Of a DNA stretch of 64,000 nucleotides, positions 1-64,000 are shown piece by piece. Each line of letters opens with the position of its first letter. Within the stretch, counting starts at the first letter, position 1. This DNA comes from Rufibacter latericius (lineage in GTDB: Bacteria > Bacteroidota > Bacteroidia > Cytophagales > Hymenobacteraceae), in assembly GCF_003721515.1 (NCBI RefSeq), contig NZ_RJJD01000021.1, positions 248,001 to 312,000 on the forward strand. The letters are read 5' to 3'. A program made the translations under genes and the position numbers. The notes beneath the pieces were generated by a model. It made no database searches, had not been told where the DNA came from, and saw only the letters and a list, made by a program, of their open reading frames with translations.

Positions 1-2
1 AA

Positions 3-521
3 TTTCAAGCGCTTTTAACCGAAGGCAAACCCAAAAGCAAAGGCCACGCCGATGAAGCTGCCCTTTTCATTCTTGAAAACGGGGAAGACTTGTTGGCTGC
101 CTTATGGCCCTGTCTGTTTGATTTGAACCCAGGCGTGCGGTCAAGAGCTGCCCACGTGGTAGAAGCCGTCGCTAAAAAGCAACCTTCCTGGTTTAAGCCT
201 TACCAAAATGAGATTCTAGAAAATTTGGCTCTTCCAGAGCTTGACCCCGCTTTCTACTTCTTCATTCCTTCTTTATTGGGTTTGCTGCATTGGTCAGATG
301 AAGAGGTGCCCACCGTTGTAGATCGGCTTCAATATTGGCTTCAGTACCTGGACCATCAGTTTGTGAAAGTATTCTGCCTCCAATCACTCACCGACCTTGC
401 CCGGCAGCAGCCCTGGTTAAAGCAGGAGGTAGAGGAATTGATGCACCACCACATGGCCAAAGGCGGAAAAGCCATCAACGCCCGGGGCCGAATGTTACTG
501 AAAATCCTTGCCAAACTGTAA
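3..521 (+). CDS. HEAT-repeat-like protein, 3' end only
   Basis: This is the last 172 codons of a gene that enters from the left edge: the frame is open from base 3 and ends with TAA at 519-521. The protein is alpha-helical with repeated Leu/Ala/Trp-rich helices of the HEAT/armadillo kind, and it ends in a basic tail (ARGRMLLKILAKL). No catalytic motif, signal peptide or membrane segment is visible in this part. A TTG at 90 could start a shorter form, but the reading frame upstream is coding in character, so I treat it as a truncated longer gene. Function unknown. A hairpin terminator lies 16 bases after the stop, and the convergent mutS2 gene follows. Confidence 0.7.
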   Translation, partial: FQALLTEGKPKSKGHADEAALFILENGEDLLAALWPCLFDLNPGVRSRAAHVVEAVAKKQPSWFKPYQNEILENLALPELDPAFYFFIPSLLGLLHWSDEEVPTVVDRLQYWLQYLDHQFVKVFCLQSLTDLARQQPWLKQEVEELMHHHMAKGGKAINARGRMLLKILAKL

Positions 522-536
522 GACTCGCTGTTTCAA

Positions 537-572
537 TAAAACAGGGCCTGCTAAGAAGCAGGCCCTGTTTTA
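537..572. terminator. Bidirectional hairpin terminator
   Basis: A perfect 15-bp stem (538-552 with 557-571) has a four-base loop, flanked by A-rich and T-rich ends. It lies between the convergent HEAT-like gene and mutS2, so it can serve both. Confidence 0.8.
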
Positions 573-620
573 TGATTATGCTTTAGAGCCCTTTTCTGAA
601 AAAGAGACCTAAAGCGCTTA

Positions 621-3029
621 TTACTTTAGCACGATGATAGAAACCCCGTCACCGCCGCGCTCCACGTGTTCATCGGCGACGCTGGCTACTTCCCGAAGGG
701 TGCGCACGTAATCCCGGATGATCTGCTTCAGGATACCGTTGCCGCGGCCGTGGATGATCTTCACCTCGGGCATGCCCAGCATGATGGCATCGTCCATGAA
801 GTTCATGACGGTGGTCAGGGCTTCCTCGGCGCGTTGGCCGCGCACATCCAGGTTGTACTGGAAGTCGGCCATGCGTTGGGTAACGTCCAGGCCTTTAGAT
901 GGCGCTACTGCCGCCGCCAGTTCCTTCTCCTTTTTCGCCTTTTCACGCACTACATTCGGATCAGGGCGTTCCAGTTTCTCCAGCTTCACAATGGTCTTCA
1001 GCCCGCCGAAGCTAACTTCCGCGGTCTTCCCTTTGATGGCCAACAACTCACCTACTGAATCCTGCCCGATCAAGGCTACGCGCTCGCCCGGCTGCAATGG
1101 TCCCGTAGGCACCGATCCGTTGCGCTTGAAAACCGGCTTCGGCTCAGGCGTTAGCTTCTCTTTGAACGCATCCAGTTGCTGACGGGCCGCTTTGGTCTGT
1201 TCTTTGTCGGCTTGGCTGCGTTTGATCTGCTCAATGGTACTCTCAATCTGTTGGTTCGCATCTTTCAAGAGCAACTTGGCCTGGCCTTTGGCGGTCCGGA
1301 TGATATCCTGCTTGCTTTCCTCCAGGTGCTGTTTGAGAGCGGTATATTCCTCCACCTGTTTCTGCAGTTTCCGCTCGTGTTTAGCCACTGCGGCGTTTTT
1401 GCGCTCCAGATCGGTTTTCTCCTGCTCCAATTGCTCCAGCAGTTTGTCGTAGCGGATTTTCTCCTTCCCTACCAGCGTTCCGGCTTTCTCAATGATGTTC
1501 TTCGGCAAGCCGATTTTACGGGCGATTTCCAAAGCGAAGGACGAACCCGGTTTCCCGATTTCCAACTGGTACAGCGGCTGCAACTCGGCGGGGTTATAGC
1601 GCATGGCACCGTTTATAATGCCTTCGTTCTTCTCAGCGAAGTTCTTCAGGTTGGTGTAGTGCGTGGTGATCACCCCGAAGACTTTCTGCTGATGCAACTG
1701 CCCCAAAACCGCCTCGGCAATAGCTCCGCCCAACGCAGGCTCCGTTCCCGTACCAAACTCGTCAATGAGCACCAGTGACTTTTTATCGGCGAGCAACACA
1801 AACTGCTTCATGTTTTGCAGGTGCGAACTGTACGTACTCAGGTCATTCTCAATGGATTGTTCGTCGCCCATGTCCAGAAAAACATCCCCGAACAGACCAG
1901 CCTCAGAACCTTCATCCACCGGAATCAACAGACCACATTGCAACATGTACTGCAGCAAACCCGCTGTCTTCATGGCCACCGATTTACCCCCGGCGTTGGG
2001 TCCTGAGATCAATAAGATGCGTTGTTCCTGGTCTAAATCCAAGGACAAAGGCACTGCTTTCTTCCCTTGCGCCTGCAGCGTAAGGTGCAGAATTGGGTGA
2101 CGCGCGTTCTTCCATTTCATCACCGGCCGCTTGTGCAGCTCCGGCATGATGGCACCTAATTTATTGGCCACCACAGATTTAGCCCGGATAAAGTCCAGCA
2201 ACGCCAGGAACTGGTACGCCTTGCGCAAACCCGGCAGATGATGCCGCACTTGGTTTGTAACAGCTGTCAACAACCTGATCAGCTCGCGGTGGTAGGCGTT
2301 CTCCAGGTCCTTGATGTCGTTGTTCAGTTCAAACACGCTCTCGGGCTCCAGGAACACGGTTTGTCCCGTAGCCGATTCATCGTGGATGAGGCCTTTGATG
2401 CGGCGTTTGTACTCGGCAATCACCGGGATCACTAGACGGCCACCACGGATGGTGGGCTCGGCATCACCGGGCGTCCAGCCTTCGTTTTTGGCGTGGCGCA
2501 GGATGCTGCTGATGGTTTTACGGAGTTGCGTCTGCTGGCCAATGAGATCGCGCTTTACACGTTGTAGTTCCGGGGAGGCATCGTCTTTCACGTTGCCGTT
2601 GTCATCTACCAGTTTCTCCAGCGCAGCCACCAGTTGCCGGTCTACCTCCACCCCAATGGTGAGGGCTTTTAAGGCAGGGTACTCTCCTTCTTCTGACTCC
2701 ACGAAAAATCCCAGCGCCTGCCGGATGGCCCGCAAGGACATTTTCACCTCAAAAACGCCTCGCACTTCCAGGAATGCGCCTTCCAAGGCAGCCCGGTTCA
2801 GGTGCTCGGTCACGTCAAAGTAATAGCTGGAGGGGAAATCTTCGCCGGAACGCAGGATGTTGGCAAACTCATGCGATTGCTGCAACAGCCGTTGTACCAA
2901 ATCAAAGCGGTCCAGAAAGGACACCCGCTCCACGAATTTACGTCCCAAGGGACTTAAACAGGCTTCAGACAGCATCTCTCTGATCTGGGTGAACCCTATT
3001 TTCTGCTCAAAATTTGATGGATATATCAA
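621..3029 (-). CDS. mutS2: Endonuclease MutS2
   Basis: 802 residues, normal length for Bacteroidota MutS2. In order: a MutS core/lever region (about 1-330), the ATPase domain with P-loop GPNAGGKS at 343-350 and a Walker B stretch LVLIDEFGTGTEP, a long charged coiled coil (about 515-630) and a C-terminal Smr nuclease domain with LDVRGQRAEEAL and IIHGRGNG. The family binds branched DNA, suppresses recombination in some bacteria and rescues collided ribosomes in others; which role applies here cannot be told from the sequence. The start ATG at 3029 gives the usual short N-terminus. The gene stands alone, convergent with the preceding gene. Confidence 0.95.
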   Translation of the reverse strand: MIYPSNFEQKIGFTQIREMLSEACLSPLGRKFVERVSFLDRFDLVQRLLQQSHEFANILRSGEDFPSSYYFDVTEHLNRAALEGAFLEVRGVFEVKMSLRAIRQALGFFVESEEGEYPALKALTIGVEVDRQLVAALEKLVDDNGNVKDDASPELQRVKRDLIGQQTQLRKTISSILRHAKNEGWTPGDAEPTIRGGRLVIPVIAEYKRRIKGLIHDESATGQTVFLEPESVFELNNDIKDLENAYHRELIRLLTAVTNQVRHHLPGLRKAYQFLALLDFIRAKSVVANKLGAIMPELHKRPVMKWKNARHPILHLTLQAQGKKAVPLSLDLDQEQRILLISGPNAGGKSVAMKTAGLLQYMLQCGLLIPVDEGSEAGLFGDVFLDMGDEQSIENDLSTYSSHLQNMKQFVLLADKKSLVLIDEFGTGTEPALGGAIAEAVLGQLHQQKVFGVITTHYTNLKNFAEKNEGIINGAMRYNPAELQPLYQLEIGKPGSSFALEIARKIGLPKNIIEKAGTLVGKEKIRYDKLLEQLEQEKTDLERKNAAVAKHERKLQKQVEEYTALKQHLEESKQDIIRTAKGQAKLLLKDANQQIESTIEQIKRSQADKEQTKAARQQLDAFKEKLTPEPKPVFKRNGSVPTGPLQPGERVALIGQDSVGELLAIKGKTAEVSFGGLKTIVKLEKLERPDPNVVREKAKKEKELAAAVAPSKGLDVTQRMADFQYNLDVRGQRAEEALTTVMNFMDDAIMLGMPEVKIIHGRGNGILKQIIRDYVRTLREVASVADEHVERGGDGVSIIVLK

Positions 3030-3065
3030 GTCTTCGTTTTTTCTAGTTTTATCTTAAGCTTCCAG

Positions 3066-3096
3066 CCCGTTTTCACAAAAGTAAGCTAAAAACAGG
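3066..3096. repeat. Dispersed intergenic palindrome, copy 1 (partial)
   Basis: CCCGTTTTCACAAAAG is followed by a GCTAAAAACAGG arm, matching the centre and right arm of the repeat family found throughout the window. It lies just upstream of mutS2. Confidence 0.5.
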
Positions 3097-3202
3097 ATTG
3101 GTCAGGATTATAGAACATAGCCCAAGGGCGGGATGTTCCCTGCGTAATCACTATAATTATACCCTAACATTACTTAACATATTAAACAAGCTAAGTACAT
3201 TG

Positions 3203-3982
3203 TTAGAATTTCTCCTCTATTCCCAGCCCGAACAAGGCGTAGTCATATTTCACCGGATCAGCGGGATCAAACTGCCGGAGGTTCTGGGTGAGTTCCTCGG
3301 CCATAGCCCAATCAGATTGGGTGCGTTGGATCAAACCTAGTTGCCGGGCCACGCGCTGCACGTGTACATCACAAGGGCAAACCAAATCAGCGGGTGACAT
3401 TTGCCCCCAGATCCCGAAATCCACGCCTTGATCATCTTGCCGTACCATCCAGCGCAGGTACATGTTGATGCGCTTGCACGCCGATTTCTTGGCTGGCGTG
3501 GAAATGTGCTTACGGGTGCGGTGGGGAGCCTCAGGCAGGGAGAAAACCAAGCTGTAGAAAAATTCCAACCGGGCTTTCTGGGAGGTAAGCGGTGCGTCTG
3601 GATACCCTACAAAGGCTTCCTCTAAACTCTCGTGCCGCTCGTAAAACCATCGGAAGAAATGCACCAGGTACAGCAGATCGGTGTCATTGAAGGTGCGGTG
3701 TTTGAAGCCGAGAAGCTGTTTCAAATCATCGTCCTGGTGTTGGGTGATGAACTGGTAAGGGGCGTTGTCCATGCGCTGCAGGAGTTCGCGGCACTTGTTG
3801 ATGATGGTTTTGCGCTGCCCCCATGCCAGGATGGCGGCAAAAAATCCGGCGATCTCAATGTCCTGTTTCTGTGTGAACAGGTGCGGAATGGAAACCGGAT
3901 CATGCGGGATAAAGTCTGGCGTGTTATACCGTTTGTAGCGGTCTTCCAGTAGGGCTTCCAGCTGGGAAGAGGTGTAGGACAT
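3203..3982 (-). CDS. TIGR02757 family protein (DUF2400)
   Basis: 259 residues, full length for this family, which is widespread in Bacteroidota. The recognisable N-terminus runs YNTPDFIPHDPVSIPHLF followed by EIAGFFAAILAWGQR, and the C-terminal part has CPCDVHVQRVARQLGL, a helix-hairpin-helix-like segment reminiscent of DNA-glycosylase folds. No function has been established for the family as far as I know. The start ATG at 3982 is the first in frame and matches the family N-terminus. It sits between mutS2 and the LysM gene on the same strand but with separate spacers, so it is probably its own transcription unit. Confidence 0.85.
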   Translation of the reverse strand: MSYTSSQLEALLEDRYKRYNTPDFIPHDPVSIPHLFTQKQDIEIAGFFAAILAWGQRKTIINKCRELLQRMDNAPYQFITQHQDDDLKQLLGFKHRTFNDTDLLYLVHFFRWFYERHESLEEAFVGYPDAPLTSQKARLEFFYSLVFSLPEAPHRTRKHISTPAKKSACKRINMYLRWMVRQDDQGVDFGIWGQMSPADLVCPCDVHVQRVARQLGLIQRTQSDWAMAEELTQNLRQFDPADPVKYDYALFGLGIEEKF

Positions 3983-4047
3983 AGGCTTGGGGCAAGCAGA
4001 GAATCTAGGTTATGGTTCTATACGGATTTAACCGGTTGAAATACAAA

Positions 4048-4089
4048 GAGGCAAAAAACGGGACCAGAGCGGCTTCCGTTTTTTGCCTC
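4048..4089 (-). terminator. Hairpin terminator of the LysM gene
   Basis: A perfect 14-bp stem (4048-4061 with 4076-4089) is followed, on the minus strand, by a T-rich stretch. It lies 26 bases after the stop of the LysM gene. Confidence 0.7.
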
Positions 4090-4113
4090 TTTTCACAAAA
4101 TAGGCTTTAAAAA
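4076..4113. repeat. Dispersed intergenic palindrome, copy 2
   Basis: The arms CCGTTTTTTGCCTC and AGGCTTTAAAAAG surround the centre TTTTCACAAAA. It overlaps the terminator's left-hand arm, as if the repeat had supplied half of the terminator. Confidence 0.5.
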
Positions 4114-4115
4114 GC

Positions 4116-5123
4116 TTAGGGCATGTAAGACACTTCTACCCGGAAGCGTTTGTCAACGGCACCAATCTGCTGGCAGGCTTTTCTGGAAAGCTTTACCACC
4201 ACTTTGTCGTTGTCGCCGGTATCGGGCAGTTTACCAATCACCCGCACGTACACGGTTTGATCGTTCATGGGGTTTTTCACGGCCATGATGGTTCCCACGG
4301 GAGCGGATTTGTGCAAAGCCAGGAACTTGTTGGCATCGGTGCGGGTATCAATCTGCTCGGCCATGCCGCTCTCGTTAACACGGGAAACATATTCAGATGT
4401 CTTTGGCGCAGGTTTGTCTTCCTCTACGTCTCCTTTGGCAGAAACCGGGGCAGCCGTTTTAGAGGTGGTCGCAACGGCCGTTGAAGGAGTGACGGTTTTA
4501 GAAGTAGTGGCTACCGGTGTTACAGGTGCGCTGGTGGCCTGCTTGGGAGTGGTCACAACGTCATCCGACTCCGGCACATACACCTTGGCATTGGCTGCGG
4601 CTTGGGACGGCGCCTTCTCCCCTACGCCTACAATCATTTTCTGCCCTACCTTCACGGTAGAAGCCGTCAGCTTGTTCCACTTCTTCAGGTCGTCAATGCT
4701 TACGCCGTGCTGGTTAGCGATGGAGAACATGGTTTGGCGGGCCTGCACCGTGTGGATCTTGTTTCCTTTGGCGTCTACCTCAAACGTACGGTTTGCCGCG
4801 GGGCTAGCCACCGGGGTCTCTGCCGATGCGGTAACCGTAGAAGCGGAACTGGTGCTGCCTCCCTTCATGGGAATGAGCACGGTTTGGCCCACAATCAAGG
4901 CCTTGTTCACGTTCTTGTTAGACGCTACAATCTGGTCAACGGCTACTCCGTACTTGCGGGCTAATGCATACAGGGTTTCACCGGGGGTTACTTTGTGGGT
5001 GATGTAGGTTTTTCCGTTTTGGGTTTTCACCCCGGTTGAATCTCTGGGGAATAATGTCTCGGCGGAGGCGGCGCCATAAGAAACCATGAGACATCCCAAT
5101 ACAAACACAAACTTCTTTAACAT
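4116..5123 (-). CDS. Secreted LysM protein with RlpA-like C-terminal domain
   Basis: 335 residues. A signal peptide (MLKKFVFVLGCLMVSYGAASA) is followed by two LysM domains at about 41-86 and 122-166, a Thr/Ala/Pro/Val-rich linker (about 170-245) and a C-terminal domain (about 250-335) resembling the double-psi beta-barrel of RlpA (MAEQIDTRTDANKFLALHKS, VYVRVIGKLPD). LysM binds peptidoglycan N-acetylglucosamine, so the protein should be periplasmic and wall-bound. Whether the barrel is a lytic transglycosylase, like Pseudomonas RlpA, or only a binding module cannot be told. It is a monocistronic gene with its own terminator. Confidence 0.85.
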   Translation of the reverse strand: MLKKFVFVLGCLMVSYGAASAETLFPRDSTGVKTQNGKTYITHKVTPGETLYALARKYGVAVDQIVASNKNVNKALIVGQTVLIPMKGGSTSSASTVTASAETPVASPAANRTFEVDAKGNKIHTVQARQTMFSIANQHGVSIDDLKKWNKLTASTVKVGQKMIVGVGEKAPSQAAANAKVYVPESDDVVTTPKQATSAPVTPVATTSKTVTPSTAVATTSKTAAPVSAKGDVEEDKPAPKTSEYVSRVNESGMAEQIDTRTDANKFLALHKSAPVGTIMAVKNPMNDQTVYVRVIGKLPDTGDNDKVVVKLSRKACQQIGAVDKRFRVEVSYMP

Positions 5124-5356
5124 GGACTCTACTTCATTTATTCTTTAACAAACACAGGGAAAGAGGGGATTTATTCCTTTCAGGATATTCACCTTTGAAG
5201 AAATCAAATCACAAGACAAAACGCCTTCTTTCCAGGTCACCAACATTTCTAAAAGCCCTATAAATCAGGGCTAAAGCACAAGTGAGGGTGTAAGTTACCA
5301 AAAATTTCAATAACCTTCTTCCTCCCTTTTCCGTTTAGCGCAAGCCAATAAGGGTT

Positions 5357-7819
5357 TTAGAACAGGTACACCACTTTAAATTCTTCGTTCAAGGTAAGGG
5401 CCGCTTCAAATTTGTTGCCAGTTTTGGGCGAGGTGAACCCTTTTATCTTGCCGGTCTTTCCTTTCAGCACCAAAGCCTGGATCTGGCTCTCAGAAAGTGT
5501 TTTGCCGTGCAACTCAAAAGGCACCATAAACTGGCACCCTTCCCTGAACCGGCTGCAGCCGTAGGCGGTCTTTCCCTTGAGCATCTGGCCCTGGCTGCAT
5601 TTGGGGCAGATCATCACCACCGGCTTCTGTTCCTTGGTCTCTGCCCTTTCCAGTTGCAGTTCATGGGAAGAAGACAACACAAAGGCAGCGTCAAACTTGT
5701 CCCCTGATGCTTCGTCCACAAAGCCTTTTACCACCGGGCTTTTTCCTTTTTTCAAAAGTGCCTGCACCTGCTTTTCTCCCAATGGCTTTCCATGGAACGT
5801 CATAGGCAGCCGGAAAGTACAACCCTCTCTGAATCGGGCGCAGCCGTAAGCCTGACTTCCCTTTAGGATATGTCCAGTTTTACAGGCCGGGCAACTTCCT
5901 AAACCGTTGGTGGGAGCAGCTGCGTTTTTAGGCTCTTTTTTGGATTTCTCACCCTTTTTGGCGGGTTCCTTTTCCTGGGGTTTAGCCGCTGCCTCGGTAG
6001 GCTGAAGGGTTACCTTATGCGTATCCTGCTTTACCTCCTGCACCATTTCCCACACCAAGCCTTTCAATTCGCGCAGGAAATCATCGGCGGAAAACTCACC
6101 GCCTTCAATCTGCCGAAGCTTTTTCTCCCACTGACCCGTCATCTCCGCAGATTTGAGAGTGGGGTTTCTAATGACCTGGATCAGGTCGATGCCCATTTGG
6201 GTGGGTAGTATTTTCTTTTTCTCCTTCCGGATGTAGTTGCGTTTAAACAACGTTTCAATGATGGCCGCACGGGTAGAAGGCCTCCCGATGCCGTTTTCTT
6301 TTAGGGCTTCTTTCAATTCATCGTCCTCCACCTGTTTTCCGGCCGTTTCCATGGAACGCAGCAAAGTAGCCTCGGTGAAGTCCTTGGGCGGGCTCGTGGA
6401 TTTCCGTTCCAGCAAAGGCTCATGAAGTCCCCGCTCACCGGCATCAAAGTGCGGCAACACCGCCAGTTCCTCCTCTTTCTCCTCTCCTTCAGCGGATGGT
6501 TTGCCAGCTGGTTTAGGAGCGGAGGTGTTTTCTTCCGGGCCGTACACCACGCGCCAGCCGGGCTCCAAGATTTGCTTTCCTTTCGCCCGGAACGCGTGTT
6601 GGGCCGCCTCGCCGTTTACCACGGTATTGCTCACAATACAATCTGAGTAAAAGGCGGCAATGAACCGTTTGGCTATCACATCAAACACCTTAGCCTCGGT
6701 ACCGAACAAACCTCGGGCTTCAGACCCGGTAGGAATGATGGCATGGTGATCGGTCACCTTATTATTATTGAACACCTTTCCAGATTTCCTGATTTTCTTA
6801 CCCACCAATTCCTGGGTGAGGTGCTGGTAGCCGGTGAGCCCGCTCAGGATACTGGGAATTTTGGGGTAAATATCATCGGGCAGGAAGGTGGTGTCAACGC
6901 GGGGATAACTGACTACTTTCTTCTCGTAGAGACTCTGTACCGTTTTGAGGGTTTCATCGGCGGACATCCCGAACTTGTTGTTGCATTCTACCTGTAGTGA
7001 GGTCAAGTCAAACAGCCGGGGTGAACTTTCGGTGCCCCGTTTGGTTTCCACATCCTTGATCTCAAACTCAGAAGGCCTGATCTGCTCCAGAATTTCCAGC
7101 GCCTTCGCCTCGTCTTTGAAACGGCCCGAGGTGCTGCTGAAGGTCACCTCACGGTACACGGTTTTCAGTTCCCAGAACGGCTCAGACTTGAAGTTCTGGA
7201 TCTCCAGGTGACGGTGCACAATCATGGCCAGTGTGGGCGTCTGCACCCGGCCCAGGGAAAGCAACTGCCGGCCCTGTGCGTATTTTACAGTGAACAGTCG
7301 GGTGGCGTTAATGCCCAGAAGCCAGTCCCCAATAGCGCGGCTTTTGCCGGCCTGGTACAACTGGTCAAACTCTTTGCCGTCGCGGAGTTGGGCAAAACCT
7401 TGCCGAATAGCCTCCTCGGTGAGCGATGAAATCCAGAGGCGTTTGAAGGGTTTCCGGTACTTGGCCTGGTGCAGCACCCACCGCTGAATCACCTCCCCTT
7501 CCTGGCCGGCATCGCCGCAGTTGATGACTTCTTCGGCCTTCTCAAGCAAACCCTGAATGATCTTGAACTGCTGCTCTACCCCTTTGTTGCTGATGAGTTT
7601 AATGTCAAAACGGTCTGGTACCAGAGGCAGGTCTGGCAGATACCAGCGCTTCCAGTTGGGGTTGTAATCGTCTGGTTCGCAGAGTTGGCAGAAGTGCCCG
7701 AAGGTCCAGGTGACCTGGTACCCATTGCCTTCAAAATACCCGTTCATCTTGGTCTTGGCACCAAGCACTTGGGCAATCTCACGGGCTACACTAGGCTTTT
7801 CGGCGATGCAGAGTTTCAA
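5357..7819 (-). CDS. topB: DNA topoisomerase III (type IA)
   Basis: 820 residues. The Toprim domain opens with MKLCIAEKPSVAREI and carries the acidic motif GDAGQEGE at 102-109, where many homologues have DPDREGE. The active-site tyrosine is Y305 in VVSYPRVDTTF. Two C-terminal repeats, each about 90 residues, begin with CPACKTGHILKG and CPKCSQGQMLKG and carry GCARFREGC / GCSRFREGC. These are degenerate topoisomerase zinc-finger/DUF3945-like modules that bind single-stranded DNA. A Lys/Glu/Ala/Pro-rich linker precedes them. It relaxes negatively supercoiled DNA and decatenates replication intermediates. It is a single gene with no obvious operon partner. Confidence 0.95.
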   Translation of the reverse strand: MKLCIAEKPSVAREIAQVLGAKTKMNGYFEGNGYQVTWTFGHFCQLCEPDDYNPNWKRWYLPDLPLVPDRFDIKLISNKGVEQQFKIIQGLLEKAEEVINCGDAGQEGEVIQRWVLHQAKYRKPFKRLWISSLTEEAIRQGFAQLRDGKEFDQLYQAGKSRAIGDWLLGINATRLFTVKYAQGRQLLSLGRVQTPTLAMIVHRHLEIQNFKSEPFWELKTVYREVTFSSTSGRFKDEAKALEILEQIRPSEFEIKDVETKRGTESSPRLFDLTSLQVECNNKFGMSADETLKTVQSLYEKKVVSYPRVDTTFLPDDIYPKIPSILSGLTGYQHLTQELVGKKIRKSGKVFNNNKVTDHHAIIPTGSEARGLFGTEAKVFDVIAKRFIAAFYSDCIVSNTVVNGEAAQHAFRAKGKQILEPGWRVVYGPEENTSAPKPAGKPSAEGEEKEEELAVLPHFDAGERGLHEPLLERKSTSPPKDFTEATLLRSMETAGKQVEDDELKEALKENGIGRPSTRAAIIETLFKRNYIRKEKKKILPTQMGIDLIQVIRNPTLKSAEMTGQWEKKLRQIEGGEFSADDFLRELKGLVWEMVQEVKQDTHKVTLQPTEAAAKPQEKEPAKKGEKSKKEPKNAAAPTNGLGSCPACKTGHILKGSQAYGCARFREGCTFRLPMTFHGKPLGEKQVQALLKKGKSPVVKGFVDEASGDKFDAAFVLSSSHELQLERAETKEQKPVVMICPKCSQGQMLKGKTAYGCSRFREGCQFMVPFELHGKTLSESQIQALVLKGKTGKIKGFTSPKTGNKFEAALTLNEEFKVVYLF

Positions 7820-8130
7820 GGCTATTTTTCTAAAATCAGGTCAAAATCGAACCCCAAAGGTACGCAAAATTGAGGGCGTTTGCCAATTCAGAGTGGATTA
7901 CACCCATATAGTACTTTACCTATGTTTTGCAACTTTCACACTCCTCCATCGATTTTCTTTATCATTTCTATATCAAACCATTACCCTACTTTAAACAGCT
8001 TACAGACGTCAGTAACTGCTTCTACATTTTGGTATTTATACTTAACTAAGCCTTTAGGCTCTCGTATATATTAACCGATTCCCTATGGGTATCAAAAGAA
8101 TACATCTTTCACCTTAAACTATAAACAACT
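7820..8130. other. Divergent intergenic region topB / low-complexity gene
   Basis: 311 bases, AT-rich, must hold two divergent promoters. I see no exact TAnnTTTG box and no repeat copy. Confidence 0.4.
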
Positions 8131-9528
8131 ATGAGAAATCACGGAATGGGGTACGATGCATTTAACTCGTACCGCTCTGGACATGAAAACACGAGTCGTA
8201 GTGAATGGGGTAGCTTAGGCAACCGCATGGAAGGACAAGGTAATAAAGACTATCAATCTTACGGTGGCAGCATGAACCGCGGCAACACCGGTGACCGTGG
8301 CGAAAGCAATTTTACCAGCCAGGGAGGATCTGTTTATAGTGGAAATCTCGGTGACAGACAGGAAAACCACTACAGCAGCCAAGGTTCAAACTACGGCGGA
8401 AACCAATACCGCTCCGGCAACCAAAGTGACCAGAACAGAGGAAGCATGGGCGGCCAATACGGAAACAGCAGCGGCTGGAGCGGACACTCCATGCAAGGCG
8501 GCAGCGGCAATATGCAGAACAGAGGCGGTTCTTCTAACCAGGGAGGCTACGGCTCTTCCATGGGTAGTCAGAACAGCATGAACCAAGGCGGCTACGGAGC
8601 TTATGGCTCCGGCTCTAACCAGGGTTCCTCTAATTACGGTTCTTCTAATTATGGTTCCTCTAACTACGGCTCATCGGGCCAGGGTTCACGGGGCGGCTCT
8701 AATTACGGTCAAAGCGGCTCTTCTAATACCGGAGGCTCCTCTTCTAACATAGGCACTTACGGCGGCGCCCGTTCAGGCTACGCTGGATCATCTTCCGGAA
8801 ACACTTCTGGCGGCGCTCTGGACAGAGGCAATGCGTACAGCAACTACGGTAGCTCCAATGATTTCCGCGGATCAGGTTCTGGCTATGGTTCTTCGGGTTC
8901 TTCCAACTACGGGAGCCAACGCGGCGGTCAATCATCCGGATCAAGCAACTACGGCGGGTCTTTTGGCCATAGCGGGTCTTCGTATGGGGGAAATACCGAG
9001 TCTTCTTACGGGCAGTCTTCCAGAGGCGGTTCTGGATATGGAATGAGCGGCAACTCTGGAATGGGTGGCAATATGGGCTCTTCCTCCGGAATGAACCGTG
9101 GCTCCAACTCCCGGGACAATGACCGTCACTCTTCCGGCGGATCGTCTAACATGTACGGTACCAACAACCAAAGCAACTACCGCGGCGGAAGCGGCTGGAT
9201 GAGCAGCAATGACAACGATGACCAGGATCATGCACGCTTCAGCCACGGAAACGCAAACGAAAACCGTTTCTCAGATGACTACAGCCATCCGTCTAACATG
9301 AACCGCGGCAGAGACTATGACCAGGACCGTTATAGCCACAACCGCAGCCATGACAACGACAATGATGATAACCAGGGAGAAGGCTTCTTCGAAAGAATAG
9401 GTCATGGCATCAAAGACGCCTGGAACAGCATTGCCGGCGATGATGACAACAATGACAACAACCGCAGAAACTCTGCCGGTGGCCCTCCTTACAACTACGG
9501 CGCTGGCTCTAACAACGCCGGTTGGTAA
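8131..9528 (+). CDS. Gly/Ser/Asn/Tyr-rich low-complexity protein
   Basis: 465 residues, almost wholly built of Gly, Ser, Asn, Tyr, Gln and Arg, with SSNYG units in tandem (DNA 8625-8690) and recurring SGYGSSGSSNYG-type blocks. The tail turns acidic and His/Asn-rich (DNDDQDHARF, DYDQDRYSHNRSHDNDNDDN) and ends with one ordinary amphipathic helix, FFERIGHGIKDAWNSIAG. No signal peptide or membrane segment is seen. Such composition predicts disorder and, in other proteins, phase separation. The frame is real, because the composition persists over 1.4 kb with varied synonymous codons and a terminator follows. Function unknown; the C-terminal helix is the only part likely to find homologues. Confidence 0.75.
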   Translation: MRNHGMGYDAFNSYRSGHENTSRSEWGSLGNRMEGQGNKDYQSYGGSMNRGNTGDRGESNFTSQGGSVYSGNLGDRQENHYSSQGSNYGGNQYRSGNQSDQNRGSMGGQYGNSSGWSGHSMQGGSGNMQNRGGSSNQGGYGSSMGSQNSMNQGGYGAYGSGSNQGSSNYGSSNYGSSNYGSSGQGSRGGSNYGQSGSSNTGGSSSNIGTYGGARSGYAGSSSGNTSGGALDRGNAYSNYGSSNDFRGSGSGYGSSGSSNYGSQRGGQSSGSSNYGGSFGHSGSSYGGNTESSYGQSSRGGSGYGMSGNSGMGGNMGSSSGMNRGSNSRDNDRHSSGGSSNMYGTNNQSNYRGGSGWMSSNDNDDQDHARFSHGNANENRFSDDYSHPSNMNRGRDYDQDRYSHNRSHDNDNDDNQGEGFFERIGHGIKDAWNSIAGDDDNNDNNRRNSAGGPPYNYGAGSNNAGW

Positions 9529-9551
9529 TCTTCCTTCAAAGGAATAAAACA

Positions 9552-9580
9552 GAAAGCTCCTCCGTTTTGGAGGGGCTTTC
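9552..9580. terminator. Bidirectional hairpin terminator
   Basis: GAAAGCTCCTCC pairs across a GTTT loop with GGAGGGGCTTTC and is followed by TT. It lies between the convergent low-complexity gene and the carbonic anhydrase gene. Confidence 0.8.
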
Positions 9581-9618
9581 TTCATTTAACAACTAAACCA
9601 ATCAATCTAAAATCAAGC

Positions 9619-10275
9619 TTATTGCATGCCGTAGATGTGCTCAAAACCTTTGACCATGTACTCTTTCACATCCAGGTTTTTCAGGATACCTTCCCGGATG
9701 TCGTACACCAGGCCATGCAGTTGCGGCGGCTCATCGGTTTTCAAAGCGTTCTGGATAATGGAAGTTTTTGAGAGGTTGATCACCTGCTCAATCACGTTCA
9801 ACTCCACTAACCGGCGGAAACGCTGCTCATCATCTGTGATGGACGTGAACTCGTCTTCATGGATGCGAATCACGTCTTTAATGTTGGTGAGCCAGTTGTC
9901 AATCAAGCCAAACTGCTTGTCGCTCATAGCAGCAGCCACACCACCACAACCGTAATGGCCTACTACCATCACGTGTTTCACTTTCAATACCTCCACCGCG
10001 TATTGCAGCACAGACAAAAGGTTGATGTCTGTATGCACCACCATGTTGGCGATGTTGCGGTGCACGAACATTTCTCCCGGACCGGTACCAGAAATCTGGC
10101 TGGCCGGCACCCGGCTATCAGAACATCCAATGAACAGGTATTTGGGGGCCTGGCCTTTGGCTGAACGTGCAAAGAACTCTGGATCTTCCTGGTTCTTTTT
10201 CTCTACCCATTCGCGGTTTCCGGTTAAAATCCGCTCCATGTCTGGGTGCAAGGGATCATTATTTATAGCATTCAT
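9619..10275 (-). CDS. Beta-class carbonic anhydrase
   Basis: 218 residues from the ATG at 10275 (MNAINNDPLHPDMERIL). The frame opens eight codons earlier, at 10299, but that start would lie inside the upstream transporter gene. The zinc-ligand motifs of the beta class are present: CSDSRVPAS and HYGCGG. The enzyme interconverts CO2 and bicarbonate in the cytoplasm. Only 10 bases separate it from the SulP transporter stop, so the two are co-transcribed. Together they suggest bicarbonate uptake and conversion for carboxylation reactions or pH balance, an inference from this recurrent pairing. Confidence 0.93.
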   Translation of the reverse strand: MNAINNDPLHPDMERILTGNREWVEKKNQEDPEFFARSAKGQAPKYLFIGCSDSRVPASQISGTGPGEMFVHRNIANMVVHTDINLLSVLQYAVEVLKVKHVMVVGHYGCGGVAAAMSDKQFGLIDNWLTNIKDVIRIHEDEFTSITDDEQRFRRLVELNVIEQVINLSKTSIIQNALKTDEPPQLHGLVYDIREGILKNLDVKEYMVKGFEHIYGMQ

Positions 10276-10285
10276 ATAAATTAAA

Positions 10286-11848
10286 TTAGTGCATTCCAAT
10301 TGTTTTAACAGATGGTATGTCCCGAAGGGTTAACCGAATATCTTTTTCGTGCGCCACGGTTCTGAAATTCTGGATGGCTTCCAGCACATCATAGTCAATG
10401 TACGTTGACTGAGAACCATCAATGATTACCTCGCTATTCTCAGGCAGATGGTCTAAGGTAAGGGCTACACTGGCTTTGTTCAGGAAAGAAACGTTCTCGC
10501 TCAGTTTGATATGGATTTTCTCCTGTCCTTCGTGGTTTTCGCGCTTGAAGAAGTAAGGCGATTTATAGTTGGCTTTCAGGATGTAGAATACTCCAACCAC
10601 CAAACCAATAGAAATACCTTTCAGAAGGTCGGTGAACAGGATAGCCACAATGGTGATGATGAACGGCAGGAACTGGTCCATACCCAATCTCCACTGCGTT
10701 TTGTAAAGCACCGGCTTGGTGAGCTTGAACCCTACCATCAAAAGAACGGCGGCCAGAGCAGCAAGAGGAACCAGCCCTAACACGTTGGTCAGGAACAGGA
10801 TACTGAGCAACAGGAACACCCCGTGGAAGAAGCTGGATAGTTTAGATTCACCACCGGCGTTCACGTTGGCCGAGCTGCGGACTATCACCGCGGTAAGCGG
10901 AATACCACCAATTAAACCACTCATTACGTTACCAATACCCTGGGCTTTTAACTCACGGTTTGTAGGCGTACGGCGCTTGTGCGGGTCTAGTTTATCTACG
11001 GCTTCCACGCTTAGCAAACTCTCCAAGCTAGCCACAATGGCAAGGGTGATACCAATAACCCAAACCTGCGAATTGGTGATGGCTGCCCAATCTGGGAAAC
11101 GCAACTCGTTCAGCAGAGAGGCTGGGCCGGAGATTTCGGGTAAGTTCACCAGGTGCGAATCGGCGATGGCCAAGGCCGGGGAAGAACTCTGGAACAACAG
11201 GTTCAAGCCAATGGCCACGATTACCGCGATAAGGGCTCCAGGAACCAGCTTCAGAATGGAATTACGCTGGATAAACGAACGCTCCCACAGAATCAGGATA
11301 GCCAGTGAGACAACCCCCACAATCAAAGAACCAACCTGTAATTTATTACTGAACGCGTATCCAATCTCCGTAAAAGTATTTCGTCCATCTGACTGAAGGA
11401 AGTTCAGGTCACCCAGGAAATCCTCATCGGCCCCCAGGAAGTGCGGGATCTGCTTCAGAATCAAGATAAGACCGATGGCGGCCAACATCCCTTTGATTAC
11501 CGACGAGGGGAAGTACAAGCCAATAATACCGGCTTTCAGGAAACCCAGGATGATCTGGAAAACCCCGCAGAGCACCACGGCCAGCAAAAAGACTTCAAAA
11601 CTGCCCAAGGTCTGAATCCCGTTGATGACAATCACCGTTAAACCGGCGGCCGGGCCGCTCACGCTCAACTGCGAACCACTCGCCCACGACACCACCAAAC
11701 CACCAATTACCCCGGCGATCAAACCTGCGAATAGAGGTGCGCCGGAGGCAAGGGAAATCCCGAGGCAAAGCGGCAATGCCACCAGAAAAACCACCAACCC
11801 TGCAGACAAATCCTTGCCCACAGTACTAAACAAACCCCTTTCTTTCAT
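10286..11848 (-). CDS. SulP family anion transporter (bicarbonate-type)
   Basis: 520 residues. A long membrane domain begins DLSAGLVVFLVALPLCLGIS and contains QLSVSGPAAGLTV, typical of SulP/SLC26 proteins. About 12-14 membrane spans are followed by a C-terminal STAS-like domain (about 435-520, SEVIIDGSQSTYIDYDVLEA). SulP proteins carry sulfate, bicarbonate, chloride or dicarboxylates. The co-transcribed carbonic anhydrase directly downstream favours bicarbonate, but the substrate is not proven by sequence. First gene of a two-gene operon. Confidence 0.92.
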   Translation of the reverse strand: MKERGLFSTVGKDLSAGLVVFLVALPLCLGISLASGAPLFAGLIAGVIGGLVVSWASGSQLSVSGPAAGLTVIVINGIQTLGSFEVFLLAVVLCGVFQIILGFLKAGIIGLYFPSSVIKGMLAAIGLILILKQIPHFLGADEDFLGDLNFLQSDGRNTFTEIGYAFSNKLQVGSLIVGVVSLAILILWERSFIQRNSILKLVPGALIAVIVAIGLNLLFQSSSPALAIADSHLVNLPEISGPASLLNELRFPDWAAITNSQVWVIGITLAIVASLESLLSVEAVDKLDPHKRRTPTNRELKAQGIGNVMSGLIGGIPLTAVIVRSSANVNAGGESKLSSFFHGVFLLLSILFLTNVLGLVPLAALAAVLLMVGFKLTKPVLYKTQWRLGMDQFLPFIITIVAILFTDLLKGISIGLVVGVFYILKANYKSPYFFKRENHEGQEKIHIKLSENVSFLNKASVALTLDHLPENSEVIIDGSQSTYIDYDVLEAIQNFRTVAHEKDIRLTLRDIPSVKTIGMH

Positions 11849-12283
11849 ACGCTGTTACTTTTGCAGTTCATTGCCAATCTGGCAACGGTTTTACTTTGTT
11901 ATTGATTTCTATTCTACAAAAGTCACAAGAGGGTATTAAGGTGGAATTAAAACCAGATTAAAATTCGATTAAAATCAAAATTCGTTTTTAAAGAAACTGC
12001 TTTAGAATCGAGGACGCCTTAAAGGTGTTTTCTCAAAATCGAGTGCAAAACAAAGAATCAAAGGCAGATCACTTTTGGGTAATGATGAAACAAAAACGGA
12101 TAATGGATTGGAAATGGGGCGTTCCGTTTTGGAAGGAACACCTTATATAAACCCTTCAACTAATTCCCACACCCATTTATCTTTCAACGTATTCGCAAGC
12201 TTTTAAACCGTTTTTCTAAAATCGGCTTTAAAACAAAGGTAGCGTGGCGATGCCTGTTCAAGAAAGTAAAAAGGATCAGAAGA
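11849..12283. other. Intergenic region upstream of sulP
   Basis: 435 bases between the sulP start and the histidine kinase stop. It holds a repeat-family copy at 12208-12234 and AT-rich DNA that must contain the sulP promoter. No gene is seen. Confidence 0.4.
12208..12234. repeat. Dispersed intergenic palindrome, copy 3
   Basis: CCGTTTTTCTAAAATCGG is followed by CTTTAAAAC: the centre and right arm of the family. Confidence 0.5.
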
Positions 12284-13669
12284 TCAGATCTTATACACTT
12301 CGTAGAGTTTGGGAAGCGTAATGGTGACCTCGGTGCCTTGGTTTAGTTGCGAGTGAACCGCAATGGAACCCCGGTGTAGTTTGATGATCTTCTCGGCAAG
12401 GGGCAACCCAATGCCGTGGCCAGAGATATCGCGCACGCTCTCGGCCCTGAAAAACGGAACGAACACCTTGCGCACGTCTTCTTCGGCCATGCCGATGCCC
12501 TGGTCACTTACCCGTAAGTTTAAGGCTCTGGGCTGCACTTCAATGGAAGCGGTGATGGAAGGATTGCTGCCCGAGAACTTGGCGGCGTTTTCCAGTACGT
12601 TAACCGTGGCAATGAGCAAAAGGGCCTCGTTTCCTTTGATCATCAATTCGTTTTCATCTTCGGGCATGTTCGCGAAGGCCACTTCCACTTTCATATGCGG
12701 CTGCCGTTTGCGGGCCTCGGCACAGGCCTGCCACACCAGTTCATCCATCCGGAGGTCTGCCATCTGCACTTTGGAGGAATCTGTACTAGCCTGCACCATC
12801 TGTAGCAGTCCGTTGGAGAGCTGGGCCAATAAGTGCGCGTCTTCTAAAATAGATTTGAGCACCCGCTCGTATTCCTCGGGCTGGCGTTTGTTCATGAGGG
12901 CCACCTGCAACTCACCTATCATGGCGGTGAGCGGGGTACGCAGCTCATGCGAGGCGTTTGACACAAACGTTCGCTGGACCTCAAAGGCCCGTTCCAGGCG
13001 GTCTAAAAGGTTGTTGAAGGTCTTGGCAAGTTGGGCAACTTCATCCTCGCCTTCGGCTTGGCTTAAGCGGTGGTGCAGATCTGATGCCTTGATTTTCTCT
13101 ACCTCTGACACCACCTTCAGAAAAGGCCGAAGTGCGGCCCGTGAGAAGGCCATTCCGCACAGCACCACCGTAGCCAGGGCCATCACAAATCCTGTCAATA
13201 GCAGCGTGCGCAGGTGCTGCAGCTTGTTCAGGTTGTATAAGTCTATGGACGAGGCCAAAACGTAATTGTACTGCCCTCGGTGCAGATACCGAATACCCAC
13301 TACCTGTCGGTCACCCTGATCCAGGCGTACTTCCCCTTGCTGGTTCAACTGCTGCAAAACGTGGAGCGGCACGTTCATGGTATCTTCCCCCTCGCTGAAA
13401 ATTAGCTGGTGGTCCTGATTATACACTTTCACTACCTCGCGGGGAAGCATCTGGAAATAAAGCCGCTGGTCCAGGGCGTGCTGTTGCTGACTGACGGTGT
13501 CAGCGTCTAAGACGTAGTGGGCAGTGGCGTAGGCGCGGTTGAGAATACGGCCGTAGAAATCGTTTTTGCGGTACAGCGCGCTGAAGTAGTACACAGACAC
13601 CGAGAACAACAGCAAGATGCCGGTGAAAATGGCGGTGAACTGAAGCGTGAGTTTGGTTTTTATTTTCAT
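12284..13669 (-). CDS. HAMP-containing sensor histidine kinase
   Basis: 461 residues. Two membrane spans (about 10-32 and 155-175) enclose a periplasmic sensor of about 120 residues. A HAMP linker (about 178-230) follows, then the HisKA domain with phospho-acceptor H241 in SNASHELRTPLTAM, and an HATPase with N box (ATVNVLENAAKF), DQGIGMAEED and GHGIGLPLAEKI. It overlaps its response regulator by four bases (regulator stop, kinase start). The arrangement resembles CusS/ArlS-type kinases, but the sensor gives no clue to the signal and no target operon lies next to it. Confidence 0.93.
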   Translation of the reverse strand: MKIKTKLTLQFTAIFTGILLLFSVSVYYFSALYRKNDFYGRILNRAYATAHYVLDADTVSQQQHALDQRLYFQMLPREVVKVYNQDHQLIFSEGEDTMNVPLHVLQQLNQQGEVRLDQGDRQVVGIRYLHRGQYNYVLASSIDLYNLNKLQHLRTLLLTGFVMALATVVLCGMAFSRAALRPFLKVVSEVEKIKASDLHHRLSQAEGEDEVAQLAKTFNNLLDRLERAFEVQRTFVSNASHELRTPLTAMIGELQVALMNKRQPEEYERVLKSILEDAHLLAQLSNGLLQMVQASTDSSKVQMADLRMDELVWQACAEARKRQPHMKVEVAFANMPEDENELMIKGNEALLLIATVNVLENAAKFSGSNPSITASIEVQPRALNLRVSDQGIGMAEEDVRKVFVPFFRAESVRDISGHGIGLPLAEKIIKLHRGSIAVHSQLNQGTEVTITLPKLYEVYKI

Positions 13670-14349
13670 TTCTCTTCCATCTCCTTCATCACGTACCCCA
13701 TGCCTACCAGCGTATGAATCAGTTTGGGGGTAAAGTCTTTGTCTATCTTTTTGCGCAGGAAGTTGATGTACACGTCAATCACGTTACTGCCGGTATCAAA
13801 GGAAGTTTCCCAGACCTGCTCAATGATGTCTACCCGCGAGACCACCCGTTCTTTGTTGCGCAGCAGGTACTGAAGCAAGGCGAACTCCCGGGCCGTTAAC
13901 GAGATGGGTGTGCCCTTACGGAAGACGGTTTTCTTCTGCACATCCATTTCAAGGTCGGCAATTTTCAGCACCTCGGTGCCCACGCTTTCCTGGGCTCTCC
14001 GGGTCAAAGCCCTGATACGCGCCAGCAGTTCCTGAAACTCGAAGGGCTTCACCAGGTAATCATCGGCGCCGGAGTCCAGGCCCAGGATTTTGTCATCAGT
14101 GCTGCCCAGGGCCGTCAGCATGAGAATGGGCACCGTCAAACTTTGCTGCCGAATGAGCTTGCATACCTCCACCCCATTCATTCTAGGTAGGATGACGTCC
14201 AGAATCACCAGCGCGTACTCGTTTTCGGTAGCGAGCTTGGCACCATAGAAACCGTCATACGCCTGCTCCACCTCATACATCTGCTCCTCTAATCCTTTCT
14301 TGATGAAAGCACTTACTTTGGGTTCGTCTTCAATGAGCAGGATTTTCAT
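13666..14349 (-). CDS. OmpR-family response regulator
   Basis: 227 residues. The receiver domain has acidic residues at the N-terminus (IEDEP), phospho-acceptor D51 (LVILDVILPRMNG), the conserved Thr in MLTA and Lys in VKPFEF. A winged-helix Trans_reg_C domain follows (about 130-225, SLTAREFALLQYLLRNKERVVSR). It is the partner of the overlapping histidine kinase and a DNA-binding transcription factor of unknown regulon. Confidence 0.94.
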   Translation of the reverse strand: MKILLIEDEPKVSAFIKKGLEEQMYEVEQAYDGFYGAKLATENEYALVILDVILPRMNGVEVCKLIRQQSLTVPILMLTALGSTDDKILGLDSGADDYLVKPFEFQELLARIRALTRRAQESVGTEVLKIADLEMDVQKKTVFRKGTPISLTAREFALLQYLLRNKERVVSRVDIIEQVWETSFDTGSNVIDVYINFLRKKIDKDFTPKLIHTLVGMGYVMKEMEEK

Positions 14350-14508
14350 AGGTCAGGTAACGGATGGTTGGGCTTGACAAAGGTAAACAATCAAGGCATA
14401 TGGAAGGGAAGTCAGATCTTCCACCTAACAGAAGATCGGAATTATCTCAGGTTCAGAGTTTGTTGTAAATGCCTTATTTCCCGTTGGTGGGTTTTCTGCT
14501 TTAAGGGT

Positions 14509-14537
14509 ATTTTGACAAAACCGGGTTAAAAACGGAG
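14509..14537. repeat. Dispersed intergenic palindrome, copy 4
   Basis: CTTTAAGGGTATTTTGACAA is followed by AACCGGGTTAAAAACGG: both arms and the TTTTGACAAAA centre are present. It lies right after the end of the polyamine-type operon. Confidence 0.5.
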
Positions 14538-14542
14538 TCAAT

Positions 14543-15643
14543 TCAGACGGAATGCGTGATCAAATGGGCTTTCCTTGGGGAAGAGGTTTTCCAGATGAAG
14601 CCGTCCAGAATATAATGCGTCATCTGCGGAAGCGCCAGCAAAGGAACCACCAAGGAAAGCAGCAGTTGATCGTTTACCGCCGATAATCCCTGAAAGGAGG
14701 CGAATACCTGCGGATGCTCCCGCCAAACCAAGGCATCCCAAAGTCCTTCCTCCACATAGGCCAGCACTATTAACAGACCAACAAAGAAAACCACTCCTGC
14801 CAGGCCCAGGGAGAGTCTTTGCCGCCAGGTAAGTGGCGCGTGGTTTCCGGGCGTGTTTTGAGGCTTCTTTCTGGAAATCCAGACCAAAGCCAGATAAGGA
14901 ATACCATGGGAAACCACGTTGAAAGTAGTAAAGATCAGGTCGCCGTTATAATGAACGATGCCAATGTACCAGACCAGGAAGGTTCCGGTAATGACCAGGT
15001 TCCTGGGCAGGTTCCAACGTTTGGTTTGCCAGAAAACCCAGGCTTCCTTCAGCAGGTAGCCTGCAAAAAGGCTGACGTTCAGAAAAGCAATCCAGGGGGT
15101 TACCTGAGGTAAATTTAGGGTTAGGAAATCATCTTCTATAAACCAGTTGAAATTACGGTTTCCTTCCAGGTGCCAGTACAGTAGCGGCAGCAAAGTGGCG
15201 GCATACACGCAGAATGTATCCAGTTGATGCTCCCAAGTAGGTCGCTGCTCCTTGCGGGAATACAATCGCATGAAGCCGTATTGCTGCCGCACGAAATGAT
15301 ATACCGCCAGGTAGGCCAACACGCGCCAGAAAATTCCATCGCCCAGGGAATACAGGAATATTCCGGCTAGCCATGCCCCAACCGGAGTCCAAAGCAGCAG
15401 TCTGCCTTTTTGTTTTAGGGCTTCTTTTTCAAAATAGGTTCTAAAAAGGGTGCTGTACACGTGGCCCACGTCAATCAGGAGAATCAACAGGACCCAGGCG
15501 GGTACTGGCAGGCTTTTCACGTGTTGCAGAAAGAAATCTGGGAAAAGCAGGATGGCCAGCAGACACAAAAAAGGCGGCGACAGGATAAACAGAATGTCTA
15601 CCCAAGCTGAGTGGAGCCATGGCTGTTTTTGGCGCATTTTCAC
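14543..15643 (-). CDS. Ten-helix integral membrane protein, unknown function
   Basis: 366 residues with about ten hydrophobic spans. Polar motifs inside or next to spans stand out: LIDVGHVYSTLFRTYF, YHFVRQQYGFMRLYSR, NVVSHGIPYLALVW and MTHYILDGFIWK. Several conserved-looking His residues near the membrane suggest a metal- or haem-dependent membrane enzyme, but I do not recognise a named family. The GTG at 15643 directly abuts the stop of the oxidase gene; an ATG two codons later (15637) is equally possible. It is the last gene of an operon with a flavin amine oxidase and a spermidine-synthase-like enzyme, so a role in the same envelope or polyamine-type chemistry is inferred. Confidence 0.7.
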   Translation of the reverse strand: MKMRQKQPWLHSAWVDILFILSPPFLCLLAILLFPDFFLQHVKSLPVPAWVLLILLIDVGHVYSTLFRTYFEKEALKQKGRLLLWTPVGAWLAGIFLYSLGDGIFWRVLAYLAVYHFVRQQYGFMRLYSRKEQRPTWEHQLDTFCVYAATLLPLLYWHLEGNRNFNWFIEDDFLTLNLPQVTPWIAFLNVSLFAGYLLKEAWVFWQTKRWNLPRNLVITGTFLVWYIGIVHYNGDLIFTTFNVVSHGIPYLALVWISRKKPQNTPGNHAPLTWRQRLSLGLAGVVFFVGLLIVLAYVEEGLWDALVWREHPQVFASFQGLSAVNDQLLLSLVVPLLALPQMTHYILDGFIWKTSSPRKAHLITHSV

Positions 15644-17266
15644 TTAAGTAGTTAGAATCTGTTGGGCCGCTTTGATGCCCTGGTAGAACGCCTCCTCAAA
15701 AATGGAAATCCCGCTTAGGTCTGAATGGGCGAAGTAAATTTTATCCTCAATGGATCGGGCGGCATTTTGGCGATCGGGTCCCCAGATAAACCCCGGAGTG
15801 GGTTTGATCATGCCGTGGCCCCAAACCCAGACATCCAACTGCTCCACTTCCTTCCGGATAGAAGGGTGCGCTTTCTCCAGTTCCTGCAACACTATTTCGG
15901 CCCATTCTTCCTGTTTTCTGGTGAATACCCATTGCCGGGAGGCTGGCGTAGTATCTGGAATGGGATAATAAAAGGTAATCACCTGTTTTTCTAGGAAGCC
16001 TGTCAAACTCTGCTGCTGGGCATTCACATACCCCAGAGATCGGCTGCCATAGATAACATTGTCCCAGCTTACAGGGGATCCTTTACCTGCCGGAATTTGC
16101 TTTAACGTAAGGTTTGCCACCGCCCAAGGGGCATAGGTGAAATTTCTACTGTTTACCTGTTTGGGTGCGGGTATTTTGGCCAGAAGCCTTTCCGCTACAA
16201 ACTGAGGAGTTGCGACTACGCATTTCCGCGCCATTAGCCGGGTAGCCGAATTGGTGGCTAATTCAAGGTAATCAATAATGACTTTATCATCTGCCAATTT
16301 AAGGTTATACACCAAAGAACCTGTCCTTAGATCGGGGCCTGCTTGTTCGCGCAGGCGCTCGGCCAGCCAATGGTTTCCTTGGGGCCAGGTGAGTACCCGA
16401 TGGGAATCTGAATTGGCAGCTTGGGACCGGCGGGCGGCAAAATAATGGATGGCTGCCCAGGCGGAAGTCTGTTCCAGGGTTCCGCCAAAATCATCCAGGC
16501 AGCAATATTCCACGTACCAGCGCAGATAAGGAGAAGTCAATTGTTGCTTTTGCAGCCACTCTTGCATGGTAATCTGGTCAAGGTCCCGAAACCGGGCCTC
16601 TACCGAGGAATTCTCCAGCGGGATGTCAAAGGCAAAGCGCCCATCTTCTCCCTTAGCCTGCTTCATTTCCTCCATCAGCAACAGGAACCGGTCAATCTGC
16701 TGAAGGTCTTGTAGAGGAACGCTCCAGTTAGGGACCAATCCTTCCTGCCAGTAACCGTTGATGAAAAGGCGTTCTTCCGGATCGAAACAAAGGTGATATT
16801 CATTGTACAGGGGAAGTCCCGCGGCATCGTAGCCGGTAATCACCTTCGCCTCCTCTAGAAAATCCAGCAGGTGGGTGTTGGTATTATTGGGCAGAGGAAG
16901 GTAATGCGCTCCCCATGGAAAAGCCGAATGCGCGTTCTTCCCCGACTGGCTATTGCCGCCGGTTCGGTCTTCCAGTTCCAGAAGGCAAACTCTGGCAGGG
17001 GAGTTCTTTTGCAACCATCGAGCTGCCGACAACCCTGAAACTCCACCCCCTATGACCACTATGTCTACCTCCTCCGTTTTGGTGGGCACCGTCTTTATAC
17101 CGGTTCTCAGTAAATGACCTGCTTTAAAGGATGGGCCAAACAACCGGCCTGCTGCCGGCTTCTTTTCATCTGGACCACAACCCGGCAAGCCTGTTCCCGC
17201 CAAGGCCAAACCGCCCAAAGCGAGGGCACTCTGCTTCAGGAACCGTCTTCTCTCCTCACGCTCCAT
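15644..17266 (-). CDS. Tat-exported FAD-dependent amine oxidase-like protein
   Basis: 540 residues. The N-terminus is a Tat signal (ERRRFLKQSALALGGLALAG) followed by a lipobox-like LPGC, so the protein is exported folded with FAD bound and probably lipid-anchored. The dinucleotide-binding motif VIGGGVSGLSAARWL and the glutamate-ended second strand (CLLELEDRTGGN) mark the NAD(P)-binding Rossmann/flavin amine oxidase group. The C-terminus has ISIFEEAFYQGIKAAQQI, the usual FAD-capping helix. Its ATG follows the aminopropyltransferase stop with no gap. Neighbours suggest a polyamine or modified-amine substrate in the periplasm, but this is inference. Confidence 0.8.
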   Translation of the reverse strand: MEREERRRFLKQSALALGGLALAGTGLPGCGPDEKKPAAGRLFGPSFKAGHLLRTGIKTVPTKTEEVDIVVIGGGVSGLSAARWLQKNSPARVCLLELEDRTGGNSQSGKNAHSAFPWGAHYLPLPNNTNTHLLDFLEEAKVITGYDAAGLPLYNEYHLCFDPEERLFINGYWQEGLVPNWSVPLQDLQQIDRFLLLMEEMKQAKGEDGRFAFDIPLENSSVEARFRDLDQITMQEWLQKQQLTSPYLRWYVEYCCLDDFGGTLEQTSAWAAIHYFAARRSQAANSDSHRVLTWPQGNHWLAERLREQAGPDLRTGSLVYNLKLADDKVIIDYLELATNSATRLMARKCVVATPQFVAERLLAKIPAPKQVNSRNFTYAPWAVANLTLKQIPAGKGSPVSWDNVIYGSRSLGYVNAQQQSLTGFLEKQVITFYYPIPDTTPASRQWVFTRKQEEWAEIVLQELEKAHPSIRKEVEQLDVWVWGHGMIKPTPGFIWGPDRQNAARSIEDKIYFAHSDLSGISIFEEAFYQGIKAAQQILTT

Positions 17267-18778
17267 TTAATTGATATAGTGTGCCCATTCGTCTTCGAAA
17301 TAGCGAACGAGGGCCTGGTTGTTTAACTTGTTGACCTCGGTTTGGCGGGCCGGCATATCCTTGGGAAAGATGCGCATTTGCTCAAACGTGGCTTTGTCCA
17401 GATACCGTAACTGGGGAAGGAATTGGCCGTTGACCTGCACTTGCTTATCGGGGGAGGCGAGCACAAAGCCCCAGTCCCCGAAGGAAGGCACGTGGGCGTG
17501 GTACGGGAGCGTGGCAAATCCACAACTGGTCAGGGTGTTTACCACGCACCAATACGCGTTGGGCGCCACAAAGGGAGAGGTAGCCTGAATAACCGCTGCG
17601 CCCCCGGGCGCAATAGCCTGCCGAAGGACTTTATAGAAGGTGTTGGAGTACAGCTTCCCGATGGCGTAGTTAGCTGGGTCTGGAAAATCAATCACCACGA
17701 AGTCAAACTGCTCTTTGCTGGTTTTCAGCCATTGGAAGGCATCGGTGTTGATGATTTGCACCTTTCTGGAAAGCAAAGCCTGCTGGTTCAGCTTTTTGAG
17801 GACTTCATGGCTGGCAAAAAGCTTCGTCACAGCCTTGTCCAGATCAACCAGCACTACCTTCTGGATGTTTGGATATCGGAGAATTTCCCGCACGGCCAAC
17901 CCGTCACCCCCGCCCAGCACCAGCACTTTTTTAGGGTTCGGCACCGAGTTAAGGCCCGGATGGACCAGCGCCTCGTGGTACCGGTATTCATCAGCGCTGC
18001 TGAACTGGAGGTTGCCGTTCAGAAAGAGCCGAAACTCCCGGTCGTTTTTGGTCAGGACGATTTTCTGATAAGGTGACTGCACCGAATAGATGATTTTATC
18101 GGCGTAGGAAAGGCTTTCGGTAAAGGCCAGAATGCGGTCACTCAAGACAAACCCCGCTACCAGCGATATAATAGCCGCGGCACAGGAAATCCGTAGAAAA
18201 TGAATCCATTTAACTTCTTTGCTGAAGTAGAAGCACAACCATAGGGCCACTCCGGCATTCAGCAAGCCAAAGAAAAAGGAGGTACGCAGTAAGCCCAAGT
18301 GCGGCACCAGAAGCAGGGGGAAAATCACCGAGGCCAGCAGTGCCCCAATGTAGTCAAAGGTGAACACTTTGGAGACCAGTTCCTTGAACTCAAAACGGTC
18401 CTCCAGAATGCGCATGATAAGCGGGATTTCCAGCCCCACCAAAATACCGGTGAGCGAAACCAGCATATAAAGCACGATCTGGAAGGAGGCCACCCTATCA
18501 AACAGCAGAGACAGGATGGTAGAACTGAACCCGCCTACCACCGCCACAAGCACTTCTACCTGAATAAACCAGGCAATGAGGTTCCGGTTGAAGTATCGGG
18601 AGAGATAACTCCCAATGCCCATGGAAAAGAGGTACACCCCTATGATAGTGGAGAACTGCGTGACAGAATCTCCTAGGAGATAACTGGCCAACGTACCCGC
18701 TACCAACTCATAAACCAACCCGCATGTTGCCACCACAAATACTGAGAAGAGCAGCAACACCTGTACGTTTATTCGCAT
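17267..18778 (-). CDS. Membrane-anchored polyamine aminopropyltransferase (spermidine synthase-like)
   Basis: 503 residues. The N-terminal half (about 1-210) has six or seven membrane spans. The C-terminal half is a SpeE-type Rossmann methyltransferase fold with VLVLGGGDGLAVREIL, an acidic strand end (VVLVDLDKAV) and the catalytic-loop motif DFPDPANYAIGKLYS. The classical enzyme moves an aminopropyl group from decarboxylated S-adenosylmethionine to putrescine. Membrane-fused versions next to DUF350 and DUF4178 genes recur in many bacteria and their acceptor is not known. The start is 12 bases after the DUF350 stop. No S-adenosylmethionine decarboxylase gene is in the window. Confidence 0.87.
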   Translation of the reverse strand: MRINVQVLLLFSVFVVATCGLVYELVAGTLASYLLGDSVTQFSTIIGVYLFSMGIGSYLSRYFNRNLIAWFIQVEVLVAVVGGFSSTILSLLFDRVASFQIVLYMLVSLTGILVGLEIPLIMRILEDRFEFKELVSKVFTFDYIGALLASVIFPLLLVPHLGLLRTSFFFGLLNAGVALWLCFYFSKEVKWIHFLRISCAAAIISLVAGFVLSDRILAFTESLSYADKIIYSVQSPYQKIVLTKNDREFRLFLNGNLQFSSADEYRYHEALVHPGLNSVPNPKKVLVLGGGDGLAVREILRYPNIQKVVLVDLDKAVTKLFASHEVLKKLNQQALLSRKVQIINTDAFQWLKTSKEQFDFVVIDFPDPANYAIGKLYSNTFYKVLRQAIAPGGAAVIQATSPFVAPNAYWCVVNTLTSCGFATLPYHAHVPSFGDWGFVLASPDKQVQVNGQFLPQLRYLDKATFEQMRIFPKDMPARQTEVNKLNNQALVRYFEDEWAHYIN

Positions 18779-18790
18779 GCAGCCTCCTTC

Positions 18791-19009
18791 TTACCCGTGA
18801 ACCGATGCCCCAATGATGATGGCAATGGCGATGATGAAGGCCGCAAATACGGTTGCCAACGCCATGTTCTGCTTTTCCAGAATCTCCTTCCAGAGGTTTT
18901 CAGGGGTTACTTTCTCCAGCAGCCAGAAAGTAAAAAACAAAACGGCGATTCCAATAAAGGAGTACAGCAGAGACGCGGTAACCAGTTTGTAGTTGATGAG
19001 TGATTCCAT
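18791..19009 (-). CDS. DUF350 membrane protein
   Basis: 72 residues from the ATG at 19009 (MESLINYKLVTASLLYSF). The frame is open further upstream, but that part is out of character and overlaps the small gene at 19014-19193. Two hydrophobic spans (about 10-30 and 48-70) flank an amphipathic linker EKVTPENLWKEILEKQ, with a short periplasm-like tail GASVHG. This is one DUF350 unit; E. coli YjfL carries two. DUF350 proteins recur next to spermidine-synthase-like and DUF4178 genes. Function unknown. Confidence 0.75.
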   Translation of the reverse strand: MESLINYKLVTASLLYSFIGIAVLFFTFWLLEKVTPENLWKEILEKQNMALATVFAAFIIAIAIIIGASVHG

Positions 19010-19013
19010 AGGT

Positions 19014-19193
19014 TTATTTGTGGTAAAAGGTATGTCTTCTGTATCCGCCGGAGGAACTGCGTGAACCAGAGCCTGCCTCTGATTCCTCTTTGTCATCGCC
19101 CAGGAACCGGGTGCCGGTGAGTCCGGCGTAGGCAAAGTATCCCACCACGACAACCAGGTAGCCGATGAATATCTGTTTTATGTATTTCTGCAT
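19014..19193 (-). CDS. Small 59-residue single-span membrane protein
   Basis: Start ATG at 19191-19193, stop TAA at 19014-19016. The peptide begins MQKYIKQIFIGYLVVVVGYF, a single membrane span after a short basic head. It then runs AYAGLTGTRFLGDDKEESEA and a Ser/Gly/Arg-rich tail ending RRHTFYHK. It fits exactly between the DUF4178 gene (ends 19200) and DUF350 (starts 19009), leaving 6 and 4 bases. That packing, with a span where neighbours also have spans, is the main argument that it is real. No family recognised. Confidence 0.65.
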   Translation of the reverse strand: MQKYIKQIFIGYLVVVVGYFAYAGLTGTRFLGDDKEESEAGSGSRSSSGGYRRHTFYHK

Positions 19194-19199
19194 GCGAAC

Positions 19200-19967
19200 T
19201 TACTCCTGTTCATAAGGTGAATAATCGCTGTTCATCCAGCGGCTCTTTTCAAAGTTGTAGTGCCTGATGCCCTGCACCAGCGGCACCGCCGCCAGGAGCA
19301 ACAAAGCAATCCAGAAGTTAGACCAGATAGGCACATCCTGCACCAACATCAGGTCAAAGGTTTCTGGCAGACTGGCCCCTAAGGCTAGAGCCTCGCGGGA
19401 AGGTTGCAGGTACACCTGGTAAGTTCCGCTGGGAATGGAGGAAAGGATTTGATCAGTGCCGGGGCTCCCCTCGGTCCAGCGTTCGCCGCCTTCATATCCG
19501 CTGTAAAACTCCACCCCTACCTCTACAAAGTATTCGCGGCCCGTTTTCACGTTCAACAGCGAAATTCCTGTCGCAAACCAGGTGTTGGTGACGGGTGCCC
19601 GAAGGAATACCTGCAGGTTGGTGGAGCCCAGGAAAGAAGAACCTATGTCTATGGTTGGGCCGGGTAAAGGCATTAAGGTCCCTTTTCCTGCCTCTTCGGT
19701 AAGGGTAAAGGTTTTGTCTAGCAGCACCTTGTTCTGGTGGAAAGTAGACAGCAATACCTGAATCAACAGCAGAATACCCGCGGCCCAACCCGCCATGGTG
19801 GCAATATATTTAAAAGAGAAGTTCTGCGAGAAGGTTTCTACCGCCCCTACATCTATCCGGTCGGGCATATGCCCCTGGAGCGCGAAAGCTTGTTTCACCT
19901 CCTCAGGCTCTATGTGTTCTCCCAGCATCCAACTCTGCTCGGTTTTGTTCACGGCAAGGGTGACCAT
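19200..19967 (-). CDS. C-terminal part of a DUF4178 protein (probably split by frameshift)
   Basis: 255 residues. The first part, MVTLAVNKTEQSWMLGEHIE then PEEVKQAFAL, reads as the end of a DUF4178 domain. One membrane span follows (about 55-75), then a 130-residue beta-rich extracytoplasmic region, and a second span near the C-terminus (WIALLLLAAVPLVQGI). It overlaps the preceding gene by 19 bases in another frame, at a run of seven C (plus-strand G at 19971-19977). With one more base the two frames would join as IAPPYMVTLAV. So 19200-20554 is probably one gene with a one-base loss, a sequencing error or a phase-variable tract. Confidence 0.7.
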   Translation of the reverse strand: MVTLAVNKTEQSWMLGEHIEPEEVKQAFALQGHMPDRIDVGAVETFSQNFSFKYIATMAGWAAGILLLIQVLLSTFHQNKVLLDKTFTLTEEAGKGTLMPLPGPTIDIGSSFLGSTNLQVFLRAPVTNTWFATGISLLNVKTGREYFVEVGVEFYSGYEGGERWTEGSPGTDQILSSIPSGTYQVYLQPSREALALGASLPETFDLMLVQDVPIWSNFWIALLLLAAVPLVQGIRHYNFEKSRWMNSDYSPYEQE

Positions 19968-20554
19968 GTAGGGGGGGCTATATATTCCAGATGCTGGCTG
20001 TTGTCTTTGGTGATGTGCCAGAAGAACTCTCCTCGCGCAGACAGGACCTGGGACCGGTATTTATTATAAAGTTTGAACTCCCGATCCATGTAGTACAAAG
20101 CCGGAAGCGTTCTTTTGGCCCCGATGGAGAAATCAGAAATAAACCGGAAGAAGGTCCAGTGCCCGTCATACTCAGAAAGAAAAGAATACCCGTGCACCGG
20201 ATTAAAGAGCACGTACTCCCGCCAGCGGTATTTTAGATTCTGCTCTTTATACACCAAGAACCCAACGACCATATACAACACGCCTTGGATCCTTCCCTCG
20301 CTCCCGATAGGCAACAACGGGTCTCTTTTTTCCTTATCTACCTCCTGAATGGGTACCAACTTACCGTCCTGCACCTCAGACAGATACGAACACCGCTTGC
20401 AGACCACGCTTTTGGCTTGGGCAAATGTAAAAAGGGCAATGGAATTTTTGCACTGGGGGCAAATCACCTCCAACGGCTGCGCGGGAAGGATGCTTTTCTC
20501 TTTCACCTCAAAGCCATTCATGGTGTACCCGGGTTCCTTGAAGAGACAAATCAT
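19949..20554 (-). CDS. Zn-ribbon DUF4178 protein, N-terminal part
   Basis: 201 residues, or 190 from the ATG at 20521 (MNGFEVKEKSILPAQP), which is the likelier start because it overlaps the upstream gene by only 14 bases. A zinc ribbon (ICPQCKN and VVCKRCSY) is followed by a DUF4178 domain: GSEGRIQGVLYMVVGFLVYK, WREYVLFNPVHGYSFLSEYD. The frame ends abnormally in PPTWSPLP right after the C tract, where homologues continue into the segment encoded by the next frame. Function unknown; the family recurs beside speE-like and DUF350 genes. Confidence 0.72.
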   Translation of the reverse strand: MICLFKEPGYTMNGFEVKEKSILPAQPLEVICPQCKNSIALFTFAQAKSVVCKRCSYLSEVQDGKLVPIQEVDKEKRDPLLPIGSEGRIQGVLYMVVGFLVYKEQNLKYRWREYVLFNPVHGYSFLSEYDGHWTFFRFISDFSIGAKRTLPALYYMDREFKLYNKYRSQVLSARGEFFWHITKDNSQHLEYIAPPTWSPLP

Positions 20555-21155
20555 TTAAATCAACATACCAGCCTAGGTAGGCATGAGGCGTTTGGGAGTT
20601 AATGGCATGCACAATGCCCATCTGACCATCGGTCCGGAACAATTCCAGGGAAGTAAAACCCTGTTCCTGGAGGCCCTGCTCGGGCACCTCACCTTCCCAA
20701 TAGATATTTATCACCTTGTCAATGGTTTCTAATTCCAGGGGAATATCCATCAATCTGAGGTTCTCGCCAATGGCCAACCCAAACACCGGGGCTAAACCAG
20801 TGTAGCTTGATTCCTGAAAAAGGCTGTAGTTACCCGCCCAATCTCCCAGCCACCTTGTCTTCCCATCTTTAAACAAGAGGAACCAATGGTTTCGGTAACC
20901 TTCGGTAAAGAAATACTGAATGCGGCCAATCACCTCAAAGGCTTGTTCTTTAAACACGCCCGTACTCCCCACTTGTAGGATGCTTAACACCTCTTTCATG
21001 GGAAGGGCTTTCTGGAGGGCGGCTCCCTCTACTGCGGCTTTGCGCACAATAGCCCGGCAGGCAGGACAAACCTGAGACAAAGATAACTCGGTTCTGAAGA
21101 CAAGGGGGATATTACAGGAAGGACAAGGGAAAGGGGTACCCACAGGTGCCATCAT
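20508..21155 (-). CDS. Zn-ribbon DUF4178 protein (first gene of operon)
   Basis: 215 residues. The N-terminal zinc ribbon has CPSC at 11-14 and CPAC at 34-37. The DUF4178 domain has LQVGSTGVFKEQAFEVIGRI, HWFLLFKDGKTRWLGDWAG and a C-terminal strand-rich region. No membrane span. It is a shorter, soluble paralogue of the following gene, with which it overlaps, and both keep the ribbon-plus-DUF4178 order. It leads an operon of seven or eight minus-strand genes down to 14543. I infer a cytoplasmic partner or sensor of the membrane components; no activity is known for the family. Confidence 0.78.
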   Translation of the reverse strand: MMAPVGTPFPCPSCNIPLVFRTELSLSQVCPACRAIVRKAAVEGAALQKALPMKEVLSILQVGSTGVFKEQAFEVIGRIQYFFTEGYRNHWFLLFKDGKTRWLGDWAGNYSLFQESSYTGLAPVFGLAIGENLRLMDIPLELETIDKVINIYWEGEVPEQGLQEQGFTSLELFRTDGQMGIVHAINSQTPHAYLGWYVDLNDLSLQGTRVHHEWL

Positions 21156-21588
21156 AACTTTCTAGAGAATCAAATGCTGATTGTTGACAGACGACTGTCC
21201 TGTTTTTAGTTTGTTTTCCTAAAAATAAGACTAAAATGTTACATTCTAAATAGTGGCAGAACCTGCTGAAGCAATGTGCTACTTACTAACCAATTACCTT
21301 TTTTTGCCTACTTCCTCCCTGGATGGAGAACCTCTTGAAGGATTACCTTTTGGGAATAAAACTATTCTTATTCTATTCATTTCTAAGCATTTCATTTCTA
21401 GCCTCTTTCCAGGAAAACCAACTTAAAACGGCTTGGGAAGCCAACCCTTTCGGAACAGCTCCCCTTTTCCATCCTCAGGTTAGGCTGATGGTGTACAGGG
21501 TCTTCTTTCCTATGCTGAAATAAATTTTTAAAACTTCTTGCGGATCTCCTGAGTACCACTAACTTTGAAACTCAAAGTACTTTAAACA
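21156..21588. other. Divergent intergenic region between DUF4178 and XrtN units
   Basis: 433 bases. It holds a repeat copy at 21200-21238 and the operator-like dyad at 21561-21589. An open frame at 21323-21523 has no support and I do not call it. Confidence 0.4.
21200..21238. repeat. Dispersed intergenic palindrome, copy 5
   Basis: CTGTTTTTAGTTTGTTTTCC is followed by TAAAAATAAGACTAAAATG: both arms around TTTTCCTAAAA. Confidence 0.5.
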
Positions 21589-21589
21589 A
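21561..21589. promoter_or_regulatory. Operator-like double dyad before the XrtN-cassette membrane gene
   Basis: CTTTGA-AAC-TCAAAG (arms perfect) is directly followed by the perfect palindrome AAAGTACTTT, and the A of the ATG at 21589 is its last base. Nearly the same 29-30 bases recur at 22555-22584 at the start of the VIT-domain gene. The encoded winged-helix regulator is the natural candidate to bind both. Confidence 0.6.
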
Positions 21590-22218
21590 TGAGCACACAT
21601 CTACAACACCGGGAAAACCTCAAGGAAATCAGGAACATCATGGACCGGTCCTCCCGCTTTATTTCGTTAAGTGGTTTGTCGGGCGTATCTGCTGGGGTGT
21701 TTGCCTTGCTGGGTGCCGGGGTGGTGAAGTGGTACCTGGGGGACCATTACCTGATTTCGCGCTCGTTCTATAAAACAGCCCCTAATTGGGATACCATCAG
21801 GTTTCTGGGTACGGTTGCGGCCGTGGTGTTGGTGTTGGCCCTTGGCTCCGGCATTTACTTTACCAGGCGCAAAGCCCGGCAAAACCGCCAAACCATCTGG
21901 GACAACCAGGCAAGAAGATTGGTGATCAACCTATCCATCCCGCTGGCGGCCGGAGGAATTTTCTGCGGCGCCCTGCTTTTCCACGGACTCATTTACCTCA
22001 TTGCCCCCGCCATGCTTATCTTCTACGGATTGGCTTTGCTCAATGCCAGCAAATACACCCTGCGGGACCTCCGGTTCCTAGGGCTTTCCGAGATCGGGTT
22101 GGGGTTACTGGCCTGTTTCTTTATAGGGTACGGCCTGCTTTCCTGGACCATTGGGTTCGGGCTGTTGCACATCTTGTACGGCACCATCATGTATGTCAAA
22201 TATGAACGGAAGGAATAA
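21589..22218 (+). CDS. Multi-span membrane protein of the XrtN cassette
   Basis: 209 residues with about six hydrophobic spans after a charged N-terminus (MSTHLQHRENLKEIRNIMDR). Basic loops (YFTRRKARQNRQ) sit between spans 2 and 3 on the likely cytoplasmic side. No enzymatic motif. Eight bases separate it from the GTG of the downstream regulator, so they form an operon. Membrane-protein plus small winged-helix pairs are common in Bacteroidota, and the membrane partner may control or be controlled by the regulator. Function unknown. Confidence 0.75.
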   Translation: MSTHLQHRENLKEIRNIMDRSSRFISLSGLSGVSAGVFALLGAGVVKWYLGDHYLISRSFYKTAPNWDTIRFLGTVAAVVLVLALGSGIYFTRRKARQNRQTIWDNQARRLVINLSIPLAAGGIFCGALLFHGLIYLIAPAMLIFYGLALLNASKYTLRDLRFLGLSEIGLGLLACFFIGYGLLSWTIGFGLLHILYGTIMYVKYERKE

Positions 22219-22226
22219 ATGGACAC

Positions 22227-22535
22227 GTGAAGAACTATCTGGATTATATCAACAAAGCCTTTGAAAGCAAGGCGCGGCTGGGGATTATGTCTGTGCTGAT
22301 GGTCCAGGAGAAAGTAGAGTTCTCCAAACTAAAGGAAACCCTGCACCTCACCGACGGAAACCTGGCCAGTCACCTACGGGCACTGGAAGAAGCAACTTAC
22401 CTGCGGGTAGACAAACAATTTTTAGATCGAAAACCCAATACCACCTATGCCCTCACTCAAAACGGAAAACACGCCTTCCAACTGCACCTCGATGCACTGG
22501 AAAACCTTATTGTAAATCATAAACCAAACCCCTAA
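22227..22535 (+). CDS. Winged-helix transcriptional regulator
   Basis: 102 residues, starting at GTG 22227; the ATG eight bases upstream is in another frame and stops after three codons. The helix-turn-helix is in ARLGIMSVLMVQEKVEFSKL followed by KETLHLTDGNLASHLRALEE, with a wing DRKPNTTYALTQNGKHAF. This is the ArsR/MarR-like family of short DNA-binding proteins without a metal site. It is co-transcribed with the preceding membrane gene and precedes the VIT/exosortase pair. It probably binds the CTTTGA/AAAGTACTTT dyads at 21561 and 22555 (inference). Confidence 0.88.
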   Translation: MKNYLDYINKAFESKARLGIMSVLMVQEKVEFSKLKETLHLTDGNLASHLRALEEATYLRVDKQFLDRKPNTTYALTQNGKHAFQLHLDALENLIVNHKPNP

Positions 22536-22551
22536 CCAAATTTTTTTATCC

Positions 22552-25098
22552 ATGAACTTTGAACTACAAAGTACTTTAAAACAACAAACTCATGTGGCAC
22601 TTCCTCAACGGGTAGCCCCTAAACCGCTCCTTAAGGCCGGTCTCATCTGTATTCTCCTTTCTTATGGGCTTTTCCTTTTCCAGGAATGGCGGCTTTTAGA
22701 CACCGGTACCAAGGCAGAATCCCTTTTCCTGTTCAACTATCTGCTGGCTGCGGGGTACTTTATCGCCTTGCTCATTCAAAAGCTTTTCAGGTTTAAGAGC
22801 CCGCTCCATTTTCTGGACCATCTCATGTTATTCCTGGTGCTGGGCCTGATCAGTTGTTTTTCCCTGAATAAGGAAATGCAGATTTTCCAGCCTTCGGTAG
22901 ATTGGTTCACGGGTTGGCTAATCCTGGTTTCTATGGCCATGATCGCGTACGCTTTCCGGTTCTTCCTGCCCAGGGTGCTGCAGTTGGTGATGGTGTTTCT
23001 GCTGGGCACCGGCGTGGTGCTGCTGGGGTATTTCGCCGTTTACCTGGCTCCTTTCTACTGGATGGGCCTGATAGGTGCTCTGGCCATTGGCCTAGGGCTT
23101 CACCTCTTTGTTCCCCTAAGCGCGGTGGGCTGCCTGTTGGTAGTAGCCAAGCGGATGAAACAGGAAGACCCTGCGGTGGAACGCACTTTTGTGGTGGGTA
23201 TTCTGGTGCCGATGCTGTTTACGCTGGTGTACCTGAGCCTTTGGCAAGCGGGACACGACAAAATCAACCGGATTCTGAATTCCTATCAGGTGCAGGACCA
23301 TCAGGATCTTCCACGTTGGGTGGCGCTGAGCCAGCAGGTTCCCCATACGCCCATCTTTGAACGCATCGTGCAGACCGATCTGGTGTACCAGGCAGCCTCT
23401 GAGTCTTTTGAAGCATTTGGCACGCCCGAGCGCAGGTTTGAAGAGTTGCAGCGCCATGACCCGCTGGTGGTGCTGGCCACCCGTATTTTCGGGAAAACCC
23501 AGTTGAGCCAAGAGGAAAGAGTGAAAATCATGGAGAGTAGGTTTGACGCTCGCCATGCCGCCCAGGAACGCCTTTGGTCCGGCGATCACCTCACTACCAG
23601 CAATGTCATCACGCACGCCCAGGTGTACCCCCAGTTCCGCTTCAGCTACACAGAAAAAATCCTGACGATCAGCAATCACCGGCCCAATGGATGGGAACAA
23701 GAAGAGGCCATTTACACCTTCCATTTACCGGAAGGCAGCGTAGTCACCTCCCTTTCCCTATGGATTAACGAAAAAGAAGAAAAAGGCTATCTCACCACCC
23801 AAAGCAAAGCCGAGAAAGCCTACAAAACCATTGTGGGCGTGGAGGCAAGGGATCCATCGGTGGTTCATTGGCAGGAAGGAAATACCGTGAGTGTTCGGGT
23901 ATTCCCTTGCACGCCCCAGAAAAGCCGCCAGTTCAAGATTGGCATCACTTCTCCCCTGCGCCAGGATAACGGCCAACTAGTGTACGAAAGCATTTCCTTT
24001 GACGGACCATCGGTGAAAAACGCCGCAGAAACCGCCGTCATCAGGGTAGAGGACGAAGCCTCCAAGATCCAATTACCCGATGAATTCCAGAAAACCTCCC
24101 GAAACCGGTACGAGCGCTTCGGGGACTACGAACCAGACTGGGCATTCAGGATATCGGCCCCAGCCATTAGCTCCCGAAGTTTCTCCTTTGCCGGAAGGTC
24201 TTACCAGATGCAGGCGTACACTCCTACGTTTACCTCCTTCTCCCCCACCCGCATTTACCTGGACCTGAACAAAGCCTGGACCGAAGAAGAGTTCACCACC
24301 GTTTGGGCTGAAGCAAAGAAAGCAAGCGTGTATGCTTTCTCGGGCGGAGCCATGACAAAATTGACCGAGGAGAACCGGGCAGAGATTTTCCAGGAAGGAA
24401 GCCAGTTGAACTACTCCCTGTTTCCCCTGCACCTCGTCAAAGACCCTGCTCAAGCCCTGATCATCAGTAAAGGCACGCCAAATTCCCCAAATTTAAGTGA
24501 TCTGAAAGGCAGCCGTTTCTCAGATGATTTCGCGAAAACAGCCGTAAACCACCAGCCTATCCGCTTCTTTCACTTGGGCAACACGGTTTCGCCTTATGTC
24601 AAAACTATAAAAGAGCTGAGCCTTGTGCACTATGATCAAGGATCCCTTGAGAAACTAAGCCACCTGCTCAAGAAGAACCAGTTCCTTCAAACACCTTCTG
24701 ATCCAAACTCTATCCTTCTGAGCGAAGCCGGGGTGAAGATTACGCGGTCAGGTTCCCCTGATTCTACTACCAAAGGCCCTGACCATTTAATGCGGCTGTT
24801 CGCCTACAACCACCTGTTACAGCAGATCGGGCCGAAGTATTTTGAGAAGACTTACCTGGAAGAGAACCTGATTGAAGAAGCCACGCAGGCTAACGTGGTA
24901 AGCCCGCTGTCCAGTTTGGTCGTGTTGGAGACCCAAGAAGATTATAAGCGTTTCGGGATTGGGGAAAGCAAAGATAGCCTGGGGAATGCCATTGTGAAAT
25001 CATCTGGGGCCGTTCCTGAACCACATGAATGGGCACTCATCTTCCTGGTGATTCTGGTTGTGTCCTTTTCGGTTTTGAAACCTCGTTTGTTATCATGA
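22552..25098 (+). CDS. XrtN system VIT domain protein with C-terminal exosortase sorting signal
   Basis: 848 residues. The N-terminal third has about seven membrane spans (about 28-235). A VIT domain follows (about 370-510, with FHLPEGSVVTSLSLWINEKE and VSVRVFPCTPQKSRQFKIG), then a long alpha/beta region. The last 32 residues form a PEP-CTERM-like signal: VPEP at 821-824, a hydrophobic span (WALIFLVILVVSFSVL) and basic KPR. This architecture is the dedicated partner of exosortase N, whose gene overlaps by four bases (ATGA). It is presumably cleaved and processed by XrtN. The first codons overlap an operator-like dyad, so a GTG at 22594 is a possible alternative start. Confidence 0.9.
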   Translation: MNFELQSTLKQQTHVALPQRVAPKPLLKAGLICILLSYGLFLFQEWRLLDTGTKAESLFLFNYLLAAGYFIALLIQKLFRFKSPLHFLDHLMLFLVLGLISCFSLNKEMQIFQPSVDWFTGWLILVSMAMIAYAFRFFLPRVLQLVMVFLLGTGVVLLGYFAVYLAPFYWMGLIGALAIGLGLHLFVPLSAVGCLLVVAKRMKQEDPAVERTFVVGILVPMLFTLVYLSLWQAGHDKINRILNSYQVQDHQDLPRWVALSQQVPHTPIFERIVQTDLVYQAASESFEAFGTPERRFEELQRHDPLVVLATRIFGKTQLSQEERVKIMESRFDARHAAQERLWSGDHLTTSNVITHAQVYPQFRFSYTEKILTISNHRPNGWEQEEAIYTFHLPEGSVVTSLSLWINEKEEKGYLTTQSKAEKAYKTIVGVEARDPSVVHWQEGNTVSVRVFPCTPQKSRQFKIGITSPLRQDNGQLVYESISFDGPSVKNAAETAVIRVEDEASKIQLPDEFQKTSRNRYERFGDYEPDWAFRISAPAISSRSFSFAGRSYQMQAYTPTFTSFSPTRIYLDLNKAWTEEEFTTVWAEAKKASVYAFSGGAMTKLTEENRAEIFQEGSQLNYSLFPLHLVKDPAQALIISKGTPNSPNLSDLKGSRFSDDFAKTAVNHQPIRFFHLGNTVSPYVKTIKELSLVHYDQGSLEKLSHLLKKNQFLQTPSDPNSILLSEAGVKITRSGSPDSTTKGPDHLMRLFAYNHLLQQIGPKYFEKTYLEENLIEEATQANVVSPLSSLVVLETQEDYKRFGIGESKDSLGNAIVKSSGAVPEPHEWALIFLVILVVSFSVLKPRLLS
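22555..22584. promoter_or_regulatory. Second copy of the operator-like dyad, inside the VIT gene start
   Basis: This is the 21561-21589 sequence again, with small changes (CTTTGAACTACAAAG then AAAGTACTTT). It lies three bases inside the annotated ATG. Either the operator is intragenic or the true start is further downstream. Confidence 0.55.
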
Positions 25099-26462
25099 GC
25101 GCCGCTGCTAGCTTCCCTTTTGGGGGTTCTTTCCGGAAAACAGCCTTAAAGCCGGCTTTGGCCCTGGGAATTGGGTATGTACTGGTAGCAGGATTTTTCC
25201 TGCGCCAGTACCTGCTCTGGGACCCACAGTGGATTCTGGGGTTGGCCTTATTGCCCTTTATCACCCTGCCATCAGCCAAACGAAAGCCCTCCTTTTTAGT
25301 AATGATCGGGATGATTTGTCTGCTGACTTTGGCGGCCTATTTCAAGATCACGACTATTTACTTTTTCGGCCTGCTGCTGGCCTTCTGGTTTTTCCTGCAA
25401 TCTGCGTTGGGGAGATCTGGGGGATATGCGCTCCTGATGCTGGCCGTAGCCTCGCCTATTTTCAGGTATGTCTCCGAAATCCTTAGTTTCCCTTTGCGCC
25501 TACAACTCACCAAAGCTGCGGCAGGTCTCCTAGGTTTGGGGTACACCTCAGCCGAGGCAGTCGGGAACCTCATCCTCCTGGACGGCGAGGAGTTTTCCGT
25601 TGACCCGGCCTGCGCCGGCCTCCACATGCTGTCGTTCTCGTTTATGATCGGCATATTCCTGCTGGCGCACCTGCACAGAACGCAGCAGAAGCCCTGGAAA
25701 CTCTGGATGCTCGCCGCCCTTTTAACAGGTATGCTTTTCCTGAACCTGGTATCAAACCTCCTCCGGATTCTAGTGCTGGTTTTACTTAGGATCGGTCCGG
25801 AGGATTTTATGCACGATGCCGTTGGGCTGGTCTGCCTCGTGCTGTATGCCCTGGTTCCGTTTTTCTTCCTGGCCAGGTACATCCATTCCCGAATACGTTT
25901 AAAGGCTGATTTCACCAAAGAAGCCTTAAATCAGAAAAGCCTTTCTAAAGGAACATTAACTCTCCACCTGATGGTCCTTGTCTGCCTTACCGGCGTGGGA
26001 TATCTGGTCCAAACCGACCGGAAAGCCCCTCAACTAGCCACCGAGTTGACCCTACCGGGGTTTGAGAAAACGGTTCTTCTGGATGGGGTTACCAAACTTA
26101 CTAATGTGCAGGCCTTGGTTTACATGAAACCCGTAAGGGCTTTCTACTCTACGGAGCACCATCCCATGATTTGCTGGGAAGGAAGCGGGTATCGGTTCAA
26201 GAATGTGGCTGAGACGGAGATTGAGGGAAAAGTAATTTTCACCGGAATTCTGGAGAAAGGCAAAGACCAACTGCACACCGCCTGGTGGATGGACAATGGG
26301 CAACATCAAACCATTTCGCAAACAGATTGGCGGTGGCGCATGGCCCAAGGAGAACCGGCTTTCCATTTGGTAAATGTCACTTCTTCCACAGAGGCCATTC
26401 TTCTATCTCAGGTCAAGACTTTACTCAACACTTCGACAAAACAGGTTAGCCTAGGCAGGTAA
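25095..26462 (+). CDS. xrtN: Exosortase N
   Basis: 455 residues from the ATG at 25095, which overlaps the VIT-gene stop; the frame is open 66 bases further upstream, inside the VIT gene. About eight to ten membrane spans. The exosortase catalytic residues are present: C173 in DPACAGLHML, R224 in NLLRILVLV and H240 in DFMHDAVGL. The C-terminal 130 residues, after the last span, form an EpsI-like periplasmic domain (HHPMICWEGSGYRF). The enzyme is a membrane cysteine transpeptidase that recognises PEP-CTERM-type tails; here the likely substrate is the adjacent VIT protein. A strong hairpin terminator follows. Confidence 0.92.
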   Translation: MSAAASFPFGGSFRKTALKPALALGIGYVLVAGFFLRQYLLWDPQWILGLALLPFITLPSAKRKPSFLVMIGMICLLTLAAYFKITTIYFFGLLLAFWFFLQSALGRSGGYALLMLAVASPIFRYVSEILSFPLRLQLTKAAAGLLGLGYTSAEAVGNLILLDGEEFSVDPACAGLHMLSFSFMIGIFLLAHLHRTQQKPWKLWMLAALLTGMLFLNLVSNLLRILVLVLLRIGPEDFMHDAVGLVCLVLYALVPFFFLARYIHSRIRLKADFTKEALNQKSLSKGTLTLHLMVLVCLTGVGYLVQTDRKAPQLATELTLPGFEKTVLLDGVTKLTNVQALVYMKPVRAFYSTEHHPMICWEGSGYRFKNVAETEIEGKVIFTGILEKGKDQLHTAWWMDNGQHQTISQTDWRWRMAQGEPAFHLVNVTSSTEAILLSQVKTLLNTSTKQVSLGR

Positions 26463-26510
26463 GTAAACCTACGCCTCACCTGGTTCTTTCTCACAGCCTA
26501 GCCTGAAAAC

Positions 26511-26563
26511 GAGTCGCCCGTTTAGGGGTCATTTTCCAATAAATGACCCTAAACGGGCGACTC
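26511..26563. terminator. Long bidirectional hairpin, xrtN / MFS
   Basis: GAGTCGCCCGTTTAGGGGTC pairs with its complement across TTTTCCAATAAA with one bulged G, about 23 paired bases. It lies between convergent genes and has the same AT centre as the dispersed repeat family. Confidence 0.75.
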
Positions 26564-26578
26564 TGTTTCTTAGAAAAA

Positions 26579-27805
26579 CTAAAGTTCTGGAACCGCGCCT
26601 TTTAATTCAGCGGTGCGGTAGTTGGCGGCGCTGCCCTGCCCAAAAAAGTAGATCAGGATTCCCAGGACCGTACAGGAAGTCATAACGGCCACCATGGGTA
26701 AGGCTGTTCCGTTGTGCAGCAAACTCACGGCCCCGGACACCAACGCCCCGATCCCCATCCGGAAACTTCCTCCTAAGGCGGAGGCACTTCCCGCAAACTT
26801 GGAGAAAGGAGCCAATGACAGCGCGGAAGCATTTGGTGCTGTTAATCCCTGCCCGAGTAGGAACAAAAACAACACCACAATGAGGCCGGTCTTGTCGTAC
26901 CAGCCGGCATACACCCCCAGCACCATCAACGTCCCCACTAGGGTTTGATAGAGCAACCCCATCTTGATGATCTGATCGCTTCTGAGTTTACGCAACAGGA
27001 TATGGTTGAACTGCGGAGACCCAATCATGGCCACCGACAGAATGGCGAAGATCCAGCCGTACTCCTGTTCGCTTACTTTGTAGATGTTCATGAACACATC
27101 TGGGGAGCCCGAAATGTACCCAAACGGGGCAGCCGAAGCAATGCCTCCCACCAGCGTATACACCAAAAACTGGGGGTTCCGCAATACGGCTAAGAAGTTA
27201 CTCAAAACCGCCTTTGGTTTCAGGGACATGGAAGGATCAGGCTGCTTGCCTTCGGGTAAGGCGAAAAATATCGCCACCAGAATCAGGAAGGTGATGGCTG
27301 CCAACGCCACGAACACAGAATGCCATCCGAAGGCGGCGGTCATGTACCCGCCCACCGTTGGGGCAATCATAGGAGACACGGCAATCACCAGAATAAGCCA
27401 GGAAAACACTTTGGCAGTCTCGGTTACCGGAAAAAGGTCCCGCACCAGGGCCTGGGCAGCCACCATGCCCGCACATCCGCCCAGGGCCTGCAGGAAACGC
27501 ATGGTGATGAGCATATCTGGGGACGTGGAGATGGCGCAGCCGAAGGAAGCCGCTATGTAGACACCCAAACCCACGTACAGCGGATACTTCCGCCCGAAAC
27601 GGTCCAGCAGCGGGCCGTACAGCAACTGACCGGCAGAAATCCCGATCAGGTAAGCGGTTAACGAAAGCTGGACTTTGGAAATGGTGGTATTCAGGTCTTC
27701 GGCAATGGCCGGAAAGCCCGGCAGGTACATGTCAATGGAGAAGGGACTGATAGTGGAGAGGGAACCCAGAATCAAGATAATCAGGAAATATTTTTTACGC
27801 GTCAT
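26579..27805 (-). CDS. Bcr/CflA-type MFS drug efflux transporter
   Basis: 408 residues from the ATG at 27805 (MTRKKYFLIILILGSLSTIS). An upstream ATG at 27850 would add 15 residues that do not look like this family. Twelve spans. The motif SPFSIDMYLPGFPAI and the loop motif LYGPLLDRFGRKYPLY are typical of Bcr/CflA proteins, which expel bicyclomycin, chloramphenicol and other compounds with protons. The substrate is not predictable. Monocistronic, with a shared terminator downstream. Confidence 0.9.
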   Translation of the reverse strand: MTRKKYFLIILILGSLSTISPFSIDMYLPGFPAIAEDLNTTISKVQLSLTAYLIGISAGQLLYGPLLDRFGRKYPLYVGLGVYIAASFGCAISTSPDMLITMRFLQALGGCAGMVAAQALVRDLFPVTETAKVFSWLILVIAVSPMIAPTVGGYMTAAFGWHSVFVALAAITFLILVAIFFALPEGKQPDPSMSLKPKAVLSNFLAVLRNPQFLVYTLVGGIASAAPFGYISGSPDVFMNIYKVSEQEYGWIFAILSVAMIGSPQFNHILLRKLRSDQIIKMGLLYQTLVGTLMVLGVYAGWYDKTGLIVVLFLFLLGQGLTAPNASALSLAPFSKFAGSASALGGSFRMGIGALVSGAVSLLHNGTALPMVAVMTSCTVLGILIYFFGQGSAANYRTAELKGAVPEL

Positions 27806-27929
27806 AAGAAAAAGCCAAAGAGGGCAAAGGTACGCTTCTGGAAGGGGCAATCCCGGAGAAAGCCCGCTTTTTCCAGTTCCCTCTGTGAAACCAGCTTCTT
27901 TTTACGCGTTTGAATTAGACCAGGACGGG

Positions 27930-27967
27930 TGTTTTCACCTTGTTTCCAGAAAACGAGGCAAAAACAG
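27930..27967. repeat. Dispersed intergenic palindrome, copy 6
   Basis: TGTTTTCACCTTGTTTCC is followed by AGAAAACGAGGCAAAAACAG. Confidence 0.45.
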
Positions 27968-28043
27968 CAAGCAGCCCCTCCCCCATCTTTTGGCCCTAGA
28001 ACCTGGACCGCGAGGAAGCAACTTTCTTATTCTTCTAGAAAAT

Positions 28044-28081
28044 GAAAAAGCGCCGGGGAAGAGAACCTTCCCCAGCGCCTT
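28044..28081 (-). terminator. Terminator of the glucan phosphorylase gene
   Basis: On the minus strand GGCGCTGGGGAAG pairs with CTTCCCCGGCGC and a run of T follows. It lies 30 bases after the stop. Confidence 0.85.
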
Positions 28082-28110
28082 TAATTTAATGAAACCCTTT
28101 AGATCAGGTC

Positions 28111-29769
28111 TTATTTGCCATCCTGGTACATGAGGCGGTAATATTCATCGGCCATGCGCTCAGAACCAAAATAGGCCGTGACATCACGCATGCTTTGCTT
28201 CATGATGGAGACCCACTTCTTGCGGTCAAGGTAATAGGCCGGAATGACTTCGGTTTCCAGGATGTGCATCATGTTGGCGTAGTCTATCTGATCCTGCTCA
28301 TAATCTGGGAGGGTGGTGTCCACGATGGGGAACAGGAAGCTGTTCTCGCCGTGCTTCCCGAACTCGGGAATCCAGCCGTCTTGTACCGAGAAATTGATGG
28401 CCCCGTTCATGGCAGCGGTCATGCCACTGGTCCCGGAAGCTTCCCGTGGCCTACGCGGCGTATTCAACCAGATATCGGCGCCTTGTTTCAGTTTCGCCGA
28501 AAGGTCCAGCTCGTAGCCGGTGAGCACGGCCACGTTTTTCTTCTGGTGCGAGACCTCAATCAGTTTATTGAAGATACTGATGGCCCCATAATCAAACGGA
28601 TAGGGTTTTCCGGCCCAGATTACCTGCACGGGCTGCCCTTCGCGGTTCACCAGCTCAAAAAAGCGGTGCAGGTCATACAGCAGCAGATCGGCACGTTTGT
28701 AGGCGGCAAAACGGCGGGCCCACACAATAGTCAGGACATCGCTCTTGAAAAGTTTTCCGGTTTGGTCGGCCACCAGGTCAAAGAGCGGCTTTTTCATCTC
28801 GGCCTTGAGCTGCACCAGGCGTTCATCGTCGTTTGTGTCCAGGGCCTGGCGCAACTGGGTGTTTTGCCAATACGTGACGTTTTGGGCGTTGGTAATAGAC
28901 TTTATCTCGCAGACCCCTTCGTTGCCGTACCACATTTCGCGAGAAACCTCGCCGTGCAGTTTGGAGACCCCGTTGGCCATTTTGGACATCCGCAGGGCGG
29001 TAAGGGTATAGTTGAGGCTAGCCCCGTAAGTGCCCGAAATTCGTCTTGCCTCCTCTACCGGTAACGGCCCGAAGAAGGACATCTTGGCAAGCAGTTCCAC
29101 GTCGTGTTCCTCGTTCCCGGCTTTCTCAGGGGTGTGGGTGGTGAACGCCATGCGCTTTTTCACCTCGTGCAGGTCGCGGTATTTGTCAAAGAGATGAAAG
29201 ACCAGGGGCAACGCGTGGGCTTCGTTCATGTGGTAAGTAGCCGCTCCGCCTAATGCCTCCACCACCTTGGCTCCGCCGATTCCCAGCACAATGCTCTGGG
29301 CGATGCGGGTGGGCAGTTCCTGGTCATACAAACGGTGGGTGATGGTGCGGCTCAGGTAATCGTTCTGAGGGATATCGGTGGTAAGGAAGTACATGGGCAC
29401 CGTTCCGAAGGTCTCGGCGGGCAATACCAGCGCTTTTACCCAAACCGGGTTGTTGTGGATGGTCACCTGCACCATGATGCCGGTGTCTTCCAGGAACGTG
29501 TAGTATTTCTTCTGGAACTGCACCCCCATGAACTGGTCATCGTTGCGCATCTGGTCATAGTACCCGTAGCGCCACAAGATGCCAATGCCAATCATGTTCT
29601 GCCGAAGTTCATAGGCACTGCGCATGTGGGAGCCGGCCAAGTACCCCAGTCCGCCGGAGTAGATTTTCAGGGCCTGATGAATGCCGAATTCCATACTGAA
29701 GTAAGCCACCCGCTCACTGTACTTCTCATTGATGGTATACGGATGATACCACTTGCTGTAATTTCCCAT
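28111..29769 (-). CDS. glgP: Alpha-glucan family phosphorylase (short form, PLP lysine replaced)
   Basis: 552 residues, against about 850 for classical glycogen phosphorylase. The N-terminus (VAYFSMEFGIHQALKIYSGG, then LGYLAGSH) and C-terminal block are those of the TIGR02094/GT35 group. The family removes glucose from glycogen as glucose-1-phosphate using PLP bound to a lysine in EASGT(S/G)(N/G)MK. Here the motif reads EASGTSGMTAAMNG, so position 451 is Thr (codon 28417-28419). Either the enzyme acts without Schiff-base PLP or the activity differs. Single gene with its own terminator. Confidence 0.85.
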   Translation of the reverse strand: MGNYSKWYHPYTINEKYSERVAYFSMEFGIHQALKIYSGGLGYLAGSHMRSAYELRQNMIGIGILWRYGYYDQMRNDDQFMGVQFQKKYYTFLEDTGIMVQVTIHNNPVWVKALVLPAETFGTVPMYFLTTDIPQNDYLSRTITHRLYDQELPTRIAQSIVLGIGGAKVVEALGGAATYHMNEAHALPLVFHLFDKYRDLHEVKKRMAFTTHTPEKAGNEEHDVELLAKMSFFGPLPVEEARRISGTYGASLNYTLTALRMSKMANGVSKLHGEVSREMWYGNEGVCEIKSITNAQNVTYWQNTQLRQALDTNDDERLVQLKAEMKKPLFDLVADQTGKLFKSDVLTIVWARRFAAYKRADLLLYDLHRFFELVNREGQPVQVIWAGKPYPFDYGAISIFNKLIEVSHQKKNVAVLTGYELDLSAKLKQGADIWLNTPRRPREASGTSGMTAAMNGAINFSVQDGWIPEFGKHGENSFLFPIVDTTLPDYEQDQIDYANMMHILETEVIPAYYLDRKKWVSIMKQSMRDVTAYFGSERMADEYYRLMYQDGK

Positions 29770-30366
29770 AAAGTAAAAGACGTGCTAACTGTAGAGTCAT
29801 GAAGTAGGTCCTGGTGGCTTGGGTTGAGCTACCGCCCCCGGTTGGAGGGTAACAAAAACAGAAAACACCAAGTATTAATACTAACCATTTTATGATCTAT
29901 AAACAAATACTGAGTACAACCTAGTATAAAAACCACTAAAACACCTACCTTCGTAATAGGAATAAAGTTTTAAATATTTTCACTACAGGTAGCCTGCCGC
30001 TAAAAGTAGCGATAAAAAAGGCTTGCAGGAATGAAATCATCATAGGTTTACCAACATTCAGAAGCAAGATTAACGATACTTCTCACAATTAACTGGGCCA
30101 ACCCTGCCTCTAGGCCGATGACAAAGGTCATCTCTGGTTTAGGTTTTCCTCATTTCCTTCTTTTCACAGGATTTTACTTTTGCATAGCTTTTAGCAGCCA
30201 GGGGAAGTTTTTACCCTGAGGGTACCTAAAGTCAGAAATAAACCATTAGACAGATCTCGTTTAGGGCATGATTTCGTCAAAAGCCCACTAAAACGGAGTT
30301 GTTAACAACCCCTACCGCCCCGCTAGAAAAGACTTCTTCCAACTTCTATAACTTAACCAGAATCGT
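29770..30366. other. Divergent intergenic region glgP / ldhA
   Basis: 597 bases, AT-rich. It holds a repeat copy (30258-30296) and, at 30175-30182, TACTTTTG, a match to the Bacteroidota -7 box TAnnTTTG facing ldhA, though without a clear -33 element. No gene seen. Confidence 0.35.
30258..30296. repeat. Dispersed intergenic palindrome, copy 7
   Basis: CGTTTAGGGCATGATTTCG is followed by TCAAAAGCCCACTAAAACGG: both outer arms (CGTTT / AAACG) and the inner GGGC/GCCC are kept. Confidence 0.6.
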
Positions 30367-31374
30367 ATGCAAGTCACCATCTTCAGTGCCCGCCCTTACG
30401 AAAAGGAATTCTTAGAGAAAGAGGCCCCACGGCATCACTCCCTGAAATGGGTTCAGGAGCCGCTTTCATTACAAACCACCTCTCAGGCCCTGGGAAGTGA
30501 AGCGGTCTGCCTTTTCACCCAAGACGATGCCTCTGCAAATGTGCTGGAGAAACTTCAGGCAATGGGCATCAAATACATTGCCCTGCGGTGTGCCGGCCAT
30601 GACAATGTGGACCTTGCCAAAGCCGAAACCCTGGGAATTCGGGTGGCCAACGTGCCTTCCTACTCGCCCTATGCCATTGCCGAACATGCCGCTACCCTTC
30701 TAATGGCTCTGAACCGGAAGGTTGTTTTGGCGCAGACTCAGATACAGGCCAACAACTTTTCCCTGGACAACCTGGTAGGGGAAGAATTACACGGCAAAAC
30801 GGTAGGCATCATTGGCATGGGGAAAACCGGTAAGGCTTTTGCCTACATTATGCTGGGATTTGGCTGCCGCGTGCTAGCCTATGACATCGTGCCGCCCGAT
30901 TTGCAGAAAAGAAACCTGTTTTTTGTTTCCCAGGAGGAAGTATTTACCCAATCTGATGTCATTTCGCTGCACCTCCCCTTGAATGCCTCTACCCAGCACC
31001 TGATTAATGCCGCTACTCTTTTTAAACTGAAAAAAGGCGCTATACTCCTCAATACCAGTCGGGGTGGCCTCATCAATACCGTTGACCTGATTGCTGCCCT
31101 GAAGAGTGGTGCCGTTGGTGCGGCCGGACTGGATGTGTATGAACATGAAAGGGGTATTTTCTTTCAGGACCACTCGGGGGAAACGCTCCAGGATTCTCTG
31201 TTTGAGGAACTGCGCAACTTGCCCAACGTGCTCCTCACCGGTCACCAGGCTTTCCTGACCAGAACCGCTTTGCGCAACATTGCAGATGCTACCCACCTTT
31301 CCCTGGACCAGTGGGAAAAAGGCGAAGCTTCCGCCAACGAACTAATCCCTAAACTGGAAGCCGTTTCTTATTAA
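30367..31374 (+). CDS. ldhA: D-lactate dehydrogenase-type 2-hydroxyacid dehydrogenase
   Basis: 335 residues. The NAD-binding motif is GIIGMGKTGKAFAYIMLGFG (GxGxxG variant). Catalytic residues of the D-2-hydroxyacid dehydrogenase family are placed as expected: Arg in LLNTSRGGLI, Glu in DVYEHERGIF and His in LTGHQAFLT. The sequence FSARPYEKEFLEK at the start matches fermentative D-lactate dehydrogenases, which reduce pyruvate to D-lactate with NADH. Monocistronic, ending at a perfect 25-bp hairpin. Confidence 0.9.
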   Translation: MQVTIFSARPYEKEFLEKEAPRHHSLKWVQEPLSLQTTSQALGSEAVCLFTQDDASANVLEKLQAMGIKYIALRCAGHDNVDLAKAETLGIRVANVPSYSPYAIAEHAATLLMALNRKVVLAQTQIQANNFSLDNLVGEELHGKTVGIIGMGKTGKAFAYIMLGFGCRVLAYDIVPPDLQKRNLFFVSQEEVFTQSDVISLHLPLNASTQHLINAATLFKLKKGAILLNTSRGGLINTVDLIAALKSGAVGAAGLDVYEHERGIFFQDHSGETLQDSLFEELRNLPNVLLTGHQAFLTRTALRNIADATHLSLDQWEKGEASANELIPKLEAVSY

Positions 31375-31413
31375 TAATATAGACCTTCAGCGGCAAGCAT
31401 TACGTCTTTAACC

Positions 31414-31467
31414 AAGAATCCCGTTCTGGGGCTGTTTTCGTGAAAACAGCCCCAGAACGGGATTCTT
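31414..31467. terminator. Perfect 25-bp hairpin between convergent genes
   Basis: 31414-31438 is the exact reverse complement of 31443-31467, with loop CGTG. The centre, CTGTTTTCGTGAAAACAG, is the core of the dispersed repeat family. No separate T-run, so it may be a terminator, a repeat, or both. Confidence 0.75.
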
Positions 31468-31534
31468 AATATCAAACCAAGCTCAAGGTTTCTTTAAGTT
31501 TCAACCCGTTAGTAAGCTTAGCTCAGGTAGAAAA

Positions 31535-32041
31535 TCAACGGCCAAAATCATCCTGTACCCGCACAATGTCATCTTCGTTAGAAGGGTTGGAGGCATCGGT
31601 GTGCTGCCAGATCTCGGCCAGTACGCCCCACTCCTGCAAGCCCACCAGGCGGTGACGCTCAGATTGTTTCAAGGTAATCAAGGCGCCGGGCTCCAGACGC
31701 TGCAACTCGCCTTCTTCATCAGTGGGGCTGGTCACTACGCCAACTTTCCCTTTCACTACTTTCCAGATCTCGGCCCGGCGGTGATGATACTGCCAGGACA
31801 AGCGTTTCTCCGGGGCCACTACCAGAATCTTCGGGCTGAGTTTACCGGATATCCGGAGGTCTTCTACCGAGGTTCCGTCAAAGTAGGTATCGGCGAATTG
31901 CTGGGCCTGGTCTTCGTCAATGACAAAGAAGCCTCCCCAAGGTCTGGTTTGGTCCTGGTTGGCGATGGTGAATCCTTTGGAAGTCAGTTCCTGCTCTATC
32001 TCCTGGAAAAGCGCTTGTTTCTGATGGTCTGTAGTAGACAT
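31535..32041 (-). CDS. Cupin protein, type II mannose-6-phosphate isomerase-like
   Basis: 168 residues. After a 35-residue helical lead it has RPWGGFFVI, then the cupin core: SWQYHHRRAEIWKVVKGKVG (metal-binding H, H and E of motif 1) and a second motif with HRL near LKQSERHRLVGL. This is the single-cupin fold of type II phosphomannose isomerases and related sugar-phosphate isomerases. No neighbour points to a pathway. Exact substrate uncertain. Confidence 0.8.
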   Translation of the reverse strand: MSTTDHQKQALFQEIEQELTSKGFTIANQDQTRPWGGFFVIDEDQAQQFADTYFDGTSVEDLRISGKLSPKILVVAPEKRLSWQYHHRRAEIWKVVKGKVGVVTSPTDEEGELQRLEPGALITLKQSERHRLVGLQEWGVLAEIWQHTDASNPSNEDDIVRVQDDFGR

Positions 32042-32607
32042 GGTGCGTTCAATTTATAGAAGTACAGGGGCTAATTTAGCAGCCCCCAGGAAAATAACCA
32101 CACAAATTTTAAAGAAGCCCTAACCCACTGTAAAGGAATTTATCCGAAGTGATTCTTCTATTTCTCTTTGTAAGGTGAGCCAATGCTGACCTGAGTTCAT
32201 TTTTAGAGGCAATTCCTACACGAATGGCTTTTTCCAGAAATTAGTTTCCTCCTACATACAACTACTCCAGAATACAATTCCATCGATTACAATGGAATTC
32301 TAATAATACAATCTAACACCCACTTAAGACCTTTTCCTTTTCTTGTAATTTGCAAGAGTTGACACAAGCCCGCCTTTTTCATACCCGATCACTTAAAACC
32401 CCATTTCAGGGCATTCAATAAAAAAAACCTTATTTTTCTTTCATCTTGACTTAAATTTCCGGAAGAAAATGAGAGAGTTACAAAGTAACCAACAGGTTTA
32501 TAAACTATAATTCAGGTGCTATCAAGTTGTTTGAATAATGAAATTTATTTCATCTGGAAAGCCGCTACATTTGTGCAGAAATTTAAATTCAGGGAGGGAC
32601 TACATCC
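32042..32607. other. Divergent intergenic region cupin / small protein
   Basis: 566 bases, AT-rich. A promoter box lies at 32566-32573; otherwise I see no gene or clear repeat. Confidence 0.4.
32566..32573 (+). promoter_or_regulatory. Bacteroidota-type -7 box
   Basis: TACATTTG fits TAnnTTTG exactly, 35 bases before the ATG of the 116-residue gene. The -33 element is weak (TTTA at 32544-32547). Confidence 0.4.
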
Positions 32608-32958
32608 ATGGAAAGTTTAAACACTACAAATCTGCGGGAGAACCCCTCTTCCAAAGATGATAAAAACACGGGAAGGGTATCTGCCTTGCTTCAAGAGGAG
32701 GTGTATGACCGGGGTGAATCTATTGGCGAGGTTTTATCCATTGCCATCACCTACAAACAAGCCCTTTTGGCCTACTCCCAGCAAAGCGATTCTGAAAACC
32801 TGGATTGTATATTCTGGAATTTGGACACGCTCATCCTCGAGGCGGGTAACATGCTGGAAAACCCCGAGCAAGACCTTTTCCTGTACCTGAAGGCCTTGCA
32901 TGCGTTCAAAGAAAGCGTTAGAAATAGTTTCCCTTTCCAGAATATCTCTGCCGCCTAG
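32608..32958 (+). CDS. Small acidic hypothetical protein
   Basis: 116 residues, mainly helical and acidic. A disordered lead (MESLNTTNLRENPSSKDDKN) precedes helices GESIGEVLSIAITYKQALLA and NLDTLILEAGNMLENPEQDL. No signal peptide, membrane span or motif. The promoter box upstream and the separate unit support expression. I do not recognise a family. Confidence 0.6.
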   Translation: MESLNTTNLRENPSSKDDKNTGRVSALLQEEVYDRGESIGEVLSIAITYKQALLAYSQQSDSENLDCIFWNLDTLILEAGNMLENPEQDLFLYLKALHAFKESVRNSFPFQNISAA

Positions 32959-32959
32959 G

Positions 32960-32992
32960 CTTTAGGGCTGTTTTCTTAAAAACACCTCCTTT
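32960..32992. repeat. Dispersed intergenic palindrome, copy 8 (partial)
   Basis: CTTTAGGGCTGTTTTCTTAA is followed by AAACACCTCC. It starts directly after the stop of the 116-residue gene, in terminator position. Confidence 0.45.
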
Positions 32993-33150
32993 TCAGAAGC
33001 GATGGAACAAGCACCAACGCCCTAAAACCAACTCGCCCTCTTGTTATCCATTTATAAAAAGAGAAAGACAAACCTTGGAACCTCTCAGCGGAGGTAAAAC
33101 GGAGGAAGCTTGCTTGACCTATCCGCCGCGAATGCTTTTCAAAACACAGG

Positions 33151-34287
33151 TCACCCTTTCTTGTTCCTGTCCTCGGCATCTACGTATTTCTCCATCCGGT
33201 CATGCACCGCAGGCGTTTCGGTAGCGGGTGAAATCTGGCCGGGATAACTGTCCGGAATTTGATCTCCGAGTATTTTGCCCCATGGTTTCAGGCCCTCAAT
33301 GCGGTCAAAGACGATTTTAAGCACCGCCACTAAGGGTATAGACAGAAACATTCCGGATACGCCCCACAAAGCGCCTCCCAATAAAACAGCCACCACCGAA
33401 ATCAAGGCATTGATCTTCACTTTGGAGGAGACAATGCGGGGAACCAGCACGTTGTTGTCTATAAACTGAATCAGGAGGTAGGCCCCAATAATAAATAGTT
33501 GGGTGGTATAGCCTTCCATGGTGACAGTGGCCATCAAGACCGGCAGGGTAATCGCGATGAGCCCGCCCACATAGGGAATCATGTTCAGGATGGCCCCTAT
33601 CACCCCCAGCAAAATAGCGTACGGTACCCCCAGAATAGTGAGCGCCACCGAATTCATTACCGCCACAATGGAGGCCTCAATGAGCAAACCCACAATGTAA
33701 CTCTGAATAGCCGCTTTGGTCTCATGCAGGATCTCGGCCACGGAATGGGTATTCTTGGTGGAAAACACCTCAAAAAGGAAGTTCAGAATAAGAGGCTTGT
33801 ACAGGAGAAACAAGAAGATGTAAACCGGTATCAGGAAAAGTAAACTGAAAACACCCAGCACACTGCTTACCGTTCGGCCCACCAGGGCTTTCCCGCCGCT
33901 GGCGGTTTCTTTCAGGAACTGTGTCTGTTTCTGTATGCTTATCCCAAACCGGGACTCAGTGAAGTTCTGGAGATCGGTCAGAATCTGGGTGAACTTGAGT
34001 TTTAGGGCCGGCATCATCTCCCCGAACTGGATTATCTGGGAAGAAAGAAAGTACAGGATGATCCCCAGAACCAAAATGGCAATAAGCAGGGTAAGCAGGA
34101 TGGAAAGCACCGTGGGTACCTTCATGCGCATAATGCGGCTGTTGAGGGGGTTGAGAAGAATTGCCAGCAGCAACGAAAAGGCAATGGGCACCAGGATATC
34201 AGACAAAGTGTACATCACATACACCAGCAAAATGATTCCCAGTAAGGTAAGGGTACTTTTCTTATAAAATGGTTCTGGTGCAGTCAT
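33151..34287 (-). CDS. AI-2E family (PerM/TqsA-like) membrane permease
   Basis: 378 residues, usual length. Hydrophobic spans at the N-terminus (LTLLGIILLVYVMYTLSDIL), a helical cytoplasmic insertion (about 70-140) and the family motifs in the second half (ILLGVIGAILNMIPYVGGLI, QFIDNNVLVPRIV). Members include the AI-2 exporter TqsA and Na+/H+ antiporters; the transported species here is unknown. The hydrophilic C-tail is charged. Single gene. Confidence 0.9.
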   Translation of the reverse strand: MTAPEPFYKKSTLTLLGIILLVYVMYTLSDILVPIAFSLLLAILLNPLNSRIMRMKVPTVLSILLTLLIAILVLGIILYFLSSQIIQFGEMMPALKLKFTQILTDLQNFTESRFGISIQKQTQFLKETASGGKALVGRTVSSVLGVFSLLFLIPVYIFLFLLYKPLILNFLFEVFSTKNTHSVAEILHETKAAIQSYIVGLLIEASIVAVMNSVALTILGVPYAILLGVIGAILNMIPYVGGLIAITLPVLMATVTMEGYTTQLFIIGAYLLIQFIDNNVLVPRIVSSKVKINALISVVAVLLGGALWGVSGMFLSIPLVAVLKIVFDRIEGLKPWGKILGDQIPDSYPGQISPATETPAVHDRMEKYVDAEDRNKKG

Positions 34288-34709
34288 AGCATCATGTACT
34301 CCGTTGAACCCAGAATGTTACTGATCAGGAATGAGTTAAAGCCCTTTCGGAGGCTTGGAAGGCCTATTCACCCTCTTTACACCCCATCGCCTCTGGGCAA
34401 GGACAGGTTAGTAGCTGGGAGAACAATGCCAGCATGATAAGCTAATACCGCCCTCGATTTTGCCTCATTTTTTGATTATTGACTTCAAACCGCATCAACA
34501 GTTTGCCTTCTGGCTTAATCTGCGCAGTTCATCAGGCTTAGCAAAGCGTTTCTGGTCATCCAAACCAAAAGTGTTTTTAACCTGATTTTAGAAAAATGGC
34601 TAAAAAGCGCCCTACTCTTCTCCAGCCCCTTCAAACCAAAAACAGGTAGAATCGAGTAGCCCAGGAAGGAAGTACTTGGGGTAAGGAATTCCCTCCCAGG
34701 CTGATTTAT
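34288..34709. other. Intergenic region AI-2E permease / beta-helix lipoprotein
   Basis: 422 bases. A repeat copy lies at 34571-34608. No gene seen. Confidence 0.4.
34571..34608. repeat. Dispersed intergenic palindrome, copy 9
   Basis: GTGTTTTTAACCTGATTTTA is followed by GAAAAATGGCTAAAAAGC. Confidence 0.5.
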
Positions 34710-35888
34710 TCAAAGGTAAGACCCAGTCCCCGAACAGCTTGGCAGTACCGCCGGAAAGCTGGTGTGATAATAATTCCGGGCCCAGCAGTTATCAGTTCCG
34801 GAGCCATCCCAGAAAAAGTCACCGGCAGGAACCGGCAACTCAGGCTGGACGGATCCATTGTTTTTAACCACATTCCTCAGAACGCGGGTTCCGTCTGGGT
34901 TAGGCTCAATCAAGGCTAGGTCCTCGGGGGGAATATTGGCCAAGGGTCCTAATAGGGCGGTGCTAATCACGGCTATCCCCAGGAAATTGTTGTTCACTAC
35001 CACGTTTTGGGCCAGGGTGGTCTTATCTGCCCCTACTACCAGAATACCGGTACCCTTGGGCACAAAGGTCTCAAATCCGCCTCCGGGCAAGGCAAAATTT
35101 TCAAGGTTGTTGTTCACCACCAGATTTTGGCGCAGCAGAATATCTGAGGAGACGGTAACCTGAAGCCCTGGCAACAGCACCACCAGCAAACCAGCGGTGT
35201 TCCTGTAACTTTGGTTGTACTCTGCCACCACCTGGGAGCAATTCTCAATCTCCAGCCCAATCACGTTCCCGAAGGTTCTGTTGTAGCGCATTTTAGTATC
35301 CACGCACTGCCCGATGTAGATGCCGCTATCGGTGTGGCCGCTGGCTACGCAGTATTCAATACGGCCTCGGTTTGAGGCAATGGGAAAGAGGCCGTAATCG
35401 CCGCAATCAATGGTATTGACCCGGTTCAGGACATAATCATCGGCCCGAATCATGAGCACCCCGTTGGAGCCGAAGTCCCGCAGGGTGACGTTGTAGAGAG
35501 TAAACCCATCGCCGTCTTCCCCTACCCTGATTCCGTTTCTCTGTCCGCCCGGGTTCTTGATGAGGACCCTTCCGGCACCCAGGATAGTCAGGTTCGGCTT
35601 GTTGACCTCAATGGCTTCTTTATAGACCCCTGGATATACCTTGATCACGTCGCCGGGACGGGCTTTGTTGACAGCCTCCTGGATGGAAGAACCCGCATAC
35701 ACCACAATGTCTGGCTTCCTTTTCAGCAGGTCCGTCAGGCTTTGCACTTTGATAAAGGATTCTGCCAAAGGAGAAACCTCTACCTCGCAACCGCCCAGCA
35801 AAAGGACTAGAAGAAACAAGGCAATTTTCACAAAAATGGCCTTAAAACCGGGGCGTTTCTGATTCTGAGATAAAATCTGAGTATCCAT
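34710..35888 (-). CDS. Parallel beta-helix lipoprotein (NosD/pectate-lyase-like)
   Basis: 392 residues from ATG 35888, or 373 from a GTG at 35831. The GTG start gives a clean lipoprotein signal: (M)KIALFLLVLLLGGC, cleaved before Cys. A right-handed beta-helix follows: SIQEAVNKARPGDVIKVYPG, then repeated short turns such as YNVTLRDFGSNGVLMIRADD and YNRTFGNVIGLEIENCSQVV (PbH1 repeats). It ends with a Cys-containing C-terminus (DNCWARNYY). It is likely outer-membrane-anchored and carbohydrate-binding or -cleaving; no catalytic residues can be assigned. The extra 19 N-terminal codons overlap a repeat-family palindrome. Confidence 0.82.
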   Translation of the reverse strand: MDTQILSQNQKRPGFKAIFVKIALFLLVLLLGGCEVEVSPLAESFIKVQSLTDLLKRKPDIVVYAGSSIQEAVNKARPGDVIKVYPGVYKEAIEVNKPNLTILGAGRVLIKNPGGQRNGIRVGEDGDGFTLYNVTLRDFGSNGVLMIRADDYVLNRVNTIDCGDYGLFPIASNRGRIEYCVASGHTDSGIYIGQCVDTKMRYNRTFGNVIGLEIENCSQVVAEYNQSYRNTAGLLVVLLPGLQVTVSSDILLRQNLVVNNNLENFALPGGGFETFVPKGTGILVVGADKTTLAQNVVVNNNFLGIAVISTALLGPLANIPPEDLALIEPNPDGTRVLRNVVKNNGSVQPELPVPAGDFFWDGSGTDNCWARNYYHTSFPAVLPSCSGTGSYL

Positions 35889-36237
35889 TTTTCATAAAGT
35901 ATTGGGTGTATTGATTTGAAGGGGGATCAGGTTAACCTCTGGCATACATCATAGCCAGTTCTGGAAGGATCTGAAGAGAAGATTGTACTTGAATTTATTG
36001 CCTGGCGAATTCCATTCACCCGGAAGGATGGTCAGAAAGAAGGAGTTGCTTTGCGTTTTGAGGGTTTTCTACCCTGAAAGGAAGGCACGTGCCTCTGCGC
36101 GTTTTGGTCTTGTTTTCTGAAAAACGGCCTAAAAATGTGATGAAGTTGCCCACACCGTCCTCCCCTTAAAAGCTGGCCAAAAAGCAGGTGCCTGGAATTG
36201 GTTTTCTGCAGGCAACTGTATTCTCAGGGTAAGTTTC
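35889..36237. other. Intergenic region lipoprotein / TPR
   Basis: 349 bases with a repeat copy at 36100-36137. No gene seen. Confidence 0.4.
36100..36137. repeat. Dispersed intergenic palindrome, copy 10
   Basis: CGTTTTGGTCTTGTTTTCTG is followed by AAAAACGGCCTAAAAATG: close to the family consensus over its full length. Confidence 0.6.
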
Positions 36238-37719
36238 TTACTTCACCGCCATTTTGGAGGTGACCATGGAGGCTTTAACCAAGGCGTACTCGGGGCTGGG
36301 TTCGTTGAGGGTGTTTAGTTTCTTTTCAATTTGCGCGGCCTTCTCAGCGTTTCCGGCCTTGGCTTCGGCCAGTGACTGATAATACAAAACCCGGGGATTG
36401 TTCTGGTCTGCCTGGGCCAGGTGGGAAAGCGACTTTTGCACATCTCCTTGCAGGAAGGCGATTATGCCCATCAATTTGTGGTAATTCATCATCTGGGCAA
36501 CGGTGGCATTAGCTCCCAATTTGGTTTTCAGTTCCTCCGCCTTGGCGTTCGCCTGTGCGAAATCCTTGGCTTTGGTGGCGATGAGGGCTTCCAGGAATAA
36601 CTGCTGGTTCTTGAAGTTGGCTTTCTGGTGAGGGGTTAAACCCGGACTGGCTTTGAGGGCTTTTAACTGGGCCAGGCTGCCTTTGGCTTTCTCCAGGTCA
36701 TTCATTTGGGTGTAGACTTCGCCTTGCTGCAGATAGGCCCAAGCCAGATATGGGATGTTTTTATTTTGCTGCAGGAGCTTGATTCCCCGGCTAGCAGTTT
36801 GCATGGCCTCTTTGTACCGGCCTTCATACAGGTAAGACTCGGCCAGGGCCATGATGTTGTCTACTTTGTCTGCATAGTGAGTGGCTTTGCTTTCGGCTAG
36901 CTGGTAGGCTTTGCGGCTTTCCTCTGGTTGGCCCATGAGCAGGTAGTTATGTCCCACTTTGGTAAGGGAAACGTTGAATTGGGGATCCAAAGCGGCCGCT
37001 TTCTGGTAGTTCTGAATAGCTTCCTGGTGTTTGCCTCGCTTGGTGAGCAAATCGGCCATGGAGTCATAAGGGTTGGCCTCGTCTGGCTCGGCTTTTATGT
37101 AATTCCTGAACGCCTCCTCGGCTTTGGCATAGTCTCCTTTTCTGGTGTAAGCGTAGCCTAACAGATTATACCCTGCGCCAAAAGAAGGATCAAGGGCTAC
37201 CGCTTTGCGGAAATGGGTGATGGCTTTGTCAACATCATGGTGGTTGAAAGCATACTGCCCGTTGATTAGGTGGGCGTACTTGTCACTGGGGTAAAGATCT
37301 ACCAGTTTATCCAGGGCATGAAAGGCTTCCTGCGGTTTGTTCTCCACGTTGGCCTGCGTAATAGATATCAAAAGTTGCTCGCCTTCAGAGACGTTTCCTT
37401 TCAAAGCCACGGCTTTGGCGTAGTGTTTCATAAAGGCTTGCTGATCGGGACCGGAGACCTGGGCCCGCAGGAGGTGGGCGGCCGCGAAATCAGGGTCAAG
37501 TTGCAGGGCTTTGTCCAGAGCTTCCTGGGTTTCGGCGGTTTTGATGTTGCCCAGGTAATCCAGGGCATCTTTGTACAATTGCCGGGCTTTCTCAGATTTG
37601 GTGGTGATGGGGATCTCGGCATTCATTTCTTGCCGGGCCAGAGCAGGGAAACTGCTGAGCAGCAGAAAACCCATGGCCAGGCACAGAAAGAAAAAAAGGG
37701 AAAACAATGATTTTCTCAT
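36238..37719 (-). CDS. Secreted tetratricopeptide repeat protein
   Basis: 493 residues. Signal peptide (MRKSLFSLFFFLCLAMGFLL through ALA), then about ten TPR units with the W/G/Y/A/P pattern, e.g. AITHFRKAVALDPSFGAGYN and AIQNYQKAAALDPQFNVSLT. Probably periplasmic, a protein-protein scaffold. No enzymatic domain and no operon partner, so its job cannot be stated. Confidence 0.85.
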   Translation of the reverse strand: MRKSLFSLFFFLCLAMGFLLLSSFPALARQEMNAEIPITTKSEKARQLYKDALDYLGNIKTAETQEALDKALQLDPDFAAAHLLRAQVSGPDQQAFMKHYAKAVALKGNVSEGEQLLISITQANVENKPQEAFHALDKLVDLYPSDKYAHLINGQYAFNHHDVDKAITHFRKAVALDPSFGAGYNLLGYAYTRKGDYAKAEEAFRNYIKAEPDEANPYDSMADLLTKRGKHQEAIQNYQKAAALDPQFNVSLTKVGHNYLLMGQPEESRKAYQLAESKATHYADKVDNIMALAESYLYEGRYKEAMQTASRGIKLLQQNKNIPYLAWAYLQQGEVYTQMNDLEKAKGSLAQLKALKASPGLTPHQKANFKNQQLFLEALIATKAKDFAQANAKAEELKTKLGANATVAQMMNYHKLMGIIAFLQGDVQKSLSHLAQADQNNPRVLYYQSLAEAKAGNAEKAAQIEKKLNTLNEPSPEYALVKASMVTSKMAVK

Positions 37720-38206
37720 GATTCAAAGGGAATGAAAAAGAAAAGCTTGGGAAGGGAAAGGACACAGATAACACGGCAGAAGGGTGTCACCTACCAGGGC
37801 ATTCTTTTATGGCCTGAGCAGCCATAACTTTGGGGCGGTTAGGCAGTAAAAGTATGCCTTACCAGAAATAATCAGTTCTTACCTAAATTTAACCTTTTCA
37901 GGCTTTTCCACCTAAGGAAGTTTTGGTTTTTTCATCCATCAAGGCGGTCGAAACCATTTGATAAGCCACTGATCATTCCTTTCTAAGACTTTCTGAGGCC
38001 GATCATCGGCTGAAGCCCGAAACTTCAGCAAGAGCTTTCCCAAAATGGCTTCTTGGATTTACCCTTGTTTCGCAAAACTGGCCTTTAAATAGAAGGTATT
38101 TGCCGTATCCCTCCTAAATTTGGCGCCAACTCAGCTATTTTATTTGCCTTGGAAAAGAGAAACCTTTAAGGCTAATCTGATCAACACCTGAGACAAACCG
38201 AGAACC
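37720..38206. other. Divergent intergenic region TPR / cysM
   Basis: 487 bases. Only a poor repeat-like stretch near 38065-38092 (TTTCGCAAAACTGGCCTTTA). No gene seen. Confidence 0.35.
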
Positions 38207-39085
38207 ATGAACCTATTCGACCTGATTGGGAATACACCTCTGGTGGAACTTCAGCATATCTCCCCTTCTAAAAACGTGCGGATCTTCGCCAAAATGGAAG
38301 GTCAGAACCCGGCGGGCAGCGTGAAGGACCGTCCGGCCTACAACATGATCAAAAGCGCTTTGGACCGTGGAGACATTCAAACCGGTGATAAATTGGTAGA
38401 AGCCACGAGCGGAAATACAGGCATCGCCCTGGCCATGATTGCGCAGGCACTGGGCCTCAACATCACGTTGATCATGCCCGACAACTCCACCTCTGAGCGG
38501 GTCAAAGCCATGGAAGCCTACGGCGCGCAACTCATTCTGACTCCCTCTGCCAAAACCATTGAATATTCCCGGGAGTTAGCCGAGGAAATGGCCGCCAAGG
38601 AAGGATACTATCTCCTGAACCAGTTCTCTAACCCAGACAATTACCTGGCGCATTACAAAACCACGGGTCCCGAGATCTGGAGAGACACCCAAGGACAGGT
38701 CACCCATTTTGTGTCTGCCATGGGAACCACGGGCACCATAATGGGCGTCTCGCAGTACCTGAAGGAGCAGAACCCCGCCATCCAGATTGTGGGAACGCAG
38801 CCGGGGCCTAATTCAAATATTCCGGGCATCAGGAGGTGGTCGCCGGAGTTTCTGCCCCAGATCTACGAACCAGAACGGGTAGACCGCATCCTGGACATCA
38901 GTGAAGAGGAAGCCACCCTCATGACCAGAAGGTTGGCCAAAGAAGAGGGAATTCTGGCGGGCATGAGTAGCGGAGGTGCGCTGCAAGCCAGTGTCCGGTT
39001 GGCCCAGGAACTGGAGGAAGGAATTATTGTCTTCATTGTCTGCGACCGCGGCGACCGTTACCTCAGCACAGATCTTTTTGAGTAA
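38207..39085 (+). CDS. cysM: Cysteine synthase (O-acetylserine sulfhydrylase, CysM type)
   Basis: 292 residues. PLP lysine K40 in NPAGSVKDRPA, the substrate loop EATSGNTGIALA, and the PLP-phosphate loop SAMGTTGTIMGVSQYL. The C-terminus is short, as in CysM rather than CysK, and ICDRGDRYLSTDLF is typical of CysM. It makes cysteine from O-acetylserine or O-phosphoserine and sulfide or thiosulfate. Single gene. Confidence 0.95.
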   Translation: MNLFDLIGNTPLVELQHISPSKNVRIFAKMEGQNPAGSVKDRPAYNMIKSALDRGDIQTGDKLVEATSGNTGIALAMIAQALGLNITLIMPDNSTSERVKAMEAYGAQLILTPSAKTIEYSRELAEEMAAKEGYYLLNQFSNPDNYLAHYKTTGPEIWRDTQGQVTHFVSAMGTTGTIMGVSQYLKEQNPAIQIVGTQPGPNSNIPGIRRWSPEFLPQIYEPERVDRILDISEEEATLMTRRLAKEEGILAGMSSGGALQASVRLAQELEEGIIVFIVCDRGDRYLSTDLFE

Positions 39086-39121
39086 AGCCGTTGCTTGGTT
39101 CTATTATAGAGCAAACAAAGG

Positions 39122-39161
39122 CTGTTTCAGGCCTGGTTTTCTAAAAAGGGGCTTAAAACGG
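39122..39161. repeat. Dispersed intergenic palindrome, copy 11
   Basis: CTGTTTCAGGCCTGGTTTTC is followed by TAAAAAGGGGCTTAAAACGG, shortly after the cysM stop. Confidence 0.55.
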
Positions 39162-39329
39162 ACTTACCATGATGTGAACGGAAACAGGGATTAGTTAGCC
39201 TTTAGAAGCTCTTTTCCTTAAGCCTTTGTCAGCGGGAAACTTTAAGTTTTCCAATTTTTCAGTTAAAAGCAGATTCCACGGGCTATCAACCATAAGGGGA
39301 ATTTAGAAATAAGAGGTTATCCAAACTAC

Positions 39330-39953
39330 ATGAACAAACATAAATTCTCCTTTAGCCGCATTCCGGGTTGGGCTATTCTTCTGGTGATCTTCGGGGTTTT
39401 ATATTTAACGGGCCTGCACACCGAAACCATTGGTCAACTTCAACGGCTTATGTTAGCTACCGGTCTCAAAAAGGCCGATGTTCCGGAGGCAGTACCTTCT
39501 CCTGAAAAGACAGTTACTTCCCCTGCTTCTACTTCAGAGATGGCAGGCGCTGGATTCCGGATGACAACTCTAGACGGACAGAGCGTTTCTTTTGAGAGCC
39601 TACGCGGCAAAGTGGTGTTTCTGAATATCTGGGCTACTTGGTGCCCTCCGTGCGTGGCAGAAATGCCCAACATCCAGCGTTTGTACGAGAAAGTAAACTC
39701 CCCTAAAATTGCCTTTGTCATGCTCTCGGTAGATGCAGCAGGCTTACCAAAAGTGCAGAAACATATTCAGAAAAAGGGCTACACTTTTCCGGTATACCTT
39801 CCAGACACCCCGCTGCCCCAAGAGTTTGAAAGCCCTTCCATTCCCAGCACCTTCATCATCTCCCCCGAAGGCAAAATTGTCTCCAAACAGATAGGCCTTG
39901 CAGATTATGACACTCAGGAAATGCGGGACTTTCTCTTGAGTCTGGCCAAATAG
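39330..39953 (+). CDS. TlpA-like membrane-anchored thiol-disulfide oxidoreductase
   Basis: 207 residues. One N-terminal span (GWAILLVIFGVLYLTGL) tethers a periplasmic thioredoxin-fold domain (about 72-205). The redox pair is C105/C108 in WATWCPPC, with the cis-Pro loop SIPSTFII. TlpA/ResA-type proteins reduce periplasmic disulfides, often for cytochrome c or envelope protein maturation; no such partner gene is adjacent. A perfect hairpin follows. Confidence 0.9.
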   Translation: MNKHKFSFSRIPGWAILLVIFGVLYLTGLHTETIGQLQRLMLATGLKKADVPEAVPSPEKTVTSPASTSEMAGAGFRMTTLDGQSVSFESLRGKVVFLNIWATWCPPCVAEMPNIQRLYEKVNSPKIAFVMLSVDAAGLPKVQKHIQKKGYTFPVYLPDTPLPQEFESPSIPSTFIISPEGKIVSKQIGLADYDTQEMRDFLLSLAK

Positions 39954-40007
39954 AAATTATGGTTCTTCAGCCATTGCGCGCAAACAGTATTTCAGGATAC
40001 AAGGGCT

Positions 40008-40049
40008 CGCTGCATCCTAGCCTTTCTGGTAACAAGCTAGGATGCAGCG
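40008..40049. terminator. Bidirectional hairpin
   Basis: CGCTGCATCCTAGC (40008-40021) pairs exactly with 40036-40049. It lies between the convergent TlpA and NHL genes. Confidence 0.7.
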
Positions 40050-40103
40050 GGAATTAGCATCGGTAAACAATCTATTACTTGCCCTCTTAATTTTAATTAG
40101 CAC

Positions 40104-43100
40104 TTACTCTTTCACCACCTTAAAGGAAGCCTGTGTGCCTTTCCCTGTCAGGTGAAGGAAATAGATACCGGGCCGCGGCATCTGCCGCCCCAAGTCCAGT
40201 CGCAGTTCCCCGCCGGATTGGCTTGTCGAAACTTCGCTGTGGAACAACCGCCTGCCAGAACCTGACACCAGGGTATAGGCGATAGGGTCCTGCCAACCCG
40301 AGGGTAGCAACACTTGCACCTGCCCGTCTGCGGTCGGGTTAGGGTAAAGAACTGGTTCCACCTGGTCAGGTTCAAGCCCCTGTAGCACCTGCCGCCGGGT
40401 GACCACACTGGCAAGTGCCACGGGCTTATTCACCACCTTGAAGTTGCGTTCCAGCCGGTCACTGGAGTTGCCCCTGCGATCAGGTTGGCTGTAGGCTCTG
40501 GCGCGCAGCCGGTAGGTGCCTACCGCCGGGGCCCAGTTGTGGTAATCGCCGCCGGTGTCTCCGTAAAGCGCGAAGGGGACGTTGGAGTCGGTCCACTCCC
40601 TCTTCTGAGGCCCCTCCAACTTGAACTCCACACTTTTGGCGCCGAAGCTGGTATTAGCCCGAATGTTGAGCTGAGCCGGCAGTGCCGCCAGGTTGAGCAC
40701 TTGGTTTTCGGCGATATCCCCAAGGGGCTGGTTCGTCTGGGCGTCAATGAGCGTAAACCCCAGCACCTGTAATCCCGTGGTCTGGGCCTCGAAGATGGCG
40801 GTGACGGTCTTATTGCCGTCCATGGTAACAGTGAGGGGCGTAAGGGTGCTGGTAACGCTACCGCTCCAACCGGCAAATTTGTACCCAGCCACGGGGGTGG
40901 CGGTCAATGTCACGGTGCTGCCGCTCGCGTAACTGGGCTGGTCAGGGCTTTTAGTCACACTGCCGTTTACCGGCGTGGTAACGGTGAGCGTGTACTGGAG
41001 CTGGGCAGCAATCACAGTGACAATTACAGGCTTTTCCGCAAAGAGGGCCGGGAAACCATTGTCTGTGACGCGTACCTGGAAGGTATGACTTCCTGCCTGG
41101 TTTGAACCTGGAGCCCAAGTAAAAATGCCGCTACCAGGTTCAATGATAGCCCCACTCGGTGCATTTACCAGGCTGAAGGAAAGCTGCTGGTCGGTATTGG
41201 AATCAGTAGCTTTCGCCGTAAAAGTCAGCACCTGGCCTACGGTTGCCGTCTGGGGGGGGATGGGTTCTAAGTCCGGGGTGGCATTTGAGGTCGTCACCTT
41301 AATAGTTATCTCTTCTTGCACAGTCTCCACCCCGTCTGTGGCAAGGAAGGTCATCCGGTGGTCGCCCATCTGAGCAGATGTTGGGATCCAGGAAAATTCA
41401 CCTGTCTCCTCGTTCAGGCTGGCTCCAGTTGGCAGCGAGGACACACTCCATCTTACAGCCTGGAGTGGAAGATCCGCATCAATTTCATTGGCAGTAAAGG
41501 CCAGCAACTGACCTGCTATCACCTCTTTATTGCCGATAGGCATTATCACCGGCGGCTGGTTAACTTCATTCACCGTCACTGTGATATCCTCTTCATCCGA
41601 CTGGGTGCCATCGCTCACCTTAATCGTGAAGGAAAAAGTGCCCGGCCCCTGAGCCTCGCTAGGCGCCCAACTGAAGACACCCGTCTGGGTTTCAATCCGT
41701 GCTCCCTCCTGCACGATACCAGCTAGCGAAAAGGTCAGCGAGGCGCCGCCTTGGGCGGTGGCGGTGAAGCTCAGCGGGGCTCCTTCATTCACTTCCTTGT
41801 TGCCGATAAAATCCAGTACAGGAGCCTGCGTTACTTGACGGGGTGAAAATTTCTGCACCCGTTGACTCCCCTGATCGGTCACAAACAGATTGCCTTGGGC
41901 ATCTACAGCTGCCCCTTGGGGAAACTGGAACTGCCCCATAGCCATGCCCTGGGAGCCGATACGGGAGATGAAATTACCTTGGGCGTCAAACTTTTGAACG
42001 TTATGGCCGCTGCCATCCACCACAAAGATATTACCCGCGTCATCTACCGCTACAGCCCGGGGACCAACAAACTTGCCGTCGCCGGTTCCCTGAGATCCGA
42101 TCTTTAGGAGGAAAGTACCCTGTGGGCTGAATTTCTGTACCCGGAAGTTGTTCTGCTCCGCCACATAGATGTTGCCTGCAGCGTCAACGGCAATACCCAC
42201 GGGAAAGTTGAACTGGCCACTTCCAGAGCCTGCGGTACCGAATTTAGAGAGGAAGTTTCCCTGGGGGCCAAATTTCTGGATTCGGTTATTGCTGGCATCA
42301 GAAACATAAATATTGCCTTGTTGATCCAGAGCAATTCCATTGGGGTTAGCGAACTGTCCGTCCGCCGATCCTCGGGTGGAGCCAACCTTGAAAACGAAGT
42401 TTCCCTGGGCATCAAATTTCTGGAACCGCTGGTTTGACTGGTCTGTGACGTACATGTTGCCCGCGGCATCCACCGCAATGGAGTTGGGAAAGCTGAACTG
42501 GCCATTGCCAGAGCCGGGAGAGCCAAACTTAAGCACAAAGCTACCTTGGGAGTTAAACTTCTGCACCCGTAGGTTCCCGAATTCAGTCACGTAAAGGTTG
42601 CCGTTTCCATCCACTGCTATCCCGATGGGTCCCCCGGCAAACTGCCCTTCCCCTGCCCCATTGGTGCCCATCAAGCTGACAAAAGTACCCTCGGGGTTAA
42701 ACTTTTGCACCCGGTTGTTGTCCCGGTCAGCCACATACACATTACCTTGCCCATCCAGGGTGAGTGCGCTCGCAAAGCGGAACTGGCCTTCTGCGGTACC
42801 AAAGGAACCAAATTTTGACAGGAAGTTACCCTCGGCACTGAATTTCTGTATCCTGTGATTATTTTGATCAGAAACGAACACATTTCCTGCCCCATCTACG
42901 GCCAATCCACTGGGAATATTAAACTGACCATCCTCGCTGCCCGACGCACCAAACTTTAGCAGGAAAGTACCTTCGGGGCTAAACTTTTTCACTTGAGAAT
43001 TGCCGCTGAAATCGGCGTAGTCAGCTATGTAGATATTTCCATGCTGGTCTAAGGCCACGGCAATAGTGACCTGAAATTGCTCGTCGCCGGTGCCATTTGA

Positions 43101-43643
43101 CCCAATCTTCATTTGATATACTCCTTGATTGTTAAACTTTTGTACCCTGGAGTTAAACTGGTCGGTTACATACACATTGCCTGCCGCATCCAAGGCTAAA
43201 CCGTTGGGTTGAATAAACTGGCCGCTCTCCCCGCCCCTGTTGCCGAAAGCCAACAGAAAGGTGCCTTGGGCGTTGAACTTCTGCACCCGAGAGTTATCCA
43301 GGTCCGTCACAAAGATGTTACCTTGTCCATCAACTGCCACGGCGCTTGGGTGGGCAAACTGCCCATTGCCTGAACCCGGAGAACCGATATTCATCAGGAA
43401 GCCTCCTTGGGAATTAAGCTTTTGCACCCGGTTATTGGTGTAATCTGTTATGTAAATATTGCCCTGGGCATCTCTTGCAACTCCGCGGGGACTCAGGAAC
43501 TGAGCCAAGCCCTGGGCCTGGGAGCCGATCTGGCTTTTATATTCATAATTCTGGGCCGAGGAAACATGCACGGCAGTGAACAGGAGGGCCACCAGAGCCC
43601 ATAACTTGGTAGCCAGAATGGAATTTCGGGTAGTACTTTGCAT
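40104..43643 (-). CDS. Secreted NHL-propeller protein with Ig-like domains and T9SS sorting domain
   Basis: 1179 residues. After a signal peptide (ending VHVSSAQ) come twelve NHL repeats of about 47 residues, each with a GNIYVTD-like strand and N.RVQKF. Twelve repeats fit two six-bladed propellers. Three cadherin/Ig-like domains follow, each starting near IGNKEV or IPPQTA and containing GxFxWxP. Next is one InlB-type repeat (YTLTVTTPVNGSVTKSPDQP), a further beta domain, and a type A C-terminal sorting domain (LYPNPTADGQ; GIYFLHL). It should be exported by the type IX system and surface-attached or released. The function is likely adhesion or ligand binding. Single gene. Confidence 0.92.
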   Translation of the reverse strand: MQSTTRNSILATKLWALVALLFTAVHVSSAQNYEYKSQIGSQAQGLAQFLSPRGVARDAQGNIYITDYTNNRVQKLNSQGGFLMNIGSPGSGNGQFAHPSAVAVDGQGNIFVTDLDNSRVQKFNAQGTFLLAFGNRGGESGQFIQPNGLALDAAGNVYVTDQFNSRVQKFNNQGVYQMKIGSNGTGDEQFQVTIAVALDQHGNIYIADYADFSGNSQVKKFSPEGTFLLKFGASGSEDGQFNIPSGLAVDGAGNVFVSDQNNHRIQKFSAEGNFLSKFGSFGTAEGQFRFASALTLDGQGNVYVADRDNNRVQKFNPEGTFVSLMGTNGAGEGQFAGGPIGIAVDGNGNLYVTEFGNLRVQKFNSQGSFVLKFGSPGSGNGQFSFPNSIAVDAAGNMYVTDQSNQRFQKFDAQGNFVFKVGSTRGSADGQFANPNGIALDQQGNIYVSDASNNRIQKFGPQGNFLSKFGTAGSGSGQFNFPVGIAVDAAGNIYVAEQNNFRVQKFSPQGTFLLKIGSQGTGDGKFVGPRAVAVDDAGNIFVVDGSGHNVQKFDAQGNFISRIGSQGMAMGQFQFPQGAAVDAQGNLFVTDQGSQRVQKFSPRQVTQAPVLDFIGNKEVNEGAPLSFTATAQGGASLTFSLAGIVQEGARIETQTGVFSWAPSEAQGPGTFSFTIKVSDGTQSDEEDITVTVNEVNQPPVIMPIGNKEVIAGQLLAFTANEIDADLPLQAVRWSVSSLPTGASLNEETGEFSWIPTSAQMGDHRMTFLATDGVETVQEEITIKVTTSNATPDLEPIPPQTATVGQVLTFTAKATDSNTDQQLSFSLVNAPSGAIIEPGSGIFTWAPGSNQAGSHTFQVRVTDNGFPALFAEKPVIVTVIAAQLQYTLTVTTPVNGSVTKSPDQPSYASGSTVTLTATPVAGYKFAGWSGSVTSTLTPLTVTMDGNKTVTAIFEAQTTGLQVLGFTLIDAQTNQPLGDIAENQVLNLAALPAQLNIRANTSFGAKSVEFKLEGPQKREWTDSNVPFALYGDTGGDYHNWAPAVGTYRLRARAYSQPDRRGNSSDRLERNFKVVNKPVALASVVTRRQVLQGLEPDQVEPVLYPNPTADGQVQVLLPSGWQDPIAYTLVSGSGRRLFHSEVSTSQSGGELRLDLGRQMPRPGIYFLHLTGKGTQASFKVVKE

Positions 43644-45133
43644 GATCTAAGGATTTAGAGATTGAATGGTACTGAGGCTTGTGTACAGCAGGATAGTGCG
43701 GGAAGGAACTTCTCTCTCCCGGCAAAAGGTCGGAGAAAAAATGGGGTGAAGGCGGCAGGTAGGCCAGGCCCATCCAGAAATGGAAAAAGATCAGGTATTT
43801 TGCCCAAGCCAGGCTGCCCATCAAATTCGTTACCAAAGCACATGGGTGCTTTGATCCATCCAAAAGGTTGAATGGGTTTACTTGCAGGGAAAAGCCATAG
43901 CAGCTAATTGGGAATTTGGAACCTAGCTTCCAAGTGCTAGTACCATGGACGGGATCCGTTTACTCATAGCAAACGTTTGGAGAGCCAATTTTTTCAAACT
44001 GTTTAACTAAAAGTGCCCATAAAAGGGAAGTAAAAGGCATAAGAATCCTATGCCTAGTTCTCCAGTGCCTATCTTATAAGTGAATTTGTGAAGGTTGGTG
44101 CACAAGGGGGATTGGTGCACAGAGGAGAATATCTATAATTACTATATTTATAATAAATTCAATATTGATAATGTACGAGCTAACTAAATTATGCCGCAAG
44201 TTTCCCTGGCTTGTATGTTAAAATTCCAGTCTTTGTACGTCAGAAAGTAGGTACTAAAATGGAAGATAAGAATTGAATGTATATCAATCAGACCCCTCAG
44301 ACTCCTATCGGATTAACACCTCCCGCAAAAATGAAGGCGTTTTCTATTTAGATTATTTTCAAACAATTTTAATCAATAGAATTGAAATAAAAAAATAATT
44401 ATATAATTTATTTAAAGATTTTAATATGTTGATTAACTAAACACTTCACAGGATAAGTTTTGCATTAAATCAATATTTGTTAATTGATTAAAATTATTTC
44501 ACCTTAAATATAACCAATAAAGATTTATTCCAATTCCCCAAGTTTAATACCAACTTTCCTATAGATGGATAGCTATTAAATTAATCTTTGTCAGTACTTA
44601 ATAAGTACTTGGCCTAAATAAAATGCTGGAATAATCCCGACGCAAAGCTTTCCCCTTGGTTACTTCAACCCCGAACGACTTTCTAATTATTGGTAAACTC
44701 CTTACATAGCTTTGAACTCAAAATATAATAATTAATTAAAAAGAGAGCAGCAACGGAAAAGATAGCCATGCATAAGGCGCTTGGCTTTGCACCTGAGGGT
44801 GTGTCCCTTGGTATGGCTCGATCATACTGTAACCATTCACTGTTTTAAGGAAAGCCAACGCAATAAAGGTGACTTAAATGAGAAAAGGAGACAATTAAGA
44901 GAATCTGAACCTTTTACAAAGTAAATAGTTGCTATAAAACCCAAACTAACAGGTGCCTGCTGAATTATAGGTAAGAAAATGAGCAATCGATAAGTTAGCT
45001 TTATTAAATCCAATATTCTTGTTTATAGCCTGGTTAAGATTCGCCTTAATTCTTCTTACCGCACTTGGAATAAGCTTCCTTTAAATAAAATCCACACCTC
45101 CTCACAGTTTTAAACCTATGCTTAAGCAAAATT
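43644..45133. other. 1.5-kb AT-rich non-coding stretch
   Basis: From about 43,900 the DNA becomes markedly AT-rich and holds no credible gene on either strand. At 44768-44848 a short frame reads MHKALGFAPEGVSLGMARSY, faintly like the TPEGVPLG segment of IS4-type transposases. This is too short to call. It ends where a decayed integrase begins, so it is probably old mobile-element debris. Confidence 0.4.
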
Positions 45134-45775
45134 GCTGGCGCCGTTGAACGCCTCTCCAAAGTGGGTCAGTTAGGAACTGCCAAGACGTACGAGAATGCCA
45201 ACTTCTCCCTCCTATCCTTTCTCCACGAAGAGCTATGACTAGGAACAAAGGACTCACCTTAGATCAAGCTGGGGCCAAAAGGGAATCCTTTTAAAGAAGA
45301 TAAAGCGATTACCCTTCGTCACTTCGCAATTTTTAAATGAATAAGAGTAAATGGCTGGAGAAATGCGGCAAGTCAACCACGACAATAGGAATTTACCCTC
45401 GCAATCTGTGGGCTTTGTTCAACGAGGCAATCGCCGCTGAAGATATTCTTCCCGACCTGTATCCCTTTGGAAAAGGGTGATACCAGATACTAATTTATAC
45501 GGTCAAAGACAAAGCGAACCACTCGCCACAATCAGAAATCAATTAATGTTCTGTTAATAAATGCCGCTAAGATCAAAAAGCGCTGGAGGGAACAAGCTCC
45601 CCATCCTGATGCTTACGTTTTCCCGATCCTCAAAGAAGGGCTTTCCCCTGAGAAGAAAATGGCTGCCATCAAACAGACCATCAAGAACATAAACACCTAC
45701 ATGAAGAGGATAGCTTCGGAATTGGGTATCGAGATAAATGTGCCAACTTATCTCATTAGGTTTGCCGCATTTTTC
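45134..45775 (+). pseudogene. Decayed tyrosine-recombinase integrase
   Basis: Three separate blocks in plus frames match the Bacteroidota phage-integrase family in order. 45134-45238 is the arm/core-binding start (RLSKVGQLGTAKTYENANFS). 45337-45480 is the SAM-like core-binding domain (STTTIGIYPRNLWALFNEAI, LYPFGKG). About 45536-45775 is the catalytic-domain second half (HPDAYVFPILKEGLSPEKK, NTYMKRIASELGI). Stops and frameshifts separate them. The stretch with the first catalytic Arg (about 90 residues) is missing, and the HxxR box reads TYLIRFAAF. It cannot be active. Confidence 0.75.
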
Positions 45776-45886
45776 TTAATAAACCATTGGTTAAAGGCTT
45801 TTCAAAGGCGTTTGACCTTCCAAGATAGTACTCTTTAGAGGGACTGGGTAATGCCATTGCTTCCTGCCTATTTGGAGCACAAGTAA

Positions 45887-46264
45887 TTACGCCGGCAGTG
45901 AAATTTCTTTTACTTTTTGTCGGTGCATGCTTCCCCATTCCACAAGCGCTCCCAACACTTTTTTAAGGGTCAGGCTGTATTCGGTCGCCTCGTATTCCAC
46001 CACCACGGGAGTTGCCTCTGAATAGACGTTCCTTTTCACGAACCCATTAAGCTCAAGTTCCTTCAGCTCGTGCGAAAGCACCCTGGGGGAAATGTTCTTC
46101 AGCGCCCGTTGAAGCTCATTGAAGCGTTTGCTTCCTCCCTCAATCAGCACCAAGGTGATTCTAAGTTTCCACTTCCCTCCTATCACATACAAAGCATCCT
46201 CAATGGCGGGGAGACTTTCACAACACTCGCCGCTTTTTAATTGATCTCCTTCTTCGGTTTTCAT
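45887..46264 (-). CDS. HxlR-family transcriptional regulator
   Basis: 125 residues. The family signature is clear: a Cys near the N-terminus (GECCESLPAIEDAL), IGGKWKLRITLVLIEGGSKR, FNELQRALKNISPRVLSHEL and KELELNGFVKR. HxlR proteins are dimeric winged-helix regulators, and several (YodB, HypR, QorR) sense quinones, aldehydes or disulfide stress through that N-terminal Cys. Two adjacent Cys are present here. It is divergent from the DoxX-like gene, whose shared 109-base spacer carries ACTAT/ATAGT dyads. Confidence 0.9.
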   Translation of the reverse strand: MKTEEGDQLKSGECCESLPAIEDALYVIGGKWKLRITLVLIEGGSKRFNELQRALKNISPRVLSHELKELELNGFVKRNVYSEATPVVVEYEATEYSLTLKKVLGALVEWGSMHRQKVKEISLPA

Positions 46265-46300
46265 TTTGGTTCCTGCTTATAAACTAACCCAAAGGTTACT

Positions 46301-46335
46301 ACTATCCTTTTACATAGTCCTAACTTTTGTATAGT
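46301..46335. promoter_or_regulatory. ACTAT/ATAGT dyads in the HxlR-DoxX divergent promoter
   Basis: ACTAT at 46301 and ATAGT at 46314 form a dyad; a second ATAGT at 46331 follows TAACTTTTG. The same ACTAT-N7-ATAGT pattern with CTTTTGC inside occurs at 56527-56543. Candidate HxlR operator. Confidence 0.5.
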
Positions 46336-46373
46336 GAAGGTAGGTACATTTGACCTGTTAAAACAAATGAAAT

Positions 46374-46775
46374 ATGAAAAACAAGATCCTGGTAGCACTC
46401 ACCCTTCTGTTCGGCCTGATAATGGTCAACTTTGGGTTAAACAAATTCTTCCACTACATCCCCATGCCGGAAGCCTCCCCGGAAATGATGCCGGTTATAA
46501 TGGCCCTTGTCACCACCGGGTGGATTCTTCCCCTCGTGGCGGTTGCAGAGATAGTAGGCGGTATCCTCATTGCCATCCCCAGGTACAGGTCTTTGGGTGC
46601 CCTTGTTATATTACCGGTTATGGTGGGCATTGTCGTGCATCACTTTGCGCATGATAGAGCGAGTGTTGGCCTGAGCCTGGTTCTTTTCGCCATAAACGTA
46701 TGGGTGATTTATGAGAACAGAGAGAAGTACCTGCCCATGGTAAGCACCACGTCCATTCAAAACCAAGGAGCCTAG
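46374..46775 (+). CDS. DoxX-like membrane protein
   Basis: 133 residues, four spans: ILVALTLLFGLIMVNFGLNK, MMPVIMALVTTGWILPLVAV, then SLGALVILPVMVGIVVHHFA and LVLFAINVWVIYENREKYL. This is the DoxX/DoxD-like fold of small quinone- or thiol-redox-associated membrane proteins. Divergent from an HxlR regulator, a recurrent pairing in Bacteroidota. It is followed after 100 bases by an FMN reductase on the same strand, with a repeat copy between them. Confidence 0.82.
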   Translation: MKNKILVALTLLFGLIMVNFGLNKFFHYIPMPEASPEMMPVIMALVTTGWILPLVAVAEIVGGILIAIPRYRSLGALVILPVMVGIVVHHFAHDRASVGLSLVLFAINVWVIYENREKYLPMVSTTSIQNQGA

Positions 46776-46810
46776 TTTAGGCCTGATTTGGCCATTTAAA
46801 GGCTAAAACG
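46775..46810. repeat. Dispersed intergenic palindrome, copy 12
   Basis: GTTTAGGCCTGATTTGGCC is followed by ATTTAAAGGCTAAAACG. It overlaps the end of the DoxX-like gene. Confidence 0.5.
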
Positions 46811-46875
46811 CTGGCCGCAGGCGCCGAGGAATGCAAAGAAAATCAGCACACTTTCTAACTAAACAAAAAAAGAAT

Positions 46876-47457
46876 ATGGTTAAGATTGCAATTATAACCG
46901 GTAGTACCCGCCCCGGTCGGGTGAATGAACAAGTTGCCAAATGGGTGGTGGAAAAGGCAAAAGAGCGGCAGGATGCAGCCTATGAACTGGTAGACATAGC
47001 GGACTATAATCTCCCGCTTTTTGATGAACCTCTCTCCCCCTTTTGGAAGAAGTATGCCCATGAGCATACCAAAAGATGGTCAGAAAAAATAGATTCTTTT
47101 GACGGATATGTATTCGTCACGCCGGAGTATAACCACAGCACGTCTGGCGCCCTCAAAAATGCCATTGACTATCTGTACTACGAGTGGGGGAACAAGGCCG
47201 CCGGCTTTGTGAGCTACGGCGGCTCGGCCAGCGGAACAAGGGCTGTGGAACACCTGAGGTTGATTATGGGGGAGCTGTTGGTGGCCGATGTTCGGGCTCA
47301 GGTGGCCCTGTCTCTGTTTACTGATTTTGAGGAATTTACTGTTTTCAAACCCACCGCTGAACACCAAAAGCAGCTTAACCTTATGCTTGACCAGGTTACC
47401 GCTTGGTCTGCTGCCTTACAGCCAGTGCGAGCAGCCTTGGTTTTTGAAGCTGTTTAG
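46876..47457 (+). CDS. NADPH-dependent FMN reductase
   Basis: 193 residues from the ATG at 46876 (MVKIAIITGSTRPGRVNEQV). The frame opens 15 codons earlier, but that segment does not match the family. Flavodoxin-like fold with the FMN-phosphate loop GSTRPGR and the signature VTPEYNHSTSGALKNAIDYL. It reduces FMN, quinones or azo/nitro compounds with NADPH. It could supply reduced flavin to the luciferase-like monooxygenases further right (inference). Confidence 0.92.
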   Translation: MVKIAIITGSTRPGRVNEQVAKWVVEKAKERQDAAYELVDIADYNLPLFDEPLSPFWKKYAHEHTKRWSEKIDSFDGYVFVTPEYNHSTSGALKNAIDYLYYEWGNKAAGFVSYGGSASGTRAVEHLRLIMGELLVADVRAQVALSLFTDFEEFTVFKPTAEHQKQLNLMLDQVTAWSAALQPVRAALVFEAV

Positions 47458-47489
47458 CGTTTTCGGCTTCGCCTGACACATATGCTGAA

Positions 47490-47539
47490 ATTTCCTGTTT
47501 AGCGGCTGTTTTCCTGAAAACAGCCGCTAAACAGGAAAT
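47490..47539. terminator. Perfect 23-bp hairpin between convergent genes
   Basis: 47490-47512 is the exact reverse complement of 47517-47539, with loop CCTG. The centre CTGTTTTCCTGAAAACAG matches the hairpin at 31414, apart from two loop bases. Confidence 0.75.
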
Positions 47540-47612
47540 CAGTTTGCCCGAAGCGAGTAGCATAGAATAACGCTAAACAGCTTCCATAAAACAGATTATA
47601 ATCTATGATAAG

Positions 47613-47646
47613 GGCTGACGCTGAATCAACCGCGTCAGCCTTTTTT
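47613..47646 (+). terminator. Rho-independent terminator
   Basis: GGCTGACGC pairs with GCGTCAGCC across ten bases and is followed by six T. Confidence 0.85.
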
Positions 47647-47673
47647 ACTTAGAATGCCGTTGAAGTACCTTCC

Positions 47674-47997
47674 TCAGCCTGTTATTTTCAATGACTGGAT
47701 CAGCCCCTCTTCTAATTCAAGATGATAACCCAACACAGCCGGGCTGCCGGGAAAGGAACCTGAGATCTCCGCTTTCAAAACACTTATGGATCCGTTTTCC
47801 TTGAAATCGATCGGCTCCATAACCGTCTTGTAACTCTTGTTTGCTGTTTCTATCCATTGCCGGATTTCAGCTTTTCCATAGTAGGTTTTCCCCTCATCTA
47901 CCACTATGGCTTTTTCAGAGAAACAACTGGCGTAAGCAGCACTGTCGTGCGTATTCTGCGCCTTTACTAAATCTGACACTACGTTTGGTAAGTTCAT
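47674..47997 (-). CDS. SnoaL/NTF2-like protein
   Basis: 107 residues with the cone-fold pattern of small NTF2-like proteins: helical lead with AQNTHDSAAYASCFSEKAIV, then EGKTYYGKAEIRQWIETANK and beta strands to the end. Such proteins are steroid-isomerase-like enzymes or ligand-binding subunits. 19 bases downstream of the SDR gene on the same strand, so they are co-transcribed. Substrate unknown. Confidence 0.8.
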   Translation of the reverse strand: MNLPNVVSDLVKAQNTHDSAAYASCFSEKAIVVDEGKTYYGKAEIRQWIETANKSYKTVMEPIDFKENGSISVLKAEISGSFPGSPAVLGYHLELEEGLIQSLKITG

Positions 47998-48016
47998 CTT
48001 TATAGTTTATTGGTTA

Positions 48017-48811
48017 TTAAATGGTGGGTATTGTTCCTCCGTCAATGACGTATTCCGTGCCGGTGAGGTAGTTAGCCCTTGGGGAAACCAGAAAGGCAAC
48101 CAGTTCGGCCACCTCCTCGGGTTTTGCCGGTCTTCCAATTGGGATTCCACCCAATGCCTCCATGACACTCTGGGTGGCCTGCGCTACTGTGCTGTTGGAG
48201 CTTTCAGCGATCCGTTCCATCATCCTAGTGGAAGCGGTTGTCATGATCCAACCGGGTGCAACAGACAGAACCCGCACTCCCTTGGGCGCTACCTCTTTTG
48301 ATAATCCTTTGCTGTAATTGGTTAGCCCGGCTTTGGCAGCGGCATAGGGTAAGGTGGAGTCATACAGAGGTAGCCTGCCCTGGATGGAGGTGATGTGAAT
48401 AATGACGCCGCTTTTTCTGGCAATCATCTGGGGTAAGAACCCTCTGTCTAACCGAACAGGAGCCAGCAAATTAGTCTGGATGGATTTCACCCACGCTTCA
48501 TCTGTCAGCACGGCAAACCCGCCCCCTGCGGTTTCTGAACCGCCCAAGTTGTTTACCAGAATATTTAATCCGCCAAATTCGGAGAGGACTTTCTGTACTA
48601 CCTTTTGGGTTCCTTCGGGGGTACCTAGATCCGCAGAAATAAAATGAAGATCTTTGTTAGGTGCCTCGGGTTGGTTTCTTGCGGTGATGATGACGGTTGC
48701 CCCGGCCTGAAGCAAACGTTCGGCAATGGCTTTCCCCGCTCCTTTGGTACCACCGGTTACCAAGGCGATCTTGCCCGATAACTCGTTATTAAAGTTAACT
48801 TGCTCTTCCAT
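48017..48811 (-). CDS. SDR-family NAD(P)-dependent oxidoreductase
   Basis: 264 residues. Cofactor motif TGGTKGAGKAIAERL, the NNLGG strand (usually NNAG), catalytic Ser in ITSIQG and YAAAK (Tyr/Lys). The C-terminus YLTGTEYVIDGGTIPTI is the classical SDR end. Carbonyl or alcohol substrate unknown. First gene of a two-gene unit with the NTF2-like protein, divergent from an HxlR regulator with a dyad in between, so probably repressed by it. Confidence 0.93.
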   Translation of the reverse strand: MEEQVNFNNELSGKIALVTGGTKGAGKAIAERLLQAGATVIITARNQPEAPNKDLHFISADLGTPEGTQKVVQKVLSEFGGLNILVNNLGGSETAGGGFAVLTDEAWVKSIQTNLLAPVRLDRGFLPQMIARKSGVIIHITSIQGRLPLYDSTLPYAAAKAGLTNYSKGLSKEVAPKGVRVLSVAPGWIMTTASTRMMERIAESSNSTVAQATQSVMEALGGIPIGRPAKPEEVAELVAFLVSPRANYLTGTEYVIDGGTIPTI

Positions 48812-48877
48812 ACTTCAAATTTTTAGGCAATAATGAGAAGTATGTATAGCTACAACAAGTACGGAAAAACGAATTGC

Positions 48878-48900
48878 ATAGGGATAAATTTATCCCCTAT
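48878..48900. promoter_or_regulatory. Operator-like dyad SDR / HxlR
   Basis: ATAGGGATAAA is followed by TTTATCCCCTAT: a near-perfect palindrome (one extra C) in the divergent promoter, 35 bases from the HxlR start. Confidence 0.55.
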
Positions 48901-48934
48901 TGCCCCTTTTCAAACATTGGAATAATTTTACAAG

Positions 48935-49306
48935 ATGTACCAAAGGAAAATACCGCCAAGCCTGAATTGCGGCCTTGACCTGATCGGTGAGGTGCTCTAC
49001 GGTAAATGGAAAATCCGTTTGCTGTGGTTTATTCACGAGGGAAACAAACGCCCCAGCGAATTGCAACGAAAAATCCCGGATGCTTCCCGCCGGGTCTTAA
49101 ACATGCAGTTGAAAGAGCTGGAAGAGCACGAATTTATCTCAAAGGTCATTTACCCGGTTGTACCGCCCAAAGTGGAGTACAGCCTTACCGAACTTGGAGA
49201 ATCCTTGATCCCCGTTTTGTCAGTTTTGGGAAATTGGGGCGATAAACACCAGGAGCTGTTACGTTCGGTTATTTTGAAGCGGTCAGAAAACACCTATATT
49301 GTGTAA
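48935..49306 (+). CDS. HxlR-family transcriptional regulator
   Basis: 123 residues: LNCGLDLIGEVLYGKWKIRL, HEGNKRPSELQRKIPDASRR, VLNMQLKELEEHEFISKVIY. An N-terminal Cys in the usual redox-sensing place is present (NCGLDL). It is divergent from the SDR/NTF2-like unit and most likely controls it through the 48878-48900 dyad. Confidence 0.92.
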   Translation: MYQRKIPPSLNCGLDLIGEVLYGKWKIRLLWFIHEGNKRPSELQRKIPDASRRVLNMQLKELEEHEFISKVIYPVVPPKVEYSLTELGESLIPVLSVLGNWGDKHQELLRSVILKRSENTYIV

Positions 49307-49516
49307 TCGCCTTCCTTCCAAGTTCCCCAAAGAATTACTTTTTTAACTCAACCTAGGAAGAACTTGGCGGATGACCACAAACCGGTTTACTGAATCAGTT
49401 GATAGCTGCTACCATAATAGTAACAGATGCCTCTATGGGATTGCCTTAGAGGAACTCACCGGTAACTTCCTGTGATAAAAAGAATTAAATACCAGTCCAC
49501 ATTTAGATTGAACGCT

Positions 49517-50431
49517 ATGCTCAGGATATGTTTCGTTGGCGCCCTGCATCTCCTCTTGTCTTTCAGCCTTTGCGCACAGCCCCCCACGCAACAATCTCCT
49601 CTCAATCCACGAGACCGGATCTATGCGGCACCGGAGAGTGTTTTCAAGATGTTCAGGGAAGCCGGCATGAATCCAGCGGATCATGGATTAACGGCAATTG
49701 AAAAGACCAAGGTGGAGAAAGCCTTTGCTGCCTTGCCTCCCCTGCACCAGAAGATTCTTAAAGGGCATTTACATAGCATCAGTTTCATGGACAACATGCC
49801 CAATACAGCGCTCACCTCGCCTGTAAAAACACCTGATTCCACTAAAATGTACAACATTACTTTTCGGGCAGGAATACTCCATGAGACTATTTCGGAGTGG
49901 GCCACCCAGAAAGAGAATACCTGTTTTGACCCATCAGAAAACCAGGGGTACGACATCAAAGTGGAGGCAGGTGACTTAGATGCCTTTCTGTTTGTCCTAC
50001 TGCACGAGGCTACGCACGTGGTAGACGCCGTTTTGGACATCACCCCTCACCCTAACGAGAAGGAAACTTTGGTGAAACCAACCCCCTTCACGAAAGATGT
50101 TTGGCACAAAATGAACGTGCCAACCCCTCCTTACACTGATTCACTGCTGGAGAAGACCCGTTTCCGGAGCGGCAAAAAGGTAGCATCAAGCTTGGCGCCT
50201 GACGTTTATAGAAAGCTCAGTGAAACACCCTTCGCCTCCTTGTACGGAATGGCCAGCTGGTTTGAAGACATCGCGGAGCTGGAAACCATCTATCACCTTA
50301 CCAAAAAGATGAATCAGCCTTTCTACATTACCGTTGCAAAGAACAAAAAGGAGGTTTTCAGGTTTGAGCCGATGAAGAATAAACTGATGAAAAAACGGTT
50401 TCGCTACCTGAAGATCTTCTATTCGGCTTGA
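49517..50431 (+). CDS. Secreted putative zinc metallopeptidase
   Basis: 304 residues from the ATG at 49517, which gives a clean signal peptide (MLRICFVGALHLLLSFSLCA). The frame also has a GTG 45 bases upstream. The zinc motif HExxH is HEATH in FVLLHEATHVVDAVLD. A second acidic motif lies about 85 residues on, YGMASWFEDIAELETIYH, where the E of EDIAE fits the third ligand of gluzincin-type peptidases. The C-terminus is basic (KNKLMKKRFRYLKIF). No known family recognised beyond the zinc motifs. It stands alone, downstream of an HxlR gene. Confidence 0.72.
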   Translation: MLRICFVGALHLLLSFSLCAQPPTQQSPLNPRDRIYAAPESVFKMFREAGMNPADHGLTAIEKTKVEKAFAALPPLHQKILKGHLHSISFMDNMPNTALTSPVKTPDSTKMYNITFRAGILHETISEWATQKENTCFDPSENQGYDIKVEAGDLDAFLFVLLHEATHVVDAVLDITPHPNEKETLVKPTPFTKDVWHKMNVPTPPYTDSLLEKTRFRSGKKVASSLAPDVYRKLSETPFASLYGMASWFEDIAELETIYHLTKKMNQPFYITVAKNKKEVFRFEPMKNKLMKKRFRYLKIFYSA

Positions 50432-50878
50432 CCTTACCACGATTGATATACTCCTGGAAAACAACTGCCATCCTTTGGCCTGAGACAGCAGGAAAGAAAT
50501 GCTGGGTTGATTTGGGTGAACCCGAATGACATAGGGGCAGCGGGAAGGCAGACATGAAGAGCGCTAGAGCTATGTTATCTTGGAGCGTCAGAAGGGGCTT
50601 CAGACCAGAAGGCTGTTGTTAGACTAGCTTGCTTAGATTGCCGCCAAACAGCGGATATTTATCTACTTACCAAGATTTAGGTTGTTCAATATCCTTTCAC
50701 TCCTAAGGGTAATAGGTAGAAATAATACTAATTGCCAAGAAGCAGCATCTCTACATGGTGCCTTTGGACTGCGCGTATCAGCATTAATGGCACAATACAA
50801 GCTATCTGCCTTTTGGACTTATAATCCATTATGGATAGTGGCTTTCCACAGCTTTACATAAGCTTTGTTATCGGCTTC
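50432..50878. other. Non-coding stretch after the metallopeptidase
   Basis: 447 bases without a credible gene, terminator or repeat. Confidence 0.35.
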
Positions 50879-51256
50879 TTACCTGTCCATGTAGGCCTGG
50901 TGGTTTACAATGAGCACCTTCACCTCGGGGAGCAATAGGTAGCTTTATTCGTAGCAGAAGTGGTAGGTGCTGCCCCGCTGGGTGAGATAGAGGTGGGTGA
51001 GGTAGCGGAAGTCGAAGCCGGCCTGCACGAGCGCCTCTCGCCTCAGCGTGGTCTTCCCCTCGGGGCTGAACCGCTCCAGGATCTGCCGGTTCCGCCCCAT
51101 GGCGTAGGTCACCTACCGCATGAGTTGCTCGCCCCGGTACTCCATTTTCTTCCGGTTCCCGGACCGGGAGCGGCACTGGTCGGAGCAGAACCGCTTGTCT
51201 GCCCTGCCTGTGATGGGTTCCCCGCAGTGGCCGCAAAGTTTCCCTGTTTTCTCCAT
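50879..51256 (-). pseudogene. Zinc-ribbon protein gene with two in-frame stops
   Basis: Read through two stops (TAG at 51113-51115 and TAA at 50945-50947), one uninterrupted frame of 125 codons matches a small protein family common in Bacteroidota. It opens with the ribbon MEKTGKLCGHCGEPITGRAD, KRFCSDQCRS, then GRNRQILERFSPEGKTTLRR, then FDFRYLTHLYLTQRGSTYHF. No frameshift is needed, so decay is recent or the stops are meaningful. Function of the family unknown. Confidence 0.65.
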
Positions 51257-51414
51257 ACCGCAGGTTATCCGAATACATTCGCTTATTTCCGGGTTATCCG
51301 GACACATACGGACACATACGGGAGTTTACGGCTAAGGCCAGGCAAGTTGTTATATTGGCGCTTTAATACAAAACACTATGCATCAGCATGTTGGTCTAAA
51401 CCCTACCCTGTACC

Positions 51415-51764
51415 TCAACCCTTGGAGCACGGGGGAAAGCCCTTCATCCGCCTCTGGCACAAGCCTGACCCGCGCATCAGCAAAAGGCTGAAAGAGTGCG
51501 GAGCAGCCTCGGTGGTGTTGCTGCCCAGGCGGGAGACCTTGTGGATGAGCAGGCACTTGATCTCTTCCTTGTCCAGGTAGGCAAGGGCTTTCTGAAGTTC
51601 CTGCCTCTCCCCTATGGACTTGCTGAACCCGGACACTTTCTCGGAGAACACTTTTGACACTTCGTAGCCTGTTTCCTTTAGGTCCATTATCTGGCGGGTA
51701 GTGGTCTACCCGCTTCTGGAGACCCTGGTGTAGATGATGGCTTTGGAAGGCGCTTCTTTTCCCT
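51415..51764 (-). pseudogene. Serine recombinase (resolvase) remnant
   Basis: The minus-strand frame reads KAIIYTRVSRSG, a TAG stop (51706-51708), then TTTRQIMDLKETGYEVSKVF, SEKVSGFSKSIGERQELQKA and CLLIHKVSRLGSNTTE. This is the N-terminal catalytic domain of resolvases, with the nucleophile Ser in TRVSRSG. After NTTE the frame leaves the family. No start codon is found upstream and the DNA-binding part is lost. Confidence 0.65.
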
Positions 51765-51989
51765 ATATATTACTTCAATTCTGACATTTGCTAGAACTGA
51801 AGCGAAAGTAGAGGTTAGAATCTGCGCAGACAAGGTGTTTAAGCAATAGTTGAAGCAAGGATTATTTTGAAGTAAAATACTTAACCCGAACGCACATTTA
51901 CTTAGTCATATATAGTAGTATATTCGGTAGCCCAGGTCCGTTTATCCAAAGTTGTGTGCAATTCCCACTCCTCTTGCTATTTTTAGACA

Positions 51990-53282
51990 ATGAATAAGCT
52001 GATTTTCTTCTTTTGCTTTTTGTTTTGCTACCAGGCAGTCCATGCGCAGCAGCCTGTTCCCGTAAAGCCACGCATTCTAATCAGCACGGACATCGGCGGC
52101 ACCGACCCCGATGATAACCAGTCCATGGCCCATCTGCTCATGTACAGTGACCGGTTTACCATCGAGGGGCTGGTTTCCTCCCCTTCCTATGGCGACGGCT
52201 CGAAAGAGGAGATCCTGCGCATGATCGATCTCTACGAAAAAGATTACCCGAAACTGAAACGGCGCAACAAAGGTTTAAACACGCCTGCTTATCTGCGTTC
52301 TGTCAGCAAGCAAGGTCACAGGGGCATATCTCCTTATGTTGGTTATTCCAGGCCCAGCGAAGGTTTGGACTGGATCATCAAATGCGCCCAGAAAAAAAGC
52401 GCACAGCCGCTTTGCATCCTGGTATGGGGCGGAATGGAAGACCTCGCCCAGGCGTTGCATGATGCCCCGGAAATCCGGTCCAATATCAGGGTGTACTGGA
52501 TCGGCGGACCGAACAAGAAATGGGGCGCCAACTCGTACGCCTATATCGCCCGGAACTTCCCGGATCTCTGGTTTATAGAAAACAACGCCTCGTACCGGGG
52601 GTTCTTCTCCAACTCCGGCAGCTCGGAAAAACTGAACAGCAATAACTACTTTGCCAACTTTATCCAGTCTGCCGGTTCCCTGGGCGATGACTTCGACAAT
52701 AACCGCTATAAGGGAAACGTGAAGATGGGCGATACGCCTTCTTTGCTGTACGTGATGGACGGCGACCCGAACGACCCTACCAAGGAGTCCTGGGGCGGGA
52801 GTTTTGAGAAGATGCCCTATAGCCCAAGGTCCATCTTTCACGGACCGACCACCGACCGGGACACCGCCCATGTGTATGCGATACTGGAGTTCCGCTTCAC
52901 AGGACCAAAGGTTGACTTGCCCCGGGACTCCGCCTGCTTTACCATGGCGATAAATGCCAGCTTCGGTGAGCAGAAATGGCAAGGGTACTATTTGGGCGAC
53001 GGAGAGTACGCTATTCAATACGCCCATAAACAAGCCGATAAGATCACATACACCATCAGCTCGGAGATCCCCGGATTCCAAACGCGCACTGGATCTCTGG
53101 TGATCGATAACCTTTGGCCGGGCAAACCCACGTCAGACTACTTCAAACTAGGGCCAAACTGGTTTACGGACAAATCCGCCCCGGAACTCTTCGACGGCAA
53201 CTGGCAAGGGGCGCAAACCATCCGCAAGTGGCGGGAAGAGGTGTTGCTGGATTGGGCGAAGCGATGGGAGTGGCTACGGTAG
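51990..53282 (+). CDS. Secreted DUF1593 nucleoside-hydrolase-like protein
   Basis: 430 residues. Signal peptide MNKLIFFFCFLFCYQAVHA, then the nucleoside-hydrolase-like N-terminal domain: ILISTDIGGTDPDDNQSMAH, with the DxGxxxDD calcium-site pattern, and LVSSPSYGDGSKEEI, WIGGPNKKWGANSYAYI. A C-terminal beta domain follows (about 320-430). DUF1593 proteins occur with polysaccharide-degrading genes; the substrate is unproven. No such neighbours here; it sits between mobile-element debris and the HxlR/monooxygenase island. Confidence 0.88.
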   Translation: MNKLIFFFCFLFCYQAVHAQQPVPVKPRILISTDIGGTDPDDNQSMAHLLMYSDRFTIEGLVSSPSYGDGSKEEILRMIDLYEKDYPKLKRRNKGLNTPAYLRSVSKQGHRGISPYVGYSRPSEGLDWIIKCAQKKSAQPLCILVWGGMEDLAQALHDAPEIRSNIRVYWIGGPNKKWGANSYAYIARNFPDLWFIENNASYRGFFSNSGSSEKLNSNNYFANFIQSAGSLGDDFDNNRYKGNVKMGDTPSLLYVMDGDPNDPTKESWGGSFEKMPYSPRSIFHGPTTDRDTAHVYAILEFRFTGPKVDLPRDSACFTMAINASFGEQKWQGYYLGDGEYAIQYAHKQADKITYTISSEIPGFQTRTGSLVIDNLWPGKPTSDYFKLGPNWFTDKSAPELFDGNWQGAQTIRKWREEVLLDWAKRWEWLR

Positions 53283-53622
53283 AGCATGCAATTGCACACA
53301 ACATCGGGTTCCCGGCATGCGGACTGAGGAACAGCGGCTCAACTTTCCAGCTTTGGGCATCTTAGTACCTTGGTGAGACCGGTGCAACACAAAGTCCCTC
53401 CCCGCGTGAAGCCGTTAACCATTAGATACACAACCTTGCCCAAAGGCAGCCCTTCCCCTGGGCTACAAGCCCATGACCCAACCCGAAGGAAATCTCCAGG
53501 CTATGCGGACCTAGCGAAATGACTGTTCGACGTTGAATATTATGTTGACCACAGTTTAAGGCCTGGGTTTAGAACGTAACATAAGGTTTCCCCATCAGTA
53601 GTCGGTCTGCCCTACCTGCTGC
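53283..53622. other. Non-coding stretch
   Basis: 340 bases between convergent genes. No gene, clear hairpin or repeat seen. Confidence 0.35.
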
Positions 53623-53973
53623 TTACCCCTTGCTGAAAATCCTCCTACGGTGGTTCAATCCCCAATCCTTCAGGGCATAGATGATAGGAGTCAATGTGTC
53701 CGCATAATCCTGCAGTTTGTAGGTGATCTTTATTGGGTAATCCTCAATGATAACCCTCTTGATCAACTCGTGCTGCTCAAGCTCTTTCAGCTCCTTGGCC
53801 AGGACCTTGGGGGTGATCCCGGGGATACTCTCTTGGATGTCGGTGAACCGCTCATTACCTGCCCCTATGGAGATGATGATGGATAGTTTCCATTTCCCGT
53901 TGATTACTTCTAGCGCATCCCGCACCGGCATCACTGTGCTGAGGCAATCACTGCATGCTTTCTTTACTGCCAT
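53623..53973 (-). CDS. HxlR-family transcriptional regulator
   Basis: 116 residues: N-terminal CSDCLSTVMPVRDALEVING (two Cys, candidate redox switch), KWKLSIIISIGAGNERFTDI, QESIPGITPKVLAKELKELE, LIKRVIIEDYPIKITYKLQD. It is divergent from a luciferase-like monooxygenase; the 189-base spacer carries CTTTCC/GGAAAG dyads. A frameshifted close paralogue with the same neighbour lies in inverted orientation at 63531-63879. Confidence 0.93.
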   Translation of the reverse strand: MAVKKACSDCLSTVMPVRDALEVINGKWKLSIIISIGAGNERFTDIQESIPGITPKVLAKELKELEQHELIKRVIIEDYPIKITYKLQDYADTLTPIIYALKDWGLNHRRRIFSKG

Positions 53974-53989
53974 CTGACTATTTGCAAAG

Positions 53990-54037
53990 TATTTCGCTTT
54001 CCTTTAGGAAAGCGCTTTACAAAGGAAAGTAATTTCC
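53990..54037. promoter_or_regulatory. Operator dyads of the HxlR/monooxygenase divergent promoter
   Basis: CGCTTTCC-TTTA-GGAAAGCG (53995-54014) has perfect 8-bp arms. A second dyad GGAAA-GTAA-TTTCC lies at 54024-54037. The 22 bases at 53990-54011 recur exactly, on the other strand, at 63492-63513. Confidence 0.65.
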
Positions 54038-54162
54038 CGTAAATTTGCAACCGGTTATCAAGTTGATGCCCAACTTTTAAACAGGGGTAAACTCGGAAAG
54101 TCAGAAAGGATCTGATATCCTGCTTCCCCATAGAGAAGTTCTTATAGGGGTGGGAATAGCCA

Positions 54163-55335
54163 ATGAGAATGATTGAAATGGAAAATAGAAAAAAGTTAAA
54201 GCTGGCCGCCATCATTGAGGGCCCGGGATGGAATTTTGTAGGCTGGCAGCACCCCGACATCCCGGCCGACTCCAGTGAGAACATTGATTTTTACATACAG
54301 CAGGCTAAGCTGGCCGAAGCGGCAAAGTTTGACACGCTCTTTTTGATCGACGTGAGCCATGTAGGCCCTGGCAACATCCCGCATTACCTGAGCATGTTCG
54401 AGGGGGTTTCTGTTATGTCGGCCCTGAGCATGCATACAAAGAAAATAGGGCTTTCAGCCACGGTCTCCACTTCCTACGCTGACCCTTATAGTGTTGCCCG
54501 GCAGATCCTGTCGTTGGATAAAATAAGTAAAGGTCGCGCGTCTTTGAATGCCATTACCTCGAACCCAGGCGGGATGGTCAATTTCAGCCGTGGCCATTTG
54601 GGCAAGAAAGACCAGCACCCCATGCAGAAAGAGTTCCTGGAGATATTGCTAGGGTTGTGGGATACATACGAGGACGACGCTTTTATTAGAGATAAGAAGA
54701 GTGGCGTGTACCTGAACCCCCGTAAAATGCATACCATTGATTACAGGGGTAAGTATTTCTCGGTGGATGGGCCCTTGAATATCAGCCGTTCGGTGCAGGG
54801 TCGGCCGGTGCTGTACACGGCAGGCATGTCGGCTACCTTGTTTGACCACGCCACCAGCTATACGGACGGGGTATTCACCCATGGCAACACACTGCAAGAG
54901 ATGGTGGGGATGGCAGACGAGGTAAGGCGCAGGTTAGTCGAAAAGGACAGAAAGCCGGAGGATTTCGTTGTGGCCGTCTCACAAAATCCAATTGTAGGCA
55001 GGACAGAACAGGAAGCTTTTGAAAAATACCTGGAACTGCTGCGGTTCACTCCCCAAAACAGTCTTCCCCGTCCCCAATTTATAGGCTCAGCTGAAAAAGT
55101 GGCAGATCTGGTGCAACAGTGGCATGCACAGGGAGCCATGGATATGTTGATACTCCGCCAGGATCATCCCCATGGCCTAAAGGATTTCATAGAGCTGGTA
55201 GTGCCTATTCTGCAGGAACGCGGCATATTCCGGACGGAGTATGAATCCGATACATTAAGGGGGAATCTGGAGTTGCCCAAGCCAGGTTTCAGAGAAATTT
55301 ACCCAGCAGGCCACACCAAAGTGGCTGCAACATAA
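54163..55335 (+). CDS. LLM-class flavin-dependent monooxygenase (NtaA/DmoA-like)
   Basis: 390 residues; ATGs at 54163, 54169 and 54178 are all possible starts. TIM-barrel luciferase-like family: GWNFVGWQHPDIPADSSENI, then DKISKGRASLNAITSNPGGM and VPILQERGIFRTEYESDTLR. This is the C-terminal block of the NtaA/SnaA/DszA group, which use FMNH2 from a partner reductase to oxidise amines, sulfones or sulfides. It is about 50 residues shorter than the copies at 59103 and 62098. Probably controlled by the divergent HxlR regulator and co-transcribed with the next gene (17 bases). Confidence 0.88.
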   Translation: MRMIEMENRKKLKLAAIIEGPGWNFVGWQHPDIPADSSENIDFYIQQAKLAEAAKFDTLFLIDVSHVGPGNIPHYLSMFEGVSVMSALSMHTKKIGLSATVSTSYADPYSVARQILSLDKISKGRASLNAITSNPGGMVNFSRGHLGKKDQHPMQKEFLEILLGLWDTYEDDAFIRDKKSGVYLNPRKMHTIDYRGKYFSVDGPLNISRSVQGRPVLYTAGMSATLFDHATSYTDGVFTHGNTLQEMVGMADEVRRRLVEKDRKPEDFVVAVSQNPIVGRTEQEAFEKYLELLRFTPQNSLPRPQFIGSAEKVADLVQQWHAQGAMDMLILRQDHPHGLKDFIELVVPILQERGIFRTEYESDTLRGNLELPKPGFREIYPAGHTKVAAT

Positions 55336-55352
55336 GCCAAGCATTAATCACC

Positions 55353-56366
55353 ATGGATACTAATAAAACAGCCTACTCCATTTTAGAGCTGGCCATCGTC
55401 TCCCAGGGAAACACCATCAAGCAGACCCTGAACGATTCACTGGCGCTGGCGAAAGAAGCGGAGGCGAATGACTACAAGCGCATCTGGTTCGCCGAGCACC
55501 ATAACTCAGACAGCATCGCCAGCAGCGCCACCTCCCTGCTGATCGGGTACGTGGCCGAGAACACCACATCCATCAGGGTCGGCTCAGGGGGTATCATGCT
55601 GCCCAACCACTCCCCTTTGATTGTGGCCGAGCAATTCGGCACCCTAGCCCATCTGTACCCCAGCCGCATTGACCTGGGCCTTGGCAGGGCTCCCGGCACG
55701 GACCAGGCCACAGCCCAGGCGATCCGGTCGGACTTTATGCAGTTGGCGCAACGGTTCCCGCAGGAGGTGGCCAGAATCCAGCAGTACTTCTCCCCGGAAA
55801 ACAAGAAGGCAACAGTAAGGGCCAGTGTGGCGGAAGGCACTGACGTGCCGCTCTACATGTTGGGTTCCAGCACCGACAGCGCCCACTTGGCGGCAAAGAA
55901 GGGACTGCCTTACGCGTTCGCCAGCCACTTCGCCTCCACGCACCTGCTACCGGCTTTGGAGATCTACCGCCGGGAGTTCCAGCCCTCTGAATCTTTGGAA
56001 CGGCCCTATACCATGGCGGGGGTAAATGTCTATATCGCAGACACCGACGAGGAGGCGGAAAGGCTGTTCACTAGCCTGATCAGGATGTTTGTGGGCGTGT
56101 TCACCGGAGCCAGAGATCCACTGCATCCGCCTACAGAATATACCGAGGACCTGAAGGAGATGTTCCAGCATCCTTCCCTGCACCAGATGCTGAAGTATTC
56201 CTTTGTAGGAAGTAAGGAAACCGTGAAAAAACAGTTGAAAGCTTTTCTCAGCCAAACCCAAGTAAAAGAGCTTATAGCTGTATCCACCATGTACAGCCAT
56301 GAATCCCGCATCAAATCCGCCAGGCTGTTTGCAGAAATCATGAAGGAGATAAACGAAGAAAGGTAA
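55353..56366 (+). CDS. LLM-class oxidoreductase, MsnO8 type
   Basis: 337 residues. The N-terminus (YSILELAIVSQGNTIKQTLN), the active-site stretch RIWFAEHHNSDSIASSATSL and the flavin-site stretch YPSRIDLGLGRAPGTD are those of the MsnO8/luciferase-like subfamily, single-component-like relatives of bacterial luciferase with unknown substrates. It follows the NtaA-like gene by 17 bases and ends at a hairpin. Confidence 0.9.
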   Translation: MDTNKTAYSILELAIVSQGNTIKQTLNDSLALAKEAEANDYKRIWFAEHHNSDSIASSATSLLIGYVAENTTSIRVGSGGIMLPNHSPLIVAEQFGTLAHLYPSRIDLGLGRAPGTDQATAQAIRSDFMQLAQRFPQEVARIQQYFSPENKKATVRASVAEGTDVPLYMLGSSTDSAHLAAKKGLPYAFASHFASTHLLPALEIYRREFQPSESLERPYTMAGVNVYIADTDEEAERLFTSLIRMFVGVFTGARDPLHPPTEYTEDLKEMFQHPSLHQMLKYSFVGSKETVKKQLKAFLSQTQVKELIAVSTMYSHESRIKSARLFAEIMKEINEER

Positions 56367-56373
56367 AAAAGAA

Positions 56374-56416
56374 GAGTGCCTTGTGATTTCAGAGTCTTGG
56401 AAATCACAAGGCACTC
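56374..56416. terminator. Perfect 17-bp hairpin
   Basis: 56374-56390 is the reverse complement of 56400-56416, with a nine-base loop. No T-run follows on the plus strand, so its strength as terminator is uncertain. Confidence 0.6.
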
Positions 56417-56526
56417 TCAGCCATCCTATGATTTTTGTTATGCTGAGTTAAATTTTATCTTTTAACCTATTGATAATTCCTGTTAGACAGGGTAACTCCT
56501 AAGCAGTTTGCCAATTAACCCGAATC

Positions 56527-56568
56527 ACTATCTTTTGCATAGTATTATCCTTTAGGAAAATACTATGC
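56527..56568. promoter_or_regulatory. Nested dyads upstream of the ketopantoate-reductase-like gene
   Basis: ACTAT-N7-ATAGT (56527-56543) overlaps a 32-base palindrome (56537-56568) with arms GCATAGTATT / AATACTATGC around TCCTTTAGGA. It combines the motif seen at 46301 with the CCTTTAGG core seen at 53995 and 63492. Confidence 0.6.
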
Positions 56569-56665
56569 CTTTATTTAAAGACGTCTGTCGAATATGTATG
56601 GGTAGCTGCGATAGCGGATGCGTTCCGGCTTTTCGGCCTCCTTTTCTCTAAACTCCTTCCTTATC

Positions 56666-57682
56666 ATGGATACTTCAAATCCCGCCTCCATATTAATCGT
56701 AGGCGCTGGCTCAACGGGCATTAGCGCCGGTTCCTACTTTAGCTCAAACGGCACTGCCGTTACCTTCCTGGTTAGGCCGCACCGCCAGGAGCAATTGGAC
56801 AGGCCGCAGGTGCTTTACTCCTACGACGACCACCAGCTCCACACCTTTGCCGACTACCAGGTGCTGACTGACCCCACCCAACTGGCCGGTACTTCGTTCG
56901 ACCTCGTGCTCGTCACGCTCGACGGGGCGGCTTTGCAGGCGGAAGCCGGCCAGCGCCTGGTAGATGCGCTTGGCCAGGCCTATCGCAACACGCCGACGGG
57001 AATAGTGCTGCTGAGCGTCGGCCTAGATTTGAACACCTGGTTCTTGGAACGGTCCGGGCTGGCGGATAGCCAGGTCATTTTCGGCCACCCGGGGGTGCTC
57101 ACCCACGAGGTGCCCGCTGCTCTGCCGCTGCCGCTTCACCCTGGCGTGCGGCCAGACCTGCTGGCGCAAGCCGACTACGGCTACCGCCACACGACGCCGT
57201 TTGAGTTTGCGGTGGCTGACAACGCCCCGCAGGTAACCCAGGCGTTTGTGGCCCTGTGCACCCAGGACGGTGTTTCTCGGTGCATCGTTCAGCCGGCCAT
57301 CGACATCAAACTAGCTCCGGCAATGCTCACCGTCATGTTGACCACCGGGCTGATGGGCTGGCCCACCATGGCCGACGTTGACCCGGCCGATGCGATGTGG
57401 CAGCTGGGCGTAAACGCCATGCGGGAGTACCAACGGCTGCCCGTCTTCGGGGCGGCGGGCCTCGCCGCCAGCGAGCAGACCTCTGCCGAAGGGGTCCTGG
57501 AGGGCTTTCAGCAAATGGAACAAGCGGCCCTTCCGCTCGATTTTTCTGCTTTCAACAAATATCACCACGGCGGCAAGGTGAACGCCCAGGACATTGCGAT
57601 TTTTCATGAAGCGCTGGGCCACGGCGAAGCAACAGGAGCCGACATGCCCGCTCTGCGCGAGCTAATCGCCCGCCTGACCTAG
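56666..57682 (+). CDS. Ketopantoate reductase (PanE/ApbA)-like protein
   Basis: 338 residues from the ATG at 56666; an earlier in-frame ATG (56618) adds 16 residues that do not fit. The NADP motif ILIVGAGSTGISAGSYFSSN and the domain order match the ApbA family, but the C-terminal part is diverged. Several PanE-like proteins in such clusters act on other keto acids, so pantothenate synthesis is not certain. The gene is much more GC-rich than genes on its left, a sign of transfer from a high-GC relative. Confidence 0.82.
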   Translation: MDTSNPASILIVGAGSTGISAGSYFSSNGTAVTFLVRPHRQEQLDRPQVLYSYDDHQLHTFADYQVLTDPTQLAGTSFDLVLVTLDGAALQAEAGQRLVDALGQAYRNTPTGIVLLSVGLDLNTWFLERSGLADSQVIFGHPGVLTHEVPAALPLPLHPGVRPDLLAQADYGYRHTTPFEFAVADNAPQVTQAFVALCTQDGVSRCIVQPAIDIKLAPAMLTVMLTTGLMGWPTMADVDPADAMWQLGVNAMREYQRLPVFGAAGLAASEQTSAEGVLEGFQQMEQAALPLDFSAFNKYHHGGKVNAQDIAIFHEALGHGEATGADMPALRELIARLT

Positions 57683-57814
57683 GGAATATACTCAAAACAG
57701 TGTCAGAGGCCTCCCGGTAATAATATCGGGCTGCCTCTCGGACTGGCAGGAAAAGCATACGAACAGCCCCTTACGATTTGCACATACCACCTGGACAGGT
57801 TATGCACTACTAAA

Positions 57815-57876
57815 AATTATTCAGCCCCTATGAGCAAGCAAAATTCCTTTTGTTTGCTCATAGAGGCTGAATAATT
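57815..57876. terminator. Long imperfect hairpin between convergent genes
   Basis: About 27 of 29 bases pair between 57815-57843 and 57848-57876 (AATTATTCAGCC ... GGCTGAATAATT). It lies between the reductase-like gene and the MDR gene. Confidence 0.7.
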
Positions 57877-57931
57877 AGAGGCAATGCCCTAGGGACCGTG
57901 TTTTTTGCTCGGACTAAAACAGCTTCACTTG

Positions 57932-58954
57932 CTATTGCGGAATCTCCACCGCTATCCGGCCGCTTATTTCCCCTGCTTCGAGCGCCCGCTGTGCCTCACC
58001 GGCCTCGGCAAGAGGGTAGGTTCGGTCAAGCACCACTTTCAGGTGCCCGTCATCGACCAGCTTGGCCACCGTTTCCAGGATGGTGGTCTGCTTGACTCTG
58101 GCCTCATGGCTGCTAAGGGCGTGCGCCATGGCTTCAAAGGAAACCCGGATGTTTTTAAGCGCTGTCGTAAATATATTTTCTGTTGGCCAGGATGTTGGGT
58201 AGGCGGCCGTTACGAGCCGGCCGTGCATCGTGAGCAGGCCTACGCTCTGGCTGAATACGGCATCGCCGACGGTGTCGTAGACCACGTCCACTCCGTCCTT
58301 TCCGGTCCACTTCTGCAAGGACGGGGCCACCTCCTCGCTGCGGTACATGACAATATGGTCTGCGCCTAGGCTTGCCGCAAGCGCTGCTTTCGCTTTGGTG
58401 CTAACGGTCGTGGCCACCCGGGCACCTAGCAACTTCCCGAGTTGAATGCCAATGTGCCCCAACCCGCCTGCCCCGCCTTGCACCAGCAGGTATTCTCCCG
58501 ACTTGAGCCCGGCGTGCGTATGAAGGGCTTCCCAGCCCGTGATGGCTACCACCGGAAGCGCGGCGGCCTCCGTAAAGCTCAAGGTGCTGGGCTTGCGGGC
58601 CATATAATGCTCGTTGAGAACCTTGAACTGCGCGTAATTACCCGGAGAGCCGATGAATCCGCCATCCCAGTAATACACTTCGTCCCCCACTTTAAAGCGG
58701 GTGACTGCTGAGCCGATGGCTTCGACGATGCCCGCCCCTTCCAGACCCAGAATAAGGCCTTCGGCTGGTAAGGTCCACTTATCCATGGGCGGCATCCGTT
58801 TCCGCACCCGGTAATCTGCCGGGTTGACACCTGCGGCCATCACCCGAACCATGATTTCGTGCGGCTCCCGGATAACCGGGCAGGGCACGGATTGTAGCTG
58901 TAGAACTTCTGGTCCTCCAATGGCCGTCATGACCAGAGCTTTCATTTGTGACAT
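57932..58954 (-). CDS. Zinc-free MDR oxidoreductase, quinone-reductase type
   Basis: 340 residues. GroES-like N-terminal half (AAGVNPADYRVRKRMPPMDK) without the Cys/His zinc ligands, then the NADPH site LVQGGAGGLGHIGIQLGKLL. This is the quinone oxidoreductase/zeta-crystallin branch of the medium-chain dehydrogenases. The family reduces quinones or activated double bonds, matching the electrophile theme of the HxlR island. GC-rich, like its neighbours. Confidence 0.9.
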   Translation of the reverse strand: MSQMKALVMTAIGGPEVLQLQSVPCPVIREPHEIMVRVMAAGVNPADYRVRKRMPPMDKWTLPAEGLILGLEGAGIVEAIGSAVTRFKVGDEVYYWDGGFIGSPGNYAQFKVLNEHYMARKPSTLSFTEAAALPVVAITGWEALHTHAGLKSGEYLLVQGGAGGLGHIGIQLGKLLGARVATTVSTKAKAALAASLGADHIVMYRSEEVAPSLQKWTGKDGVDVVYDTVGDAVFSQSVGLLTMHGRLVTAAYPTSWPTENIFTTALKNIRVSFEAMAHALSSHEARVKQTTILETVAKLVDDGHLKVVLDRTYPLAEAGEAQRALEAGEISGRIAVEIPQ

Positions 58955-59102
58955 ATGACTAAGAATCGTTTAAAGTAATTGATAAGTTGGGTGATGGACT
59001 ATCTACTAACATACGCGCAATGGGCGCCAATTGGCCTGCCGCCGGCTCGGCCCTCACAAGAGCAGGGGCCGTGGCCACGACAACCTAGCAGGTTGCCCCT
59101 GT

Positions 59103-60446
59103 CTAGCTGGTGGCGATGCGGGGGTCGAGTCCGTACTGCGGGGGCACTCCCAAATGATCGCGCAGGGTCTTTTCCTCGTAGTCGTCGTGGAAGATGCCGC
59201 GTTCGCGCAGGACCGGGACGACACCATCTACAAAATCTCCAATCCCGGTGTGGAAGTCGTCAAAGTTTAACATAAAGCCGTCCGCTGCCTCGGCTTCGAA
59301 CCACTCCTCGAGGTGGTCGGCGACCTGCTCTGCGGTGCCTACCACAGTAGGAGATGGATCGAACACGGCATGGGCGAGGATATCGCGGGGCGACCATCCT
59401 GCTTTTGCAAGTTTGACTGCGCGGATGGATCGGGCGTCATGGGGGTGCGCCCGGGCGGAAGCGAGCTGCGCCGTGGTGAGGGGCTCGTCGGGCTGGGTGA
59501 GTTCCTGGTGCAGGCCGAGGTAGGCAGGCAGGCGTGACAGCTGACCGCGGATGTCTATCCGGCCATCGAGCGCGCGACGCTTGTCCAGGGCTTGGCGCTC
59601 CGTGTCTCCCACGGTAAAGCCGGCGAATGCGATGAACTTAATTTCATCGGGATCCCGTCCTGCCTGTGCGGCGGCCTGTCGCACCATTTGGCGTTGTGCA
59701 CGGCCTTCCTCAATGCTTAATGGCATTCCGATCACAACGTTAGCGTACATGGCGGCCGCTTGCAAACCGAGGCCAGTTGTGGCTGGCATGACAATGACCG
59801 GCTGGCCCTGCTCAGACGGTGGCACGGGAAGCGGGCCCTGTGCCCCAACGTGTCTGCCTTGCAAGTTGACCGGTTGTATATAGGCCATATCAGCAAATTT
59901 ACCAGCTTGGTCGGGCTGGCCGGCCCCATACCCCCAGCTTCCCCAAAGTGCCTGGACGACCTGGATCACTTCGTGGAGACGCTCATATTTCTTCTCCCTG
60001 GGTGGTGGCACCTTGCCGAAATTGGCGAAAGCAACGGGTTCGTAGCTCGGCACTGCGTTCCATCCGGCCCGACCGCGGCTGATGACATCAAGGGCCTTGA
60101 GCTGACGGGCCAGCAGGTATGGCTCTGTGAAGGAAGTGGATGACGTGCCCACCAGCCCAATCCTCTTGGTCGCCTGCGCCAACGCCGAAAGTGTGACGAT
60201 CGGGTCCATGCTGAACATAGGCGGTGACGCGGCCAGATCTCCATACATAAAGAGACGATCGGGCAGGAAGACGAAATGCAGTCCCCCTCCTTCCGCTGTC
60301 CGTGCCTGCTCCACTGTAACATCAATGCTCGTGTAGGAGCCGGGGTCCACATGAGGCATCTTCCAGGTGGCGGCGTGCACACCAAAATTGTTCCCCAGGA
60401 TCACACCCAGGATCATGCGCTTGTTCTTCTTTTCTGTATCATCCAT
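59103..60446 (-). CDS. LLM-class FMN-dependent monooxygenase (NtaA/SnaA/DszA type)
   Basis: 447 residues, full family length. WKMPHVDPGSYTSIDVTVEQ at the start, FVFLPDRLF, ALDVISRGRAGWNAVPSYEP, and the C-terminal block FVDGVVPVLRERGIFHDDYE then EKTLRDHLGVPPQYGLDPR. Members need FMNH2 and oxidise nitrilotriacetate, sulfones or related compounds; substrate here unknown. Strongly GC-rich. Clearly homologous to the gene at 62098 but with very different codon use, so the two were probably acquired separately. Confidence 0.93.
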   Translation of the reverse strand: MDDTEKKNKRMILGVILGNNFGVHAATWKMPHVDPGSYTSIDVTVEQARTAEGGGLHFVFLPDRLFMYGDLAASPPMFSMDPIVTLSALAQATKRIGLVGTSSTSFTEPYLLARQLKALDVISRGRAGWNAVPSYEPVAFANFGKVPPPREKKYERLHEVIQVVQALWGSWGYGAGQPDQAGKFADMAYIQPVNLQGRHVGAQGPLPVPPSEQGQPVIVMPATTGLGLQAAAMYANVVIGMPLSIEEGRAQRQMVRQAAAQAGRDPDEIKFIAFAGFTVGDTERQALDKRRALDGRIDIRGQLSRLPAYLGLHQELTQPDEPLTTAQLASARAHPHDARSIRAVKLAKAGWSPRDILAHAVFDPSPTVVGTAEQVADHLEEWFEAEAADGFMLNFDDFHTGIGDFVDGVVPVLRERGIFHDDYEEKTLRDHLGVPPQYGLDPRIATS

Positions 60447-60470
60447 TGATAAGCGCTATTTCTGAATTCT

Positions 60471-60893
60471 TCAATTGTTCGTCGTAATAAGGCTTACCTC
60501 GATGTTGTTTCTGGTAGCGTTCGAGTATGGACATACCTGGTGTGCACGTTCGGTTAGCCGCTGTGCTTCTTCGAGTGATACATTCGGAATATTTACTGCC
60601 AGTTCTACTGACAATCCAAATGCACCATTTTCAATTGAACCTATGGATACTTTTGCCGTCACCGAAGTCTCGCCTGTCTTTACCTTCTCTTGCCTGATTA
60701 CATGGTTCAAGGCACTATCAAAGCAAGCGGAATAACCTGCTGCAAACAATTGTTCCGGGTTGGTGTAATCATCATTAGCACCACCCATTGCTTTAGGTGT
60801 TCTAACCTGTATGTCCAAAACTCCGTTATCTGATTTTACATGACCATTTCTGCCGCCTGTTGCCGTTGCTGCGGCTGTATAAATTGCTTTCAT
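60471..60893 (-). CDS. ohr: Organic hydroperoxide resistance protein (Ohr/OsmC family)
   Basis: 140 residues. Both redox cysteines are in place, C57 in AAGYSACFDSAL and C121 in AHQVCPYSNATRNNI. Ohr reduces organic peroxides with dihydrolipoyl electrons in the cytoplasm. Its base composition is lower in GC than the two genes to its left. It lies 24 bases upstream of the monooxygenase gene on the same strand and may be co-transcribed with it. Confidence 0.93.
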   Translation of the reverse strand: MKAIYTAAATATGGRNGHVKSDNGVLDIQVRTPKAMGGANDDYTNPEQLFAAGYSACFDSALNHVIRQEKVKTGETSVTAKVSIGSIENGAFGLSVELAVNIPNVSLEEAQRLTERAHQVCPYSNATRNNIEVSLITTNN

Positions 60894-61057
60894 TATTATT
60901 TCAGTTAGTGTTTAAAAATTGTAATTTGTTTACCTGGTACAGCTACCACTAACCCTTCTTCTTGTCCCCATGGGGTCTCTTAAGGGGCCCCGCCATGTAA
61001 ATAACGCAGGGTCTCATGCTAACAGGCACAAGCCCAACCCATGAAGATCACGCTTCG

Positions 61058-62092
61058 TCAAAACGTCAGACTTCTGTTGTTTCTTTCCTGCACTACCTGT
61101 TTTGATTCAGTCGATAACCGTTTAAAGTCCTGCATTAAATCGTCTATTATTTCTTTTACCGACCGGATACTTTTTATATAGGAAACCCCATTTCCTACAG
61201 TGATATATCCTTTTTCTAAATTACCGTCTAACATTCCTACTTTCAGCCCTTGCTCGCTGTACATTTTATCGGCAATTTCATTGCGGGTCTGTCCACGCTC
61301 ATCCATTGCCAAAAGTTCTTGGCTATAAGGTGTCGGAATAGAGCGGTAATAGGCTGGATTCGTTCTAAAAAGTAATAAGTCACTTGCCGTGTGATCTACT
61401 AAAAGGTGTTTAACATTTTCAGCAGCAGGATTTTCTGTTGTGGCAATGAAAACTGTCCCTGCGAACACGCCTTCAGCACCCAATGCAAACGCAGCACGCA
61501 CACCACGAACGTCTGCAATCCCACCTGCGGCCATAACAGGAATACTTACAGCATCTGAAATCATTGGTACTATTGAAAACGTGCCAATTACTTTATCAGG
61601 AACGGTACCTCCTTCATCAAATCCGGTGGCTACAAGAATATCTACTCCTAATTGTTCTGCATATGTAGCATTCTCTATGCTCGGGTTCAGTGAACGGTAG
61701 ATTATTTTGATATCATGGACCTTAAACTTTTTAACTAAAGGCTCAAAGTCAAAATTATCTATACCATTTATAAGTACTGCTTTTACACCTTCCTCAATCA
61801 ACAAATCTGCTATTTTATCAATAGTGCTTAAATCGTTAGTAAGTACTACAGGTACAGCAAAAGGCTTATCAGTCAAGAGTTTGACTTTATGAATTTCTTT
61901 CCTTAATCGATCAACAATTTCCTCAAACGATTTTGGATTTGTGTTATGCCCTGCGTGAGGACCTAACATTCCTAATCCCCCTGCATTGCTAACTGCCGCC
62001 ACTAGTTCAGCATTCGTTATCCATGACATAGCCCCTTGAATGATTGGGTACTCAATTCCTAGGATTTCCGTTATGCGGTTCTTTTTATTCAT
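61058..62092 (-). CDS. Nitronate monooxygenase (2-nitropropane dioxygenase family)
   Basis: 344 residues. TIM-barrel FMN enzyme: IEYPIIQGAMSWITNAELVA, VSNAGGLGMLGPHAG, ILVATGFDEGGTVPDK, PVMAAGGIADVRGVRAAFAL. It oxidises toxic alkyl nitronates such as propionate-3-nitronate. AT-rich relative to both neighbours. Five bases separate it from the stop of nothing else: the upstream gene at 62098 ends just before its start, so the two are one unit. Confidence 0.92.
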   Translation of the reverse strand: MNKKNRITEILGIEYPIIQGAMSWITNAELVAAVSNAGGLGMLGPHAGHNTNPKSFEEIVDRLRKEIHKVKLLTDKPFAVPVVLTNDLSTIDKIADLLIEEGVKAVLINGIDNFDFEPLVKKFKVHDIKIIYRSLNPSIENATYAEQLGVDILVATGFDEGGTVPDKVIGTFSIVPMISDAVSIPVMAAGGIADVRGVRAAFALGAEGVFAGTVFIATTENPAAENVKHLLVDHTASDLLLFRTNPAYYRSIPTPYSQELLAMDERGQTRNEIADKMYSEQGLKVGMLDGNLEKGYITVGNGVSYIKSIRSVKEIIDDLMQDFKRLSTESKQVVQERNNRSLTF

Positions 62093-62097
62093 TTATT

Positions 62098-63423
62098 TTA
62101 GTTTTTATCATTGCGAGGATCAATGCCATACTGATCGGGTACCCCCAAATTCTCCCGCAAAGTCTTTCCTTCGTAATCTTGATGGAACAAACCGCGCTCC
62201 TGTAGAATCGGGACTACTTCATCCACAAAGGCGTCAATCCCATCAGCGTAGACATCGGTTGAAATCCAGAACCCGTCGGCGGCCCCTGCCTCAAACCAAG
62301 CCTGCATGTGGTCGGCTGCCTCCGCACCCGGACCAACAATGACCGGATGGTAATCAATAACACCGTGCGCCAGGATGTCCCGCAGACTCCAGCCTTCCTT
62401 TGCAATTTTCAGCGCATTGGCCGACCGGGGATCGTAAGGGGATGGGCGGGCAGCACTAAGCTGTTCTTTGGTGAGCGGTTTGTCTAGTTGATTGACGTTT
62501 AGTCGTATACCCAGCATGCTTTGCAGGTACGCAACCCTTTGCGGAAACTCTCTCTCCGTCAACTGGATTCTACGGTCCAGGGCGGTACGTCTGTCTTTGG
62601 CAATCGTGGTCATTACACCCGCAAAAAATTTGATCTCGTCGGGGTCACGGCCGTAACGTTTGGCGGCTTCTCTGAATGCATTGCGCTGTGCGCGGGCATC
62701 CTCGATGGTAAATGTTGATCCAATGACTACACTGGCAAAACGACCTGCCAATTCGTGGGCATTGGGGCTTCCCCCGGCGTGAACGATAATCGGCTGGCCC
62801 TGCTCCGATGGCGGGGTGTACAGCGGTCCGCGGGCGCCGACATACTTGCCTTGCAGGTTAATGGGGAGAATCTGGCCCTTTTTCGTGAACTCACCGCTTT
62901 CTTGGTTGTGCACCCAGGCATCCCTTCCCCAGCTGCCCCAAAGCGCCTGAACCAACTGTACAGCCTCGTGGGCACGGCCATAGCGTACCTCGCTTGAAGG
63001 GATTGTCACTCCATAATTTGCGGCTGCATCATTAGTGCTTGATGTAATGGCGTTCCAACCCGCCCTGCCGTGGCTCATCACATCCAGGGCTTTGAATTGC
63101 CTTGCCAAGTTGTAGGGCTCATTGAAAGTGGTGGAACCTGTGGCGAGTAGCCCAATATGTTTAGTCTCCCGTGCGATGGCCCCCAGCGTAAGCATCACGT
63201 CAAGGGTCATTATAGGTGGTGCGTTTTCGATGTCTTCTAATTTACCGAATCCATCAGGCAAAAACAGAAAGTGCAATTTACCGCGTTCGGCTGCCTGCGC
63301 ATGCTTTACCACTATGTCAAAATCCGCATAACTTTTAGGGTCTACTCCCGGCATACGCCAGGCTCCCGGCAATGACCCGTAGCCACCTCCATAAGAAAGA
63401 CCGATAAGCATATTTTTATCCAT
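62098..63423 (-). CDS. LLM-class FMN-dependent monooxygenase (NtaA/SnaA/DszA type)
   Basis: 441 residues, full length. LPGAWRMPGVDPKSYADFDI, KLHFLFLPDGFGKLEDIENA, ALDVMSHGRAGWNAITSSTN, and LVPILQERGLFHQDYE-like C-terminal block (here EVVPILQERGLFHQDYEGKT). It is the counterpart of the gene at 54163 in the inverted HxlR-operator-monooxygenase arrangement, although it is nearer in length and sequence to the one at 59103. The nitronate monooxygenase gene follows directly. Confidence 0.93.
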   Translation of the reverse strand: MDKNMLIGLSYGGGYGSLPGAWRMPGVDPKSYADFDIVVKHAQAAERGKLHFLFLPDGFGKLEDIENAPPIMTLDVMLTLGAIARETKHIGLLATGSTTFNEPYNLARQFKALDVMSHGRAGWNAITSSTNDAAANYGVTIPSSEVRYGRAHEAVQLVQALWGSWGRDAWVHNQESGEFTKKGQILPINLQGKYVGARGPLYTPPSEQGQPIIVHAGGSPNAHELAGRFASVVIGSTFTIEDARAQRNAFREAAKRYGRDPDEIKFFAGVMTTIAKDRRTALDRRIQLTEREFPQRVAYLQSMLGIRLNVNQLDKPLTKEQLSAARPSPYDPRSANALKIAKEGWSLRDILAHGVIDYHPVIVGPGAEAADHMQAWFEAGAADGFWISTDVYADGIDAFVDEVVPILQERGLFHQDYEGKTLRENLGVPDQYGIDPRNDKN

Positions 63424-63474
63424 GTGTAAAATGATCTGTTTAATAGGATCTGTTGCAAAATTACTGTTATTTAC

Positions 63475-63513
63475 TTTCCTTTTGATAGTGTTTTCCTAAA
63501 GGAAAGCGAAATA
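63475..63513. promoter_or_regulatory. Operator dyad of the second HxlR/monooxygenase divergent promoter
   Basis: TTTCC-TAAA-GGAAA (63492-63505), plus a half site CTTTCC at 63475. Bases 63492-63513 are identical to the complement of 53990-54011. Confidence 0.65.
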
Positions 63514-63530
63514 ACTACCAGCACAGACTT

Positions 63531-63879
63531 ATGGCTAATAAAATGGGATACCTGTCCTGCCTTGACACGGTAAAGCCGGTGCGGGACGCAAAAGAGGTGA
63601 TAAACGGCAAATTGAAATTACCCATCATCGTATCCGTGATGACGGGTTACGAGCGGGTCACTTATATACAGGAGGGTATCCCCGGGATTACTACCAAGGT
63701 GCTGGCCAAGGAACTCAAAGACTTAGAGCAGCAAGCTGATCAAAAGGGTGGTGCTGGATGATTACCCGGTTAAGATCCTGTACAAACCGGAAACCTATGC
63801 CGATACTTTGACTCCCATCATCCAGGACTTGAAGCATTGGGGCCTGAATCACCGAGAGAGAATTTTCAGCGCAGGGTAA
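63531..63879 (+). pseudogene. Frameshifted HxlR-family regulator
   Basis: The first frame reads MANKMGYLSCLDTVKPVRDA, KEVINGKLKLPIIV and GIPGITTKVLAKELKDLEQQ, then runs out of family. The second half continues one frame over (LIKRVVLDDYPVKILYKPET, ADTLTPIIQDLKHWGLNHRE) to TAA at 63877-63879. The break lies near 63731-63737, two bases lost or one gained. The usually conserved Trp of GKWK is Leu. It is a close paralogue of the gene at 53623, and like it divergent from a monooxygenase. A sequencing error at the break cannot be excluded. Confidence 0.8.
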
Positions 63880-64000
63880 CTGGAAGGGAGCCGCCTCTTC
63901 AAAAAAAACATTTGGCCATGCCCTCCCCTTTGGGATATCCCGGAAAGTAAGCAAGCCTGTTACCTATGCCACAGGAACAAAGCTTCTATACCGGTTTAAG

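Follow-up and report, generated by a model that had tools for sequence, protein, structure and literature searches.

The window, i.e., the whole stretch of 64,000 nt analysed here, contains a real, tightly packed, and strongly conserved minus-strand operon, which is present in many Bacteroidota and encodes, among other proteins, a small peptide with an invariant His-Lys end (D), a membrane-fused aminopropyltransferase (F), and a probably exported amine oxidase (G). On the evidence of these sequences, we give about even credence to the operon being a self-contained membrane module, in which F would aminopropylate the C-terminal lysine of D and G would then carry out an oxidation. The features of the operon are listed in Table 1.

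Table 1. Operon features; coordinates are positions within the 64,000-nt window, and all operon genes lie on the minus strand.
Feature	Position	Strand	Evidence
A: 215-aa Zn-ribbon/DUF4178-like protein	20508-21155	-	ORF; Pfam DUF4178 15.8 bits, below cut-off
B: N-terminal part of BC, Zn ribbon + DUF4178	19949-20554	-	Pfam DUF4178 45.8 bits (cut-off 25)
C: C-terminal part of BC, TM / beta-rich domain / TM	19200-19967	-	one-base shift separates C from B
D: 59-aa peptide, single hydrophobic segment, Gly/Ser-rich tail	19014-19193	-	ORF, no Pfam match
C-terminal His-Lys codons of D, candidate aminopropyl acceptor	19017-19022	-	HK end in 90/90 separate D loci
E: 72-aa DUF350, single two-TM unit	18791-19009	-	Pfam DUF350 49.9 bits
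F: membrane-fused aminopropyltransferase, ~seven hydrophobic segments + SpeE domain	17267-18778	-	Pfam Spermine_synth 124.7 bits; NCBIfam PRK03612
G: probably exported FAD amine oxidase, twin-arginine leader + lipobox-like cysteine	15644-17266	-	Pfam Amino_oxidase 65.5 bits
H: polytopic membrane protein, invariant His/Asp/Glu residues	14543-15643	-	AlphaFold, conservation

The first-pass annotation described seven or eight tightly spaced minus-strand genes. Strand and spacing were borne out by the ORF map, and the count settles at seven, not eight, since B and C form a single ORF (434-489 aa) in 11/11 cassette relatives fetched. Relative to five aligned relatives, one base is missing in the window from a run of C bases at ~19970-19977, owing to a genuine frameshift or to an error of the assembly; the true start of B is probably 20521. 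Homologues of A, the first operon gene in this genus, were found in 9/12 family cassettes. The homologue in Novosphingobium is annotated as DUF4178, and many Chitinophagaceae, as well as Dyadobacter, have BC ORFs of ~625 aa, whose length alone suggests an A-BC fusion. The AlphaFold model of one BC relative (L100, pLDDT 87.4) contains beta domains together with two helices of notable length (237-260 and 400-429), and its fold search returned diffuse beta-protein matches only (query TM-scores 0.09-0.20 among the 50 matches listed). The Pfam scan of the window ORFs gave no match for C and D and one chance-level match for H, and none of these three proteins has a PHROG match.

Every family-sample genome with full-length F and G (12/12, window included) keeps the order BC-D-E-F-G-H. 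Among the 80 H loci, G is adjacent to H in all of them, whereas F and BC are each present in 78; in the even sample of 296 genomes, the oxidase and the DUF4178/DUF350/speE set are held by 9/9 genomes with a strong H match. The oxidase and ten-helix genes are conserved beside this set; the first-pass annotation would have been refuted by the lack of such conservation in related genomes, and it passes this check. Both loci devoid of F (L142 and L170) are at contig ends, and the oxidase is split into two ORFs in L132 and cut in L170. The H ORF was not called in 7/80 loci (L106, L144, L157, L159, L160, L168, and L175), where a tblastn match to H directly follows G. H is dispensable, since oxidase sets lacking it exist in two genomes that gave no match to H (L245 and L246), and none was found beside the Novosphingobium set. 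With respect to wider partner genes, no flanking homologue cluster within six genes of the cassette was observed in more than 9/80 loci; the largest of these clusters (up to nine loci) are response regulators, as judged by eye. A membrane-stress scaffold of the PspA/flotillin type, tuned by the enzymes via polyamine levels and using the His-Lys end as a contact site only, is a highly improbable reading given this absence of frequent flanking clusters, although homologues were clustered there rather than PspA or SPFH sought by name. In its favor, an SPFH gene accompanies the Novosphingobium set, and DUF4178/DUF350/SpeE sets with PspA genes in other bacteria are described in PMC11237479.

Judging from the aligned sequences, D varies everywhere except its end, which is a new finding here. 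No single residue exceeds 36% at positions -5 to -30, whereas the C-terminus is His-Lys in each of the 90 separate loci (34 representatives at <50% identity), the D ORFs being those chosen by an HK ending inside the BC-F interval. These loci correspond to 96 rows minus 6 fetched twice (L076-L079, L083, and L190); L142 and L170, having no F, and L113, a D-BC fusion, are not among them. An HK-ending ORF is present in 77/78 BC-F intervals of the 80-locus set, the remaining one being the L113 fusion. Fused copies of D retain the tail, as the D-BC proteins of L113 and L246 end in FHHK and GSHK, respectively. The His codon is CAT in 52 and CAC in 44 rows, and all three stops are used (96 rows, duplicates still in), while the spacing between the D stop and the first in-frame DUF350 ATG varies between -4 and 181 bases (66 loci measured). 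By its charge pattern, the tail of D points outward. Rather than being modified, this invariant end could have a role in binding or sorting.

F matches the NCBIfam polyamine aminopropyltransferase PRK03612 (675 bits over residues 5-501), its hydrophobic segments are located before residue 215, and thermospermine synthase is its best PDB sequence match. The predicted catalytic residues are intact: the dcAdoMet motif and the catalytic Asp pair align with solved enzymes, and GGGDG (G289-G293), D312, D314, D346, D364, and D367, as well as Q258, D263, E264, H268, and E269, are invariant in 36 aligned sequences. Simple charge rules place both the catalytic domain of F and the tail of D outside, an awkward topology given that dcAdoMet is cytosolic.

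The dcAdoMet would be supplied by SpeD, which is encoded within 700 bases upstream of BC (or A) in 66/80 loci, and exactly one SpeD occurs in each of the 21 F genomes of the even 296-genome sample; G040, where F is represented by two separate matches, and G039 have no SpeD despite their F-family genes. The only SpeD of the window genome is part of a SpeD-SpeE fusion that lacks the membrane part; such a fusion was also found in seven other cassette genomes. Across the family cassettes (n = 12), SpeD is located inside or adjoining the operon exactly where this fusion is absent (4 and 8; Fisher p 0.002, the relatives not being independent). The operon SpeD proteins match Pfam AdoMet_dc with 72.9-93.4 bits (three copies scanned), and their ESH and HTWPE residues are conserved in 67 aligned copies, save 3 T-to-S changes. 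The catalytic Cys of class 1b SpeD corresponds to T. maritima C83 (PMC10407285). Ser occupies this position in 66/66 operon-head SpeD, and the product of that SpeD is therefore not certain; Cys is kept in the downstream SpeD of L168, in the six SpeD-SpeE fusions read, and in the SpeD beside the G027 cassette.

The family name of F and its similarity to thermospermine synthase would agree with ordinary polyamine metabolism, with F using a free amine to make spermidine or a related compound and G degrading it in the periplasm. We regard this as improbable, given that the window genome and seven other cassette genomes already own the SpeD-SpeE fusion. Furthermore, in 2019 Li et al. (Biochem J 476:2579) reportedly described clusters of SpeD with membrane (MFS-type) SpdSyn fusions, which failed to replace the E. 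coli SpeE, and an absence of spermidine. The membrane SpeE fusions are said to have been presented there as non-polyamine enzymes, and the question of their acceptor dates from that report.

The leader of G (RRRFLK...LPGC) suggests that it is probably a Tat-lipoprotein FAD amine oxidase. Among 93 oxidase ORFs longer than 450 aa, including duplicates and two outside relatives, the strict RR pattern was found in 73 and the strict lipobox in 36, with many near-misses by eye. G shares the FAD amine oxidase family match with flavin amine oxidases such as MAO, LSD1, and SpdH, but its weak PDB matches of this type cover only the FAD-binding region (residues ~56-124), and no full-length relative of known substrate was found among the PDB matches. 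Membrane aminopropyl transfer followed by periplasmic oxidation, with a target other than free spermidine, had been suggested by the first-pass annotation; this idea gains weight from the operon-linked SpeD, the oxidase leader, and the published argument for a non-polyamine acceptor.

H has no Pfam family, and a PDB sequence search with its profile gave no match. H was modelled with AlphaFold (pLDDT 87.1, pTM 0.85), and the structure-based search proposed earlier for this protein yielded no usable PDB match (Foldseek best E 0.73). Its best structural match is microbial rhodopsin (Z 7.1, rmsd 4.8 over 172 residues), within the range that the tool gives for helical bundles without a relationship. 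Similarly to Brp/Blh carotene dioxygenases (PF15461), H is polytopic and has invariant His on several helices, but the two lack profile homology: the motif likeness was noted by eye, and hhalign assigned a probability of 0.7% against 8 PF15461 members. This assignment was rejected, as was that of the distant H set, likewise by profile comparison. The neighbours of distant H relatives (C25 peptidase with PorV, SDF symporter, glutamine-amidotransferase, GTPase, 2-hydroxyacid dehydrogenase, and MgtC/DUF4010) gave no functional clue.

Lys-ending tails are not confined to oxidase-containing sets. Most of the related SpeE clusters devoid of the oxidase have lipoproteins or peptides with a Lys end, usually Gly-Lys, and a few clusters have no such tail. 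In clusters of a different build, GK ends, selected by eye from neighbouring K-ending ORFs, were observed for lipoprotein-like proteins (L252-L256), a 536-aa ORF (L221), and peptides (G040, G049, and Ensifer), and other peptides end in VK (Tritonibacter), HGK (Gemmatirosa), or SHK and THK (Novosphingobium). In the even 296-genome sample, 18/21 F genomes have such a tail; none was found near F in the other three (G243, G150, and G314), in G039, or in two Burkholderia sets. The tail-less Burkholderia sets do carry the oxidase. Five loci (L089, L090, L091, L095, and L098), whose F-like proteins have 36-41% identity, no DUF350 match, and no evident tail, are outside these tallies. HK tails and the oxidase co-occur (11/13 vs. 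0/8). A strict rule that His always needs the oxidase was rejected because of two genomes (G372 and G340) with HK tails and no such oxidase genome-wide; F of G340 has an in-frame stop within the match.

The presence of Lys tails in F clusters of oxidase-less genomes (also L252-L256, L247, and L248) indicates that Lys follows F, not G. This tells against G alone converting the C-terminal Lys of D to an aldehyde in a lysyl-oxidase-like manner and crosslinking it to His or neighbouring polymers, while F makes something else. The co-occurrence of HK tails with the oxidase, and the extracytoplasmic location of both partners by leader and charge pattern, would fit such a reaction, which we nevertheless hold to be unlikely. 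It is also rather unlikely that the aminopropyl group is placed by F on a lipid, a headgroup, or an amine of the wall, with D acting as a sensor or small subunit and its HK end binding the product or a metal. F, DUF350, D, and H are indeed all membrane proteins, and PMC11237479 reports recurrent links with envelope-stress genes in other phyla; on the other hand, a lipid or wall target leaves the extreme C-terminal Lys unexplained across lipoprotein-like proteins, TM peptides, and BC fusions. Of the lipid, peptide, and wall component named as candidate targets by the first-pass annotation, D with its invariant end favors the peptide. Extending the proposed aminopropylation of D to the family, we tentatively suggest, at somewhat below even confidence, that membrane SpeE fusions work outside the cytoplasm and aminopropylate the C-terminal Lys of dedicated tails, either membrane-anchored or of lipoproteins, and that in Bacteroidota the oxidase and H would yield an oxidised, possibly crosslinking or metal-binding, His-Lys terminus.

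In the proposed mechanism, decarboxylated AdoMet would be made by SpeD, encoded by the operon copy in most relatives and, in this genus, probably by the separate SpeD-SpeE fusion. F would move the aminopropyl group onto D at its C-terminal lysine side chain, an aminobutyl arm such as ordinary SpeE recognises in putrescine, and the terminal position of this residue would allow its entry into the narrow active-site tunnel. The exported G would oxidise the new amine, and the preceding His would be required for this product or for how it is used. The scaffold would be formed by BC and DUF350, and H, possibly a membrane metalloenzyme, may act on this tail too. The purpose of the module would be to provide a charged or reactive surface tail.

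Several known systems resemble this module in part. SpeE/DUF350 sets with a lipoprotein and DUF4178 are grouped together by Ravi et al. (2024; PMC11237479). The SpeD/membrane-SpeE/DUF350 clusters described there, and reportedly those in the 2019 work of Li et al., share the membrane SpeE family, DUF350, DUF4178, and SpeD, and their acceptor is likewise inferred to be other than putrescine; these sources, to the extent available, name no Lys-ending tail or acceptor. The operon described here adds the exported oxidase, H, and the His-Lys peptide. Among the literature matches listed, in which subscription journals are mostly uncovered, no title or abstract names a Lys-ending membrane-SpeE substrate or an amine-oxidase link.

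The E. coli peptide-spermidine ligases YgiC and YjfC also combine a DUF350 partner (YjfL in the yjf set, by RefSeq names) with polyamine chemistry on peptides. Their DUF1190 carriers have tails of the Ser/Arg/Gly type (YgiB ends in SSRSMGG and YjfM in SARGHWGG), and we infer that these tails are the ligase substrates. YgiC and YjfC are ATP-grasp amide ligases using spermidine, whereas the enzyme here is a dcAdoMet aminopropyltransferase, and no ATP-grasp ligase family was found among the eight operon ORFs (Pfam, and the NCBIfam matches listed). Together with a Lys end, such an aminopropyltransferase would arrive at a comparable polyamine tail through N-alkylation. In the hypusine pathway, deoxyhypusine synthase and DOHH act on eIF5A, where a polyamine-derived arm is placed on lysine, followed by an oxidising enzyme. 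Hypusine differs in that an aminobutyl group from spermidine is attached to an internal lysine of a cytosolic protein, and its enzymes are unrelated to those of the operon. By analogy, the proposed modification of D may be hypusine-like and parallel to that of YgiC/YjfC.

D, with its invariant terminal Lys, provides a genetically encoded and concrete candidate acceptor for the widespread membrane 'spermidine synthases'. If the proposal is true, a hypusine-like and new post-translational modification would be added to bacterial envelope biology, and DUF350, DUF4178, and the unnamed membrane family H would acquire a role and a tie to the E. coli peptide-spermidine ligases. Taken together with YgiC/YjfC, 'polyamine tails' of surface proteins would then be a general purpose of DUF350 systems, achieved by two unrelated chemistries.

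Eight minus-strand ORFs follow each other in the window with small gaps or overlaps (Table), encoding a Zn-ribbon/DUF4178-like protein (A), a Zn ribbon with DUF4178 (BC), a small membrane peptide (D), DUF350 (E), a membrane-fused SpeE (F), a putative exported FAD amine oxidase (G), and a polytopic membrane protein (H). B and C form a single ORF of 434–489 aa in all 11 cassette relatives fetched, and the window, compared with five aligned relatives, is one base short in a run of C nucleotides near 19970–19977, so that the split would be either a real frameshift or an assembly error. Because the relatives have BC as one gene, the gene set is A, BC, D, E, F, G, and H; the minus-strand packing of the "seven or eight genes" described in the first-pass annotation stands, and the count of eight does not. 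In Solitalea agri (L117), BC-D-E is apparently present twice in tandem, ahead of F, G, and H.

The operon is real and conserved across many genomes; the class to which it belongs is known but has no explanation yet. In the family sample of 59 related genomes, to which the window genome belongs, G and H directly follow a full-length F in 12, always in this order, and A is present in nine of these 12 cassettes. F relatives with 36–49% identity lack the G-H pair directly behind them in six genomes (G037, G039, G040, G049, G051, and G056), and H is found with no cassette in G018, G051, and, in distant form, G056; the divergent F and G relatives of G051 lie on a contig other than that of H. A GTDB genome scan with the H alignment yielded at least 565 confirmed relatives among at least 589 pattern matches. 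G adjoins H in all of the best 80 loci, a set of the closest H relatives that is biased to the same cassette type and in seven of which H was placed by the scan match rather than by ORF choice. Of the 80 loci, 78 also contain F and BC; the remaining two (L142 and L170) are contig ends. The hosts include Pedobacter, Mucilaginibacter, Chitinophaga, Dyadobacter, Spirosoma, and Hymenobacter, as well as single MAGs labelled Cyanobacteria, FCPU426, and Verrucomicrobia. In a less biased, evenly drawn sample of 296 Bacteroidota genomes (GTDB sense), an H-family match was obtained in 20 and was strong in nine; all nine strong-H genomes contain BC-D-E-F-G-H, headed by SpeD in eight, the exception being the window genome. 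The oxidase and the ten-helix gene are thus kept beside DUF350, DUF4178, and speE, in agreement with the first-pass grouping. No homologue cluster flanking the cassette at a distance of up to six genes is shared by more than 9 of the 80 loci, and the cassette is therefore a unit with sharp limits.

Several neighbors in the window (Table) recur in relatives. The place of the two genes downstream of H is held in Rufibacter-like cassettes, and the 461-aa ORF is retained in G009, where only G fragments are left at the syntenic place, as if the cassette had been lost. Upstream of the cassette, several Rufibacter-like genomes have ORFs matching in size the 848-aa/477-aa pair of the window, whose members we take to resemble a PEP-CTERM-type protein and an exosortase, and homologues of the 465-aa repeat protein are found near the cassette in four relatives.

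Peptide D, roughly 44–80 aa long given its uncertain starts, combines a single hydrophobic segment with a Gly/Ser-rich tail and diverges rapidly in sequence. In 77 of the 78 loci of the 80-locus set with both BC and F, the interval between them holds such an ORF ending in His-Lys; in the 78th (L113), the D tail forms the C-terminal end of a BC fusion and reads FHHK. The His-Lys end was found in 90 of 90 D loci (77 of the 80-locus set, seven phylum-sample loci, and 12 family cassettes, minus six fetched twice), a count biased because D was chosen by its HK end. Among 34 representatives below 50% identity, HK is kept in 100%, followed by Tyr at position −3 (65%) and Phe at −4 (59%), and from −5 to −30 one residue never exceeds 29%. 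Codon usage varies over the 96 D rows (His, CAT 52 and CAC 44; Lys, AAA 89 and AAG 7), and all three stop codons are used. A ribosome-site explanation of the HK end is unlikely, because the D stop codon and the first in-frame ATG of DUF350 are −4 to 181 bases apart (66 loci measured). Outside the cassette assignment, HK ends 10 of 1130 chosen ORFs, at least several of which are D peptides missed by the profile (e.g., L118, L121, L124, and L133). As a control, the commonest last dipeptide is much less constant in BC, F, G, and H (at most 16/78); E, however, ends in HG in 48/68. Our confidence in the conservation of the operon and of this tail is high.

The tail was then compared in F sets not used to find the HK rule, namely the 12 F-bearing genomes of the 296-genome sample that lack a strong H, family-sample genomes, and 8 of 13 matching plasmid records (Table). 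No Lys-ending tail was visible in G243, G150, and G314, in G039 of the family sample, or in two Burkholderia plasmid sets, both with the oxidase. Overall, 18 of the 21 sampled F genomes have a Lys-ending tail. The oxidase is present in 11 of the 13 HK genomes vs. none of the eight others; no G-type oxidase was detected genome-wide in G372 and G340, despite their HK tails. DUF350 of 281–299 aa accompanies the lipoprotein-like form in four of its five genomes and was not detected in G173. This distribution suggests that the terminal Lys mostly tracks F, and the terminal His mostly the oxidase branch.

Table. Features of the window and Lys-ending tails in further F-bearing clusters
Feature or genome	Source	Coordinates	Strand	Description
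A–H	window	21155-14543	-	eight ORFs
B	window	19949-20554	-	N-terminal part of split BC
C	window	19200-19967	-	C-terminal part of split BC
Downstream genes	window	12284-14349		response-regulator-like and 461-aa histidine-kinase-like (by eye), directly downstream of H
Upstream pair	window	22552-26462		divergent; 848-aa protein with VPEP...TM tail and 477-aa polytopic protein
Repeat protein	window	8131-9528		465 aa, largely Gly, Ser, Asn, Tyr, Gln repeats
G295	296-genome sample			YYHK
G089	296-genome sample			BC-D fusion, GSHK
G372	296-genome sample			HHK
G340	296-genome sample			QHK; F match has in-frame stop
G152, G172, G268, G173, G092	296-genome sample			240-254 aa protein, lipoprotein-like N-terminus (by eye), S/R/G-rich stretch and GK end
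G040	family sample			RYGK
G049	family sample			RGGK
Novosphingobium ES2-1	plasmid			SHK
N. resinovorum	plasmid			THK
Gemmatirosa	plasmid			HGK
Ensifer	plasmid			SGK
Tritonibacter	plasmid			RVK
Alteromonas	plasmid			SGK, 536-aa ORF

A SpeD of ~117 aa, the presumed source of decarboxylated AdoMet (dcAdoMet), lies within 700 bases upstream of BC (or of A in L137 and L163) in 66 of the 80 loci. The 14 loci without it there comprise eight from Rufibacter, Sabulibacter, Pontibacter, Adhaeribacter, and Botryobacter, four contig ends (L134, L142, L165, and L170), L164, and L168, where SpeD is downstream. Among the family cassettes, all eight that lack operon SpeD come from genomes with a SpeD-SpeE fusion at another place (open frames of 429–476 aa, matched by both searches), and the four lacking the fusion carry SpeD within or beside the cassette (Fisher p 0.002 for 12 non-independent relatives). 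The sole SpeD of the window genome is such a fusion (432-aa open frame, G000:C1:71834-72943); L103, L105, and L106, also without operon SpeD, have one SpeD each, in open frames (443–479 aa) that match the fusion in size. Exactly one SpeD was found in 27 of 29 genomes searched through loci, and none in those of L134 and L165, both MAGs with cassettes at contig ends. F is present in 21 of the 296 genomes (E up to 1e-60), each with exactly one SpeD. The genome search found no SpeD in G040 and G039, though both have F-family genes, that of G040 as two separate matches.

PMC10407285 lists a Cys of T. maritima SpeD as essential. Ser occupies this catalytic position in all 66 operon-head copies, and Cys is kept in the six SpeD-SpeE fusions read and in the SpeD beside the G027 cassette. 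We think that the Ser form still produces dcAdoMet, because canonical SpeD evidently can stand in; the operon SpeD (L107–L179 loci) may possibly represent a new functional class.

In F, the dcAdoMet motif, catalytic Asp pair, and Q/DE/YHE residues are intact in 36 of 36 aligned sequences, and thermospermine synthase scores best against F among PDB sequences. G is a member of the FAD amine oxidase family; in a set of 93 oxidase ORFs longer than 450 aa, which contains duplicates and two outside relatives, the strict twin-arginine pattern was seen in 73 and the strict lipobox pattern in 36. Its PDB matches (MAO, SpdH, and LSD1) are weak and limited to the FAD-binding region, so the substrate is not readable from sequence.

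H matched no Pfam family, and no PDB fold stood out as a match to it. Its confident AlphaFold model (63 sequences; pLDDT 87.1, pTM 0.85) places on helices nine residues invariant in 63/63 (D58, H61, H116, H246, E298, E299, D303, H343, and D347), and our guess is a membrane metalloenzyme. Distant relatives (99.8% profile probability) share the motif types D..H...T..RT, H..RQ..G, H..Y, and HY..D..IW and have unrelated neighbors. In L203 (and L202, by ORF sizes), they adjoin a C25 peptidase, a PorV-like gene (type IX secretion), and an SDF symporter. The set can do without H, because oxidase-bearing clusters lacking it occur in G295 and G089 and no H lies beside the Novosphingobium set.

A C-terminal Lys offers an aminobutyl arm, as in putrescine, and its aminopropylated end would be almost identical to a glycyl-spermidine tail, plus one carbon and a carboxylate; we give lysine aminopropylation of D roughly even chances. 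In 75 of 96 rows, the N side of D carries more positive charge, and in eight the two sides are equal, a charge pattern that points to an outward-facing tail. Lipoprotein tails are outside by definition. A simple charge reading of the seven segments of F would likewise place its catalytic domain outside, and this arrangement would fit an exported oxidase. dcAdoMet would then have to cross the membrane, perhaps via the transporter-like part of F, which is the weakest link of the proposal. E. coli ygiC and yjfC, annotated as peptide-spermidine ligases, would join spermidine to peptide by a route other than the proposed one; a DUF1190 protein beside each (YgiB, YjfM) has a Ser/Arg/Gly tail ending GG, and yjfL is DUF350. 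By analogy, we see here a sign that DUF350 systems may put polyamine tails on surface proteins.

Li et al. in 2019 reportedly described SpeD alongside DUF350 and MFS-SpdSyn fusions, arguing that the acceptor is not a polyamine. PMC11237479 describes an operon of SpeE-TM, DUF350, a lipoprotein, and DUF4178 in PspA context, suggesting polyamine sensing or aminopropylation of other substrates. Among the matches listed in a literature search, titles and abstracts do not name a Lys-ending acceptor or the oxidase/H linkage. The invariant His-Lys end is a specific, testable candidate substrate.
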